Shown: one piece after another, positions 1 through 64,000 of the stretch | How positions within the stretch are numbered: position 1 is the first letter of the stretch | How the letters are laid out: the number at the start of each line of letters is the position of its first letter | The notes under the pieces: generated by a model | Seen by the model: the letters and a program-made list of their open reading frames with translations, nothing else | Told to the model about the DNA's origin: nothing | The model's database searches: none | Program-made: the position numbers and the translations under genes | Assembly (NCBI RefSeq): GCF_030704535.1 | Contig: NC_081821.1 | Location: forward strand, 6,153,001-6,217,000 | Origin: Vitis vinifera | Lineage: Eukaryota > Streptophyta > Magnoliopsida > Vitales > Vitaceae | Direction: 5' to 3' | DNA length: 64,000 nt

Positions 1-1860
1 AATTATGTTTATTATAAAAAAAAAATCATTATATTTTTATTTTTTTAAAATTTTTTTAATCTATCTTATTTTGTGTATTGCCCAATATCGAGCCAAGACA
101 CTGAGACTGATGTGCCTCGGAACCCTCCAAGGTCATACCACGACTCTGAACCATGACTTCAATTGGTTATCTTTTAAATGAACATCTGGACTGGCTAATT
201 AATGCATCCAACTGCACAATGAATGCACTTAAGGTGTTGTTAGCCTGATTTGTGGTCAACACACTATACGGAAAGCAAAATGCTCTATAAAATGGAGTTG
301 ACATGGTTGTGTTCGTATTGGAAGTAGAACTTGGGTGGTGTAGAATTGAAAACATCCAGCTAGTCTTTTTTGTACTTGTGGCTTACATCTGGATATGAAA
401 ACAAGATGTTGCCAAATGTCCAGTTAATTTTGTTATGGAGTTTTCATCATATGTTTTGATTGTTGATCTCTATATTGTTCATCCAGATTATTAAACTTGG
501 ATTTTGACCTTTTGTTCTATGTTCTTTTTAATATATTTTCCCCTTTTTTAGCCTTTCTTCTTTCGCTCTTTTCCTTAGTAAGTTGTGCAGGATGGTAGGG
601 TGTGGGGTTGGTGCCTTGTGTACTTTGGGACGCTTTTTTGGCGTTTCTCTTTTTAATATACGTTTCCTTTACCTATTTTTTTTTAAAAAGGTGTGGGGTT
701 GGTGAACAGTTTATTCTAGGGATGTATTTTTGGCTTCTAACTTTGTTCCTAGGATGTTTATTTTCTCTTTTCTCGTTTTTCCTCTTATATTTATTTGGTG
801 GTCTTCATGGTTTTCCCTTCTTGTTTAGAAATTTTTTATTTACCACACACAAATGCACAAATGCTGCACCAACAAGCAAACAAACATACACGCAGACACA
901 CACACTTCTCTTTGCTCCTTTTCTGAAGACACGCAGCTTCTTTGCTAAAGATGCCTCCTCCTTTGACTAAATATGTGGTGGCACAGAAGAAGGCAGACCC
1001 TAATGCTACCTAACCCAAGTTGATATGATTACTTGCATGTAGCTTTCCTTTTTGTGCTGTTTTTAATATAGTGCGAAAGTTCGATGTCTAAATCCATAAT
1101 TTAAATAATTTGATGCATTTCACTTTGGAACCAGATCACAGTATCATTTGAAAATTTTAATGTCATAAGTGTTCAGATTGTAATGCTAAATGGAGGGCAA
1201 TATTGATGTAATCAACCCAAACAGTTAAGACTTAAGGCTTTGATGTCATTATTGAGTATTGGGATTGTGGTTTGGCTTAAGTGTTTGGTTGTCGGGGATA
1301 GATTCTGATCTTATCAACTTTGTCTCTTCCTATTCAATAGGGTTCCACATCATGAATTTGATGGACTCTCCTTGTTTTGTCTTGCATTTAGTGGGTGCAA
1401 TTTGTGTTCCAAGTAAATTCATAGAAACAATTCAGGAATAATGTGCAGATTGTATACATTAACCTGTTGGAAATGATAAAAGAAAAATAAATTAACCTAT
1501 AAAGTAAGTAGGAACTTACTAGTTGATTGAAGAGCAGGGACAATCCAGTCAGCCTCCTTAAGACTGTTCTTTGCTTTCTCAAATTGTGAAAGGTTTAGAA
1601 GTCTGTGAAAGGTTTAGAAGTCAGTGGGAATAATCATCCATATTGACTGGGTTTGGGGCTTGGACACTTGAAGGGTTGTAGGGTGTCTGTGGTAGCAGCA
1701 GTATTAGGTGCTCCCCCCATTTGTATTCCAACTTATATGATGTGTGTTCCTTAAAGAGGGTGGCATCATTTTTCATGGTGCACACTGGATTTCGTTCCAA
1801 ATGTTACCCACTCTTTCATTTTGTTTTCTTTCTTCTTACTTTCCCCATCTTTTCTTGCAG
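1..1860 (+). other. probable intron of the TOM5-like gene
   Basis: T-rich sequence on the + strand, typical of plant introns, leading into the acceptor at 1859-1860. The open frames here (for example 602-970) are low-complexity Phe/Leu-rich translations of T-rich DNA and do not look like protein. No second gene is seen. Confidence 0.4.
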
Positions 1861-1938
1861 AAACTGCTTCGTGCTGCAGGGCTCTTTGCTGGATCCATCT
1901 TTTTGATGCGGAATTTTGGTGAATACATGGCAATTTGA
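1861..1938 (+). CDS. TOM5: TOM5-like mitochondrial import receptor subunit, last exon
   Basis: Terminal coding exon. A pyrimidine-rich tract ending in TTGCAG precedes 1861, and the exon reads 25 codons to TGA (KLLRAAGLFAGSIFLMRNFG followed by EYMAI). From memory, this matches the C-terminal half of plant TOM5, a single-span tail-anchored subunit of about 54 residues in the TOM complex of the mitochondrial outer membrane, where it helps pass precursors to the TOM40 pore. The hydrophobic AAGLFAGSIFLM is the expected membrane segment. The exon opens in phase 0. I could not find a convincing first exon (ending in a KWA..NM type stretch) in 1-1860, so the start probably lies left of the window and 1-1860 is intron. 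The family name is from recall and the fragment is short. Confidence 0.6.
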   Translation, partial: KLLRAAGLFAGSIFLMRNFGEYMAI

Positions 1939-3560
1939 AGATGGATGTTCACTTCTTATGTCAGTTCATAATTTCCTATTAAACTAGCAATAATTCCTCT
2001 CCTCCCCACCGCTGAAATGAGTAAATTTGTTGCTTTCATGGATCATGTTTAAGGTTCGGTTAAACTGATGAGCTTTCCATGTTTTTGCTTTCTAAGTTTT
2101 GAATGTTAAATGATGAAGTTTCTAAGTTTTTGATTTCAGTTGTGTTCATGGCTTTGATTATTTACCAATTTCATTCTCTATTCTGGTGGGCCAACCTGAA
2201 TAGGTACCACTTTAGGAAGCCATTATAAGCATTCTGGCAATGGGCGGGGTTTTTACTTTGGATATGAAGTGAACCCATTTGATTAAAGCATGGCCTGAAT
2301 ATGACCTCAAAGTTGGTAAATCGAGATTAGGATCTTTTTTTTTTTTTTTGATGATTTTTATCATGTAACTTTTATGGAGTATTATTATCCATAACAAGGA
2401 GTATCTGATCCACTAAGGTCTGTAATCAAGAAGGTTTGGGCCTTGGGCCGAAGTGCATGGTGGGATACTGGACCAGGTTTTTGAATAATCAGGGTATGGT
2501 CCGAATCTTTTACCTTGTACCTTCACTTATCTTGATTATTGACTTAGAAGGTGTTTGCTAAATCAAGTTAATGACTTAATAACTTAATTTAAGTCATTAA
2601 ATAGGTTAAGCATGTTTGGTAAAATAAGTTAGTATTATAACTTAAATATAAAAGTTAATTTAATTATTAGGTTAAAATAGCTAATTTATAATTTAGTTTA
2701 ATTTATTTTTTTTTGCCCATTTGTTTAGTTAACAAAAATTAACAAGGTAAATATGTTAATTTTAAGATTTAAAATTAATTTTATCAAACAATATTTCTAT
2801 TTAAAATAAAAATTAAATTGTAAATTTTAAGTTTAAAGCTAATTTAAATTATTAAAGAATAAATATTAAGTTTTATATGATATTTAGAGGGGTTTGATGA
2901 AATTTAATATTTATTATTTAATTATTTAAGTTAAATTATATTTAAATTGTTGATTTAAAATTTATTATTTAATTCTTATTTTAAGTATTAAAATTATTTT
3001 ATAAAATTAACTTAAAATTTATTATAATTCATTAAATTAACATATTTATTCTTATAAATTATAAGTAGGGTAAATGAGAGACCGTGAGATGATTAGGGTA
3101 AATGAGAATAAAAAAGTAGGATAAATTAACTTTAAGTCATATCATAAAATTATTTTATTAAATATATTTAATTTACTCAATGGCTTAAATTAAATTATTA
3201 AAACAACCATTTACTTTAGATTTGATTATTTTGTAATTGGAAATAACTTAATTTGGACACGAGAAAGGCTAATCATTGTATCGCCCTTTTCACTCTCCTT
3301 TCTTGTAAATTATTTTTATAAATGGTTTCTAAATGTTTTTAAAAAATAATAATAAAATAAGATTATTGAAATTTAATAGGTGAATTCATATGTTAAAGAA
3401 CTTGTGTTATTTAAGTAAGTGGATGTCAAATATGCATGTATGTTTCAAAGCAAAACCACCTTGTTTAAAATTAAAAATTATGGTTTGACCATGCGATATT
3501 CTTTTTATTGATATTATTTTTTTTAATAATAAATAAATAATTTTAGGGTGGTGACGTGAT
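1939..3560. other. 3' flank of TOM5-like gene and AT-rich spacer with a repeat
   Basis: 1939 to about 2200 is likely 3' UTR. From about 2557 to 3260 the sequence is very AT-rich and full of TTAAGTCATTAAA-like words in both orientations, like a decayed MITE. A related stretch lies at about 56330-57010. No coding sequence is seen. Confidence 0.4.
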
Positions 3561-3930
3561 GGTGAGGTGGCGGAGCAACTTGTGTGGCTGAGGACGGGGT
3601 TAGGACTTAGGAGGCATGTAGACAGAGTCAAGAAGGGGACAAGACTAGAACAAGACAATGTGGGGCCCTTTCTTGTTCCATTTAAGACAAAATCTCCCAC
3701 GCTTTTCATCACTCTCCTGGGCCCCCACTTTTGGCCCTCTTTGAATTTTCATCCATCGTATTCTTCCTCTTCCTCCCGACCATCGCAGTTAACTCATCCA
3801 GTCATCCTACGCCTCGCATGCATCGCACTCCTGTGGAATGCATACGCTAATTTGGGTTAGGTGGGGGAGAGATGAAAAAGGAGTCTCAGGGGATTAAGAT
3901 AGGACGGGGCGCAGCAGATACAAACCCTTC

Positions 3931-3968
3931 TACGTGGCTTCCCTACAAGGGCGCCGCTTCTACGTGGC
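3931..3968 (+). promoter_or_regulatory. two ABRE-like boxes 30 bp apart
   Basis: TACGTGGC occurs at 3931-3938 and again at 3961-3968, each preceded by CTTC, so a 12-base word is repeated exactly 30 bp apart. ACGTGGC is the core of the ABA-responsive element bound by ABF/AREB bZIP factors. The pair lies about 630 bp upstream of the start codon of the next gene. Function is inferred from the motif only. Confidence 0.5.
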
Positions 3969-4593
3969 TATTACGTTCTTCTCTACTTAAAACCATCTCG
4001 CTGCTCTCTCTCTTCTTCCTCACTCTCAATTTCTCTCTCATTTCTCCGGCTGAGGTCGAGGTTGTGGTCGGAATTCTTCTTCGAGTTGAATTCCGGCCAG
4101 GCTATATATGTTTGGAGGAAATCAGTATTAATTAGCCGTATGCTTGCTCAGTGCTATTTATTTATCTCTATCTGTCCAAGTTTTACATTTTACACTATAT
4201 GATTCTTGCTGTTTCATCTCTGCTCTATCTCTTTAAGAATCAAACTTCTGGATCTGGGTTATGATCATTCCTCTGTGTTGTATCAGAAACTCTTTTATTT
4301 TTGTTCTTTTCTTATCTACATTTCTCTTCTATTCTGATTATTGTTCTTGCTGGTGTATCTCTTTAAGCTCAAGCTTCTGCGTCTCAAGATATGTGTTTGA
4401 TCTTGTATCAAAAAGAATTTTTTTTTCTTCTTTTTGTCTTCTAGTTTGGCTATGATTTCTTGTTGGTACATCTCTTACGGAATTGAACTTCATAATCTGA
4501 CTCTTACTTGATCTTGTGTCAGAAACCCTAACTCTAGAAGGAGACCAGCACAGGAGCTGCACTATCGTTCTGTTCTTTTCTATACCTTTTACC

Positions 4594-7500
4594 ATGGATG
4601 ACCCTGGCAAAAATGTTGCTCCTGAGTTTGAGATACCCGACCAAATTGAAGAAGAAGACTCAGACAATCTATCTGGAAACGGATCTGCAGAGGAGAAAGA
4701 GACAAATCCTAACATAGAGTTGTTTGCAGCCGACCGGAAAAGAAAGGCAGCTGCTACTGTTCAAGTCCTCGCTTATGGATTGAATTGTAGTGTTGAGGAG
4801 AAAAGGAAGAGGAAAGTCGTGCAGGCCCGGAAAAAACTGCTAGATCGTCCTGTTGGGTGGTCACCTTTTGGGTTGCCTGGTTGGGATAGTGCAAAGACAC
4901 GCACTGACTCTCGTGCCATTATCAAAGACCTTGTCAAGAGTAAGGGCTCTCTTTAATCATATACATCTATGTTTAACTTGCTTTGTTAGTAGGTTTGCCC
5001 AATGTTGGTTCACACACACACATATATATACTTTTCACTCTGATTATGATTTTTCATAAATATTGTGATTTCTTATATCGATGTTTCCTGTAAATTATGA
5101 TATAGGATCTGGTCTTGTGTTTGGTTGTTCTATAACCACAAGTTATACTGCTGTTAAAAAACATAAAATTTGAAGATTTCACACAACATAGAAGGAAAAG
5201 AGTAACAAAGTGAAGAAAAATCCTATTGTACTAAACAAAATGAGAGGGTTATCTCCCAAAAGGAATAAGACAAATGATAATCTTTGTTAAGCTTTAAGCC
5301 TTTTTCTTAACCAGCAAAAAGGTAAAAAAAACAAAAAAGAAAGGAAAAAAGACAAAAAGATTCACAGTAACAAAACTAAAATCACCAAATAATATCCCAT
5401 CCATGGTGATAAATGAAACTCACTATGGTGGATCTATAACAGTAGAAGTTTGCATGTGTGCACAAGCACCACTTCTATATTGTTTATTAAGGAAGACACC
5501 TTCTTGGTCCCCTTGGTTTCTTTGTATTTCTTGAGGGCCTACCTCTAAATTTTCTGAACCTGGTCTTCTCAGTAATATTCCTGAACCAAGACTCTCCCTA
5601 ATTAACCCTGCATTGGGGATTTAACTTTGATACTTTGAGCACAGTCAAATCTGCCTTTCTTATTTGTGAGCTCATAGTTCTTATACCTCAAATATTAATT
5701 AGAATCACATGCAAAGATGATCCAAAGCACCTCACTGAAATCATGAGTTAAAATTATACCTAGTATTCATGACGTAGAGGGCTCTGAATCCTATCATGTA
5801 TCGACAAAAGAAGAAAGCGATGAGCTAGAAAAATAGGAAACATAAATCAGGTATAGAAACTAAACCTAGCCCACGTGTCCTCATTAAAGAGTAACGATGA
5901 AACAGCTTAACGAACAAGTATTCTACGGTCTTTAGTTTCGTCAAAAGTATACAAAATATAAGAAAGGTGAAGTTGCAGCTAAAATCATCCTAATATAGTA
6001 TCTGAATCCAATGAAAAAGCTAATTTTTGTTTTCGCATCTTGTTTTCCTCTGGTTTTTAGTTAAGGATTTGATGAAAACAAATACTCTGGAAATGATGTA
6101 TAGAAAGTTTCTTGTCATTCCTGCGCAATCATGTCATCACTTAATTTGGTGTTGTCATACGTTCACAATCATGGTCACCCCAAAAATATTCTAGGTCTGT
6201 TATCAATAGCATTTGCAGTAGTTTTTCAAGCATCCTTATGTATTAGTCCATGAAACTAAGAGTCATCAATTTTACTAATTCTCCCCAAACTAAAGTTAGG
6301 TTCTTGTTTTCTTTGAAGGAAAAAAATTTATGTACTGGTTTGAACGATTTGGTTAAAAAAACATGAAATCTGTTTAATTCCCTAATAACTTAGAGCTAAA
6401 TTAGTTATTGTTACGTCAAAACGTAATGCACAAGATGCAATGTGTTAAAGCATTAGTAAATGACACAAAAGTATGCAGTGAACAAATGAATGATGATATA
6501 TAACTTCTAATCTTATACTTTTTCTTCTAAGATCCTGGTCCTTATTCGTGTTTAGGGTTATCTTGATTATATGCATTGCCATTTGTATACCTCCTAATGT
6601 TAACATGAATATTTGAATCTAGCTACATTTTTATTCTTCTAGACTAGCAAGTTGTATTGTACTTTATTTTATAGCCTTCCTTCTTATTCTTTTCAGCAAT
6701 ACCATTACCATATCAAGCCAAGGATAAGGCTGAAGTACGAGGAAGAAGAAATAAGGGAAAGCGTTCTATAGAAATCCCTCAAGGAGGAAAACTTAAGTCT
6801 GCAGCTTCAGTGGGAACATATGATCACTCTTCTCTTACGACTCGAGGAGCTCCAACACCTGTGCTGGACGTTCCTGTAGATGTTTCAACAGAAATAAGCT
6901 TTGCAGAATTCAATGAATTCTTTAGCCCTACCGAGTTCGCATGTGCTGAGACATTGGCTACTGTTGCAGAGGTTCCCATCTTATACAATCCAGAAGGTGC
7001 TGTTGCAGAGGATCCCATCTGTTACAATCAAGGAGGTGATTATGAAGAAGCACGCAATAGGCTTTCTGCTATCCTCTCACTGGATTTTGATCATTTACTG
7101 CTTGATCCTGACACCTTGGCCCGAACATTACATCTTTCAACTGCACTGAAGGAAAATGCTGGTTTCAATCCTTTTCAACTTGCAATGCTGAAGATGGTCG
7201 AGGAGATACCTTTGCTGAGTGATGACATAGTAGAATTCAAGGATTTAAACATGGAAATAAAAACACTGTTCTCTGAGCTAGAGTCCAACATCTTACGAGT
7301 TGCTTGCTCGTGGACAAAATACAGAGATTCGATTATAACATTGAGCGATCTGCAAGTCGATGTGAGTGCCAATCTATATGCTGCTAGGATGCTTGATCAT
7401 CAGATTTTACAGCTTCAAACTCGTCGTGTGGAATTGGCTAATTTACTTGAGTCGAAGAAAAATGCAATGATAGAGTTGATTTCAGCTCAAACGAAAATTG

Positions 7501-7649
7501 CTGGTACTCTTCCCAAAACTTCTGATGATGAACAAGTTGAAGCTGCTGACCTAAAGAAGCCCGGAGGAAGCGCAAAGAAGAAACCAATAATTGATAATTG
7601 GGCCAAAATCTTGGATGGGTTTTTTCCGCTAAAGGATTTTATATTTTAA
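4594..7649 (+). CDS. unknown protein with charged N-terminus and coiled-coil-like C-terminus, two exons
   Basis: Spliced gene: exons 4594-4939 and 6697-7649, giving 432 aa. Donor A|GTAAGG and acceptor TTTTCAG|CA keep the frame (phase 1), and the joined frame is open to TAA. The start ACCATGGATG has a strong plant context; the frame stays open further upstream but without an ATG. The N-terminal part (about 1-115) is acidic, then has a KRKAAAT and KRKRK basic patch that could be a nuclear signal. The middle has a 13-residue tandem repeat, and the last 180 residues are Leu/Glu-rich and heptad-like. I do not recognise a family with confidence. The C-terminal half resembles the coiled-coil tails of plant mobile-domain type proteins, but this is weak. 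Confidence 0.7.
4940..6696 (+). other. intron of the unknown two-exon gene
   Basis: A 1757-bp GT-AG intron, T-rich and AT-rich, holding no other gene that I can see. A stretch rich in AAAG/AAGG words at about 5160-5360 is simple-sequence-like. Confidence 0.65.
6961..7038 (+). repeat. 39-bp in-frame tandem duplication
   Basis: CTGTTGCAGAGG starts at 6961 and again at 7000, and the following bases match with few changes. The two units encode TVAEVPILYNPEG and AVAEDPICYNQGG, a 13-residue repeat inside the unknown protein. Confidence 0.8.
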
Positions 7650-9470
7650 TTAAGTTGCTGTAAACCTCTATCTTTATGACCCTGTTTGAACTTGGTTGTT
7701 TGCAAGCCTTTTCCTTTCCCTAATGGCATAGACCTATTATGTTTTATTACTTTATATATTTTGTTTGATGATAGCTTTAACCCTATAGCCTTCTCATTTG
7801 GCATGGTGATCATATTGCTTTTATTTTCAGACTCTTCTATTACATATACATGTTTATTGTGCATTTTTGACACTTCAAGTGTCGAGAGTAGTAATGAACA
7901 AAGTGCTGTTAGTCATGCTACACTCTTGCTGACCTCTGATTCAGGTGTCATAGCAGGGTCACAGCTTTGTTAAGGTTTTGCTGGTATCTTCATCCTTTCT
8001 TGCTAGAGAGATCCTTTACTCTCTTGGAATATTCTGTTCTCCAGAATACCTGCCAAGAATAATGAATCAAGTGCAGCAAGCATGTTTGGTTTGACATTGA
8101 AGTAAACTGATGATCATTTTCCTTTCAGCCATGAAAGATATATATACAAGGGAAGAATGGGTTGTGGCTGAAGTTAATTATTGATCAAGTGTACAGGACT
8201 ACTCTTTTACATGTTACTGTCAAATCCGGTTCTTGATGAACAGTACTGCTTGTGAGATTGAATTACTCTCTAGTGAGTTTCACCTTGATATCACCAGAAG
8301 AACATGGTGGAAGAGTTTTGATTCAGCATTTATGTCAATCTTAAATACAGTACTTCTTGCTGGTCTTTATCATTGAGGCAAGACCCTTTTGTTAGATCAG
8401 AGCCACCAAAGATCATAACTGCTAGTTGTTGCTTGTCAATTAGAAACCTTAACCTCCATTGCTATAGCATTTTTTCATAGTAAAATAGCAATCTCTGATG
8501 AGAGTATGAAACCCTATGTGGTTGGCAGTGAAGTGTTTATGAAGCCCTAGAGTTGTTCATACGGGGAGTGTGAACCCTCGAAAGGGATACTTGCATCCAA
8601 AGTGAGGAAGAGGACATAGCACATGAAGACATGGGTTCCATGTGCTGATAACCAAACTCGAAGCTCACTTCCAAACTGACTCAGAGACAACAGAAATGAT
8701 GATGAAATGCTCTTTTGGCCATATTTTAAACTAGAGGTCTCCAACCATGCATGCAGACCTAACCCCACTTACTTTCATACATATCTCCACTTCTCTCCAA
8801 CTTGTCCTTTTCGATAAAGCAGCGAATCTTTCATCAAACATGACACCATCCTCATTGTTTTACTTGGTGAGGAAATTTGAACAATTTCTTGAATTGAAAA
8901 GGGGCAAAATGAAAAGGGGGCCAGGGAACGAACAAACACCTGAAAAGGACTGTGGCATGAGGTGATGTAATCCTAAATGGCCCTACATGAGCTGAGCGGT
9001 GGGGCACGTCTCTTATATCTCCTTTTCCTACACCTGTTGCTTCCATCACCCTTTTCCAACACGTGTGCCACCCCCCTTCCATTCCTCGCCCGGGTTTTGC
9101 TCTTCACCAGTGTGAGGTGTTCCATTGACCTGTAAGTAGGTTTTGTGTTTTGTTGAAGAAGATCAAACAGCTAGCACCATCAATCTGTTCAGATCCAATT
9201 GCTTAAAACCAGATATTAAACATTAATGGCTTTAAATTTTTATGACATATCTTCCATATATGCCACAAGAGATTCGCAGAAAGTAGCAGCAGTTCATCTC
9301 CAGGCGTATCCTCCGTGGCGTTGCTAATGAAGTCATTGCCCCTTCTTCACTAGATGGACCACTCCCAAATCCCCACCGTCCGGCGAGATCAGAGCGGTGC
9401 TGGAACTTAATTACTTACCAGTTACCAGCTTGTAGAGAGCTGTTTCACATACATTTTGAACCTGGCTCTC
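7650..9470. other. 3' flank and spacer without a clear gene
   Basis: 3' UTR of the upstream gene, then intergenic DNA. A short coding-like stretch at about 7869-7971 follows an AG and could be part of a 3' UTR exon, but no protein match was recognised. A G-box CACGTG lies at 9060-9065. Nothing else is supported. Confidence 0.4.
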
Positions 9471-9479
9471 CCTGTGGAT

Positions 9480-9750
9480 GCCACGTGTTGTAAGCCCATG
9501 AAAAGACAGCTGCTGAAAGCCTGAAACCTAGATACAAGTTAATTACCGCTGTTTTCTCAAAACCGGAGGACACGGCTGTTTTGTCCAGGAACCAATGGAA
9601 TAAATTTTTGTTCACTGAAATAGCCCAGGAAAGAGGTGAATACGTGGCGGTCAATGGGAGAGTGGGAAGCGGAGTAAATGGTACGTGAAACTGATATCTG
9701 AGTGAAGAGTACGTGGCATTGTTGAATGAGTTGACAGCTCTCTATATAAA
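9480..9750 (+). promoter_or_regulatory. ABRE/G-box cluster and TATA box of the Ninja/AFP gene
   Basis: ABRE-type boxes: GCCACGTGT at 9480-9488 (reverse of ACACGTGGC), TACGTGGC at 9641-9648, GTACGTGAAA at 9681-9690 and TACGTGGC at 9710-9717. A TATA box TATATAAA at 9743-9750 lies 25 bp after the last one. Several ABREs close to a TATA box are typical of ABA-induced promoters, and AFP genes are known ABA-induced genes, so motif and gene agree. Confidence 0.65.
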
Positions 9751-9879
9751 CGTCCAAGCTCCCATTTTCTCTTCACCCATCTGCTTTCCCTTGCCTTCCA
9801 TCTCCCTCTCTCTGATTCTTCCGGCGGCAAGGCACCCGCTGGAGTAGTTTCTCCGTTGTGAAGTTCTTCTGCTTGTGCT

Positions 9880-10311
9880 GGTGAGAGGTCTCACTCAGAC
9901 AATCTCTTAAAGGTTTTCTGGGGTTTGGTTCTTTTTCTTCATTCGCTTTCTTAATTTCTGCCGAGTTAATTTGGTTCTGGATATGGGGATTTGAAGATGA
10001 AAAATTGTTACTTTGATTTCTGTCTTTCTCTCTGGTGCTAAATTTTGTATTTGGGTGTGGGGTGTAAAGATGGGATTTTGTTAATTTGCTTTTCTCATTT
10101 TATCAGTCAGTTTCTGACACAGAAAAACAGATTTTCTCCTGGAAGATTCTGCATTTTCTTGTGGGGGTGATGTGACGCTAAAAAGCTTTCTTAGTGTCGT
10201 CTGCATCTCTGTTTCAGGTTTCGTTTCTCGTTTGGCTATGGTGATTTTCTTCTGACTACTCAGTTTTTTTCTGACAAGCGTTCTGATTGTTTCCATTTCA
10301 GAAGAACGCAA
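9880..10311 (+). other. probable 5' UTR intron of the Ninja/AFP gene
   Basis: A GTGAGAGG donor-like site near 9880-9885 follows a pyrimidine-rich leader, and TTTCCATTTCAG ends at 10311, 45 bp before the ATG. Between them the DNA is T-rich and intron-like. Inferred from splice-like signals only. Confidence 0.4.
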
Positions 10312-10356
10312 AACAAAGCTCTTTTTAGGGTTCTTGCCTACGACTCTAGCGTATCA

Positions 10357-13325
10357 ATGGCTGGGACAAGCAAAGATGGCATGTATGGAATTCATGACTA
10401 CTTCATGCAAAGCGACGAACGCCAGAAGAATGGTGCAGGAGATTCCGTTTCCGATTCCGGCTGCAATCTTGAACTGACTCTGGGAGGAAGCTACGGCGAC
10501 TTTGACGACGAAATGCCAGTTCTAACTCTATCATCTTCTGTATTCGAAAGCGACACTATGGAGGAAGATTCCGGAGAACCCAATGTTCCCCCTCCGGCGG
10601 AGTTTGCGGTGGAGGGCTCATTTCTCTCGCTTGGGATGTCATTACCGCCACCGGTCCTGGAGATGAAGACGATGAAAGAACTACAGACAATGAGGAGACA
10701 GGAGGTGAAGAAAAGGCTGATGGGGAAAAACAGGAACAGAGGCAGACCTCCACTACCCAACCAAAGCCAAACTCGGGTTTTGTTGCCCGCAGTGTTTCAA
10801 TTAGCTCCGCCTTCCAAGACAGTTCCACCGTCATCGCCACCTCTTCTTCAGCCTCTGTGTCCGACGCCAATGTCATTCCGGCTGCCAACGCCAATCTCAC
10901 CTCCTCTAAAACCGTCGTCTCCACCTCTGTCTCCGACTCCGTTGTCATTTTACATGCCGCCACCACCACCAACTCCATCAACTTCATCTCCGCCTCTGTC
11001 ACCGAGGCCACTGTCATTCCGCTTGCCAACGCCAACGCCACCACCACCACCGCCACCTCCTCCGCAGCATTCTTCTCTGCCTTTGTGCCCAATGCCATTG
11101 TCCATCCTACCGCCACATCGGCAGTCTTCTTCTCCCCCTCTCTCTCCAATTCCATTATCATTCCGACTGCCGTTGCCTGCACCCCACTCTCCGTCCGAAT
11201 TATCCCCTTTGGTTTCTGATCCTGCTCCCCCTACTCTACTGCCTCCGGTTCCCACTCATCCCCATTTTCCAGCCAAAGGCGAGGGTCACAAAATGGCTAT
11301 TCCAGGTGCATATATCCTTCCTTTTTATATATATATTTTTCCTTTTTGTGTTTAAATTTATTAATTAGCCTGGCTAATAAATATTTACAAAATTAGATGT
11401 CTTTATGCATCTGAGTGTGGAGAAGTGATCTTCCCATTCTTTTCTACCTAGTATCATAAATTTATTTTGTTCTCTTGATTTGAATATAGTACGTGTGTGT
11501 ACATATATAGATATATGTATGTATATGTGTGCATATGTATGTATATATGTAAGTATGTATGTATCTGTCTTTTAGCATGTTTATATTTTCTTTTATAATG
11601 TTGTTTTGTATAACTATATTTCCATTTTTTTTCATTATTTATTTTGAAATATTGGGAAAATGAGTCATAAGGTGTTAATATGAATGATAAACACAATGAA
11701 AAAATGAAAGAAAATAGGCAAAGAAAGTTTAACAATACTAGAATAGACCTCGAGAAAGTTTAAGCCTATTATAGTATGCTAATCCAACCGCTTATCGACA
11801 ATTTAGATTATTAGCCTAGCAACAAAATTCTTAATCCAACCGTTTATCAACAAAATAGATTATTAACATAGCGACAAAAGAAAACCTTTTTATCCAACTT
11901 CTTATCAACAAGATAGATTATCAACTTAGTGACAAAATAAAAGAAAAAATATTGTATAAGGCTTAAAATAGGATCTTAGTATGACCACTAAGTGATAAAG
12001 TATATTGTTAACTTAGGTACGAAAGTAATAGAAAAAAGGGATTGCATAAAGTTAATATAGGATCATAATCGGACTGCTTATCGACAAAGTAGATGATTAA
12101 CGTAGCGACAAAGTAAATGATTAATGTAGCGACAAAGTACATAAAATAAAAAAGGGGATTGTAGAAGCTTAATATAGGATCTCAATCCGACCGCTTATCG
12201 ACAAAATAAATGATTAATCAACATAACGACAAACGTAAAAGAAAAGGGATAGCATAAGCGTCGACAAAAATAAGGTAAAATAAGGTAACTCATGCAATAA
12301 TAATAACACATAATTCATATGTCATTAGATAACCTAATCATCATTGTCCAAACTGTAAAGTTTATTCCAAACAATAATATTCTAAATTGTATGCATAAAC
12401 AAGAATTAAAATACATAGTATTTTGAATGTAAATGTTTGTTTTATAATATTTGATACTCTTTTTACTAATTAAGAAAATATCATGGTTGTGCTTTGAAGA
12501 ACTTATTCCTTCATTATTTAGAATCATCTTTAATTGAAAATGACTACATGTAGCACATGGATTTTATTTGCTATTCATGTAAATTAAGTATGAGTTCCCT
12601 AATTGCTCACTTTGATTGCTTTGTTTTCATTTCTTATTCCATTAGCTTTTGAGCACCAAGGAAATGATCCACTGGATGTTCCTTTGAAATTGAATGAATT
12701 GCCTTCACATAAGATCTGAAGTAAGTCAGATTGTCTTTTCTGCTAGCACTAAAGAAGTTTCCATTGGTTTTCTATGTATGTGTATGGTCATTAGAAGATG
12801 ATCATGGGCTTGCTGCTTAAGCATTCATTTGCTGTCTTGAATTTCATGGAGTTTGAAATCTTGAGTCATCTAGCCGGAGTTCAAACTTATAGCTAGTCTC
12901 TCTGTGTATGGTGGCTTATGCTTTGATATCCTAATATTGTTTTATTATAGTCTAATAGTTTTATAATTAAATTGTGTGAATTTCATATAGTGGAACCAGA
13001 AAGTCTCCCAGTTGACATCCTAAGGGCTTTGGTAGTAAGATGGCTGCTGCAGCACAAATACAAAAGGCCTAGGGCTTCTGATAGAAGCGATCGGGAGACT
13101 GGTCTAGAGCTCATAAAACAAATGCCAACTGTGGTGACTACTGGTGCCGGGCCCAATGGGAAGAGGATCGAGGGGTTTCTCTATAAATTTGGAACAGGGC
13201 AAATCAGTCTCGTGTGTATTTGCCATGGCATGTTCTTCACTCCGGCCGAGTTCGTGAGGCATGCTGGTGGAGATGATGTGGAAAATCCCATGAAGCAGAT
13301 TATCGTTTGTCCTGCGTCCTTTTAA
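10357..13325 (+). CDS. AFP: Ninja-family AFP-like transcriptional co-repressor adaptor
   Basis: Exons 10357-11305 and 12991-13325 (donor CAG|GTGCAT, acceptor ATATAG|TGG, phase 1) give 427 aa, a usual length for AFP proteins. An EAR-type motif LELTLGG lies at 38-44, FLSLGMSL at 89-96, a basic motif RRQEVKKRLMGKNRNRGR at 113-130, and the family's C-terminal (Jas-like, motif C) domain at about 361-427 with TGAGPNGKRIEGFLY, CICHG and PAEFVRHAGG. AFP/NINJA proteins bind ABI5-type bZIPs or JAZ proteins and recruit TOPLESS through the EAR motif, damping ABA or jasmonate responses in the nucleus. An unusual proline-rich region (about 131-310) with repeated PLSP.PLSFRLP units separates the motifs. AFP versus NINJA subtype is not settled. 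Confidence 0.85.
10770..11220 (+). repeat. coding proline-rich repeat region
   Basis: Repeating units encoding S/T-PPLSP-x-PLSFRLP-x-P occur at least six times within exon 1 of the Ninja/AFP gene. The DNA is CCN-rich, which opens long false frames on both strands (for example 10556-11182 on the - strand). The repeats have diverged at the DNA level. Confidence 0.75.
11460..11580. repeat. TATG/GTAT simple-sequence tract in intron
   Basis: Alternating TATG, GTAT and ATAT words, microsatellite-like, inside the intron of the Ninja/AFP gene. Confidence 0.7.
11780..12270. repeat. decayed minisatellite in the Ninja/AFP intron
   Basis: Units share ACCGCTTATCGACAAA, then TAGATTATTAAC and TAGCGACAAA. 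I count about six to seven degenerate units between 11780 and 12270, with irregular spacing of roughly 55-100 bp. The repeat is restricted to the intron. Confidence 0.7.
12646..12721 (+). other. possible cassette exon carrying an in-frame stop
   Basis: TTCCATTAG precedes 12646 and a GTAAGTC donor follows 12721. Spliced after exon 1 it reads about 23 coding-like residues (FEHQGNDPLDVPLKLNELPS) to a TGA a few bases before the donor. Inclusion would remove the C-terminal domain; direct splicing from 11305 to 12991 keeps the frame. It may be an alternative exon or chance. Confidence 0.35.
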
Positions 13326-14300
13326 TTAATTTCATGCATGCATAATGGTGATGAATGTAATATAAATAATTTCTTCAAACTTATGTTACAAGACTTGTTG
13401 ATAAGTAGTTCTGTCTCCATTTTTATGTCCATCATTTTAGTTATATATATATATATATATATATGCATCTCAGGTTTAGATTAATCCTAAGAAAATCTCC
13501 ATTTACGGAAACCATTTTATGCCCATCATTTACCTTCAATTACATGGAGTTATACAATGATGTGTGTCACGACTTGTACCATGATACATGACATGTGTGA
13601 TGTGTGTCACGACTCATGTCATAACACGTGCCACAATTGACACCATTACTCATGCTATGCATAATGCATGACTTGTGCCACGATCCTATCACATTACAAG
13701 GTGTTGCTGATAAGTTGTTTGGGAATCCAATTGGGTGACAATAAATTTTATCCAAAACTAATTAAATAAACTCAAGCGGTTGGTATCAAATAAATAATGC
13801 GAGAAAAAGTTGAAAAAAACTTAAAAAAAAGAGTCAAGCAATACCTAAAACAGTTGAGAGAAAGGTAAATGGGAGTTGACAATACACCCCGATCGAATGT
13901 AGAATGGTGACAACCTGATTTGTCAATTAAAATAAGATGTGAACTGATATGGATTGAGGTAGCGATGCAAACTTTAGCTATCATTATGTTTGTGGGGATA
14001 TCATCACCTCGATCGTGAAATGCAACATTCACCATCCTCACTTACCTTGATGTCCACATGCTCATGCTAAGTGGTGCCTTCTCTAAATTTTCATCACATT
14101 AACATTTATTTATGCGTTTTTTTAATGTTAAAATAATAGTGATTAGCTCTGAGGACTTTATAATTAAAATTAGTTTGTGGTAAAAAAAATGTGAATGTTG
14201 ATGAGATGTAAAATATTAATTTAATGGATATTTTGAAAAAAAATCTAAATATGATTTAATAATTTTTAAAAAAAATATTATTCTGTGAAAAACTCGCATG
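13326..14300. other. 3' flank with (TA)n and short repeats
   Basis: 3' UTR of the Ninja/AFP gene, a (TA)n microsatellite at about 13442-13464, then at about 13560-13690 a degenerate short tandem repeat built on CACGACTTGT / TCATGCC-like words. The rest is AT-rich, with no gene seen. Confidence 0.5.
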
Positions 14301-14574
14301 TGACGGTCAAAGACTCAAAGCTGGTCGCGTCGACTCGGTAGCCACTAGATAGTAAATAGTGTGAGAGTTGTGGTTTCGGAACATACAAAGCTGTGCGTTT
14401 TGGAGTCTTGGCTGAATGGAAGATTCAAAATCAAAACCCTAAAAAAATCCTCTTTGTGATTTTGGAACTTGTTCCGCTCAATCTTTCGTCGTCAAGTTAT
14501 GGGTAGTGGGTTCCTGGGTCTCTTCGAATCGAGTGAGATTATGTGGAGCGGATAGAGACGGAGGCAAAAGTGAG

Positions 14575-14627
14575 ACGAAACGGAGAAACGAAGAACGGAG
14601 AAACGGAGAAACGGAGAAAGAGGAACG
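14575..14627. repeat. short GAAACGGAG tandem repeat
   Basis: GAAACGGAGAAACG-like units of about 9-10 bp are repeated roughly five times. It lies in a stretch (14300-15150) where I see no gene. Confidence 0.6.
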
Positions 14628-14899
14628 GCATGGTTTAGCTCCACTGAAGAATGGTGTTTAAGAGGTGAGTTTTGCCCATGGCATACAAAAGGGTCTCTCT
14701 TTGCCAGTAAAATCAAGGGCGGTTTTGAATTTGATGTTTGGGTAGGGACTGATTGCTGGGCGTTTCTTTAATCAACGGAATTTCTTGCGTTTGAATTGAA
14801 CTGAGAGACGGCTAAATGGAGAAAGTGAGATGCTTTTGGCTATGGCTAAGAATGATTTTTAGAGGTGCGTTTTCGATTTGCAGAGTAAATAACAATGCA

Positions 14900-15390
14900 A
14901 CTTTTGAATCCTCTTTGTAAATGTGAGCCTTTAAATTTCACTTCTGTCTTTGAATCCTGGTGTTGGAATGCTTTGATGGAAAAAACAGCTTCTTCTTGCC
15001 GGTTCACAGATTAGGGGGGAAAAGGGTGAAACCAAAATTCGTTTTAACCAAATAGAGAAAATGACATTAGCAAAAACTGAAAAACTGGAAACCAGTTTGG
15101 TTGGGTAGTGAAATAGGATGTGCAACAACAACATAGTTTAGGAGCTTCACTTTTCTGCTCTGATACCATTCATTTGGTTAATACTCCCCCGTTGGTGGGC
15201 TGATGATAAATTTTTTCAGGTTCCTTCCTTGAAGATTAATGACTTCCTTCTCCTTAAAGACTCTCAGTAGGGGAAAATCTCCATCATTGATTCCCTGTAC
15301 TTGGTTGTGATATTGGGTGTGACAATGGATGGCAATTTGTCTAGATCACTGATCCTAACCGTTCCTGTATCTCCATTAACCATTGTCAGC
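14900..15390 (-). mobile_element. possible trace of an LTR retroelement, - strand
   Basis: On the - strand, TGGTATCAGAGC (the initiator-Met tRNA primer-binding site used by many plant LTR elements) lies at about 15155-15167. A purine run GGGGGAGTATTA sits just before it. Upstream on the - strand, 15390-15210 reads like the end of a pol-type protein, possibly Ty3/gypsy. This is an old, broken fossil with no clear LTR; the call rests on the primer site and purine tract. Confidence 0.3.
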
Positions 15391-17618
15391 ATCTTTAAAG
15401 GACAAAAATTCTATCACAGAATGGCGAATGCATACTGTAGGAGAAACTTTTTGGCCAGAGTAAGAGTGGATGGGAGCTGATTGTCCGGTGAGGAGGAGAT
15501 CAAGGAGGGGGTGTCTAATGCATATCAACATCTCTTTGCTGAAAACTGTGATTGACGACCTAGTATTAATGGGTCATCCTTTGAGTCTCAAGGAGGCTAG
15601 GTGTTTGGAGATTCCTTTCTCAGAGGAGGAAGTCTTTTCAGCACTTCTGACTTTGAATAGGGACAAGCCCCAGGTCCTATGGGTTTATTATGGCTTTTTG
15701 GCATATGTTTTAGGACTTTGTTAAGGGTGAAGTAATGGATTTCTTCGGTGAATTCTATGAACAAGGGTTATTTGAAGAAGTTTGAACGCTACTGTTTTAG
15801 TCTTAAATTCCAAAAAAGGGTGGAGCAGAACACTTGAAGGATATTAGGTCTATTAGCTTGTTGGGAAGCACGTACAGTTACTGGTGAAGGATCTAGCAAT
15901 TAGGCTTGAAAAAGTGATGGATAGGATGGTCTCTATTTCTCAAAATGCCTTTGTCAAAGGGAGACAAATTCTTTAAGCCGTCCTTATTGCAATTGAGGCC
16001 ATTGATTTGAGGTTAAAGAGTGGTTCTAATGCTATTCTATGTAAGCTTGATATAGAGAAGGCCTTTAATCATGTAAATTGGAGCTTATTGTTGGTGATCT
16101 TGGAGAAGATGGGTTTTGGCCATAAGTGGATTGGGTGGATTAATTAGTGCATTTTTTGCAGCTAAATATATTCAGTACTTGTCAATGGGATTCCAACTGA
16201 TTTTTTTCATAGCCCTAGAGGGTTAAGGCAAGGAGACCCTCTTTCTCCTTATTTATTTGTTTTGGTAATGAAGACTCTTAGCTTTCTTCTTAAGAGAGCT
16301 AGGGAGAAGGATTCATATTAGGTTTTAAGGCGGGAGGTAGAGGTGGCGACGGAGTAGAGGTATCTCACCTTTTGTTTGTAGATGATACATTGATTTTTTA
16401 TTTATTTTTTTCCTTTTAAGCTTCTAAGGACCAATGGTGTATCTTTATTGGATTTTGATATGGTTTGAATATTTGGGCTGAAGATCAACCTAGAAAAAAA
16501 TGAGTTGATCCCAATAGGAAGGGTTCTTAATGTGGAGGAGTTGGTGGACATTTTAGGGCATAGGGTGGGGTCACAACCTTCCAAATATCTCACTCTTCCT
16601 TTGGGTGTTGTTTTTAAATCTTCAAAGAAGGTTTGTACAGTGGAAGAGACAATACTTATCAAAAGGGAGGGTGGTTGAATTAAATCAAAGTACCTTGTCT
16701 AGTCTTCTCATTTATTTCATGCCCATTTTTGTTATTCCAAGAGAGGTGTGTTGTAGAATGGAAAAAATTCAAAGGGACTTTCTTCGGGGAGGTGGATCTC
16801 TTGAAAATAAGCCATCACTTGGGGAATTGGGTCAAAGCTTGTAAGCCAAAGAAGGAAAGAGGGATGGGCATTCAAAATCTTTTTGTATTAAATGAAGCTT
16901 TCCTAGGCAAGTGGTGTTGGACGTTCACATAAAAAATGGAGCATTTGTGGAAGTAGGTAGCCATAGGCAAGTTTGGGGAATAAGTGGGGGTTGGTGCTCT
17001 ATGGAGATGAGGGAGGGGTATGACATAGGGTTGTGGAAGGCTATAAGGAGAAGGTGGGGTGCTTTCAAAAGTAAGATTTCTTTTGTTATGGGCAATGGAA
17101 GAAGGGTCAGATTTTGAAGGGATATTTGGTATGGGGACATCCCTCTGAGGACCTCTTTCCCATCTTTATTTGCTATATAGCTACCTCAAAGGATGCTTGA
17201 GTTTTTCTATGCATGGGAGCAGGTTGAAGATGGAGGGGGCATTGGAGCCCATGTCCCTTTTTTCCAAGAATTTATGCACTTCCCTTTACTCCATAAGGTC
17301 TTCTCTTATAGGGGAAAAGCCTTCCATTTCCGTCAAATGGCCCAACCACTGTATTATCTTAATGTTGTCAATGTGTTAAGAAATCTCTATGACTAGGAGT
17401 TAAATTGTACTGAAGCTTTCTTTAAGATTGCAAGGACCATCAGTGAGTAGGAAAGTAGGTGACAAGGCAATGTGGATGGTTGCGAAGGGAGGCAAGTTTT
17501 CAGTTATTTTATTTATTTATTCTAGGATGGTCGTTATCTTCTCTTTCTTCACTTGAGTGAGTCACGGGAGACAACGCCAATGGATAACATATTAAGCCTT
17601 GTTTGATGAGGAGGTAAG
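15390..17618 (+). mobile_element. decayed L1-type LINE, left part (reverse transcriptase)
   Basis: Reading across frames gives L1 ORF2 motifs that match the - strand LINE at 20.3-26 kb: FYHRMANAY (15400s), [49 protein letters not shown] and PLSPYLFVL. Many stops and frameshifts interrupt it. It starts inside ORF2, so ORF1 and the endonuclease are absent (5' truncation, usual for LINEs). It is split by the copia-type element inserted at 17619 and continues at 18782. Confidence 0.8.
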
Positions 17619-18781
17619 TGTCAAAGGACAGCTTTGCTGTCCACACTTCTTTCCTTATTTTAGCCCACACTTCTTTTCTTATTTTAGCCCACAATTGTTT
17701 CCTTATTTCTCCATTTATTATTTTGTACAGTTAGCATACATTATTTGACAGATTATAGTTTACATATATAGGGCTAGAATCATGCTGGAATTTATTTGCT
17801 TTTATTTGCTTTCCATGTATAGCATCCTTGTAAAGTCTATATATAATATACAAATCTCAAGGCCAAGACATTCGGTCATTCACACAATATTTTGACATGG
17901 TATCAGAGCTTGTATTTTGAACCTAGAGTTTACACGCTTTCTAGGTTTTTCTTTGGGTTTTCTCGGATTTAGCCCTAAGGGCTCTCGGATTTAGCCCTAG
18001 GGGCTCTCGGATTTAGCCCTAGGGGCTCTCGGATTTAGCCCTAGGGGCTCTCGGATTTAGCCCTAGGGGCTCTCGGACTCTAGCCCAGTTTTAGTTTAAG
18101 ATGTTTGTGAAAAGTAAGAAGCAAGACAGAGTCTCTAAGTCATCTACGGGATCTGAGTCCCGGGCGATGTCTCTTGCTTGTTCTGAAATCATTTGGCTTC
18201 GAGGTTTGCTTGCGGAGTTAGATTTTTCTGAGACCGATCCTACACCTCTACATGCCGATAATACAAGTGCTATTCAGATCACGGCCAATCCTGTCTATCA
18301 TGAGCGCACAAAGCATATTGAAGTGGATTGTCACTCTATCCGTGAAGCCTATGAAGCTCGTGTTATCACTCTTCCACATATTTCCACTGACTTACAAATT
18401 GCTGATATCTTCACCAAGGCTCTCCCTTGTCATCGACATTGCTTGCTAAGTAGCAAATTGATGCTTATTGATCAACCTGCATCAATTTGAGGGGGGCTGT
18501 CAAAGGACAGCTTTGCTGTCCACACTTCTTTCCTTATTTTAGCCCACACTTCTTTTCTTATTTTAGCCCACAATTGTTTCCTTATTTCTCCATTTATTAT
18601 TTTGTACAGTTAGCATACATTATTTGACAGATTATAGTTTACATATATAGGGCTAGAATCATGCTGGAATTTATTTGCTTTTATTTGCTTTCCATGTATA
18701 GCATCCTTGTAAAGTCTATATATAATATACAAATCTCAAGGCCAAGGCATTCGGCCATTCACACAATATTTTGACAGTAAG
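17614..18781 (+). mobile_element. small Ty1/copia-type LTR element with target duplication
   Basis: Two LTRs of 279 bp each (17619-17897 and 18498-18776) begin TGTCAAAGG and end TTTTGACA, and differ by about two bases by eye, so the insertion is young. A GTAAG target duplication flanks it at 17614-17618 and 18777-18781. A primer-binding site TGGTATCAGAGC follows the left LTR and a purine tract GAGGGGGG precedes the right one. The 600-bp interior keeps only a 22-bp tandem repeat and the RNase H end of pol. It is broken: most of the coding interior is missing, so any movement would have needed proteins from another element. It is inserted into the older + strand LINE. Confidence 0.93.
17961..18080 (+). 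repeat. 22-bp tandem repeat in the leader of the copia-type element
   Basis: Units TCTCGGATTTAGCCCTAGGG plus two bases start at 17961, 17983, 18005, 18027 and 18049, and a partial unit starts at 18071. They are nearly identical, and lie just after the primer-binding site. Confidence 0.9.
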
Positions 18782-19540
18782 GGGAGCTTCTTCTTCTTAT
18801 TATTATTAAAATACTAAAAAGCAAGGTGCTTCACACCCTATTTCCCAACAACTACAAGAGTGTGCTTGTTGGCTGGCTGGCATCAAAGCCCTTCATGATT
18901 ATTAGTAAGATGGGGCAGAGGTGCACAACTCCCTTCTTTGCTCCTTTTCGAGCCTTTCATACCTTGATCGTAGACCACATTGTTCCCCCTTCTCTATTGA
19001 GTTTAGAGTAATTCCCGATGGGTCTAACATATATGGAATTCATGGGCTCCAATAAAAGTGAGTCTATGGACAACTTGAAGAGAAGAGGTTGGATGTTGGT
19101 GAACAAATGTTTTTTGTGCAAAAGCAATAAGGAATCTAGTGAACACATCCTCCTTCACTGTATCAACACTTATAAGTTGATACAATTGTTTTGTCGTAAA
19201 GAAGAGAAAGAAGGCTAGAATTTTGCTCATTTTTGTTTGTTTTGGACTCTTTGGAAATAGAGAAATAGAAGAGCATTTAAAAATGTTGAGTTATCAAATC
19301 ACAAGCTTAAATTTTCTTTTATGTGTAACCTTTTAGAGTAGACTAAAGAAGAATTAGGGGTTAGGTCCTTTTCCATGTTTGATTTTGTCATTGGGTTAGG
19401 CTACCAATAAGGGGAGAGTATTTTTTTGTCCTTTTTTTTCGTTTTTTTTTGCTTTGAAGAACACCTACATGCTTCTTATGTACTTTGTGTGGTCTTTTTT
19501 GGCGCTTGTTAATTTATTACTCTTTTGCCTATAAAAAACA
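18782..19540 (+). mobile_element. decayed L1-type LINE, right part (zf-RVT and 3' end)
   Basis: Continues the LINE broken at 17618. The reading LKRRGWMLVNKCFLCKSN followed by HILLHC (about 19070-19160) is the zinc-binding zf-RVT segment found after plant L1 reverse transcriptases. The end at about 19530-19538, TTGCCTATAAAAAA, is a typical LINE tail. Heavily decayed. Confidence 0.75.
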
Positions 19541-19679
19541 CATTTACATGCACACATTGAGCATTTATGAAATTTTTTATATTTGATGACGTGTTTGCAT
19601 TGGTCTTTTTACTCACACAAGTAATAAAAAGGGTGACAAAAATGAGTGCATGTGTTGCTTTCATAAATTAAACCTTTTC

Positions 19680-20337
19680 GTATGCAACCTTTAGCTTTCA
19701 TAGACAACACTAATTTTCTTCTTGTTATAACTCTCAATTCCCTACCAACATATTTGTTAAATTTAGCTGGAATAAAAAAATATCATGACAAATACAAACC
19801 TATGATTTTCCCTTCAGAATATTTGGTTAGATATTTTCATAGAAAAGACCATGGAAGCAACCAAGTAGAATACAAATTTGTGCTAGCAAATCACTTGTAT
19901 TTACATGAAACATGCACTTGTGACAATACTTCTCAATCATATTTTCATAGCAAATCACTTGCATTTACATGAAACATGCACATGTGACAATACTTCTCAA
20001 TCATATAATATAAGCTCACATTATATATGTGTAACAAAGTTCTCTTTTTGTGGAATTGTTATACAAAAAATCTTTTTCCTTTTTCTTATTACTTCTATCC
20101 TAGTTTCATGTGTGCTACATTCTTAAACTTTAATCCTTTTATATTGACCTCTAGATGAGTTCTGTAGGAAGTAGCAGTTTTCCTATTGCTACCTATGGCC
20201 CTCAAAAGTCAGAGTGGATGCTTATCTATTAGAACTTCCAAGATTGTCTATGTAGAACTAATGCAGTTTTAATTAAAACTCATCATGCTAAAACCTATTA
20301 ATAAGATGCTCCATACACATTCATGATTTATGAAAAT
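19680..20337. repeat. older duplicated segment, left copy
   Basis: Shares stretches such as AAAGACCATGGAAGCAA, ATTTGTGCTAG and AACATGCA in the same order with 26070-26580. The two copies flank the - strand LINE. No protein was recognised. Confidence 0.65.
19884..20008. repeat. 64-bp tandem duplication
   Basis: TAGCAAATCACTTG starts at 19884 and again at 19948. The two units match almost throughout, through ACATGAAACATGCAC and GTGACAATACTTCTC. The right-hand partner segment at 26 kb has only one unit, so this duplication is later. Confidence 0.85.
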
Positions 20338-21106
20338 GTGATGTTTTTTTTTTATAAGTAAAACAAAAATTCATTAAAGAAGAGGCAAAAAGCCACAAAG
20401 CATACAGGTGGTATACAAGGCGGCTAAGGCCTCAAAACAAAAAACCAATAGAAACTCACCACCCCTTAAGTGGATGCTAACCACTCCAAAAAGCCTATAA
20501 GGGATAGAGCCTCCTCACCTATATACAATCTAGCCCAGCTCCATAAATTACAAACAAAAAAATTCTTTAAATACTGAATATTCAGCACACTCCCCCTAAA
20601 GGCTAATCTATTTCTCTTCTTCCAAACCGTCCAAAAAATACACAACGGGATGGATTTCCAAACCTCTTTCCTTTTCTTCCCCACAAAAGGGCCCCTCTAG
20701 CTAATTAAAACCTCTTTTACAGTTTCTGGAAAGACCCACTTAACATCTACTAACCCAAGAACAATATCCCACAAGACTCTGACCACTATACAGTGTATAA
20801 GAATATGATTTACACTTTCTTCTTCACAACCACACAAAAAACAGCAATTTGGGAGTTGTAACCCTCTTTTCTGGAGCCTATCATGAGTAAGCACCTTCCC
20901 CCACGTCGCCTCCCAAGCGAAGAAAGCGACTTTGGTAGGAACTCTATCTACCTAGATGCTTCTTGAAGGGAAAACGGTTTCATTAGGATTCTCCAGCAGG
21001 CTATACGCCTCCTTGATCTTGAACTGTCCATTTCTTCCTCCCTTCCACAAAACTGAGTCTTCCTCCAAAGAGGGCGTATGACCCCTCAAAGCATGGATCA
21101 AGTCCC

Positions 21107-22240
21107 CTACCATATCCAGCTCCCAATCATTGAAGTTCTCAAAAAAATTAGATTCCAACCTCCTTGACCAGAATTTTGGTCCCACATTTCCTCCACCGTT
21201 GCATTCCTATGAGCAACCATGACAAAAAGGTGGGGGAAGCAATGGGACAGCGTTGTATCAGTACACCAAATATCTGTCCAGAATCTGATTTTTGTGCCTT
21301 TCCCAGCTAAGAGCGCCATATTACTCCAACACCAATCAGATTCTTTCAAGATCTCCTTCCAAACCCTTACTCCAGCCGCCCCATTGACCTCCTTTGTCCT
21401 CCATCCAAGACCCTCTTGCCCATACTTCGTCATGATTACTTGTTTCCAAAGGCTGTCATTTTCACAAGCATATCTCCATATCCACTTACTTAGCAAGGCT
21501 TTGTTCAACAGGGCTAGCTTCCTCAGACCTAGCCCCCCCTTATTCTTATCCATACAAACCACCTCCCAATTAACTAGATGGATTTTTCCCTCGAAGTTCC
21601 CCCCCCTCCACAGGAAGTCCCTTTGAACTTTCTCTAACCTTCTAGCAACAATCTTGGGCATTCGGAAAAGAGTCATTTGATAGATTGACATGCTAGCCAG
21701 AGTACTTTTTATGAGGGTAATTCTCCCCCCTTTAGAGATATACTGTCGTTTCCAAAGTGCAAGTCTCCTCCTCATTCTCTCTTCCACCCCATGCCACACA
21801 GAGATGGCCCTACTAGGAGCCCTTAAGGGCAACCCCAAGTACTGAGAGGGCAAGGATCCCACCCTGCAATCCAACTCCACTGCTAGCCCTTCAACCTCGT
21901 CCACCTCCCCAATTGGGATGATTTCACTTTTTGCCAAATTAATCCTCAGACCTGCAGCAGCTTCAAACCAGAATAGGATCCAACTTAAATGAGTTAACTG
22001 CTCTTTGCTAGCCTCACAGAACACAATTGTATCATCAACAAAGAATAAATGGGAGATGTTCATGGGGGATCTTCTACCACCCCGAATGTTACATCCTGAA
22101 AGGAATCCCCCCTCAACAGCTTTCCTAATGAGAACATCCAACACTTCCATTCCCATCACGAAAAGGTAGGGAGATAGGGGGTCTCCTTGTCTAAGCCCCT
22201 TAGAACTTGGGAAAAAACCAGCTGGAACCCCATTAACCAA
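21107..22240 (-). CDS. LINE ORF2 fragment: reverse transcriptase catalytic core and thumb
   Basis: An open stretch of 377 codons continuing the - strand LINE reverse transcriptase. [20 protein letters not shown] is the strand before the active site, and ISHLFFVDDTIVFCEA carries the catalytic Asp pair (FVDD). It continues through NLAKSEIIP and the typical LALWKRQYISKGGRITLIKS, and KVQRDFLWRGG, into the linker before zf-RVT. It sits in the same frame as the fragment upstream, separated by one stop. Confidence 0.88.
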   Translation of the reverse strand: MVNGVPAGFFPSSKGLRQGDPLSPYLFVMGMEVLDVLIRKAVEGGFLSGCNIRGGRRSPMNISHLFFVDDTIVFCEASKEQLTHLSWILFWFEAAAGLRINLAKSEIIPIGEVDEVEGLAVELDCRVGSLPSQYLGLPLRAPSRAISVWHGVEERMRRRLALWKRQYISKGGRITLIKSTLASMSIYQMTLFRMPKIVARRLEKVQRDFLWRGGNFEGKIHLVNWEVVCMDKNKGGLGLRKLALLNKALLSKWIWRYACENDSLWKQVIMTKYGQEGLGWRTKEVNGAAGVRVWKEILKESDWCWSNMALLAGKGTKIRFWTDIWCTDTTLSHCFPHLFVMVAHRNATVEEMWDQNSGQGGWNLIFLRTSMIGSWIW

Positions 22241-22258
22241 TACTGAAAATTTGGCTAA

Positions 22259-23503
22259 TCATAAGCAACTCCACATCCACCCCAACCACTTTGGCCCAAA
22301 ACCCATTTTTTGCAAAACCTTCAACAAAAACCGCCAGTTAATGCTGTCATAGGCTTTCTTTATATCCAATTTGCAGATGAGCACCTTCTCTTTTCTTTTC
22401 TGCCACGAGTCTATCACCTCATTGGCAATTAAGGAAGCATCAAGAATTTGTTTTCCCATCACAAAGGCATTCTGGGTAGGGGAGACCACCTTTCCTACCA
22501 CTTTCTTGAGCCTATTAGCTAACACTTTAGCCAACAGCTTATAAAGCTCCCCCAAAAGGCTGATAGGTCTAAAGTCTCCTAGATCCTCTGCCCCACCTTT
22601 CTTAGGAATCAGGACCAGGAAAGTGTTATTGAGACTCTTAAGAAACGAACTATGCTTGTGGAATTCCTTAAACATTTCCATAATCTCCTCCTTAGCGAAG
22701 TCCCAACAGCTTTGCCAAAAGGCCACAGTAAAGCCATCTGGCCCAGGAGCTTTGTCTCCATTCATCTCCATCAAGGCCGAATGAACCTCATTCTTTGAAA
22801 AAGAAAGCTCCAGATTCTCCGCTTCTTGCTGACTGATCCGGTCTAGCTGAATCCTCCCAATATCCGCCTCCCATCCCCTATCTTCTGAAAGCGACTGCTG
22901 AAAAGCATTAGCAATTCCTTCCCTCACTTCTTGCTTCTCAGAGAGCCACTCCCCATTAATCTTAACTCTGTCCAAGGAGTTGTTTCTACGATGGACATTT
23001 GCCATATGATGGAAAAAGCCCGTATTTCTATCCCCTTCTCTTAGCCAGACCTCCCTTGATAGTTGTTTCCAATGAATTTCTTTTAGAAGCACCCACTTTT
23101 TATAGCTATCTTTTGCTTCCTTTTTAAACTCCGTTTCCTTCACTGTCAGACTTCTTTCACTTTCCACCCGGTCCCAGAAATCCACTTGCTGTAGGGCTGA
23201 AGATTTGTTACAGTCCAACCTCCCAAACACCTCTCTATTCCATACTTTCAAATTCTGTTTGATTCCCTTCATCTTAACAGCCAGTATATAGCTAGCACTG
23301 CCCCTGACCTCCATCCCGCCCCACCAGCTTCGAATAAGGTCTTTGAATCCCTCAACCTTGAGCCACATATTTTCGAACCTGAAAGGAGAAGGGCTTCTTC
23401 TTATCCCACCCCCCACAAGAAGAACTGGGAAGTGATCAGAAACAGGTTGGGGCAGCCTGCTTTGGAACACTCCACTGAAATGATCTAACCAGCTAGAGGA
23501 CAC
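22259..23503 (-). CDS. LINE ORF2 fragment: end of endonuclease and start of reverse transcriptase
   Basis: An open stretch of 414 codons inside the - strand LINE. It holds the last part of the AP-endonuclease-like domain (SDHFPVLL), the linker, and the fingers/palm start of the reverse transcriptase with NGDKAPGPDGFTVAFWQ, DFRPISLLGELYKLLAKVLA, QNAFVMGKQILDASLIANEV and KLDIKKAYDSINW. It ends at a TGA; the frame resumes past the stop in the next stretch. Confidence 0.88.
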   Translation of the reverse strand: MSSSWLDHFSGVFQSRLPQPVSDHFPVLLVGGGIRRSPSPFRFENMWLKVEGFKDLIRSWWGGMEVRGSASYILAVKMKGIKQNLKVWNREVFGRLDCNKSSALQQVDFWDRVESERSLTVKETEFKKEAKDSYKKWVLLKEIHWKQLSREVWLREGDRNTGFFHHMANVHRRNNSLDRVKINGEWLSEKQEVREGIANAFQQSLSEDRGWEADIGRIQLDRISQQEAENLELSFSKNEVHSALMEMNGDKAPGPDGFTVAFWQSCWDFAKEEIMEMFKEFHKHSSFLKSLNNTFLVLIPKKGGAEDLGDFRPISLLGELYKLLAKVLANRLKKVVGKVVSPTQNAFVMGKQILDASLIANEVIDSWQKRKEKVLICKLDIKKAYDSINWRFLLKVLQKMGFGPKWLGWMWSCL

Positions 23504-26069
23504 GAGAAACTTGTCCAGTCTAGCCCAGGATTGGTTATTAGGACCCCTACTCCAGGTGAACTGCCCCCCTGTAACGGAAGGTCTACCAGCCCTAACTCAT
23601 CAACAATCTCAGCAAATCTCCTCATCTTTGAAGTTATTCTCCTCTAGCTACTCCTTTCCATTTGGAGGAGAGTGATGTTAAAATCCCCCCCTAGGCACCA
23701 GGGGTCTTTCTAAAGACTTCTAATCGCCCCAAATTCTTCCCAAAGACATTCCCTTTCCACTTTTGTAAACGGACCATAAACTCCCGTGAACACCCAGACA
23801 ACCCCATCTTCTACATTCCTGAACCTGCAGGATAAGGAGAATTGGTCCTCCTTTCAATCCAAAATGTCAAGCGACCTTTTATCCCAGCAGATCAGGATAC
23901 CTCCCGCAGTCCCCTCTGCATCTAGAGCTCTCCAATCTAAAAATCTCCCCGAGCCTAAACTTCTCACAACACCCTTCGACATAGATTGAATTTTTGTCTC
24001 CTAGATACATAGTAAATCAACCTTTTGGTTCCTTATGAAAGTCTTGATAATTTTCCTTTTGGACCTATCGTTTACTCCTCTCACATTCCAACTTAGAACC
24101 TTTAACTTCATTGGATTACTACGATTTGACTCCCTTTGCCCTATGAGAGGCCTTTCTGCTTATTTCCCCCCTCGTAATTCATAGAGCACTCCAACCTCTT
24201 TAATTCCCTTTCGAACTTTGACTTCTCTAGAAGTTCTTTGCTGTGTATCCTCTCCCATCTCTTTCTGATTTTAATCAAGAAGCTCAAAATTTCCTTTTCC
24301 AATCCCTCTGTCGGGAATCCAAGAAAGTGGCTGAATTTTGCCAAGCTACTTTCCTCCCATTTTTCCTCATTCTCATTTCTCTCAACTTGGGTCTCAGACA
24401 TGCCAGAATCCCCCTCCGCACCCCTGGCCTTATCGCTGATTCTATTATCTTCTTCCAAGACCCAGTAGCCATTGCCATCCTCATTAGGCCCCTCCTCCGC
24501 TGTCAACCACATTGTGTTCTCACTCCGGAATTCCTCCCCTATAATCTCAGAACGACCGTAAAACTCCCCCTCCGGAGCCCAATCAAAAGAAAGAGAATTA
24601 AGATGAGAAACCCCCAAAACCCTTTTTCCCTTAGAATAAGAAACCGACCCATACCTCAGAGCTTCCTCTTCAAGAGCCCAGTCTATCTCTGAGTGGCTAA
24701 CTTTCAACTGCTGCTTCCTGAAGTCCTTAGTTTCCCAGGCAACAAAGGGCTCCAACTTTGAGAAGTTCACGCTCCTGGAAATGTTGCATTCTAGAAGACA
24801 GGCCTTCTCCCGCGGGCCTTTACTTAAAGCCTAGGCTAGGGGCGTGACTGGGCTGACCCTTTCTAGCCCATCAAACCCAACTCGCTTTGAGCAGTCCACC
24901 TTTTTAGCCCTCCACCTAGTCGATGGGCCTGCCTCTGACCCATCTGCGACAGCCACCACTTCTTTTAACTTTAAGCCCAAAGTTTTATTTTGCAAGAAAG
25001 GCCCGCCAGCCCTCCTCGCATCCTTTGAGCCCACGATCAGGCCTGATGCAGGAGGCCCATGCGCCATCACATCAGCCCAGTTCCGGGTCGCCGAGTCTTG
25101 GGCCCGATTTTCAAACTCCTGGCCCAACCCATTCTCTTGCGCACCCATCACCAGCGTCTCGAGCCTCGTGCTCCCCGACTCTTCCTCCACGCGTGAAACA
25201 ACTTCACCCCTAACCTCACCACTTTTTCGCCCCGACACTTCACCACCATCCACCAATTCTTTCCTCAGCTTCGGTCTTAGCTCCCACCAAAGCATAAGGT
25301 AGTAGACAAACTCCCTAACTTCGATCTCCAACCCACTCGGCATAAAACCTTCATTCGTTTTTACCAAGATTCGAGCTCACTGGAGATCCCCCAACTTCTC
25401 CGTCTGTGGAGCAATTGCGACGAAGCCCCCACACTCGTCTCCCACTCTTCTCAAAATTGTCGGATTCCACAACGAGATTGGGAGTCCGACGATTTTGACC
25501 CAGACTTCCTTTCTTAACTCTTCCTCTACCCAACACCCGGTCCTAGGGTTCTAGTGTTCCAGTCCCAACTAGTGCCCTCCCAACAAACGTTTCCCTGAGG
25601 ATAGAACACGTCTTGCTTCTTCCAAGGCTTCAAACTCCAACAAGACCCTATTCTTCTCCAGTCTTGCCAGCCCTAAATTTCCTTTTAGCCCCCAAGAGTT
25701 TGCCATTAATCTCCCTAGTTTCTCCATATCCTCTCCTCCTTCTGCACTAGATTTCCAGCTCGCAACAATGCAATGTTCCAATTTCCACAGGTTTTCGAGT
25801 GTTTCCTCCCTTCTAACCTTCACTCTGACTGAGTTATTAACCCTCCAACTTGGTCTCTTCGCTACTTCCGCAAACGATCTCTCCAAATCTAATTTCCCCA
25901 CTACCCTTGCTTCTTGCTTATTTGCTTTTCTGCCCATAGCTCCTTCCATTTGTTGAATTTTCTCTGCCATGGTCACCCATCGTCCTTTTTTCCCTCCACC
26001 TTTCGGAATAAAAAGGTGATGTTAAAATGCCTCTAGGACTTAGTGTGTCATTTGTGTCATTTCTATTAT

Positions 26070-26580
26070 GTTTGACAAATTTAGTTTGAGTGAGAAAGTT
26101 ACAATGACAAATGTAAACACTATGGTAATGTTCCTTTTAGAACATTTGGTTGAGCATTTTAATTGAAAAGACCATGGAAGCAATTAATTATAAAAACAAA
26201 TTTGTTTTTGTGCTAGAAAATTATATTTATTTGCAACAAACATGCATGTGTGACATAGTACTTTCATGATTATATGTATTCACTCCCATTGGATATGTGT
26301 CAAAATATTTTTATGAATATCAAGTATGGGCTTTAGAATATTTATAAATAAATATCCTTCTATCTTTTTTGAGTGGGATTGGCACTTATAGTCACCATTC
26401 TAGGGTTTTGTTAAATCACTTATGTCCTAGTATATGTGCTGTTTTCTATGTTTAATGTTTATTTTATGAGCCTTGCATATGAATTTCCATACTCCGCAAC
26501 AAAAATAAATGCTTGTACATTTAAGCTTCCAAGGTTGCCTCTATTGAATTAATGGAGTCTAGCAAGATCCTTAAGGAAAC
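26070..26580. repeat. older duplicated segment, right copy
   Basis: Partner of 19680-20337, with shared ordered words including AAAGACCATGGAAGCAA, ACATGCATGTGTGACA and CTTCCAAGGTTGCCT. It is immediately followed by the first Ninja/AFP exon relic. Confidence 0.65.
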
Positions 26581-26859
26581 ACAGTACTTGCTTCTTTATT
26601 CATCTCCTAAGCAGCCATCACTGATATTATACTAGCATTTACATTTGAGTTTCATGAGATCCTTCTTACATTTTCACCATCTATGAGGAGGTGTGATTAG
26701 TAATATATCTCACAGGACTTACCAAGTCACCCCCACCATCATGTTTGATTGCCTCTTTAAATACTTTCACAAAAATCTTTCTAGCGTTTTTCCACTGGGG
26801 TCTACAATGATTTTCATTACATTAGCCATTGTTTAGTCAGTTTTGAGAAGGGTAATCAT

Positions 26860-27058
26860 GACAATGATTTGGAAATCATAAAACAATGTGCAGTTACATG
26901 TACCAGGTCCAATGGGTATTGTGTTCGACAGGATGTTTAGTATTGTATATTTTTTGCCATGTTGGCTTTCTCACTCCAGCAGAGTTTGTAAAACATGCTG
27001 GTGGAAATTACATAGCAAATCCCATGAAGCTTATTGTTGTGCGCCTTGCCTCCTTTTA
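26860..27058 (+). pseudogene. decayed copy of the Ninja/AFP last exon
   Basis: Reading with frame changes gives LEIIKQ, then GPxNG, FFAMLAF, TPAEFVKHAGGN and NPMKLIVVRLASF, ending TCCTTTTAA. The order and spacing match the last exon of the intact gene at 12991-13325 (LIKQ, TPAEFVRHAGGDD, NPMKQIIVCPASF). It is broken by several frameshifts and stops. There is no sign of exon 1, so this is a partial copy or the survivor of a longer duplication. Confidence 0.8.
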
Positions 27059-27304
27059 ATTTAATAAATAGTGAATTTATGTAAATGATATCATGAAAAC
27101 TTATGCTGGATAAGTAATAGTAATATTGCTGATTTGCCTTTTTCAATACTTGTAGAAAAATCATTTTCCTTTTTCGCATTGAGGTTGGTTACAATCATCA
27201 CTATGCTATGTGTCCTGCTGCTTTAAAAGATTGTAATCTTTTTATATGAATTCTCAAGAAGTTATCAAAACTGTAATACTGAAACTATGGGCCAAATTTG
27301 TCTG

Positions 27305-27390
27305 AGGCCGAATTTGTTGAGTGAGCTGGTTATGGTGACATGGTGAACCCTGTATAAAATATTAATGCATGGCCTGCCTTTTTTAACTTC
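27305..27390 (+). pseudogene. second, more decayed copy of the Ninja/AFP C-terminus
   Basis: Reads EAEFVE, stop, AGYGDMVNPV, then NINAWPAFF and TAA, aligning base by base with the PAEFVRHAGGDDVENPMKQ to CPASF end of the gene at 13240-13325. It lies about 250 bp after the end of the first relic. Confidence 0.65.
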
Positions 27391-28740
27391 TAGGATTTTT
27401 TGTGGCTTCATTTTTTTGAATAATGACAAACTATATGAAGTAAGAAAATTGTTCCCATAAGATCAACATCTCTTGCAATCCTCTGATACCTATTCTTTCC
27501 TATTATCATTTAGTAGCTTCAACTTGAATTAAGTTACTCGATGTTGGGGTTGTGATTGCTCTTGATTTCAAATGACTAGACAATCTGAGGCAACTTTTTC
27601 TCATTTTCTCTTCAAATTGTGGTGCTCTGTATGTAGTCCTTTCTTTTCTTGCTACTCACCAATCTCTTGTTTCTGCTGCACTCATTTAATGGACATGCTA
27701 TTTATCGATTTCTAAGCATCCTTGACCACGGGTCATCATTGGTCTTGTATCCTTTCAAGTAATAGATATTCCTTAATTAGATGACACCAGCAGCATTTTG
27801 TTATTTCCTATAGAGCCAACACCGAACCTTTGAATGAGAATTTTTTTTCATGTGATTTGGCAACCTCCCATTATACCCCAGACAGGGTTTTTGGATACCC
27901 TATGAGTACATTGTCTATTGGACTTACCAATTGAAGATTCAGGATCAAAGATCATTGAGAACTTAATGGTAAGTTCTTCACAAGTTTTTCAAAGAAACTG
28001 AAGTTGGTCTTGATGAACTTGGTTTCTGTTACAAACAAGGAGAGAATTTCAATGTCGATAATGATGAATCAGTGAATGAAAATATTCGAGTTTCAGTTCC
28101 CAATGGGTGTCGGTTTTTGTTACTCGCAAGGACATTCAGTGCAAGGTCTGTGGAAAACAAATTGCATCTGCCCTTTTTTTTGTTTGGTGGCATGAAGTCA
28201 ATAAAACATTCTGAAGAATTAAACCTAAAAAAGGAAAGACACTCATAGATGGGGAAGAAGTTCAAGCTAGGAAGTGCAAAGTGCTGCACATCATTTTATT
28301 TGAGTGTCATCAGTTTATTCAATGTTATTCCTCTTTTGGAGTTCGATGCAACTGGAAAATTGTTCTCTTGTTTCCTAATGAGGATTTCATCAGCTCTGCA
28401 TGAGGTTCTGAGTTGGTGCTTGAGGTGTGCTTGATGTTTTTCTTCCTCCAGATTTTCTTACAAAAATTTCCATGCTAAAGTTTTAGATTCTGATGACATT
28501 ATGAATTCAAGGAACCTGTTGAGAATCAAAGAAATTGTCTTTACTTCTCTCAAGCAATGTTCAATTGTTTAGTTCTTAGGCAATATGGAATGTCTAATGG
28601 GGCAAAATTCATACAGAGGAGGTATAGAAGAAATCTCCTCTGATTTGCAAAGAAATCATCAATTGATAAAGATGCAGCCTCTCCTCCTAGGTTGGAGGAT
28701 TGCCAAAATCCTCTCCTGTAATGCCATCTAATTGAAGAAA
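27391..28740. other. spacer with unrecognised coding-like remnant
   Basis: At about 28010-28150 (+) a frame reads LDELGFCYKQGENFNVDNDE and continues some 25 residues without low complexity, then decays. It looks like part of a dead gene, but I do not recognise the family. Nothing else is supported here. Confidence 0.3.
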
Positions 28741-30743
28741 GCTAAGGTCTGTTTGGGTTTGGTCATGATTTCTGATGGTTGTTTTTAAAAATTATTTTTA
28801 ATTAAAATATAAACATAATTTTTTAATATTTTATATAAATAAGGATGTTTGATTAGTTGTTTTTAAAATATATATATTTTTTTTTTCAAAAAACAAAAAA
28901 TAAAAAACTTGTTTATTTTAAAAATAAATTTTCTATTTTGATTTTATAAAATCATAATAAATTTGATTTCATTCAAGTGCTATTAGAAATGAAAATAGTT
29001 TTGTAATTATAAATATATTAAAAATAAATGGTTTTTAGTAAAAAAATGAATAATAATGTAATAATGAAATTATATATTAGATTTTTTTATAAGAAAATAT
29101 ATTATCTCAGGACATGTTAGAAATATATGGATACTAATATCTTCTTTAAAGCATAATTGATGTTTTTTTTTCTTAAAAATAAATAATAATACTTTTAGAA
29201 AATTGTAATAATATTTTATTTAAAACTAAATAATTTTGAACTTTTTTAACATATAAATAAGTTAAGTTTTTTTATATAACATACTAACATTTAGCACTTA
29301 GTTATGGATGCAACACTTTCGAATGTTTTAAATTAATTTGCAATTAATTGGATCGATTTTTTTTTTCAAATTATTTTTAAAAATTAAAAAATTCATAAAT
29401 AAGTTAAATTATTAATTTTATCTCATTTAATTTAGAATCTATTTTACCTAATGAGAAAATTAATAAAATCTAGTTGTAGATTTACTTTTTGAGTTTTAAA
29501 TTATTTTTAAAAATTATTAAATTCATTAATACTTTTAATACTTTTAATACAAATGTCACTTGATTTGAAGTTTATTTTTCTATTAAAAAAGTTTATGAAA
29601 ATATTCTTATGTGTTGAGAAGAAATAATAGTGTCATCGTATACCAATTTTTATCTATAAATTTTTTGTATTAATTAATTATTATTTAGGAAGCGGTCGTT
29701 GTATCACACCCGCCAAATTCTTATCCAAACACTTCTCTAGTACGGACGCCTCGCTTCCCATGAGCATCCTCCCACCATGTCTTCTTTTCCAAACCCATTT
29801 CCAGTACGGACCCCTCGCTTCCTCTGCGCACTGCGAACCTCTCATTTCCTCCGAGCACCATCCTCGCACCATCTCTTCACACATTGCAATCATGACACTT
29901 CTACGCAAACTTTCTTGTGCCATCGCTGGAGACACTCATATCTCACTAGATCTTTATCTTGCTTTTTTGTTTGCTATTAGTAGTAGTTGGAAATTGGATG
30001 GTTTGTATGTTCATGATAAACTCAATATTCATGCAAGGCATCTTTGATGGCAATGTCTCCACTTAAGTGTCTCTTCCTCGAAAAGAATCTTTGTTTAAAT
30101 TTCTCAGTCATGGATTATATATACTCTCTGGTTGCAGGCATGGAGGTGTCAGCTGAATGCTGCAAAGTGCAGATGGCCACATTTTGGTACAGGGTACACT
30201 TTTGTGTTTACCTTCATCAAATTATGAAAAAATGGTTCCCAATAATTTGTTTTGGTACATAAATACCCCTCCTAGGATTCCTACAGTTTCTGTAATAATT
30301 TCTAGGGACGTTAAGGCAGTTCACATGGCTCACATGGCTAGCTGCATGCAGATGTGACTGCCTAGAGGTTCTGATTATATCATATTTAGAGCTCTTAGGA
30401 TATACTTATGATATTTTTAATATTTAAAAATTTTTATTGAAATATTAGAAATGTTTTCTAAAATTATTATTAAATACATTCTTAAAATGCGTTTGATACT
30501 GATTTTAAGAAGTGTTTTCAATATTTGTAACATTTAGAAATTTTCATTCTTCAAATATTAAAAATGTTAGAAACACTTCCTATCAAATGCACTCTTAATC
30601 TTTAACGGGTAATTAGGGCATGATCTTGGATCATAGATAAAGCATTTAACTATTTTTATACATCATGGTTTGCTGGATGCATTAAGTTCTTGCTTTGGGT
30701 TTTGATTACTTAATTCCAGAATATGAATATTCTGTAATGGTTA
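28741..30743. other. AT-rich spacer with small repeats
   Basis: 28750-29690 is extremely AT-rich. At 29724-29823 a unit of about 64 bp (TCCAAAC ... AGTACGGACGCCTCGCTTCC) is present twice in degenerate form. 30484-30597 is a small inverted-repeat element. Open frames at 29681-30360 are short and unconvincing. Confidence 0.4.
30484..30597. mobile_element. small inverted-repeat element (MITE-like)
   Basis: Left end GCGTTTGATACTGATTTTAAG and the reverse of the right end GTGCATTTGATAGGAAGTG form imperfect inverted repeats, with an internal partly palindromic ATATTTG/CAAATAT core. Related elements lie at 51497-51618 and about 57055-57147. Confidence 0.6.
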
Positions 30744-31192
30744 TTGGTTGGTATCATCTCTCTTGCAACAAATTTTCATTGTTTGGGTGAAACTGGTAAT
30801 TGGCCAGGTGCAGCAGCGGCAAGAGCAGGTGTAGGTGTAGGCTATGCTCACAATTTGCTTGCCTGGGACATGACTGATCAAAGGGTGTGGGATTCAGCCC
30901 ATCATAACAGACACACTGCTGGAGGCTGGAGCTTGTGGAGAAATGAGAATCACGACGACGTAGATTTGCAGGAGGAAAAGGAGAGGTGTCCTGGAATTAT
31001 AAAACAAAAACCACTTGAAGAAGAGGAAACTTCATCCAAACAGATATCAGGCGCCATTGTACTATCACTCAACTACAAAAACCGCAGGTGCCACGCAGCA
31101 TCGTCTTCTTCCTACTCTCTATCTAAAATTACTCACACTTTCTAACATAAACCCCAATGGAAACCTAATCATCAGACACCCCTCACTTCTTA

Positions 31193-31200
31193 TAAATAGC
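31193..31200 (+). promoter_or_regulatory. TATA box of the first RING-H2 gene
   Basis: TATAAATA lies 80 bp upstream of the ATG at 31273, a position and sequence that also occur before the two other RING genes. Confidence 0.6.
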
Positions 31201-31272
31201 ACCAGTTGTTTGAAAACGAAACTCAAGTTCACATCCCCATACCCGTCTTTCTACTGTTCTTTCTTCTTAGTT

Positions 31273-32070
31273 ATGGCCACCTGTTTTGGCCCTATATGTA
31301 TCATGTGGCAGCCCCCTGATTCTGTTCCTGATGAACCACCACCCTCGCATGCATTTTTCATTGGATTTCGAGATCGGAATGTAGTACAAAACCACTGGCT
31401 AGACGGAAAGCAACCGGCGACAGTACTACTATATGTTCCCGTAAGAATTGAGACGTTTGCAGTTGAAGGTGACGAATTGTTAACTAGTGAGAATTCTGAA
31501 TTCGCCAACCTATCTCGCTTGCTTTCTCTTGTGGGGGTACATTCGTTTTATCTGGCGTCAGTCGTACAAGTGATACACTCTAATGCTGTGGCCATGGCGT
31601 ATGAGACTACCGACAATGGCCAGAACGTAATTGCCATGGTTGCGGAGATTCCATTCCGGTGGTTTTGTCCCCCACAGGAGGTCCAGCAGAATCAGGACGA
31701 GGATGATGAAAACGAGGATGAAGATGAAGATGAAGATGAAGATGAAGATGAAGATGACTCTGATGAATTCGAAGACGGTGAGAATGAGACTATGGATGAG
31801 GTTGTGAGCTATTCATTGGAGGATGGGATGGACGTGGACGTGGACATGGTTGTACCTGCAACCAAAGCTTCCATTGAGGCGCTTGAGAAGCTGGAGGGTT
31901 TAAATTCAATGGGCAAGTGTATGATATGCTTGGAGCAGCTTTCATTGGAAGATGAAGTTAGTAAGATGCCATGCTCGCATGTTTATCATGGAGACTGTAT
32001 CATACAATGGTTGAAGAAGAGTCACATGTGTCCCTTGTGCCGCTTCAAGATGCCGGTCGACCCAAGTTGA
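31273..32070 (+). CDS. RING-H2 finger protein (probable E3 ubiquitin ligase), copy 1
   Basis: Intronless, 265 aa. The frame runs further up to 31015, but the ATG at 31273 is chosen because it follows the TATA box and matches the start context (TTAGTTATGGC) of both paralogues. The N-terminal 140 residues have no domain I recognise but are conserved among the three copies (DAVxNxWLxxxxP, LSLVGVHSFYLASVVQVI). Then come an acidic Asp/Glu run (about 145-170, GATGAA repeats) and a C-terminal RING from C216 to C256: CMIC, x14, C-S-H, x2, H, x2, C, x10, CPLC. RING-H2 domains recruit E2 enzymes for ubiquitin transfer; the substrate is unknown. It is the most divergent of the three. Confidence 0.85.
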   Translation: MATCFGPICIMWQPPDSVPDEPPPSHAFFIGFRDRNVVQNHWLDGKQPATVLLYVPVRIETFAVEGDELLTSENSEFANLSRLLSLVGVHSFYLASVVQVIHSNAVAMAYETTDNGQNVIAMVAEIPFRWFCPPQEVQQNQDEDDENEDEDEDEDEDEDEDDSDEFEDGENETMDEVVSYSLEDGMDVDVDMVVPATKASIEALEKLEGLNSMGKCMICLEQLSLEDEVSKMPCSHVYHGDCIIQWLKKSHMCPLCRFKMPVDPS

Positions 32071-33040
32071 AGCTCTCAATGCCATGCATTCTCATATGAA
32101 AGTTAATACCATGTCGTCTCACAATTTTCTATAAATTTTTTTTGAAACAACTTCATATTTTTCTCTTGGAATGATTTGAGGTCTTCTAGCTATTTATTTC
32201 ACTTTTTCATCTTTCTATTGTTAGAGCAATATTATCTTTTTTCTCTTCTCTGTGATTCTTTTGAACATGGCATCTTTCACATGTGTTGCACATTTTTCAA
32301 TCACACTCACTTTGTAGTTGGCTTGGGTTGAAGCATAAAACTTGAAAATCCCACATAAAATGACAAAATTAAATAGTACGCCCATGAGGATTGGCTTTAG
32401 AAAAATGATTAGCTCATAATTTACTTTCTAGAAATGTCACATCATATGTTGGAATATTTTAAAATTTTAGGGTCATTTTATGGTATCACAAAGTACTTTT
32501 CGATATCATATCTCCATTTTTTAAAACGATATCTGTAAAGTTATCTTGGGGTAGGAATCCCATGCACCTAACATTTAAGCTATGTTTACAACATCCAATT
32601 ATATTATTTAAGAAATAATTTTATAAAAGTTGTAAAATAATTTAAATTAAAGTTGTTATTAATTTTATGATATAAAATTGAAAAACCACGATCTAATAGC
32701 GTGAATGAGTGTAATTAAAAATTATAATATAAGGATTAAGAATTAATAATTTAATTTAAATAAAGAATAAAGTTTTTAACCTAATTAAACCCGCAACATA
32801 TCATAAATTAACAAAACATCCAAAATATTGAAAAAAATAAAAGAAAGGTAAATAAGCATACAAATGATGTAAGAATTATTATGTCGAAAACCCTTATACT
32901 AACTATAAAGATAAAAAATCACAAGGTTTAATACATTTAATATAAATCTACTATATGAGATCAATTTACATGAATTTATTTCCACCTAATTTGTCACAAG
33001 TCAAACATTTTTAAATATATGTATGACTTTTCAATTGAAT
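32071..33040. other. AT-rich spacer
   Basis: 3' flank of RING copy 1, then AT-rich sequence. No gene or recognisable element. Confidence 0.5.
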
Positions 33041-34336
33041 AAATAACAATCTTGGATTTTTAAAGAAGAATAAGTCATTGTCTAAAAGAATTTTAGACCA
33101 AAAATAGAATAAAACAAAATTACCGACATACTTATTGTTATTATAAAAGTTATAACACTAAGACCTTATGAAAAAACTCATTTATAAATAAATTGAAATA
33201 AATATTTATTGTTAAAAATTAAATTAATAATCTATCAAATAATAACTAAAAATTGTATTATTAAATTTTATTATAATTTCCATTTTTTATGGAGAATATT
33301 ATATGAAACTTTGAAAGTATTTTTTGAAAAAAAAAATTAAAATAGGACAAATATATAAAATTTTAAGAGTATAAAAAATGTGAGGAAATTGTGAACAATG
33401 TGATTAAATATGCCTAAGTAATATCAACACTATTGGAAGTGGAAAAAAAAATAATATAATTGAAAATTAAAATTAAAAGACAATTCCTCACATTCTTCAT
33501 ACCTCCCAATTTTTTTATTATTTTAATTTATTTTTCATAAATTCTATCAATCTTAGTGTATATCAACAATATCATAGCTATTTGAAGTGAAAAAAATAAA
33601 ATAAAATTCGAAAAATACAAAATTTGGAGGATACGAAGGATCCTCATATTCTTTATACCCTCTATAATCTTTAAGTATTTCCAAGTTTTAATTTTTTATG
33701 CATAATTTCCATCAATCCTAAGTGTGGTTAGTACATTTGAAACAATATAAAAATAATTGAGAGTAAGAAAAAAATTAAAAATTCAAAAAAGTGGAAATTT
33801 TGAAGGGTACAAAAAATACAAGGATTCTTTATATTTTTCGTACCTTTCTTAATTTTTAAGTATTTTGAAGTTTTATTTCTATTTTTTCCATAATTTCCAT
33901 ACTTTTAATCAAATTTACATACATACATCAATTTTTAAAAAATAATAACAAGAAAAACAATTGAAACTAATTTTATAAAATAGTCAAACAAATTTTAAAA
34001 TTATCTATTTTCATAAAACTATTCTTTATTTTTTGCTTTCAAAAACATATTCAGGTAATTCAGGTCATTTTAATTAGATTAACATGTGAAATTAGCCATT
34101 AAATATACCTTTAAAAGTATTAAGAAAATAAAACTGTATTAATGAAAAAGCATCATTGATTAAGCCTAATAAGTAATTAATTTAAATTGATTAATGATTC
34201 AATTTTTCAAGAAATTTAATTTTAATCTAAATAAAATAAATTATTATTTCAATTAAACTAAAATGAGACGTAATTTATTAAAAGTTAACTTCAAAATGAA
34301 AAATATAATAATAATTTTAATAGGACTCTAAAATCC

Positions 34337-34344
34337 TATAAATA
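34337..34344 (+). promoter_or_regulatory. TATA box of RING-H2 copy 2
   Basis: CCTATAAATAAG, 80 bp before the ATG at 34424; also present at 42306-42313 in the sister copy. Confidence 0.6.
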
Positions 34345-34423
34345 AGAGTAGGTGTGGAAAACTAGACTCAATTTCAAGTCCTTATAGTTGTGTCCCGTAC
34401 CTAGTCTTGATTCCTAGTTAGTT

Positions 34424-35152
34424 ATGGCGATCTTGGTTGGTCCTAGATGTAGTATTCTGCGGCAGCCTGATCTTGTTGCCGATGGTGAGGATGATGAAGG
34501 GCTGCTGTGGGATGTGTTCTTCATGGAGTTTCATGTTAGAGATGCGGTCTTAAACTACTGGTTGGAAGATGATAGTCCTATAAGACTACGTGATGTGAAC
34601 ACGATCGGTCCTATGAGAAGGAGGTTGTTTGTGGTTAGGCGTGATCAGTTATTAAGAAGCCAGAGTCTTGCATTCGAACATGTATCTCTCCTGCTTTTTC
34701 TTATGGGTATACCTTCAATCTTGCATGCATCATTCGTGCAAGAGATACGCTCCGGTGCTGTTTTGTTGGCGAATGAAACCACCAACATTGGTCGTCGCAT
34801 AATTCCTATGGTGGTGGACATTGATCTGTGGTATATGGGCGAGGAAGAGGAAGAAGATGAAGATGAATCAGATGAGATTATGGCTGAGGTTATGAGGTCT
34901 TCATTGAATGATGTGACCGACTTGTCTGTGCCTGCAACTAGAGCTTCCATTGAGGCACTTGAGAAGATCAAGTTTGAGGATGTAAATTCCACAGACAAGT
35001 GTATAATATGCCTAGAAGAGTTCGCAACGGAATCGGAGGTTAGTCGGATGCCATGTTCCCATATTTATCACGAAGATTGCATTATAGAATGGTTGGAGAG
35101 GAGTCACATGTGTCCCTTGTGCCGCTTCAAGATGCCTGCCATCTCAAGTTGA
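34424..35152 (+). CDS. RING-H2 finger protein, copy 2
   Basis: Intronless, 242 aa, ATG in TTAGTTATGGC. The N-terminal domain is shared with copies 1 and 3 (FFMEFHVRDAVLNYWLEDDS; LLLFLMGIPSILHASFVQEI). A short acidic run EEEEDEDESDE is followed by the RING at C193-C233 (CIIC, MPCSHIYHEDC, CPLC). All eight zinc ligands are present and the frame is intact, so it is probably functional. It differs from copy 3 by about a dozen substitutions plus the acidic-run length. Probable E3 ubiquitin ligase with unknown substrate. Confidence 0.87.
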   Translation: MAILVGPRCSILRQPDLVADGEDDEGLLWDVFFMEFHVRDAVLNYWLEDDSPIRLRDVNTIGPMRRRLFVVRRDQLLRSQSLAFEHVSLLLFLMGIPSILHASFVQEIRSGAVLLANETTNIGRRIIPMVVDIDLWYMGEEEEEDEDESDEIMAEVMRSSLNDVTDLSVPATRASIEALEKIKFEDVNSTDKCIICLEEFATESEVSRMPCSHIYHEDCIIEWLERSHMCPLCRFKMPAISS

Positions 35153-35583
35153 GGATTTATAACAACTTATCTTATACAATACTTTGTACAATTCTTTGTT
35201 GTATTTTGTTAGAATGAGATGAGAATTTTTTTTAGTCATTTTGTTGTATCATCATTTATTTTATGTTATTTAATAAATTAATTTAAAATTAGATATATTA
35301 TAATCAAATGTCACAATATTATTATTATAAAACATTTTATGTAACTTAATAATAAATATATATTTATAAAATTCATATTTTATATCTACATATAATACTA
35401 TTATCAAATATGATAAATTATATCATATGTATATTAATGTTTATTATATTATTTTTTAGAGTTTTTCTCAATAATTTCACAAGTTTTTATTAATTTTTGT
35501 ATCAAAATATCCACCGACACGTATAAATCTGTAAAATGGAGTTACCGATATATTCACACAGTATACATGTTATCTTCTACGTA

Positions 35584-38500
35584 CTTTCTGAAGCTGAACC
35601 TCCATCGCCCGACATATACACACCAGAGGAATGGTCCGAAGCTGCGAAACCATAGCTTACGATTCGGTCACTTCGCCGCCTCCTGTTGCTCTCGTCTGCG
35701 GCGCCAAGAACTGTGGCAAGACCGCCTTTTCTCGCCACCTTCTCAATATTCTCCTTCAGAGGTCTGATGCAAAGTCTCTTCTTTTATACCTCAAATTTTC
35801 TGAAACGCCGTTGTATTTCTTTGGTGTTTAACAGTAGTGTTGCCTTTTCGTGTTGATGGGAAGATGGGTTTTTTCTTTTTTTCTTTTTTAATTTTTATTT
35901 TTAATCAAAGTTGTATGAAAATTGAGTAAGTACATATTCAACTGAAGAAATAACACAAATAGGTATCAAATTCTGTATGTTAGTATGAACTATAGAAATT
36001 TGCTTCTGAAATTTGTATGCCTGGATGTTGTTTGACGAATTGTTTCTTTCTAAATGTTCTTTCTTGTGTGCAATGGGAGTTGGGTTTTTGTAAATTTCTA
36101 TGAATAAACTGTAAATACACTTAAATTTGGTCTTTATGTGTCAGATATTCGCCATTATTGAATGGGAATGTATTAAATTTGAAGGTTCATCAGTTGTGTG
36201 TTTTTATGGACCCGAATGATTAACTAGGCTTATGCTATTACATGGATATGTGCTTCTATATGGCAACATGCTTTTATCGCAGAATGAAGTAGGAAAATAG
36301 AATGAAGTTTAATTTTTTTGACCTCCAAAAGAGAAAGAAAATATCACCTCAATTGTGCAAATAGTTGTACCAAACTTGGTTTATTGGAGATTCTTGTTTC
36401 CTCGGATCCCAAATTATAAGATATCCAACCCTGAACCTTTTTCAGATAAATGATGCTCAAAGTTTTGCTTTATTTTGTTTCTACTTTTCTTGATAAGCAA
36501 ATGGAGCATTTATTTGTTTGTTTGTTTGTTTTTTCTTTTTTTTTTTTGGTGGGTGGTGGGTTTTAAACTAATGCAAAATATATGTGACAGCACAAAATTT
36601 GATCTTTATTTGTAATTTTACATGTGGCTATTCTGTAATTGGACTTGAATTTGTTTTGCATATGCAATGATGCTTGTACATTTAATATTCCCTTAATTTC
36701 CTCTATTGGCCTGTTGGTAAATATAAAATCACTTTTTTATCTGTGCCTGTCCATATATCAAAGGGATAAATCAGTGGGTGATTTGGTTTGTTTTTACATG
36801 TATTTTATGGATAATGTTTCTGGTTTGGTTCTGATTTTGTGTGTGATAGCAACATGTTTTCATAGACTAGACCCTTTAAAATCTCTTTTTCTCTTTGGTT
36901 TGCAGATATCAAAAAGTAGCTTATTTGGATACAGATGTTGGCCAGACTGAGTTTACTCCTCCTGGATTTCTATCCCTCACTGTAATTGACCAACTTACTC
37001 CAGGTACTCGTTTATGATTCAACCTTCTCAACAATCTGGTCAACATACTGCTTTAGTTAAAAAATTTCCTGAGTTTCTCTTTACAGTGGCTTGGTTTTCT
37101 TTGTTCTGTTTTCTAATAATTCTTTAACTATTAGATTTGACAATCCCATGCCTCAAGACGCCAGAGAGGTATGCAATCCTAAACTCTGATATTGCTAGTT
37201 ATGGATTCTACTCTATATTTGAAGAATTCATGAAATTGTATTTTTTTTATTTATTTATCAGAAACAACAAATGCATTTTTTGATTGGAAATTGCTTTAGG
37301 GGACTGATTTCATGAACTTTGTTATATGACAAGACTTACAGTTTGATCTTAAAAATGTATCTAAATGGAAAATATTGTTTGCTTCAACATTATCAAGACT
37401 AAATGGACGCTCTGTGATGACTGATGAGGAGTGGGATAAAATGGATTTCAAGGTTTTTTGGAGTGGGGAAAAGGGAATCATGTGGTTTAATGAACCGTTC
37501 TGGATGAGGGGCTCATGTGAACTAATGAACCATTCTAGCTGAGAATGGATGATGGTAAGTTTGAAAATTTCTGGTTGAAGTAGTCTAATGTTATAGCAAA
37601 TTTACAGCAATAAAATATGGTTATTCAGTGGATTGTGATTTATATTGCCTACAATTGCTAGCTTGTTATAGTCTGTTGGTCGATGGGGATTTTTATCAAA
37701 TGAATCCATCACTGCTGGATGCAAGACCATGGTTCCAGCGCAAGAAGATGATATGTGATGAATAATTGCAAGAACTTGCCAGGCATAAAGATTTTACTTT
37801 AGCTTGCTGGGATAAGGTAATTTTTTTAGAATGTGGTTTTTAATTGAAGGTGATTTTAGGAATTATAGAATCACCACTTTTGATGTGGATGATTTTTTTT
37901 TTTTTTTAAATTAGGTTTTAGTCTGAACTTAAGAACGCTGTTGGGTCCCTTTTTGAAGAAATGTCACCAAAAAAATAGCATCTTAGAGAAGTAAAGATTG
38001 AACTGTCAGAGATCACATTAGATACAACTATACAAGAGTCCACCTTTTGTAGACAGAGCATGTAATAGGTCACAAGTAACATTTAGAGATCACAATTCAC
38101 GTATCTATATTTGATGTGGCTGCATCCCATGTCATATTCAGCGGAACAAATCTTTCTGGGTTAAGATTCATTACTAAAACTTTGAAGGAATTTGAATTAT
38201 ATATATGCACTGTATGATCACTATCAAAGGGAGTACTGCATGCTCAAGGGCAGCAAAAAGCCTGTTAAAACAGAGTTGCCCCTTGTTGTTAATACACCTG
38301 GATGGGTAAAAGGTGAGCTTACTTTTTCTATTTCCCTTTTCTACCATATAATATGGGCTAGTTTACTTCAAACTTATATTAGTTCTTTGCTGGATACTAC
38401 TGTCTTTGTGTGAGTGTCATTTGATTCAATTTTATGCTCCCCTGTTCCTCTTGCCCAGGTATTGGTCATGACATACTGGTGGATGTGTTAAAATATATTG

Positions 38501-40187
38501 CTCCTACCCATGTAGTTAAGATAAACATTTCTGCTGAGGGTAAGAATCTTCCATCTGGAGCATTCTGGTTGGATGAGGATCATAAAGAGTCAGTGAATCT
38601 AATTGAGGTCAGTTCAGCTCGTCAGGACTCTTTTAAGAGATCGTAAGTTCTTATCTTTCTCCTTTTTTGCTCCAAAACTATTGAACTACGAAAGCAGAAT
38701 TCCTCCCTTTTATAGTCTTTCATGATTTTCCTTTTTATTTTTACTGCATAGAATTCTAGATCACTATAGATGGTGAACATGAACTGCTTCAGATATTTTG
38801 GCATTTCTTCTCTTTTTTTGACAATCTCTTAGTTGAATGTCAAATTCTATTTGTCCATTTCTAGAGTTCTAATTTATTAATATTGGGAAAAATGATCACC
38901 TACATCAAGAAGCAACTTATACTGAGGGCATTAATTTAAAAGACAAGCAATTAATCAATTTACCATCTCCTACATTTTGGTGAGGAACTGTAGCTACTTA
39001 TTAGCTGCTTGAAGAATATATTCTTAATGAGGTTTATCACGTTTTGTGATAAAGCCAGAAAATTTTATTGAAGCTTGTATCTAGGGATTGTTGCTTCTCA
39101 ATCCCAATTTTAATATTTTTTCTGATTAAAGTCATTTCAATATTTGGTATTGAGTGAAAGTTAATTTCATGAGCAGCATATATTTTAATTTGCTAGAACC
39201 AGAAGAAATGGAATTTTCTGAAAGATTTAATTGTTATTTCTTACAGCTCTTCTCCATTATGTTTTCCAGGGTCTTAGTACAAAAAGATGCAGGCCTTTTA
39301 CGGGATTTACGAATAATGGCTTATTTCAGGCAGTGTTTTCCAAGTAACTTGAATATCACAACAATCAAAGAACTTGCACATGCATTGACCTCTCACCCTC
39401 CTTATGAAATTCCCATATCAAGTATCAAGATTAAGCATCTCCATTGCCAGGTTGGTGTGATACATTGACATGAAGTTTGTAACATAGTTTTTGAAAGGCA
39501 ATCTTTTCAGCACATATTGCATATTATTCTCCATTCCTGTTGACATTTCAGAGGCAGAAGTCAATCAGTATAATACTCTGCTCATTATTATATTTTTTTT
39601 CTGCAGCATTATTTTTACGTTTCCATCCCCTTTCAGTAATATAACACCTTTCTTTTATGGCACAAAAATTATATGCTAGGTCCCAAGTACTGAAATTCTA
39701 TACAGTTTGAATGCAACTATTGTTGGCTTGGCAGTTAGTTCTGAAGATTCTGAAAATTTATCTCCATGCATTGGCCTTGGTAAGTTTTTTGCTACAATGT
39801 CTGACCAGTGTTCAATTCATTGTTTCTGCTTTGCCATATAATTCTTGTACTATTTTGCAGAAGCAATGATTGTTTTGATTATTATTCCAGTTTTTAAATT
39901 TTTTGAGTCTTTCAAAGAAATTTAGAGATTTTGACCATTGAAAGCCTAGTGCTTATTGGGTGACAATAGTATAACTCATAAGAGATTTCTTGGTAGTATT
40001 TTGATAAATATAGATAATGATGTGGATGCATTAGCACAATGAATTGCATATAGAAATTTTTTTCAGAAAGATATGTTCTTATATTTTTCTTTTGCCTGCT
40101 GCTTTTGTGATCCAGGAATTGTAAGAGGCATCCACACATTCTAACGTTTGCTCTATGTGCTTACACCTGTTCCACAAAGCACTCAGG
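35584..40187 (+). pseudogene. NOL9/Grc3-like kinase pseudogene (left duplicate)
   Basis: Matches the intact gene at 45314-50895 exon by exon: exon 1 (about 35585-35761), exon 2 36906-37003, exon 3 37135-37168, half of exon 4 (from about 38192), exon 5 38459-38642, exon 6 39270-39450, exon 7 39680-39779 and part of exon 8 40116-40187. It has lost its promoter and start codon. Exon 1 lacks one base near 35645 (frameshift), and the exon 4 acceptor and first half lie in an inverted block. Exon 8 has a stop where the intact gene has Lys and is cut short, and exon 9 is absent. Splice sites of the remaining exons are kept, so the decay is recent. Confidence 0.92.
37931..38189 (-). other. 259-bp inverted block within the NOL9 pseudogene
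   Basis: This stretch is the reverse complement of 47669-47927 in the intact copy, while the flanks (GTCTGAACTT on the left, TTGAATTATAT on the right) stay collinear. About 20 bp present in the intact copy at 47649-47668 are missing at the junction. The block includes the exon 4 acceptor and its first 51 bases. Confidence 0.92.
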
Positions 40188-40729
40188 CTTTGTGCATTGA
40201 AAATTCCTGATAGAAGCTAATGAATCCTACAAAAATGGCCCTGGATTATGTTATAGTGAATAGCAGCACCACAATACTAGAAACTGAAATGGCTTACACA
40301 GTTAGAAAACATTCATCAAGTGATCGATCTTTCCAGTGGTTCCTTAATGTGCTTGGATTTTTTGTCTTACTAAATGCCTGTATTCAGATTTTTTAATTTT
40401 CTACTTATCTGCATTTCTCACAATTCCTTTTTTCCAGGAACGTGAAATACCTGAAGATGATGCAAGACTCTTACTAGTTTCTCGGGCTTATGACAACCAA
40501 CGCCTAAGATTTGGAACTGGTCCAGGACGACCTTAGTTGGAAGTTGGAACATCAAGGAAAGCATCTTCTGGGACTGTTTTTTTTTTTTTTTTTAATTAAA
40601 AAATTCGAAGGGAATAATTACTTTGGAAATTGCTGTTGGCAGAACTAACTTTCATTGTATTAGATTTTTATTTTTATTTTTTATTTTATTTTATTTTTTA
40701 TGATTTTGTGCAGTGGCATGAATAACAAT
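40188..40729 (+). other. foreign 3' exon fused behind the NOL9 pseudogene
   Basis: After homology to NOL9 ends, TTTTTTCCAG at about 40437 is followed by a clean coding-like stretch EREIPEDDARLLLVSRAYDN, then QRLRFGTGPGRP and a TAG at about 40534. It looks like the last exon of another gene, ending in GTGPGRP. I do not recognise the protein. Nothing similar lies after the intact NOL9 gene. Confidence 0.45.
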
Positions 40730-40753
40730 TTTGGATTTTTAACAAAGAATAGG

Positions 40754-41030
40754 TGGTATTTGTTTTTTTACTTAATTTTAAATAGAACATTAATGCTTAA
40801 TAGTGTTAAATATTAAGTTGTTTGTTTTGTAGTATTTTATTTCTATTAAGTATTAAAAGGTAAAGAAAAACCAATATGTTATTTTTTTTTATTTAGAAAA
40901 AGCTACATATTGGCTTTTTCCATTTAGTAAAAAGTTTATAATAAGTTATTAAAAAGTAAAAAAACAAACAACCTAAATCATGAAAACAAATTGCTTTCAG
41001 TAAAAAGTAAAAAAAACAAACATCACCTAA
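40754..41030. mobile_element. MITE inserted in the right duplicate only
   Basis: Starts GGTGGTATTTGTTTTTTTAC and ends with the near-reverse GTAAAAAAAACAAACATCACC, so the terminal inverted repeats are about 20 bp. The left duplicate has uninterrupted sequence here (GAATAAGT near 33072). It inserted after the duplication, or was lost cleanly from the other copy. TA flanks both ends, a possible minimal target duplication. Confidence 0.8.
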
Positions 41031-42305
41031 GTTACTATCTAAAAAGAATTTTAGATCAAAAATAAAACAAAACAAAATTACCAACATACTCATTGTTGTT
41101 ATAAAAGTTATAACACTAAGACCTTATGAAAACAATCATTTATAAATAAATTAAAATAAATATTTATTGTTAAAAATTAAATTAATAATCTATCAAATAA
41201 TAACTAAAAATTGTATTATTAAATTTTATTATAATTTCCATTTTGTATGGAGAATATTAGATGAAACTTTGAAAGTATTTTTTGAAAAATAAAATAAAAT
41301 AAGATAAATATATAAAATTTTAAGAGTATAAAAAATGTGTGGAAATTGTGAACAATGTGATTAATATGCCTAAGTAATATCAACACTAATGGAAGTGGAA
41401 ATTTAAAAAAAAAAATTGGAAATTAAAATTAAAAGACAATTCCCCATATTCTTCATACCTCCCGAATTTTTTAGTATTTTAATTTATTTTTCATAAATTC
41501 CATCAATCAGTGTATATGAACAATATTATAACTATTTGAAGTGAAAAAAATAAAATAAAATTCGAAAAATACAAAATTTGGAGGATACTAAGGATCCTCA
41601 CATTCTTTGTACCCTCCATAATTTTTAAGCATTTTCAAGTTTTAATTTTTTATGCATAATTTCTATCAATTCTAAGTGTAGTTAGTACATTTGAAACAAT
41701 ATTATAACGATTGAAAGTAAGAAAAAAAATTCAAAATTCAAAATAGTGGAAATTTTGAAGGGTTCGAAAAATATAAGGATTCTTTATATATTTCGTACCT
41801 TCCTTAATTTTTAAGTATTTTGAAGTTTTCTTTTATTTTTTCCATAATTTCCATACTTTTAATCAAATTTACATACGTACATCAATTTTTTTTTTTAAAA
41901 TAATAACAAGAAAAACAATTGAAACTAATTTTATAAAAATAGTCAAACAAATTTTCTAATTATCTATTTTCATAAAACTATTCTTTTTTTTTTCTTTCAA
42001 AAACATATTTAGGTAATTCAGGTCATTTTAATTAGATTAACATGTGAAATTAGCCATTAAATATACCTTTAAAAGTATTAAGAAAATAAAACTGTATTAA
42101 TGAAAAAGCATCATTCATTAAGCCTAATAATTAATTTAAATTAATTAATGATTCAATTTTTCAAGAAATTAAATTTTATTCTAAATAAAATAAATTATTA
42201 TTTCAATCAAACTAAAATGAGACGTAATTTATTAAAAGAAACTTCAAAATGAAAAATATAATAATAATATATAGCAATAATAATTTTAATTGGACTCTAA
42301 AATCC

Positions 42306-42313
42306 TATAAATA
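42306..42313 (+). promoter_or_regulatory. TATA box of RING-H2 copy 3
   Basis: CCTATAAATAAG, 88 bp upstream of the ATG, conserved with copy 2. Confidence 0.6.
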
Positions 42314-42393
42314 AGACTTAAGTGTGGAAAACAAGACTCAACTTCAAGTCGTTATAATTGTGTCCCGTACCTGGTCTTGATTCCTAGTTAGTT

Positions 42394-43152
42394 ATGGCGA
42401 TCTTGGTTGGTCCTGGATGTAGTATTCGGCAGCAGCCTGATCTTGTTGCCTATGGTGAGGATGATGAAGTGCTGCTGTGGGATGTGTTCTTCATGGAATT
42501 TCATGTTAGAGATGCGGTCTTAAACTACTGGCTGGAAGATGATAGTCCTTTAAGACTCCGTGATGTGAACACGATCGGTCCTATGAGAAGGAGATTGTTT
42601 GTGGTTAGGCGTGATCAGTTATTAAGAAGCCATAGTCTTGCATTCGAACATGTATCTCTCCTGCTTTTTCTTATGGGTATACCTTCAATCTTGCATGCAT
42701 CATTCGTGCAAGAGATACGCTCCGGTGCTGTTCTGTTGGCGAATGAAACCACCAACATTGGTCGTCGCATAATTCCTATGGTGGTGGACATTGATCTCTG
42801 GTTTATGGGCGAGGAAGAGGAAGAGGAAGAAGAAGAGGAAGAGGAAGAGGAAGAAGATGAAGATGAATTAGATGAAATTATGGCTGAGGTTATGAGGTCT
42901 TCATTGAATGATGTGACCGGCTTGTCTGTGCCTGCAACTAGAGCTTCCATTGAGGCACTTGAGAAGATCAAGTTTGAGGATGTAAATTCCACAGACAAGT
43001 GTATAATATGCCTAGAAGAGTTCGCAACGGAATCGGAAGTTAGTCGGATGCCATGTTCGCATGTTTATCACAAAGATTGCATTATACAATGGTTGGAGAG
43101 GAGTCACATGTGTCCCTTGTGCCGCTTCAAGATGCCTGCCATCTCAAGTTGA
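42394..43152 (+). CDS. RING-H2 finger protein, copy 3
   Basis: Intronless, 252 aa, sister of the gene at 34424. It has the same N-terminal domain and C-terminal RING (C203-C243, MPCSHVYHKDC, CPLC). The acidic run before the RING is expanded to sixteen Glu in a row (GAAGAG repeats), ten residues longer than in copy 2. The frame is intact. Probable E3 ubiquitin ligase, substrate unknown. Several differences from copy 2 lie in the RING (Ile/Val, Glu/Lys, Glu/Gln around the ligands), where E2 contact could differ. Confidence 0.87.
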   Translation: MAILVGPGCSIRQQPDLVAYGEDDEVLLWDVFFMEFHVRDAVLNYWLEDDSPLRLRDVNTIGPMRRRLFVVRRDQLLRSHSLAFEHVSLLLFLMGIPSILHASFVQEIRSGAVLLANETTNIGRRIIPMVVDIDLWFMGEEEEEEEEEEEEEEEDEDELDEIMAEVMRSSLNDVTGLSVPATRASIEALEKIKFEDVNSTDKCIICLEEFATESEVSRMPCSHVYHKDCIIQWLERSHMCPLCRFKMPAISS

Positions 43153-45290
43153 GGATTTTTATGCAAGATAACAACATGTCTTATACAATACTTTGAACAA
43201 CTTCTTCTTGTATTTTGTTAGAATGAGATGATAATTTTTCTGATTCAATTTGTTGTATCATATTTTATTTTATATTATTCAATAAATTAAATGAATCATA
43301 ATTTTAATATTAAATATATTTTAAAATTAGACATATTATAATCAAATGTAACAATATTATTATTGAATAACATTTTATATAACTTAATAATAAATATATA
43401 TTTATAAAATTCATATTTTATATCCACACATAGTATTATTATCAAATATGATATCATATATATATAATATTATCATGAGTTTTGATTAATTTTTGTTTTA
43501 CCATATTTTGTGTCAAAATATTTACAAATATATCCTGATAAATCTGTAAAATCGAGTTAAATATTTTCATCCATGGGTATACATGTTATCTTCTGCATGC
43601 TTCTTAGCAAATCTTATCCACTGAGAAGTCATCAAAGGAAGTTATGAGTGATCTTTTAGATAACTTTTTGCATTTTTATCTCTTACGTTTTCATATCCTT
43701 AACTAACACGTCTAATAGGCTCTTGTGTGAATTATTCTATGAAGGACCATTATACTTTTTAATTTAAATTAATAACTAAAATAATATTTTTTTTATTACT
43801 TATATATTTGCTTCAATTAATTGGTATTTGTTAGAGTTGGTTTGGAGACATTTTGAGAGTTTTAAAACTATCCAAAAATTATCACTATTATAAATAAATA
43901 AATAAAATACACACTCTCTTAGATTACATATTTCTTAGAAAAGATTAGAATGAATATATTTTTTTATTTCTCTATTTTTGAGAAAATAAAATAATATATA
44001 TAAGATATTTCATGGAATAAAGTCATTTCTTGAATCCTTCCTATTTTTTTCATGAAAACAAAGATGAAGACTCTTGTGATATGAAAAAGAATGGTTTCTT
44101 ATTTCATAATTCCATTCATGACTTAGCATGAGAAAATGATGCGTGAAACAATCAATCGATATTTTTGGACATTTGAAAAGATAACCCAAAAATATTATTT
44201 TTCACCTGTATTAATAATAAATTTAATAAAATTAATATTATATAGTTAAAGATGAATTTAATTTATCTGGATAATAATTTTTATTTAGGTATTTAATAAT
44301 TGTTTTATACTTTAATAATATTTTCAAAAGTTAAGATGGTGTTTAGTTTTATGTATGCAATCTTTTATATGATTTTGTAAAGGGCTTTGTTTAGTCAATT
44401 TTGTTTTAACAAAAAAAGTGATTTTTTCTTTTAACTTCTATTTTTAATGAAAGATGTCCTATTTTTCCTATTCTTTTTTCCACATTTAACTTTGTTATGA
44501 TACTTAAACTCACTTTATCATATAAAATAAAATAAAATTTATTTTAAATTTTTTATAAATCTTATTTTAAAAACAATTATACTATCTCAAATTTTGTGTG
44601 ATTTGAATGCAAAATAAGTTTATTATAAATTCATCAAATTGTCAACAAAAAAAAATTGAATATAGTTAAAATAGATTCTGTTTTCATCTATTTCTTTTCT
44701 AGGAAAATTTTGATCTATTTCTTTTACATAAATTATTACTCAATAAAAAAACAAAATAAAATCATTTAATTTAGATAAGAAATCAATTTAAATTAAATTC
44801 ACAATATTCCAAATTGAAATTGAAATTTTAGCATATAACCACTATTTTTACTTCATAATTTATCTAATTCTCTATAAAATTAAATAATTTAAATTTCTAT
44901 AAATTTATTATCGTGTCTCATTATCCACTCCAACTCCAAAAAGGCATGACGATCCTTTCACATTTTAAACCATCATCTTATAAATAGATGGTAATTTTAT
45001 TATTATTATTATTATTTTTAATTAGAAAAGTTAAAACTTCTTGGGTGTAATCTTAGGTAAGGACACTCCAGGGCAAAGGAGCAATGAAACCCTAAACGGC
45101 GCCGTTTCCTGCCGTAAGCGAAAGGCCTGAGGAGAGTGTGGGCACGTTTGCGTGGGGTAGAAAGCAGAGGGATTGTGTTGTCCGATTCCCTCTTTCCATA
45201 TGCCAAGACTACATTTTTCGAATCTTTCCTTCACGCTTTCTATGTGCCTTGCAATCCCATTTGTTCCTGCGTATAAAATATAGTGTGATA
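43153..45290. other. spacer between RING copy 3 and NOL9, with NOL9 promoter
   Basis: 43153-43594 is matched in the left duplicate. 43595-45323 has no counterpart there. It is AT-rich, with no gene; the last 250 bp, richer in GC, is the likely NOL9 promoter and leader. A (TTA)n tract lies at about 44997-45015. Confidence 0.6.
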
Positions 45291-45313
45291 GGGTAGAGGG
45301 TTGGAGAAGAGAG

Positions 45314-48300
45314 ATGGCGGCTTTTTCTGAAGCTGAAGCTCCATCGCCCGACATATACATACCAGAAGAATGGTCCGAAGCTGCCGAAACCATAGCTTAC
45401 GATTCAGTCACTTCGCCGCCTCCTGTTGCTCTCGTCTGCGGCGCCAAGAACTGTGGCAAGACCACCTTTTCTCGCCACCTTCTCAATATTCTCCTTCAGA
45501 GGTCTGATGCAAAGTCTCTTCTTTTATACCTCAAATTTTCTGAAACGCCGTTGTATTTCTTTGGTGTTTAACAGTAGTGTTGATGGGAAGATGGTTTTTT
45601 TTTTTTTTTAATGAAAATTGAGTAAGTACATATTCAAATGAAGAAATAACACAAGTAGGTATCAAATTCTGTATGTTAGTACGAACTATAGAAATTTGCT
45701 TCTGAAATTTGTATGCCTGAATGATGTTTGACGAATTGTTTCTTTCTAAATGTTCTTTCTTGTGTGCAATGGGAGTTGGGTTTTTGTAAATTTTTATGAA
45801 TAAACTGTAAATACACTTAAATTTGGTCTTTATATGTAAGATATTCGCCATTATTGAATGGGAATGTATTGAATTTGAAGATTCATCAGTTGTGTCTTTA
45901 TGGACCCGAATGATTAACTAGGCTTATGCTATTACATGGAAATGTGCTTATGTATGGCAACATGCTTTATCACAGAATGAAGAAGGAAAATGGAATGAAG
46001 TTTAATTTTTTTGACCTCCAAAAGATAAAGAAAATATCACCTCAATTGAGCAAATAGCTGTACCAAACTTGGTTTTTTGGAGATTCTTGTTTCCTCAGAT
46101 CCCAAATTATAAGATATCCAACCCTGAACCTTTTTCAGATAAATGATGCTCAAAGTTTTGCTTTATTTTGTTTCTGCTTTTTCTTAATAAGCAAATGGAG
46201 CATTGATTTGTTTGTTTGTTTGTATTTTATTTTATTTTTTTTAGGTGGGTGGTGGGTTTAAACTAATGCAAAAATATATGTGACAGCACAAAATTTGATC
46301 TTTATATGTAATTTTACATGTGGCTATTCTGTAATTGGACTTGAATTTGTTTTGCATACGCAGTGATGCTTGTACATTTAATATTCCCTTAATTTCCTCT
46401 ATTGGCCTGTTGGAATAATATAAAATCACTTTTTTATCTGAGCCTGTCCATAGATCAAAGGGATAAATCAGTGGGTGATTTGGTTTGTTTTTACATGTGT
46501 TTTATGGATAATGTTTCTGGTTTGGTTCTGATTTTGTGTGTGATAGCAACATGTTTTCATAGACTAGACCCTTTAAAATATCTTTTTCTCTTTATTTTGC
46601 AGATATCAAAAAGTAGCTTATTTGGATACAGATGTTGGCCAGACTGAGTTTACTCCTCCTGGATTTCTATCCCTCACTGTAATTGACCAACTTACTCCAG
46701 GTACTCATATTCAACCTTCTCAACAATCTGGTCAACATACTGCTTCAATTAAAAAATTTCCTGAGTTTCTCTTTACAGTGGCTTGGTTTTCTTTGTTATG
46801 TTTTCTAATAATTCTTTAATTATTAGATTTGACAATCCCATGCCTCAAGACGCCAGAGAGGTATGCAATCCTAAACTCTGATATTGCTAGTTATGGATTC
46901 TACTCTAGATTTGAAGAATTTGTGAAATTGTATTTTTTTTTTCTTATCAGAAACGAAAAATGCATTTTTTGATTGGAAATTGCTTTAGGGGACTGACTTC
47001 ATGAACTTTGTTATATTACAAGACTTACAGTTTGATCTTAAAAATGTATCTAAATGGAAAATATTGTTTGCTTCAACATTATCAATACTAAATGGACACT
47101 CTGTGATGAGTGATGAGGAGTGGGATAAAATGGATTTCAAGGCTTTTCAGAGTGGGAAAAAGGGAATCACGTGGTTTAATGAACCATTCTGGATGAGGGG
47201 CTCATGTGAACTAATGAACCATTGTAGCTGAGAATGGATGATGATAAGTTTGAAAATTTCTGGTTGAAGTAGTCTAATGTTATAGCAAATTTACAGCAAT
47301 AAAATATGGTTATTCAGTGGATTGTGATTTATATTGCCTACAATTGCTAGCTTGTTATAGTCTGTTGGTCTATGGGGATTTTTATGAAATGAATCCATCA
47401 CTGCTGGATGCAAAACCATGGTTCCAGTGCAAGAAGATGGTATGTGATGAATAATTGCAAGAACTTGGCAGGCATAAAGATTTTACTTTAGCTTGCCGGC
47501 AAGAAGATTTTACTTTAGCTTGCTGGGATAAGGTTATTTTTTTAGAATGTGGTTTTAATTGAAGGTGATTTTAGGAATTATAGAATGACCACTTTTGATG
47601 TGTATGATTTTTATTTTTTATTTTTAAATTAGGTTTTAGTCTGAACTTCAGATGCACAGATGGAATTTTCCTTCAAAGTTTTAGTAATGAATCTTAACTC
47701 AGAAAGATTTGTTCCGCTGAATATGACATGGGATGCAGCCACATCAAATATAGATACGTGTATTGTGATCTCTAAATGTTGCTTGTGACCTATTACATGC
47801 TCTGTCTACAAAAGGTGGACTCTTGTATAGTTGTATCTAATGTGATCTCTGACAGTTCAATCTTTACTTCTCTTAGATGCTATTATTTTGGTGACATTTC
47901 TTCGAAAAGGGACCCAACAGCGTACTTGAATTATATATTTGCACTGTATGATTACTATCGAAGGGAGTACTGCATGCTCAAGGGCAGCAAAAAGCCTGTT
48001 AAAACAGAGTTGCCTCTTGTTGTTAATACACCTGGATGGGTAAAAGGTGAACTTACTTTTTCTATTTCCCCTTTCTACCATATAATATGGGCTAGTTTAC
48101 TTCAAACTTATACTAGTTCTTTGCTGGAAGCTACTGTCTTTGTGTGAGTGTCATTTGATTCAATTTTATGCTCCATTGTTCCTCTTGCCCAGGTATTGGT
48201 TATGACATACTGGTGGATGTGTTAAAATATATTGCTCCTACCCATGTAGTTAAGATAAACATTTCTGCTGAGGGTAAGAATCTTCCAGCTGGAGCATTCT

Positions 48301-50895
48301 GGTTGGATGGGGATCATAAAGAGTCAGTGAATCTAATTGAGGTCAGTTCAGCTCGTCAGGACTCTTTTAAGAGATCGTAAGTTCTTATCTTTGTCCTTTT
48401 TTGCTCTGAAACTATATAATTATGAAAGCAGTTTTCCTCCCTTTTTATAGTCTTTCATGATTTTCCTTTTTATTTTTACTGCATAGAATTCTAGATCACT
48501 ATAGATGGTGAACATGAACTGCTTCAGATATTTTGGTATTTCTTCTCTTTACTTGACAATCTCTTAGTTGAATGTCAAATTCTATTTGTCCATTTCTAGA
48601 GTTCTAATTTATTAATATTGGGAAAAATGATCACCTACATCAAGAAGCAACTTATACTGAGGGCATTAATTTAAAAGACAAGCAATTAATCAATTTACCA
48701 TCTCCTACATTTTGGTAAGGAACTGTAGCTATGTATTAGCTGCTTGAAGAATATATTCTTAATGAGTTTAATCTGGTTTTGCGATAAAGCCAGAAAATTT
48801 TATTGAAGCTTGTATCTAGGGATTGTTGCTTCTCAATCCCAATTTTAATCTTTTTTCTGATTAAAGTCATTTCAGAATTTGGTATTGAGTGAAAGTTAAT
48901 TTCATAAGCAGCATATATTTTAATTTGCTAGAACCAGAAGAAATGGAATTTTCTGAAAGATTTAATTGTTATTTCTTACAGCTCTTCTCCATTATGTTTT
49001 CCAGGGTCTTAGTACAAAAAGATGCAGGCCTTTTACGGGATTTACGAATAATGGCTTATTTCAGGCAGTGTTTTCCAAGTAACTTGAATATCACAACAAT
49101 CAAAGAACTTGCACATGCATTGGCCTCTCACTCTCCTTATGAAATTCCCATACCAAGTATCAAGATTAAGCATCTCCATTGCCAGGTGGGTATGATACAT
49201 CGACATGAAGTTTGTAACATAGTTTTTAAAAGGCAATCTTTTCAGCACATATTGCATCAATACCCTCTTTGATATTATACTCCATTCCCGTTGACATTTC
49301 GGAGGGAAGTCAATCAGTATAATACTCTGCTCATTATTATTTTTTTTCTGCAGCATTATTTTTACGTTTCCATCCCCTTTCAGTAATATAACACCTTTTC
49401 AAAAATTATATGCTAGGTCCCAAGTACTGAAATTCTATACAGTTTGAATGCAACCATTGTTGGCTTGGCAGTTAGTTCTGAAGATTCTGAAAATTTATCT
49501 CCATGCGTTGGCCTTGGTAAGTTTTTTGCTACAATGTCTGACCTATGTTCAATTCATTGTTTCTGCTTTGCCATATAATTCTTGTACTATTTTGCAGAAG
49601 CAATGATTTTGTTGATTGTTATTCCATTTTTTAAATTTTGTGAGTCTTTCAAAGAAATTTAGAGATTTTGACCATTGAAAGCCAAGTGCTTATCGGGTGA
49701 CAATAGTATAAGTCATAAGAGATTTCTTGGTAGTATTTTGAGAAATATAGATAATGATGTAGATGCATTAGCACAATGAATTGCATATAGAAATTTTTTC
49801 AGAAAGATATGTTCTTATATTTTTCTTTTGCCTGCTGCTTTTGTGATCCAGGAATTGTAAGAGGCATTGACACATTCAAACGTTTACTCTATGTGCTTAC
49901 ACCTGTTCCACAAAGCACTCTGGAAAAGGTTGATCTTTTATTACTAGGGTTTGTACAAATTCCTACTTGTTTGCTACAGGTAAGTGGTCCTCTTCCAACT
50001 GCTGCATCTGTTTCTATGAAGTTTATTTATTTTTCTGATAACCACCAATGATATTAATGCTTTTTTAGTATCTGTTCGATCTCCTTTAATATCTGTGTGC
50101 ATATGGAAAAATAAAATAAAATAAAATTTTAGATATTTCTTGAGATTAAGATACTCGTGACATGACACGAAAATATGCCCCCCTTTTCTCCTATATTGCA
50201 CTTCCAGTAAAAATGGTGTTTTGTTATTTCACAAATGCACAGTCCAAATTAGCCTCATTTTCTATGTGTAACCATAGTTTTTATAGTTATATAAGACACA
50301 TTAATAAGCTGCCCCTTAATGTCTTGCCTTGAGAAATCTGCTGGAGTGGAAATCAGAAGGGAGTCAGTACTTAATATTTATAATGTTGAGTTCATGTAAC
50401 TGTTAGCAAATTATTTATAAGGATATTCACTCAGAAGCTTACTTCTCCTGCTTGGTGTGCACTCTTTTCATTATGTGGTTGGTACAACAGAAAAGTGGAT
50501 CCTAAACATGATTCCAGAAAACTACTGCTATATTTAGAAAACAAGAAAATTGGTTCATTGTTGCAAAGCAAATTTTTTTGTTTTCCAACAGAAAGGATGC
50601 GGCTTTGTTTTTTTATGACAGGCCAGTTCAGCAAGATAATTAAGCTGTAAATACTTCAGTTCATTTCATCATGCATCTAAAGAAGGAGAAATAGAAGCAC
50701 AACCTTGTCTTCATTATCATTCTTGTCTAATTGATGGGGATGAAAACACTTCTGTTGCTGATTTTATTCTCTCTCAGCCCAAACATGGGTTAAATACTGA
50801 AAAAAGCACTCCTCTCATGTAAACTGTCAAATTCTTTGCAGGTCCAGGGCTGCGTTTCGCCTTACATGTCGACAAATGTTCTGCCCACAGGCTAG
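45314..50895 (+). CDS. NOL9: polynucleotide 5'-hydroxyl-kinase NOL9/Grc3-like
   Basis: Nine exons: 45314-45501, 46603-46700, 46827-46860, 47877-48046, 48193-48376, 49005-49185, 49417-49516, 49852-49979 and 50842-50895. All junctions are GT-AG and phases match, giving 378 aa. Walker A GAKNCGKTT lies at 43-51, DTDVGQTE at 71-78 and NTPGW at 157-161, all typical of the Clp1/Grc3 kinase family. Grc3/NOL9 phosphorylates the 5'-OH RNA end left by the Las1 nuclease during ITS2 removal from pre-rRNA in the nucleolus. The plant protein is short, lacking the long N-terminal extension of animal NOL9. Subtype (NOL9 rather than CLP1) is inferred from the short form and FTPPGFLSL motif. It ends CVSPYMSTNVLPTG. 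Confidence 0.88.
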
Positions 50896-52195
50896 CAGAT
50901 ATACTGTCGTTCATGGCCAAGAACTTTTCCATAGAATCCATTTACAGATATTTAGCTAATAAGTAGTTTCCTCAGCTTGCAAGAGATGCGACATTATAGA
51001 GACAGAATGACAGCCGGCTTTCATAGTCAAAATCTACGTTGTAAATTTCTCCCTCCCCTTGGATGTTGATTTGAGGGACTCTTTCCCCCTTAATTTATCA
51101 AAGAAACATACACTCTTGTTATTAGGCTTCATGTACTTGGTTGAAAAAGGTTTCAGACAATCATTTGGAAATACTTGCAATACGAGAGCTAGCTATATTT
51201 ATTATTACATGATTTCTCTTTTCATTTCTTCTGTTTTGAATTTCATTCCGGATTAGGTGTAAGACTTGGTTTAACTGGATATCCATTGGGTACTTCTAGA
51301 GAACAAAAAAATTGCTTGGACCATTTATATTCATGGAACCATTTAGAGTGCAGTTGATAATGCTTTTTATCGCAGTATTTCTAGTAGAAACATTTTCTCT
51401 AGTATTTGAGAGAATCATTTATCAACTTTTTCTCAAGAAGTTGAAAATAATTTTTTTATTTTTTAAAAGTGTTTTCTAAATTTTGTTATATGTCTTAGAG
51501 TGTATTTGAAAGTAATTCTACGGAATGTTTATAATCTTTCTAATATTTGAAAAATAAAAATTTTTAAGTATTAGAAATGGTAGAAATATTTTTTAGAATC
51601 ACTATTAAACACACTTTTATTATTTTTCAAAAATATTTTTTTGGCCAAAAGTGCTTTTGAAAAACATTCTTCATGAGCTTTAGAATCAAGTACTTGAGAA
51701 ATTGAGAGAGATGATGGACTGAATGGCACATTCCATTGAGTGTGGCCAAACCAGCAACACACAGCAGCTTGAGGCCCCATGTACAGGAGGAAAGAAGCCT
51801 GGAAGACTATGATTATAAAACGACAGCGTTTTGCATTGTCTTGGGTTGGTTGAGGTGTGCATGATAGACCGTTATTTCAGGTCAAGGATCCCAGAAACCA
51901 CCCCATGATATTCACCACAAGATGGAGGTTTTCCATTTATAGCCAAACTCACACCACCACCCAATTTCTCAGCCCTCTTTCCCTCCCTCCTCACTCAACC
52001 ATGCACAAAACAAAGGCACAAAGCAGAGGTAGAGAGAGATAGAGATAGAGAAAGAGGTCATGATCTCGGTTCGGTTTTCCCCACCAAGGTCATGATCTTC
52101 TATCTCATCACCCCTTGATTTTTCACAAGCATAGGAGTATATACGGATAAGGTTAAATTTTTTTCTATTCCATTTTCTGGGTTATTGGGAAAATT
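50896..52195. other. spacer and promoter before the MYOB-type gene
   Basis: 50896 to about 51260 is the likely 3' UTR of NOL9. An inverted-repeat element lies at 51497-51618. 51850-52195 holds the pyrimidine-rich leader and an AGAGAGAGATAGAG tract (about 52028-52055) before the ATG. The open frame at 51059-51256 is not convincing. Confidence 0.5.
51497..51618. mobile_element. small inverted-repeat element (MITE-like)
   Basis: Begins AGAGTGTATTTGAAAGTAAT and ends with the reverse-type ATTCACTATTAAACACAC-like sequence (GAATCACTATTAAACACAC). The centre is palindromic: CTAATATTTGAAA and AAGTATTAGAAA flank AAAAATTTTT. Same family as 30484-30597 and 57055-57147. Confidence 0.6.
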
Positions 52196-54342
52196 ATGGC
52201 CTGGCGATCATTCAAGCGGATTGTGGAGCAGGAGCTTGGATACTTGCCCCAGTTTGTGATCTATGCAATCCTGGAATGGGTGGTGATAATTTTGCTTTTT
52301 CTTGATGGGTTTATTGGATTTGTTGCCAATGAGTTTGCAAAGTTTTTTGAATTGAAGACACCATGTTTGCTTTGCACTAGGATTGATCATGTTCTCGTTC
52401 ATCGGAATCCCAGCTTTTACTATAACGATTCCATATGTGAAGATCACAAGAAGGATGTTTCCTCTCTTGCCTACTGTCACGCTCACAGGAAGTTATCTGA
52501 TATCCGGATGATGTGTGAGGGATGCCTCATTTCTTTTGCCACTGAGAGAGGAGATGATTGTGAGACACACAGATCTTTGGTTGGGATTTTGCATAACACT
52601 GTTGAGCCCTTTGTTGATAATGACCACAAAATGCAAGTGAAATTGCCTGTGGGACAAGTTGACAAGAGTGGTGTTCACCAGTGTTCTTGCTGCGGGGGGC
52701 CTTTGAAGATGAGAGCCTCCATGACCAAGGGTCATGTTCCCCGCTCTGCAAGCCATGGGAACCTTCTTTCACAAGCTCCTACACCTTCTCCTCGAGCTCC
52801 ATTTTTTGCAACGAGAAATGAGGATTTTCGTCACTTGGAATTGCCTCAAATTCGGCACATGGATCTCAAATTCTCGTCGGATAATGAATCAGAGCTTCTA
52901 GAGGATGAGTATAGCTCATATGCATCAATCCAAGGTAATCAATGCAAGTTAATAATGTAAGTTGTTTTACAGCTTTGCTCGTTTTTGCCTTCCTCAATGC
53001 TCATTTTAATCCATATTAATTCATTTGCATTCTAATTTATTCTTTTTTTTAATATCCTGTCTAACTTTCTGATAATACTTTTGCTCTGTTTCACTGATTA
53101 GTTGATGGTCTTGTGGACTAGGTAGGGAAGATGTTAAAGCTTGTACTGTGCCCTTGCTAACAGAATCTGAGGATTCAAATGAAGAAAGAACCCCTATGGG
53201 GTTTTCTAGAGGAAATAGGTTTTTTGGAATCTCTCTGACAGATTCAGCCACATCCAGTCCTAGGTGGGCTACCAGGTTGCCAAGGAAACCGGTGCTTGAG
53301 AAGGCGGAGTTTGTCTTGGAGCCTCTTGAGGGAAATGCTGCAAATGAAGCAGATTCTGATTCCACCATGCAACGTTTGAAGAGGCAAGCACGTCTGGATC
53401 GCAAGTCATTAATAGCTTTGTACATGGAACTGGATGAAGAAAGAAGCGCTTCTGCTATTGCAGCAAATAATGCAATGGCCATGATCACAAGGTTGCAAGC
53501 AGAGAAAGCATCAGTTCAGATGGAAGCCTTACAGTATCAGAGGATGATGGAGGAGCAGGCTGAATATGACCAAGAAGATTTGCAAGCAATGAGGGATTTG
53601 CTTGGCAAGAGAGAGGACGAAATCAAAGCTTTAGAGGCTGAACTTGAGATGTATCAACCGAAAAATGAAAGCAGCAAGAAATTCACTGTTGAGGGATGTG
53701 ATTCAATTGAAATACAGGGTGATGAAGATGACCAACAGTTGAAATCTGAGTCCTTAAGTGAAAAATCTGAATGCAGCAGCCCTGCTTTTTGCTTCAATGA
53801 AGTGGAGAATAATGGAGAACACCAGCATAAATATGATCAAACGAGGTCATTGCAAGAAGAGAATGGAGGGGAGACCATTGAAAAATCATCAGGGGATTTT
53901 GAGGGCGAGAGATCCAATCTTCTAAATCAGTTGAAAAATATGAAGAAGTTTCACTCATCTGCACACAGTGGGAGGCATTCCTTGCAGCTGAGCTTTGACA
54001 TGGTTAACGATACAGAGGAAGGCACAGGTAACGACACAGGTAATATATATATATATATATATATATATAGATGCATATATGTGTACACACACAATCACAA
54101 TCAAAGACTTCAATACACTTTCTGGGGTGGCAGGGGATGCATGCAATGATATAATATCAAGAGAAGTGCCTCATCTCCATGAGAAATTAAAAGCTCTTGA
54201 AGAAGATGGTGGATTCTTGAATCATGCTGCTCGGGCACTTGAGAAGGGAAGTGAAGGAAGAAACATTTTGACACAGATAGCTCACCATCTGCATAAGCTT
54301 CAAGACCTGGTGAAAATTCCCTTGGAGGATGATTGCGAATGA
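52196..54342 (+). CDS. MYOB-type myosin-binding protein with GTD-binding domain
   Basis: Exons 52196-52934, 53122-54027 (or to 54039) and 54134-54342; phases match, giving 617 or 621 aa. There is an N-terminal membrane segment at about 18-48 (FVIYAILEWVVIILLFLDGF), a CLLC pair at 57-60 and further Cys/His pairs, and an acidic, Ser-rich linker. The GTD-binding (DUF593, zein-binding) coiled coil lies at about 330-425 (RLKRQARLDRKSLIALYMEL to ALEAELEMYQ). Such proteins (MYOB/FLOURY1-like) anchor myosin XI to vesicles or ER through its globular tail and drive cytoplasmic streaming. Length and order suit the shorter MYOB members; the exact member was not determined. Confidence 0.85.
54028..54068 (+). 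promoter_or_regulatory. tandem splice donors followed by (TA)n
   Basis: Two donors, CAG|GTAACG at 54028 and CAG|GTAATA at 54040, lie 12 bp apart in the same phase. Using the second adds four residues (GNDT). A (TA)n tract follows directly at about 54042-54068. Confidence 0.55.
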
Positions 54343-57300
54343 TTTTCACAATAACCATTTTGATGGTAATTGCCTTCTAAAATTGTCACTCTTTGATTGT
54401 CTTTATTTTATCACATTGCAGGTCACCTAGGAGATTATGCATCAAAAAGAAAAAAACAAATAGTTTCATGAAAGTTCTGTCAAATACTAATCTACATGAT
54501 ATGGCACTAACCTAGGTCCCTGACAAACTGGCCTTATTCTTTCACATTTAAGTAGTTGCTATATTGAAACTTATTCATTATGACAAATCCCATTTTACTT
54601 GAGCATCTAGAAATTCATCTCTTGTTGGCTTCTTAACTATATCTGCAATTATCATTTTTAGTTTTATATAGTTTGCACAAGTTTTCTTCCATGGCCTCCC
54701 CTCTCACATTGATGGAATACTTTTAAGTGGAACATATTGTGTTTCTTAGTTGAGGATGAGTGAATTATTTCCCGAATAATAGCTAAGATGTCAACAAATA
54801 GCATGACATGCAGGCTGCAGATGATATCCCTCTTAGCATACACAGGCTCAGTATCTCTAATGTTCCACCTGTACATCTTTCTAGATCGAGTGATTGAATA
54901 TTGTGCTGTATTAGTTATGTTAAGAGATCATTGATAACCTCATAAGCGAGTTTTGGCTCATATTTTAATTCTTGCTTGCTTGAAGAATGAATCTGTCAAT
55001 GAATGCATAATGGATCCATTCTTTTTGTAGCCAGCTTTCTTTTCTGTTGCCCCTTATATTCCAAAGAGTCTTGTTTCTACATTCCAAATGTTTCCTTGAT
55101 TTAAAACTGTGAGCTACTGATCTCTCTTTCTCTCTGTCCCTTTTTTTTGGTTCTAGTGATTTTCCTTTCCTTTTCTTTTTTTTTTTTTAAAAAAAAGATC
55201 TTCACATTAGGATATGTAGATATGATTCTCCCATGCTGGAAAAAGACACTGAAACCCAGACTTTGAAGTTTAGTGGGGCTCCTGGTTCTCACATTGTTTT
55301 CTCCTCAAGATAATATGTTCCTTCAAATGCTTTTATTTTGATGTTCTTTATTTCAGTAACAAATATAAGGATTAGCTATCACAATTCACAACCTCAAGAA
55401 ATTCAAACATACTTGCTCAGTGACAAATACAAGAACAATGATGATCTTAGGTGAACTGACTTGTGTTCAGAAGGTAGAGAATACTAAAATGGGGAACTGC
55501 ATTTAGCCATTTGTATTTATCATGTGTTGTCCCATGGTTTAATTTTGTTTTCCATATCGTTTTAAGGTGAAAATTGGTCATTATAGAAAGCACAATCCTG
55601 ACACCATAATACACACTGCAATCTATTTCTATCAGATGACCATAAGCATCCAATGCTGCAAATTGAGGATGATTTCAGAAAGAAAAAATAGAACTTGGGA
55701 GCAGAACAATACAATGCTAATTTATCTGTGGCTGGCAAAAGTTGATGATATATGGTCCATGTAACCACAACCAATTGATGTGCAGGCAAAGTAGCATTAA
55801 GATCGAGCAACCGGGTATGTCCCCAGAAACATTTTTCACCTGCAAACCATCCAAACATCTAAGTTTAGCAGTAACTGATTGATGATAGACATGGGGATAG
55901 CGCTTCAAGGTAATATTTGATATGCCTGCTTTGTGTTTGATAGTTAAAAATGCTCTTGTGCTTGATTGATGTTCCTTTACATTATTACAAGGGCGCCAGC
56001 AGATTGTTGCAAGGTCGGGGAAGGCAGAAAGGGAGGCACATACAAGTGTACAACTTCATAGCGATTGGGGTAAAACCTCAGAACCTCAGAGAGTGAATAT
56101 TAGTTGCTGCTTCTATTGGAACTGTTGCTTCTTGTATGAATCCAAATTTTGAGTTATATTAATCATTAAAATTTCTCCCACAAGTTGAGACTATATGCTC
56201 AGTTTTATGCTTGCAAGCGCCCAATCTTCCATGAATCCAACAGGTTCCACTGAATCTACTGGTCATAAATATTGTGGGCCTGTTACCTATCATGGGATAT
56301 GAAAATCCTATTCCAATTTTCTTTTTGATAAATCAATTTAATGACTATGACTTAATGCTTCGACTTAAGTTATTAAATAAATTACGCATGTTTAATAAAA
56401 TAATTTAATATTACAACTTAAAATAAAAAAATAACTTTTAGTATTAAATTAAAATAATTAACTTATTCTTAATTACAAATCTTTTTTACATCATGGATAT
56501 TAATGGGAGTATATTTTATAACTATAATTTTATATTCATATTGTCGTAGTTATCTTATGTATCTATAATATTTTAAATGTAAATCTTTAACAAATAAATT
56601 TATTGTTTAAGATTATATTATAAATATGTATGATTGAATAAATTTTGACTATGTTTGGTTTTTAAAAAAAATGAGGAAAAGAAAAAAAAAGAAAAACAAA
56701 TGAAGGAAAATAAAAGTAACATATTTAAAACTAATAAGTTATTTTTACATATTTTTTCAAACTCATTTTATTTGTTTTTCTCATTTATTGTAAATACTAA
56801 ATAATTTTAAAATATATAAATTTTTAATTAATTTTAATTCTATTTGATTTTCTTTTCTTAATATTTTCCAAAACCAATAACCTCCTAAGCCAATTTTACT
56901 AAATAATCTTAAGGCTTAAAAAAAAATAATAATAATAAGTTTTTTTAAGTCAACAACTTAAAACAATTTAATTTAAAATCAATTTATATGCATTAAGTTT
57001 CATCAAACGTTCTCTCAATGCGATTCATCTCACTCAATCCTTTGACCTTAAAATTAGAGTTCATTTGATAGTGATTTTAGAAAACGCTTTTAAAATTTCT
57101 AATACTTAAAATTTTTTATCACTTCCAGAATCACTCCTAATAAAATAAGAATTTATTTTACAATGATTTTAAAGAACAATCAAAGTTAAGAAAAAAAATT
57201 GAAAAAATTGAAAAATCACTTATATTACTTTTTGGTTTTGAAAGACTATTCTTCCAAATCACTTGGAAAACACTTCCAATGAAAACACTCCAAGGGAGAA

Positions 57301-58138
57301 ACATTGTCATAGACACTCTAAATGTTAGGGCAAAGAACAAGGAACTTGGCCTGCTTACCAACACGGTTATATCTCAGTATCATATCATATATCAAATAAA
57401 ACAGATGGGATCATGATCATTGTCTAACTGCCTTCTCATGGCCACTTTGGCAACAACATTAGGCTAAACAGATCGAATAAAAGGCATGGCCACCGAGATT
57501 TTGTGCAGTCAAAAACCATGAAAACTCTCTCCTAATCAAAACACTCTTAACTGTATAAACATAATGGCAGATAAAATTACTGCATGCAATCAATTCGTAA
57601 TTTTCATTTCAAGCACTTATCACCAGCTGAAGACAGCATGAATAGGTTTTTTTCTGCAGGAGTAAATGAGTATGCCGGACTAAGGAACTTCAATACATAA
57701 TTAGATGACCTAGTCAATTAAATTTAAATTCAACAACCAAAATGCTGAGTCTAAATATACAAAGAAAAAGAAGTTGACCAAGAGAAAAATACTCAATCAG
57801 TGGATCCCACTTTAATTTGACAAAATGTGAGAAAAAGATGAAGAGACAACCACCACAGGTTTGTTTGCCCAAGGATAACACAAAAAATATCCAGTTGCTG
57901 TTCCCCTCAATCTCTAGAATACAGTATCAAAACCTGCCAAAAACTTCTGCATTTGATTCCTGAAACTTGCTTGGATGCAGCAGTAGGTTGATTCCAAACA
58001 AAAGAATGATGATAATAGATAATATTAACCTTCGTTCTCTCCCTCAATTAAAACACGAAAATTGTTCTTTTTCTAAGACACATCTACAAAAACACAACAT
58101 GAAATAAGAATAATCGATTCGTGGTAAGTTCATGGAGA
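54343..58138. other. spacer between the MYOB-type and PP2A genes
   Basis: 3' UTR of the MYOB-type gene, then DNA with no supported gene. About 56330-57010 is an AT-rich repeat related to 2557-3260, and 57055-57147 is a small inverted-repeat element. About 57400-58138 may be the PP2A 3' UTR and flank. Confidence 0.45.
57055..57147. mobile_element. small inverted-repeat element (MITE-like)
   Basis: Starts AGAGTTCATTTGATAGTGAT and ends with AGAATCACTCCTAATAAA, an imperfect reverse of the start. It has the family centre TTTCTAATACTTAAAATTTTT. Third member of the family at 30.5 and 51.5 kb. Confidence 0.55.
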
Positions 58139-61321
<3,183 letters not shown>

Positions 61322-61472
61322 CCTTCGCTTCCCTCACGAATCTTATCCGTACACCCGGATCGCCGGAATGAGAGCTGTACTCGCCGGAAAAGTATTATAT
61401 CCCGGTCATAATGACCGGAGGTGGAGAGGTACTAAGATAAGATTTGGGATATTGGAGTTATAGCAAGAGGGC

Positions 61473-61499
61473 TAGGGTTAGGGTTAAAGTTAGGGTTTT
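61473..61499 (-). promoter_or_regulatory. telo-box repeats upstream of PP2A
   Basis: On the - strand the sequence reads AAAACCCTAAC then AACCCTAACCCTAG, i.e. three AACCCTA units, about 155-180 bp upstream of the ATG. Telo boxes are common near the start sites of plant housekeeping and growth genes. Confidence 0.6.
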
Positions 61500-61599
61500 G
61501 AGAAGGAAATTGGAGAAGAGCAAATCAAGAACAACAGAAACGGAGATTTGGTTTTGAAAGCAGGGAAGAGGCTCTAGAGAGAGCCATGATTGTTATGAA

Positions 61600-62350
61600 A
61601 TTTAGGCTTAATTGCAGTTCTGGTCCCTGTTCTTTTATCTATTTATATATTGGTCCTCGGTGTTTTTGTGGTTTTTGATTTTCTCCTTCAAACGTGGCAT
61701 ATCATATTAATATCATATGTAAGTCCGAAAGAAATGAGTCATTTGAAATTCAGAAACCATTTATTGGATGTATGAAAATAAATATATGAAATCATATACA
61801 AATTATATATATACATTTTTATGTCTTATATCTAATGTAGATATTAAAACATGTATTAAACGAGAATAAACGAAACGCTCACCTTAATTAATGTCGTGGA
61901 AAGCCATTTTCCTGCTCCACTACTTCCAAGACAAAGCTCAGTCTGTGATGGTATGTGAATCTGGGTTTAATGAGCTCTTCCATTTCCTACATCCAAGATT
62001 CAGTCTAAATGTGTTGTGCGTGCCCTCTCCATCCCAAAGAAGAAGAAGTAGAGAGATGGAGTAAGAAATCTTTCTCTTTTCATTTATATATATATAAATA
62101 TCACGCATTACACATATTATTTGGACCACTTGACTTAATAAACCAGTCAAGTAAATTAAGGTGAGCTCATAAAAAATCAAATAACAATATGTGTCTAACC
62201 CCATTATGGACTACAATGCAAAAATAAAATAACATTGATTTATGGCATTATTACATTGATTATGTAAGTCCACACATAAAAAATTCCAAAAATTCTCTCA
62301 TTTGTTTTAATGTCTACATGTGATACTATATTGTTTAAATTTTCATCAAT
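61600..62350. other. spacer, right part probably a copia-type LTR
   Basis: AT-rich DNA after the PP2A promoter. The stretch ending in TTTTCATCA at about 62347, just before a primer-binding site, is probably an LTR, but its left end could not be fixed because the second LTR is outside the window. Confidence 0.4.
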
Positions 62351-64000
62351 TGGTATCAGAGCACAACATGAATGACATTTGAGCTGCATATTTGGGTTAT
62401 TCTAGGTTTCCCGTTTTCTGGTTTTGGAAGCCATTTTTTTTTTGGAGTTTTTTTTTTTTTTTTGGAGTTTGGCGTTGTTTCTCAGTTTTCAAGCCCAATT
62501 GATGTTGGAGACTTGTAGAGAATATTGTTTGGAGCAAAACCCATCCTTTTTGGTTTTTGGAGCTTATTTGATGGAATTTCAGAAATTAAGGCTTATTTTG
62601 GTTTTCCTTTTATGTGTTTTTTGTGCAATTTTTGGGTTTAGATTGAAAGATTGATGTTTGAGGGTGGAAACCTAAGTGTTTTCGTCGGAAAATGCACAAA
62701 ATTTTGGCCAAAAAAAAAAAATCTTTAGAAGAACTAGAACCAGGTCGTGTTCTGGGGGAGAAGATGAGATGATGTCATCATGACATCATTAAAAAAAACT
62801 TTTTTTTTTTTTTTTGGTTTTGGTTGTCTTGGTATTCTTGGAATGATTATGCATATTCTTGGAATTATTATGCATTTTTTAAATTTGGTTTTATTGGGAC
62901 AATTATTATTATTATTGTTCTTTATGGTATAATTTTTTATCTTATACCAATAATGTTGTCTTAGGCCATTTTTGTTAAATATTTAAATTTATTATGGCAA
63001 TGAAGAACACTTGTTTGATTGTCTATCGCAATTCCAAGTGTGTCAAGTTATGCAAATTAAATATTTGAGTTTATCATGGCAATAATGAACATATATGTGG
63101 TTGCCTATCGTAATCCTATATGTGTCAAATTGTCTTTATTGAGATATTTTATCTCCCACTTTTGGTTGCTTTATTATTGTGATTACTAAGGTCCATGTGA
63201 GTATTGTAATTGTCCTATCGATGATTATAATATTTGGTAGGATGCTTAGATTGGTGAAGAAAATTAATTATATATTATGAATCGTAATAATTTTCTTTTG
63301 TCATTTCGGTAATAAAATTAGTGCATCTTGGTTGTGATATTTAATAAGTTGTTCTTACCATTGTGGAATTTCAAATTTCCAATCTATTGCTAAATTGAAA
63401 AATTCTGGAAACTAGCAAAGAACATGATATTGTAGTAACATGCATATTGTTTAATTTTGCTATTTTTCAACTACTAGCAATCCTGGAATTACTCTGCAAT
63501 TATCTGCCATCAAACCCCTTACTGGAAATAATTTTGAGGAATGATATGAGTTTTTCAATGTGCATATGACTTTACACAATTTAGATTTGGCTTTGAGAGT
63601 TGATGAGCCAAGAAAGCTCACTGATGTGAGCTCTGTTGATAAAAGATCCTTTTATGAGATATGGGAGCACTCCAATAGGAGTTGTTTGATGGTGATGAAG
63701 TATACTATGGATAAATCTATTAAAGAATGTGTCCCAAAGACGGAAATGACCAAAGACTTTTTGGAATATGTGAAGGCCAATTATACCAAGATTGATAAGG
63801 CAGAAATGGAAACTTATTTGAAGCTTCTCACAACCACTATGTATGATGGAGTAAGTGGGGTTAGAGATCACATCATCAAGCTAAAACACTACTTCAACAG
63901 GGCAAATGAGATGAAAGTGGAGTTGAGTGAGAGATTCTTGAAATGGTTGATACTTGAGTCTCTTCCTATTTCCTTTGATGCAATGAAGTTGACTTATAAT
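62347..64000 (+). mobile_element. Ty1/copia-type LTR element, left part, runs off the window
   Basis: A primer-binding site TGGTATCAGAGC lies at 62351-62362, then a long T-rich leader. From about 63490 a gag-type reading includes FFNVHMTLHNLDLALRVDEP, YEIWEHSNRSCLMVMK, FLEYVKANYTKIDKAEMETY and LILESLPISFDAMKLTYN, typical of copia gag. The element continues beyond 64000. A decayed reading start suggests a broken fossil, but its state cannot be judged from this part. Age is unknown because only one LTR end is visible. Confidence 0.82.

Follow-up and report, generated by a model that had tools for sequence, protein, structure and literature searches.

A 260-bp inversion across the intron 3/exon 4 boundary of a NOL9-like pseudogene beside its complete tandem sister in grapevine

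The window analyzed here is a stretch of 64,000 nucleotides of the Vitis vinifera genome (contig NC_081821.1, positions 6,153,001 to 6,217,000 of the forward strand), and all coordinates given below are positions within it. Self-comparison by BLASTN revealed a tandem duplication, assembled from five forward blocks with 87 to 98% identity. In each unit, a RING-H2 gene precedes a NOL9-like gene, which is NOL9 copy A in unit A (33071 to 40184, plus strand) and the greater part of NOL9 copy B in unit B (41028 to 49920, plus strand). Both RING-H2 genes (34418 to 35152 in unit A and 42388 to 43152 in unit B) are open and match the Pfam family zf-RING_2; they differ in the length of an acidic run. 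A third, more distant RING-H2 gene (31003 to 32070) lies in tandem upstream of both units. Approximately 1.7 kb of unit B (43600 to 45320), holding the copy B start codon and the DNA upstream of it, is absent from unit A, and this difference reflects either a deletion in A or an insertion in B. For the 25-amino-acid stretch at 40459 to 40533, in the spacer between the units, no Pfam family was matched.

Several other features were observed in the window. Two 279-bp direct repeats (17619 to 17897 and 18498 to 18776), 99.3% identical, flank 600 bp, and the open frame between them (18095 to 18490), which had no Pfam match at 0.001, presumably resembles the RNase H end of a Copia element; an LTR element that inserted recently and lost internal sequence may account for the whole interval (17619 to 18776). 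On the minus strand, a LINE-type reverse transcriptase (21107 to 23596) is interrupted by one in-frame stop, with two adjoining open stretches matching positions 1 to 106 and 107 to 203 of the RVT_1 profile on either side of it, and this element probably resembles other grapevine elements. Plant-type genes were also seen at 12951 to 13325 (a Tify-domain-binding-domain [TDBD] fragment) and 53106 to 54149 (a Zein-binding domain protein).

NOL9 copy B spans 45314 to 50895 on the plus strand and has nine exons, located at 45314 to 45501, 46603 to 46700, 46827 to 46860, 47877 to 48046, 48193 to 48376, 49005 to 49185, 49417 to 49516, 49852 to 49979, and 50842 to 50895, the last of which includes the stop codon. 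Its boundaries were set from splice signals, conservation between the two copies, and motifs of plant NOL9. Each of the eight introns runs from GT to AG, and the open frame of 1,137 nt, including the stop, encodes 378 amino acids. The protein matched Pfam CLP1_P (PF16575; 2.2e-35) and NOL9_C (PF25467; 9.9e-32), both above the cut-off, and its top PDB match was NOL9 (2.7e-44). The exon 4 stretch by itself gave weak PDB matches (best E of 0.018, to a CLP1_P protein, with some unrelated sugar enzymes at 0.06), and the NOL9 identity therefore rests on the spliced protein. An earlier note on this DNA had named the gene as NOL9 and had assumed an intact sister copy; the former is borne out by the domain and PDB matches of copy B, and the latter by its complete nine-exon model. 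The domain content identifies the two copies as tandem NOL9-like genes for a predicted RNA 5'-kinase. Set against the known polynucleotide 5'-hydroxyl kinase NOL9/Grc3, copy B has both CLP1_P and NOL9_C, while copy A is a broken duplicate.

Copy A (35585 to 40184, plus strand) is, judged from its sequence, a pseudogene with four disabling lesions besides an inversion. It lacks the homologous start codon and the 5' end, its homology to the copy B coding sequence beginning inside exon 1, about 10 nt past the first base of the B start codon. Exon 1 also has a 1-bp deletion, causing a frameshift, and exon 8 contains a stop codon. Finally, the homology stops at 40184 inside exon 8, leaving the remainder of this exon and exon 9 missing; since this 3' end is also the end of the duplication unit, the truncation was probably present from the start.

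We compared substitutions between the copies over 257 codons, namely the whole codons of exons 2 to 8, with the collinear part of exon 4 and exon 8 up to 40184. Exon 1 (because of the frameshift), the 16 inverted codons, and the codons split by introns were left out. There were 12 nonsynonymous differences, one of them the stop, and 4 synonymous ones (pN of 0.0202 and pS of 0.0227), while the 16 inverted codons held 2 and 1, respectively. As the ratio is based on 16 changes (12 and 4), selection may have acted on copy A during some of its history. Collinear exons differed less than introns (21/964 versus 127/3303 sites, p = 0.012), which fits constraint on copy B.

The strand relationship of the two copies around exon 4 was resolved by BLASTN of 37701 to 38500 against 47301 to 48300. 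The left flank matched on the forward strand (225/264 identical, with 31 gap columns), ending at 37934, which corresponds to 47652. The block at 37931 to 38190 matched on the minus strand, as the reverse complement of 47668 to 47927, with 253 of 260 positions identical (97.3%), no gaps, and an E-value of 5e-128, which rules out a chance match; the remaining 7 positions distinguish the block from copy B. The right flank was again on the forward strand, starting at 38192, equivalent to 47926 (297/309 identical). The uninverted counterpart in copy B (47668 to 47927, plus strand) comprises the end of intron 3 and the first 51 nt of exon 4. In the self-comparison of the window (word size 11, E-values no higher than 1e-10, matches longer than 150 bp listed), this block was the sole minus-strand match. 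When 33000 to 40300 was compared with the minus strand of 41000 to 50100, just short matches were found besides it, one of 22 bp (E of 8e-4) and three of 14 bp (E of 0.5). The forward, minus, and forward pieces agree with the earlier description of a micro-inversion with collinear flanks; its length had been given as 259 bp, with coordinates that were right to within one base at one end, and is 260 bp by BLASTN.

In copy B, the AG acceptor (47875 to 47876) and exon 4, which starts at 47877, are contiguous and in frame. In copy A, the acceptor and the first 51 nt of the exon sit on the opposite strand, the latter at 37931 to 37981 (minus strand), matching B 47877 to 47927 with 3 differences, one of which is an ambiguous junction base at 37934. 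The rest of exon 4 is collinear (38192 to 38312, plus strand) and has 4 mismatches in 121 positions relative to B 47926 to 48046. The loss of the acceptor and of the first 17 codons, as previously proposed, holds up: 47877 to 47927 is 51 nt, or 17 codons' worth. Given that contiguity of the acceptor and exon 4 exists only in copy B, the gene structure assigns the derived state of the inversion to copy A.

The junctions were judged by eye from the sequences. At the left junction, four bases (37931 to 37934) overlap ambiguously, both parents fitting partly, with approximately 2 bp of microhomology and one substitution required whichever placement is chosen. Copy B bases from 47649 to 47667 (plus strand) contain the 15 to 19 bp without a counterpart in A: under one placement, B 47653 to 47667 is lost (15 bp) together with 2 bp at the right, and under the other, B 47649 to 47667 is lost (19 bp) and 2 bp are used twice. 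This agrees with the loss of about 20 bp at one junction that had been reported before. The right junction is a single base (38191) unlike either parent, representing a 1-bp insertion or a substitution, and no microhomology was seen there. A further difference between the copies, a 27-bp gap in intron 3 (47477 to 47503), lies some 150 bp to the left of the breakpoint and corresponds to a short tandem duplication in B that is single in A.

Repeats at the two breakpoints were assessed against 2000 random pairs with the same spacing. No inverted repeats above chance were found: with pads of 15, 25, and 40, the longest inverted matches measured 4, 5, and 7 bp, lengths reached or surpassed in 91%, 87%, and 41% of the random pairs. 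Nor were there direct repeats above chance; the longest direct match was 5 bp at each of these pads and was equalled or exceeded in 62%, 94%, and 100% of the pairs, respectively. No hairpin was seen in the uninverted region as single-stranded DNA, which folded worse than its shuffles (z = +2.12, with 98/100 shuffles folding at least as well).

To place the block relative to its surroundings, its intronic part was compared with seven other intron stretches, i.e., introns 1, 2, and 4 to 7 plus the portion of intron 3 to the left of it. It differed from B at 4 of 209 sites (1.9%), versus 127 of 3303 (3.8%) in the other stretches (Fisher p = 0.19), and had 0 indels where 1.3 were expected (chance of none, 0.28). 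By divergence from B, the block shows no clear difference in age from its flanks in either direction. Since its intronic divergence is no higher than that of the other introns, the simplest reading is that copy A's own DNA was turned round, and we put the probability of an in-place inversion within a decaying pseudogene at roughly 85%. We propose the following course of events. A tandem duplication copied a segment with the RING-H2 gene and most of the NOL9-like gene, and the upstream NOL9 copy, lacking both ends, decayed as a pseudogene. Presumably during this decay, some 256 to 260 bp across the intron 3/exon 4 boundary were freed by a break at each end and put back in the opposite orientation, at the cost of 15 to 19 bp on the left and with a change of about 1 bp on the right. 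Most likely, two double-strand breaks close to each other were repaired by end joining, a route we lean toward with some reserve; the approximately 2 bp of microhomology and the lack of inverted repeats above chance fit such breaks. The inversion itself would most likely be neutral decay of the pseudogene.

A single replicative event, in which the polymerase switches strand about 260 bp away, copies backwards, and returns (template switching or MMBIR), is a possible but less probable route to the same block. The left microhomology and the net replacement with loss agree with it, and short-range events of this kind, which likewise replace a sequence by its reverse complement and may lose bases at a junction, are termed prevalent in great ape genomes by a section heading of PMC7954356. 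However, the templates mentioned there lie within 100 nt, a range that the 260-bp block exceeds, the right junction showed no microhomology, and the data, for which a two-break inversion accounts equally well, do not call for two switches. The scars left by the two mechanisms, end joining and template switching, overlap.

The inversion had also been described as destroying exon 4 of one copy. The damage to exon 4 stands; taken as the destruction of the copy itself, the description is overstated in view of the four other lesions in A. It is unlikely that the inversion inactivated an otherwise working copy A. The acceptor and 17 codons are removed, and skipping of exon 4 would also shift the frame, as this exon is 170 nt long, but A also has no homologous start codon and stops within exon 8, with exon 9 wholly absent, and its right end, being the end of the duplicated unit, points to a probable truncation from birth.

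That the block was copied from sister gene B, by ectopic templating or conversion, instead of being flipped in place, appears improbable. The intronic part of the block is nominally nearer to B than the other introns are and is free of indels, a lean toward templating from B, but neither difference is significant by the tests above, and 7 of its 260 bp differ from B. Tandem near-copies are known misassembly spots, and an assembly artefact, or two haplotypes set in tandem, could in principle give such a picture; we regard this as slightly more improbable still, given that the block carries its own 7 substitutions, divergence between the introns reaches 3.8% with 20 gaps, some 1.7 kb is present in only one of the units, and another RING copy, more distant than these two, is located at 31.0 to 32.1 kb. 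Insertion of a transposon in reverse orientation was rejected, as the block consists of intron and exon sequence that belongs to this locus and to this position in it.

Micro-inversions are a recognized class of mutation (PMC3123225). In the avian survey given there, 11 of 17 loci contained them, with 49 positions affected and sizes of 5 to 38 bp; an upper size limit of 50 kb is recommended for vertebrates, and rates of 0.37 to 1.58 inversions per Mb per million years are given for six loci among the rows of its Table 1. Like those reported from avian introns there, the copy A block is a short in-place flip with collinear flanks, and at 260 bp it falls under the 50-kb limit; unlike them, it exceeds 38 bp, includes an exon edge, and is accompanied by a small deletion. 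It was also revealed by a tandem paralogue, whereas the avian ones were revealed by another species. Chloroplast micro-inversions, as treated in PMC3123225, share with the block that they are small inversions in plants. They are associated with hairpins, in contrast to the copy A block, which has no flanking inverted repeat above chance, and whose host sequence is a spliced, presumably nuclear gene. A partial literature search found no survey of plant nuclear micro-inversions, and such a survey may exist elsewhere.

Were copy A transcribed, its RNA would carry 260 nt that are 97% complementary to the intron 3/exon 4 boundary of the copy B pre-mRNA. We consider it very improbable, even so, that the dead copy supplies antisense or small RNAs that act on its living sister. 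The 260-bp inversion is real, longer than the avian micro-inversions and of the same kind, and is most likely ordinary. As a clean scar in a pseudogene, the single case matters little; the tandem sister, in turn, shows the ancestral order and serves as a local yardstick of divergence, so that a systematic count of small inversions in recent duplicates would be feasible.
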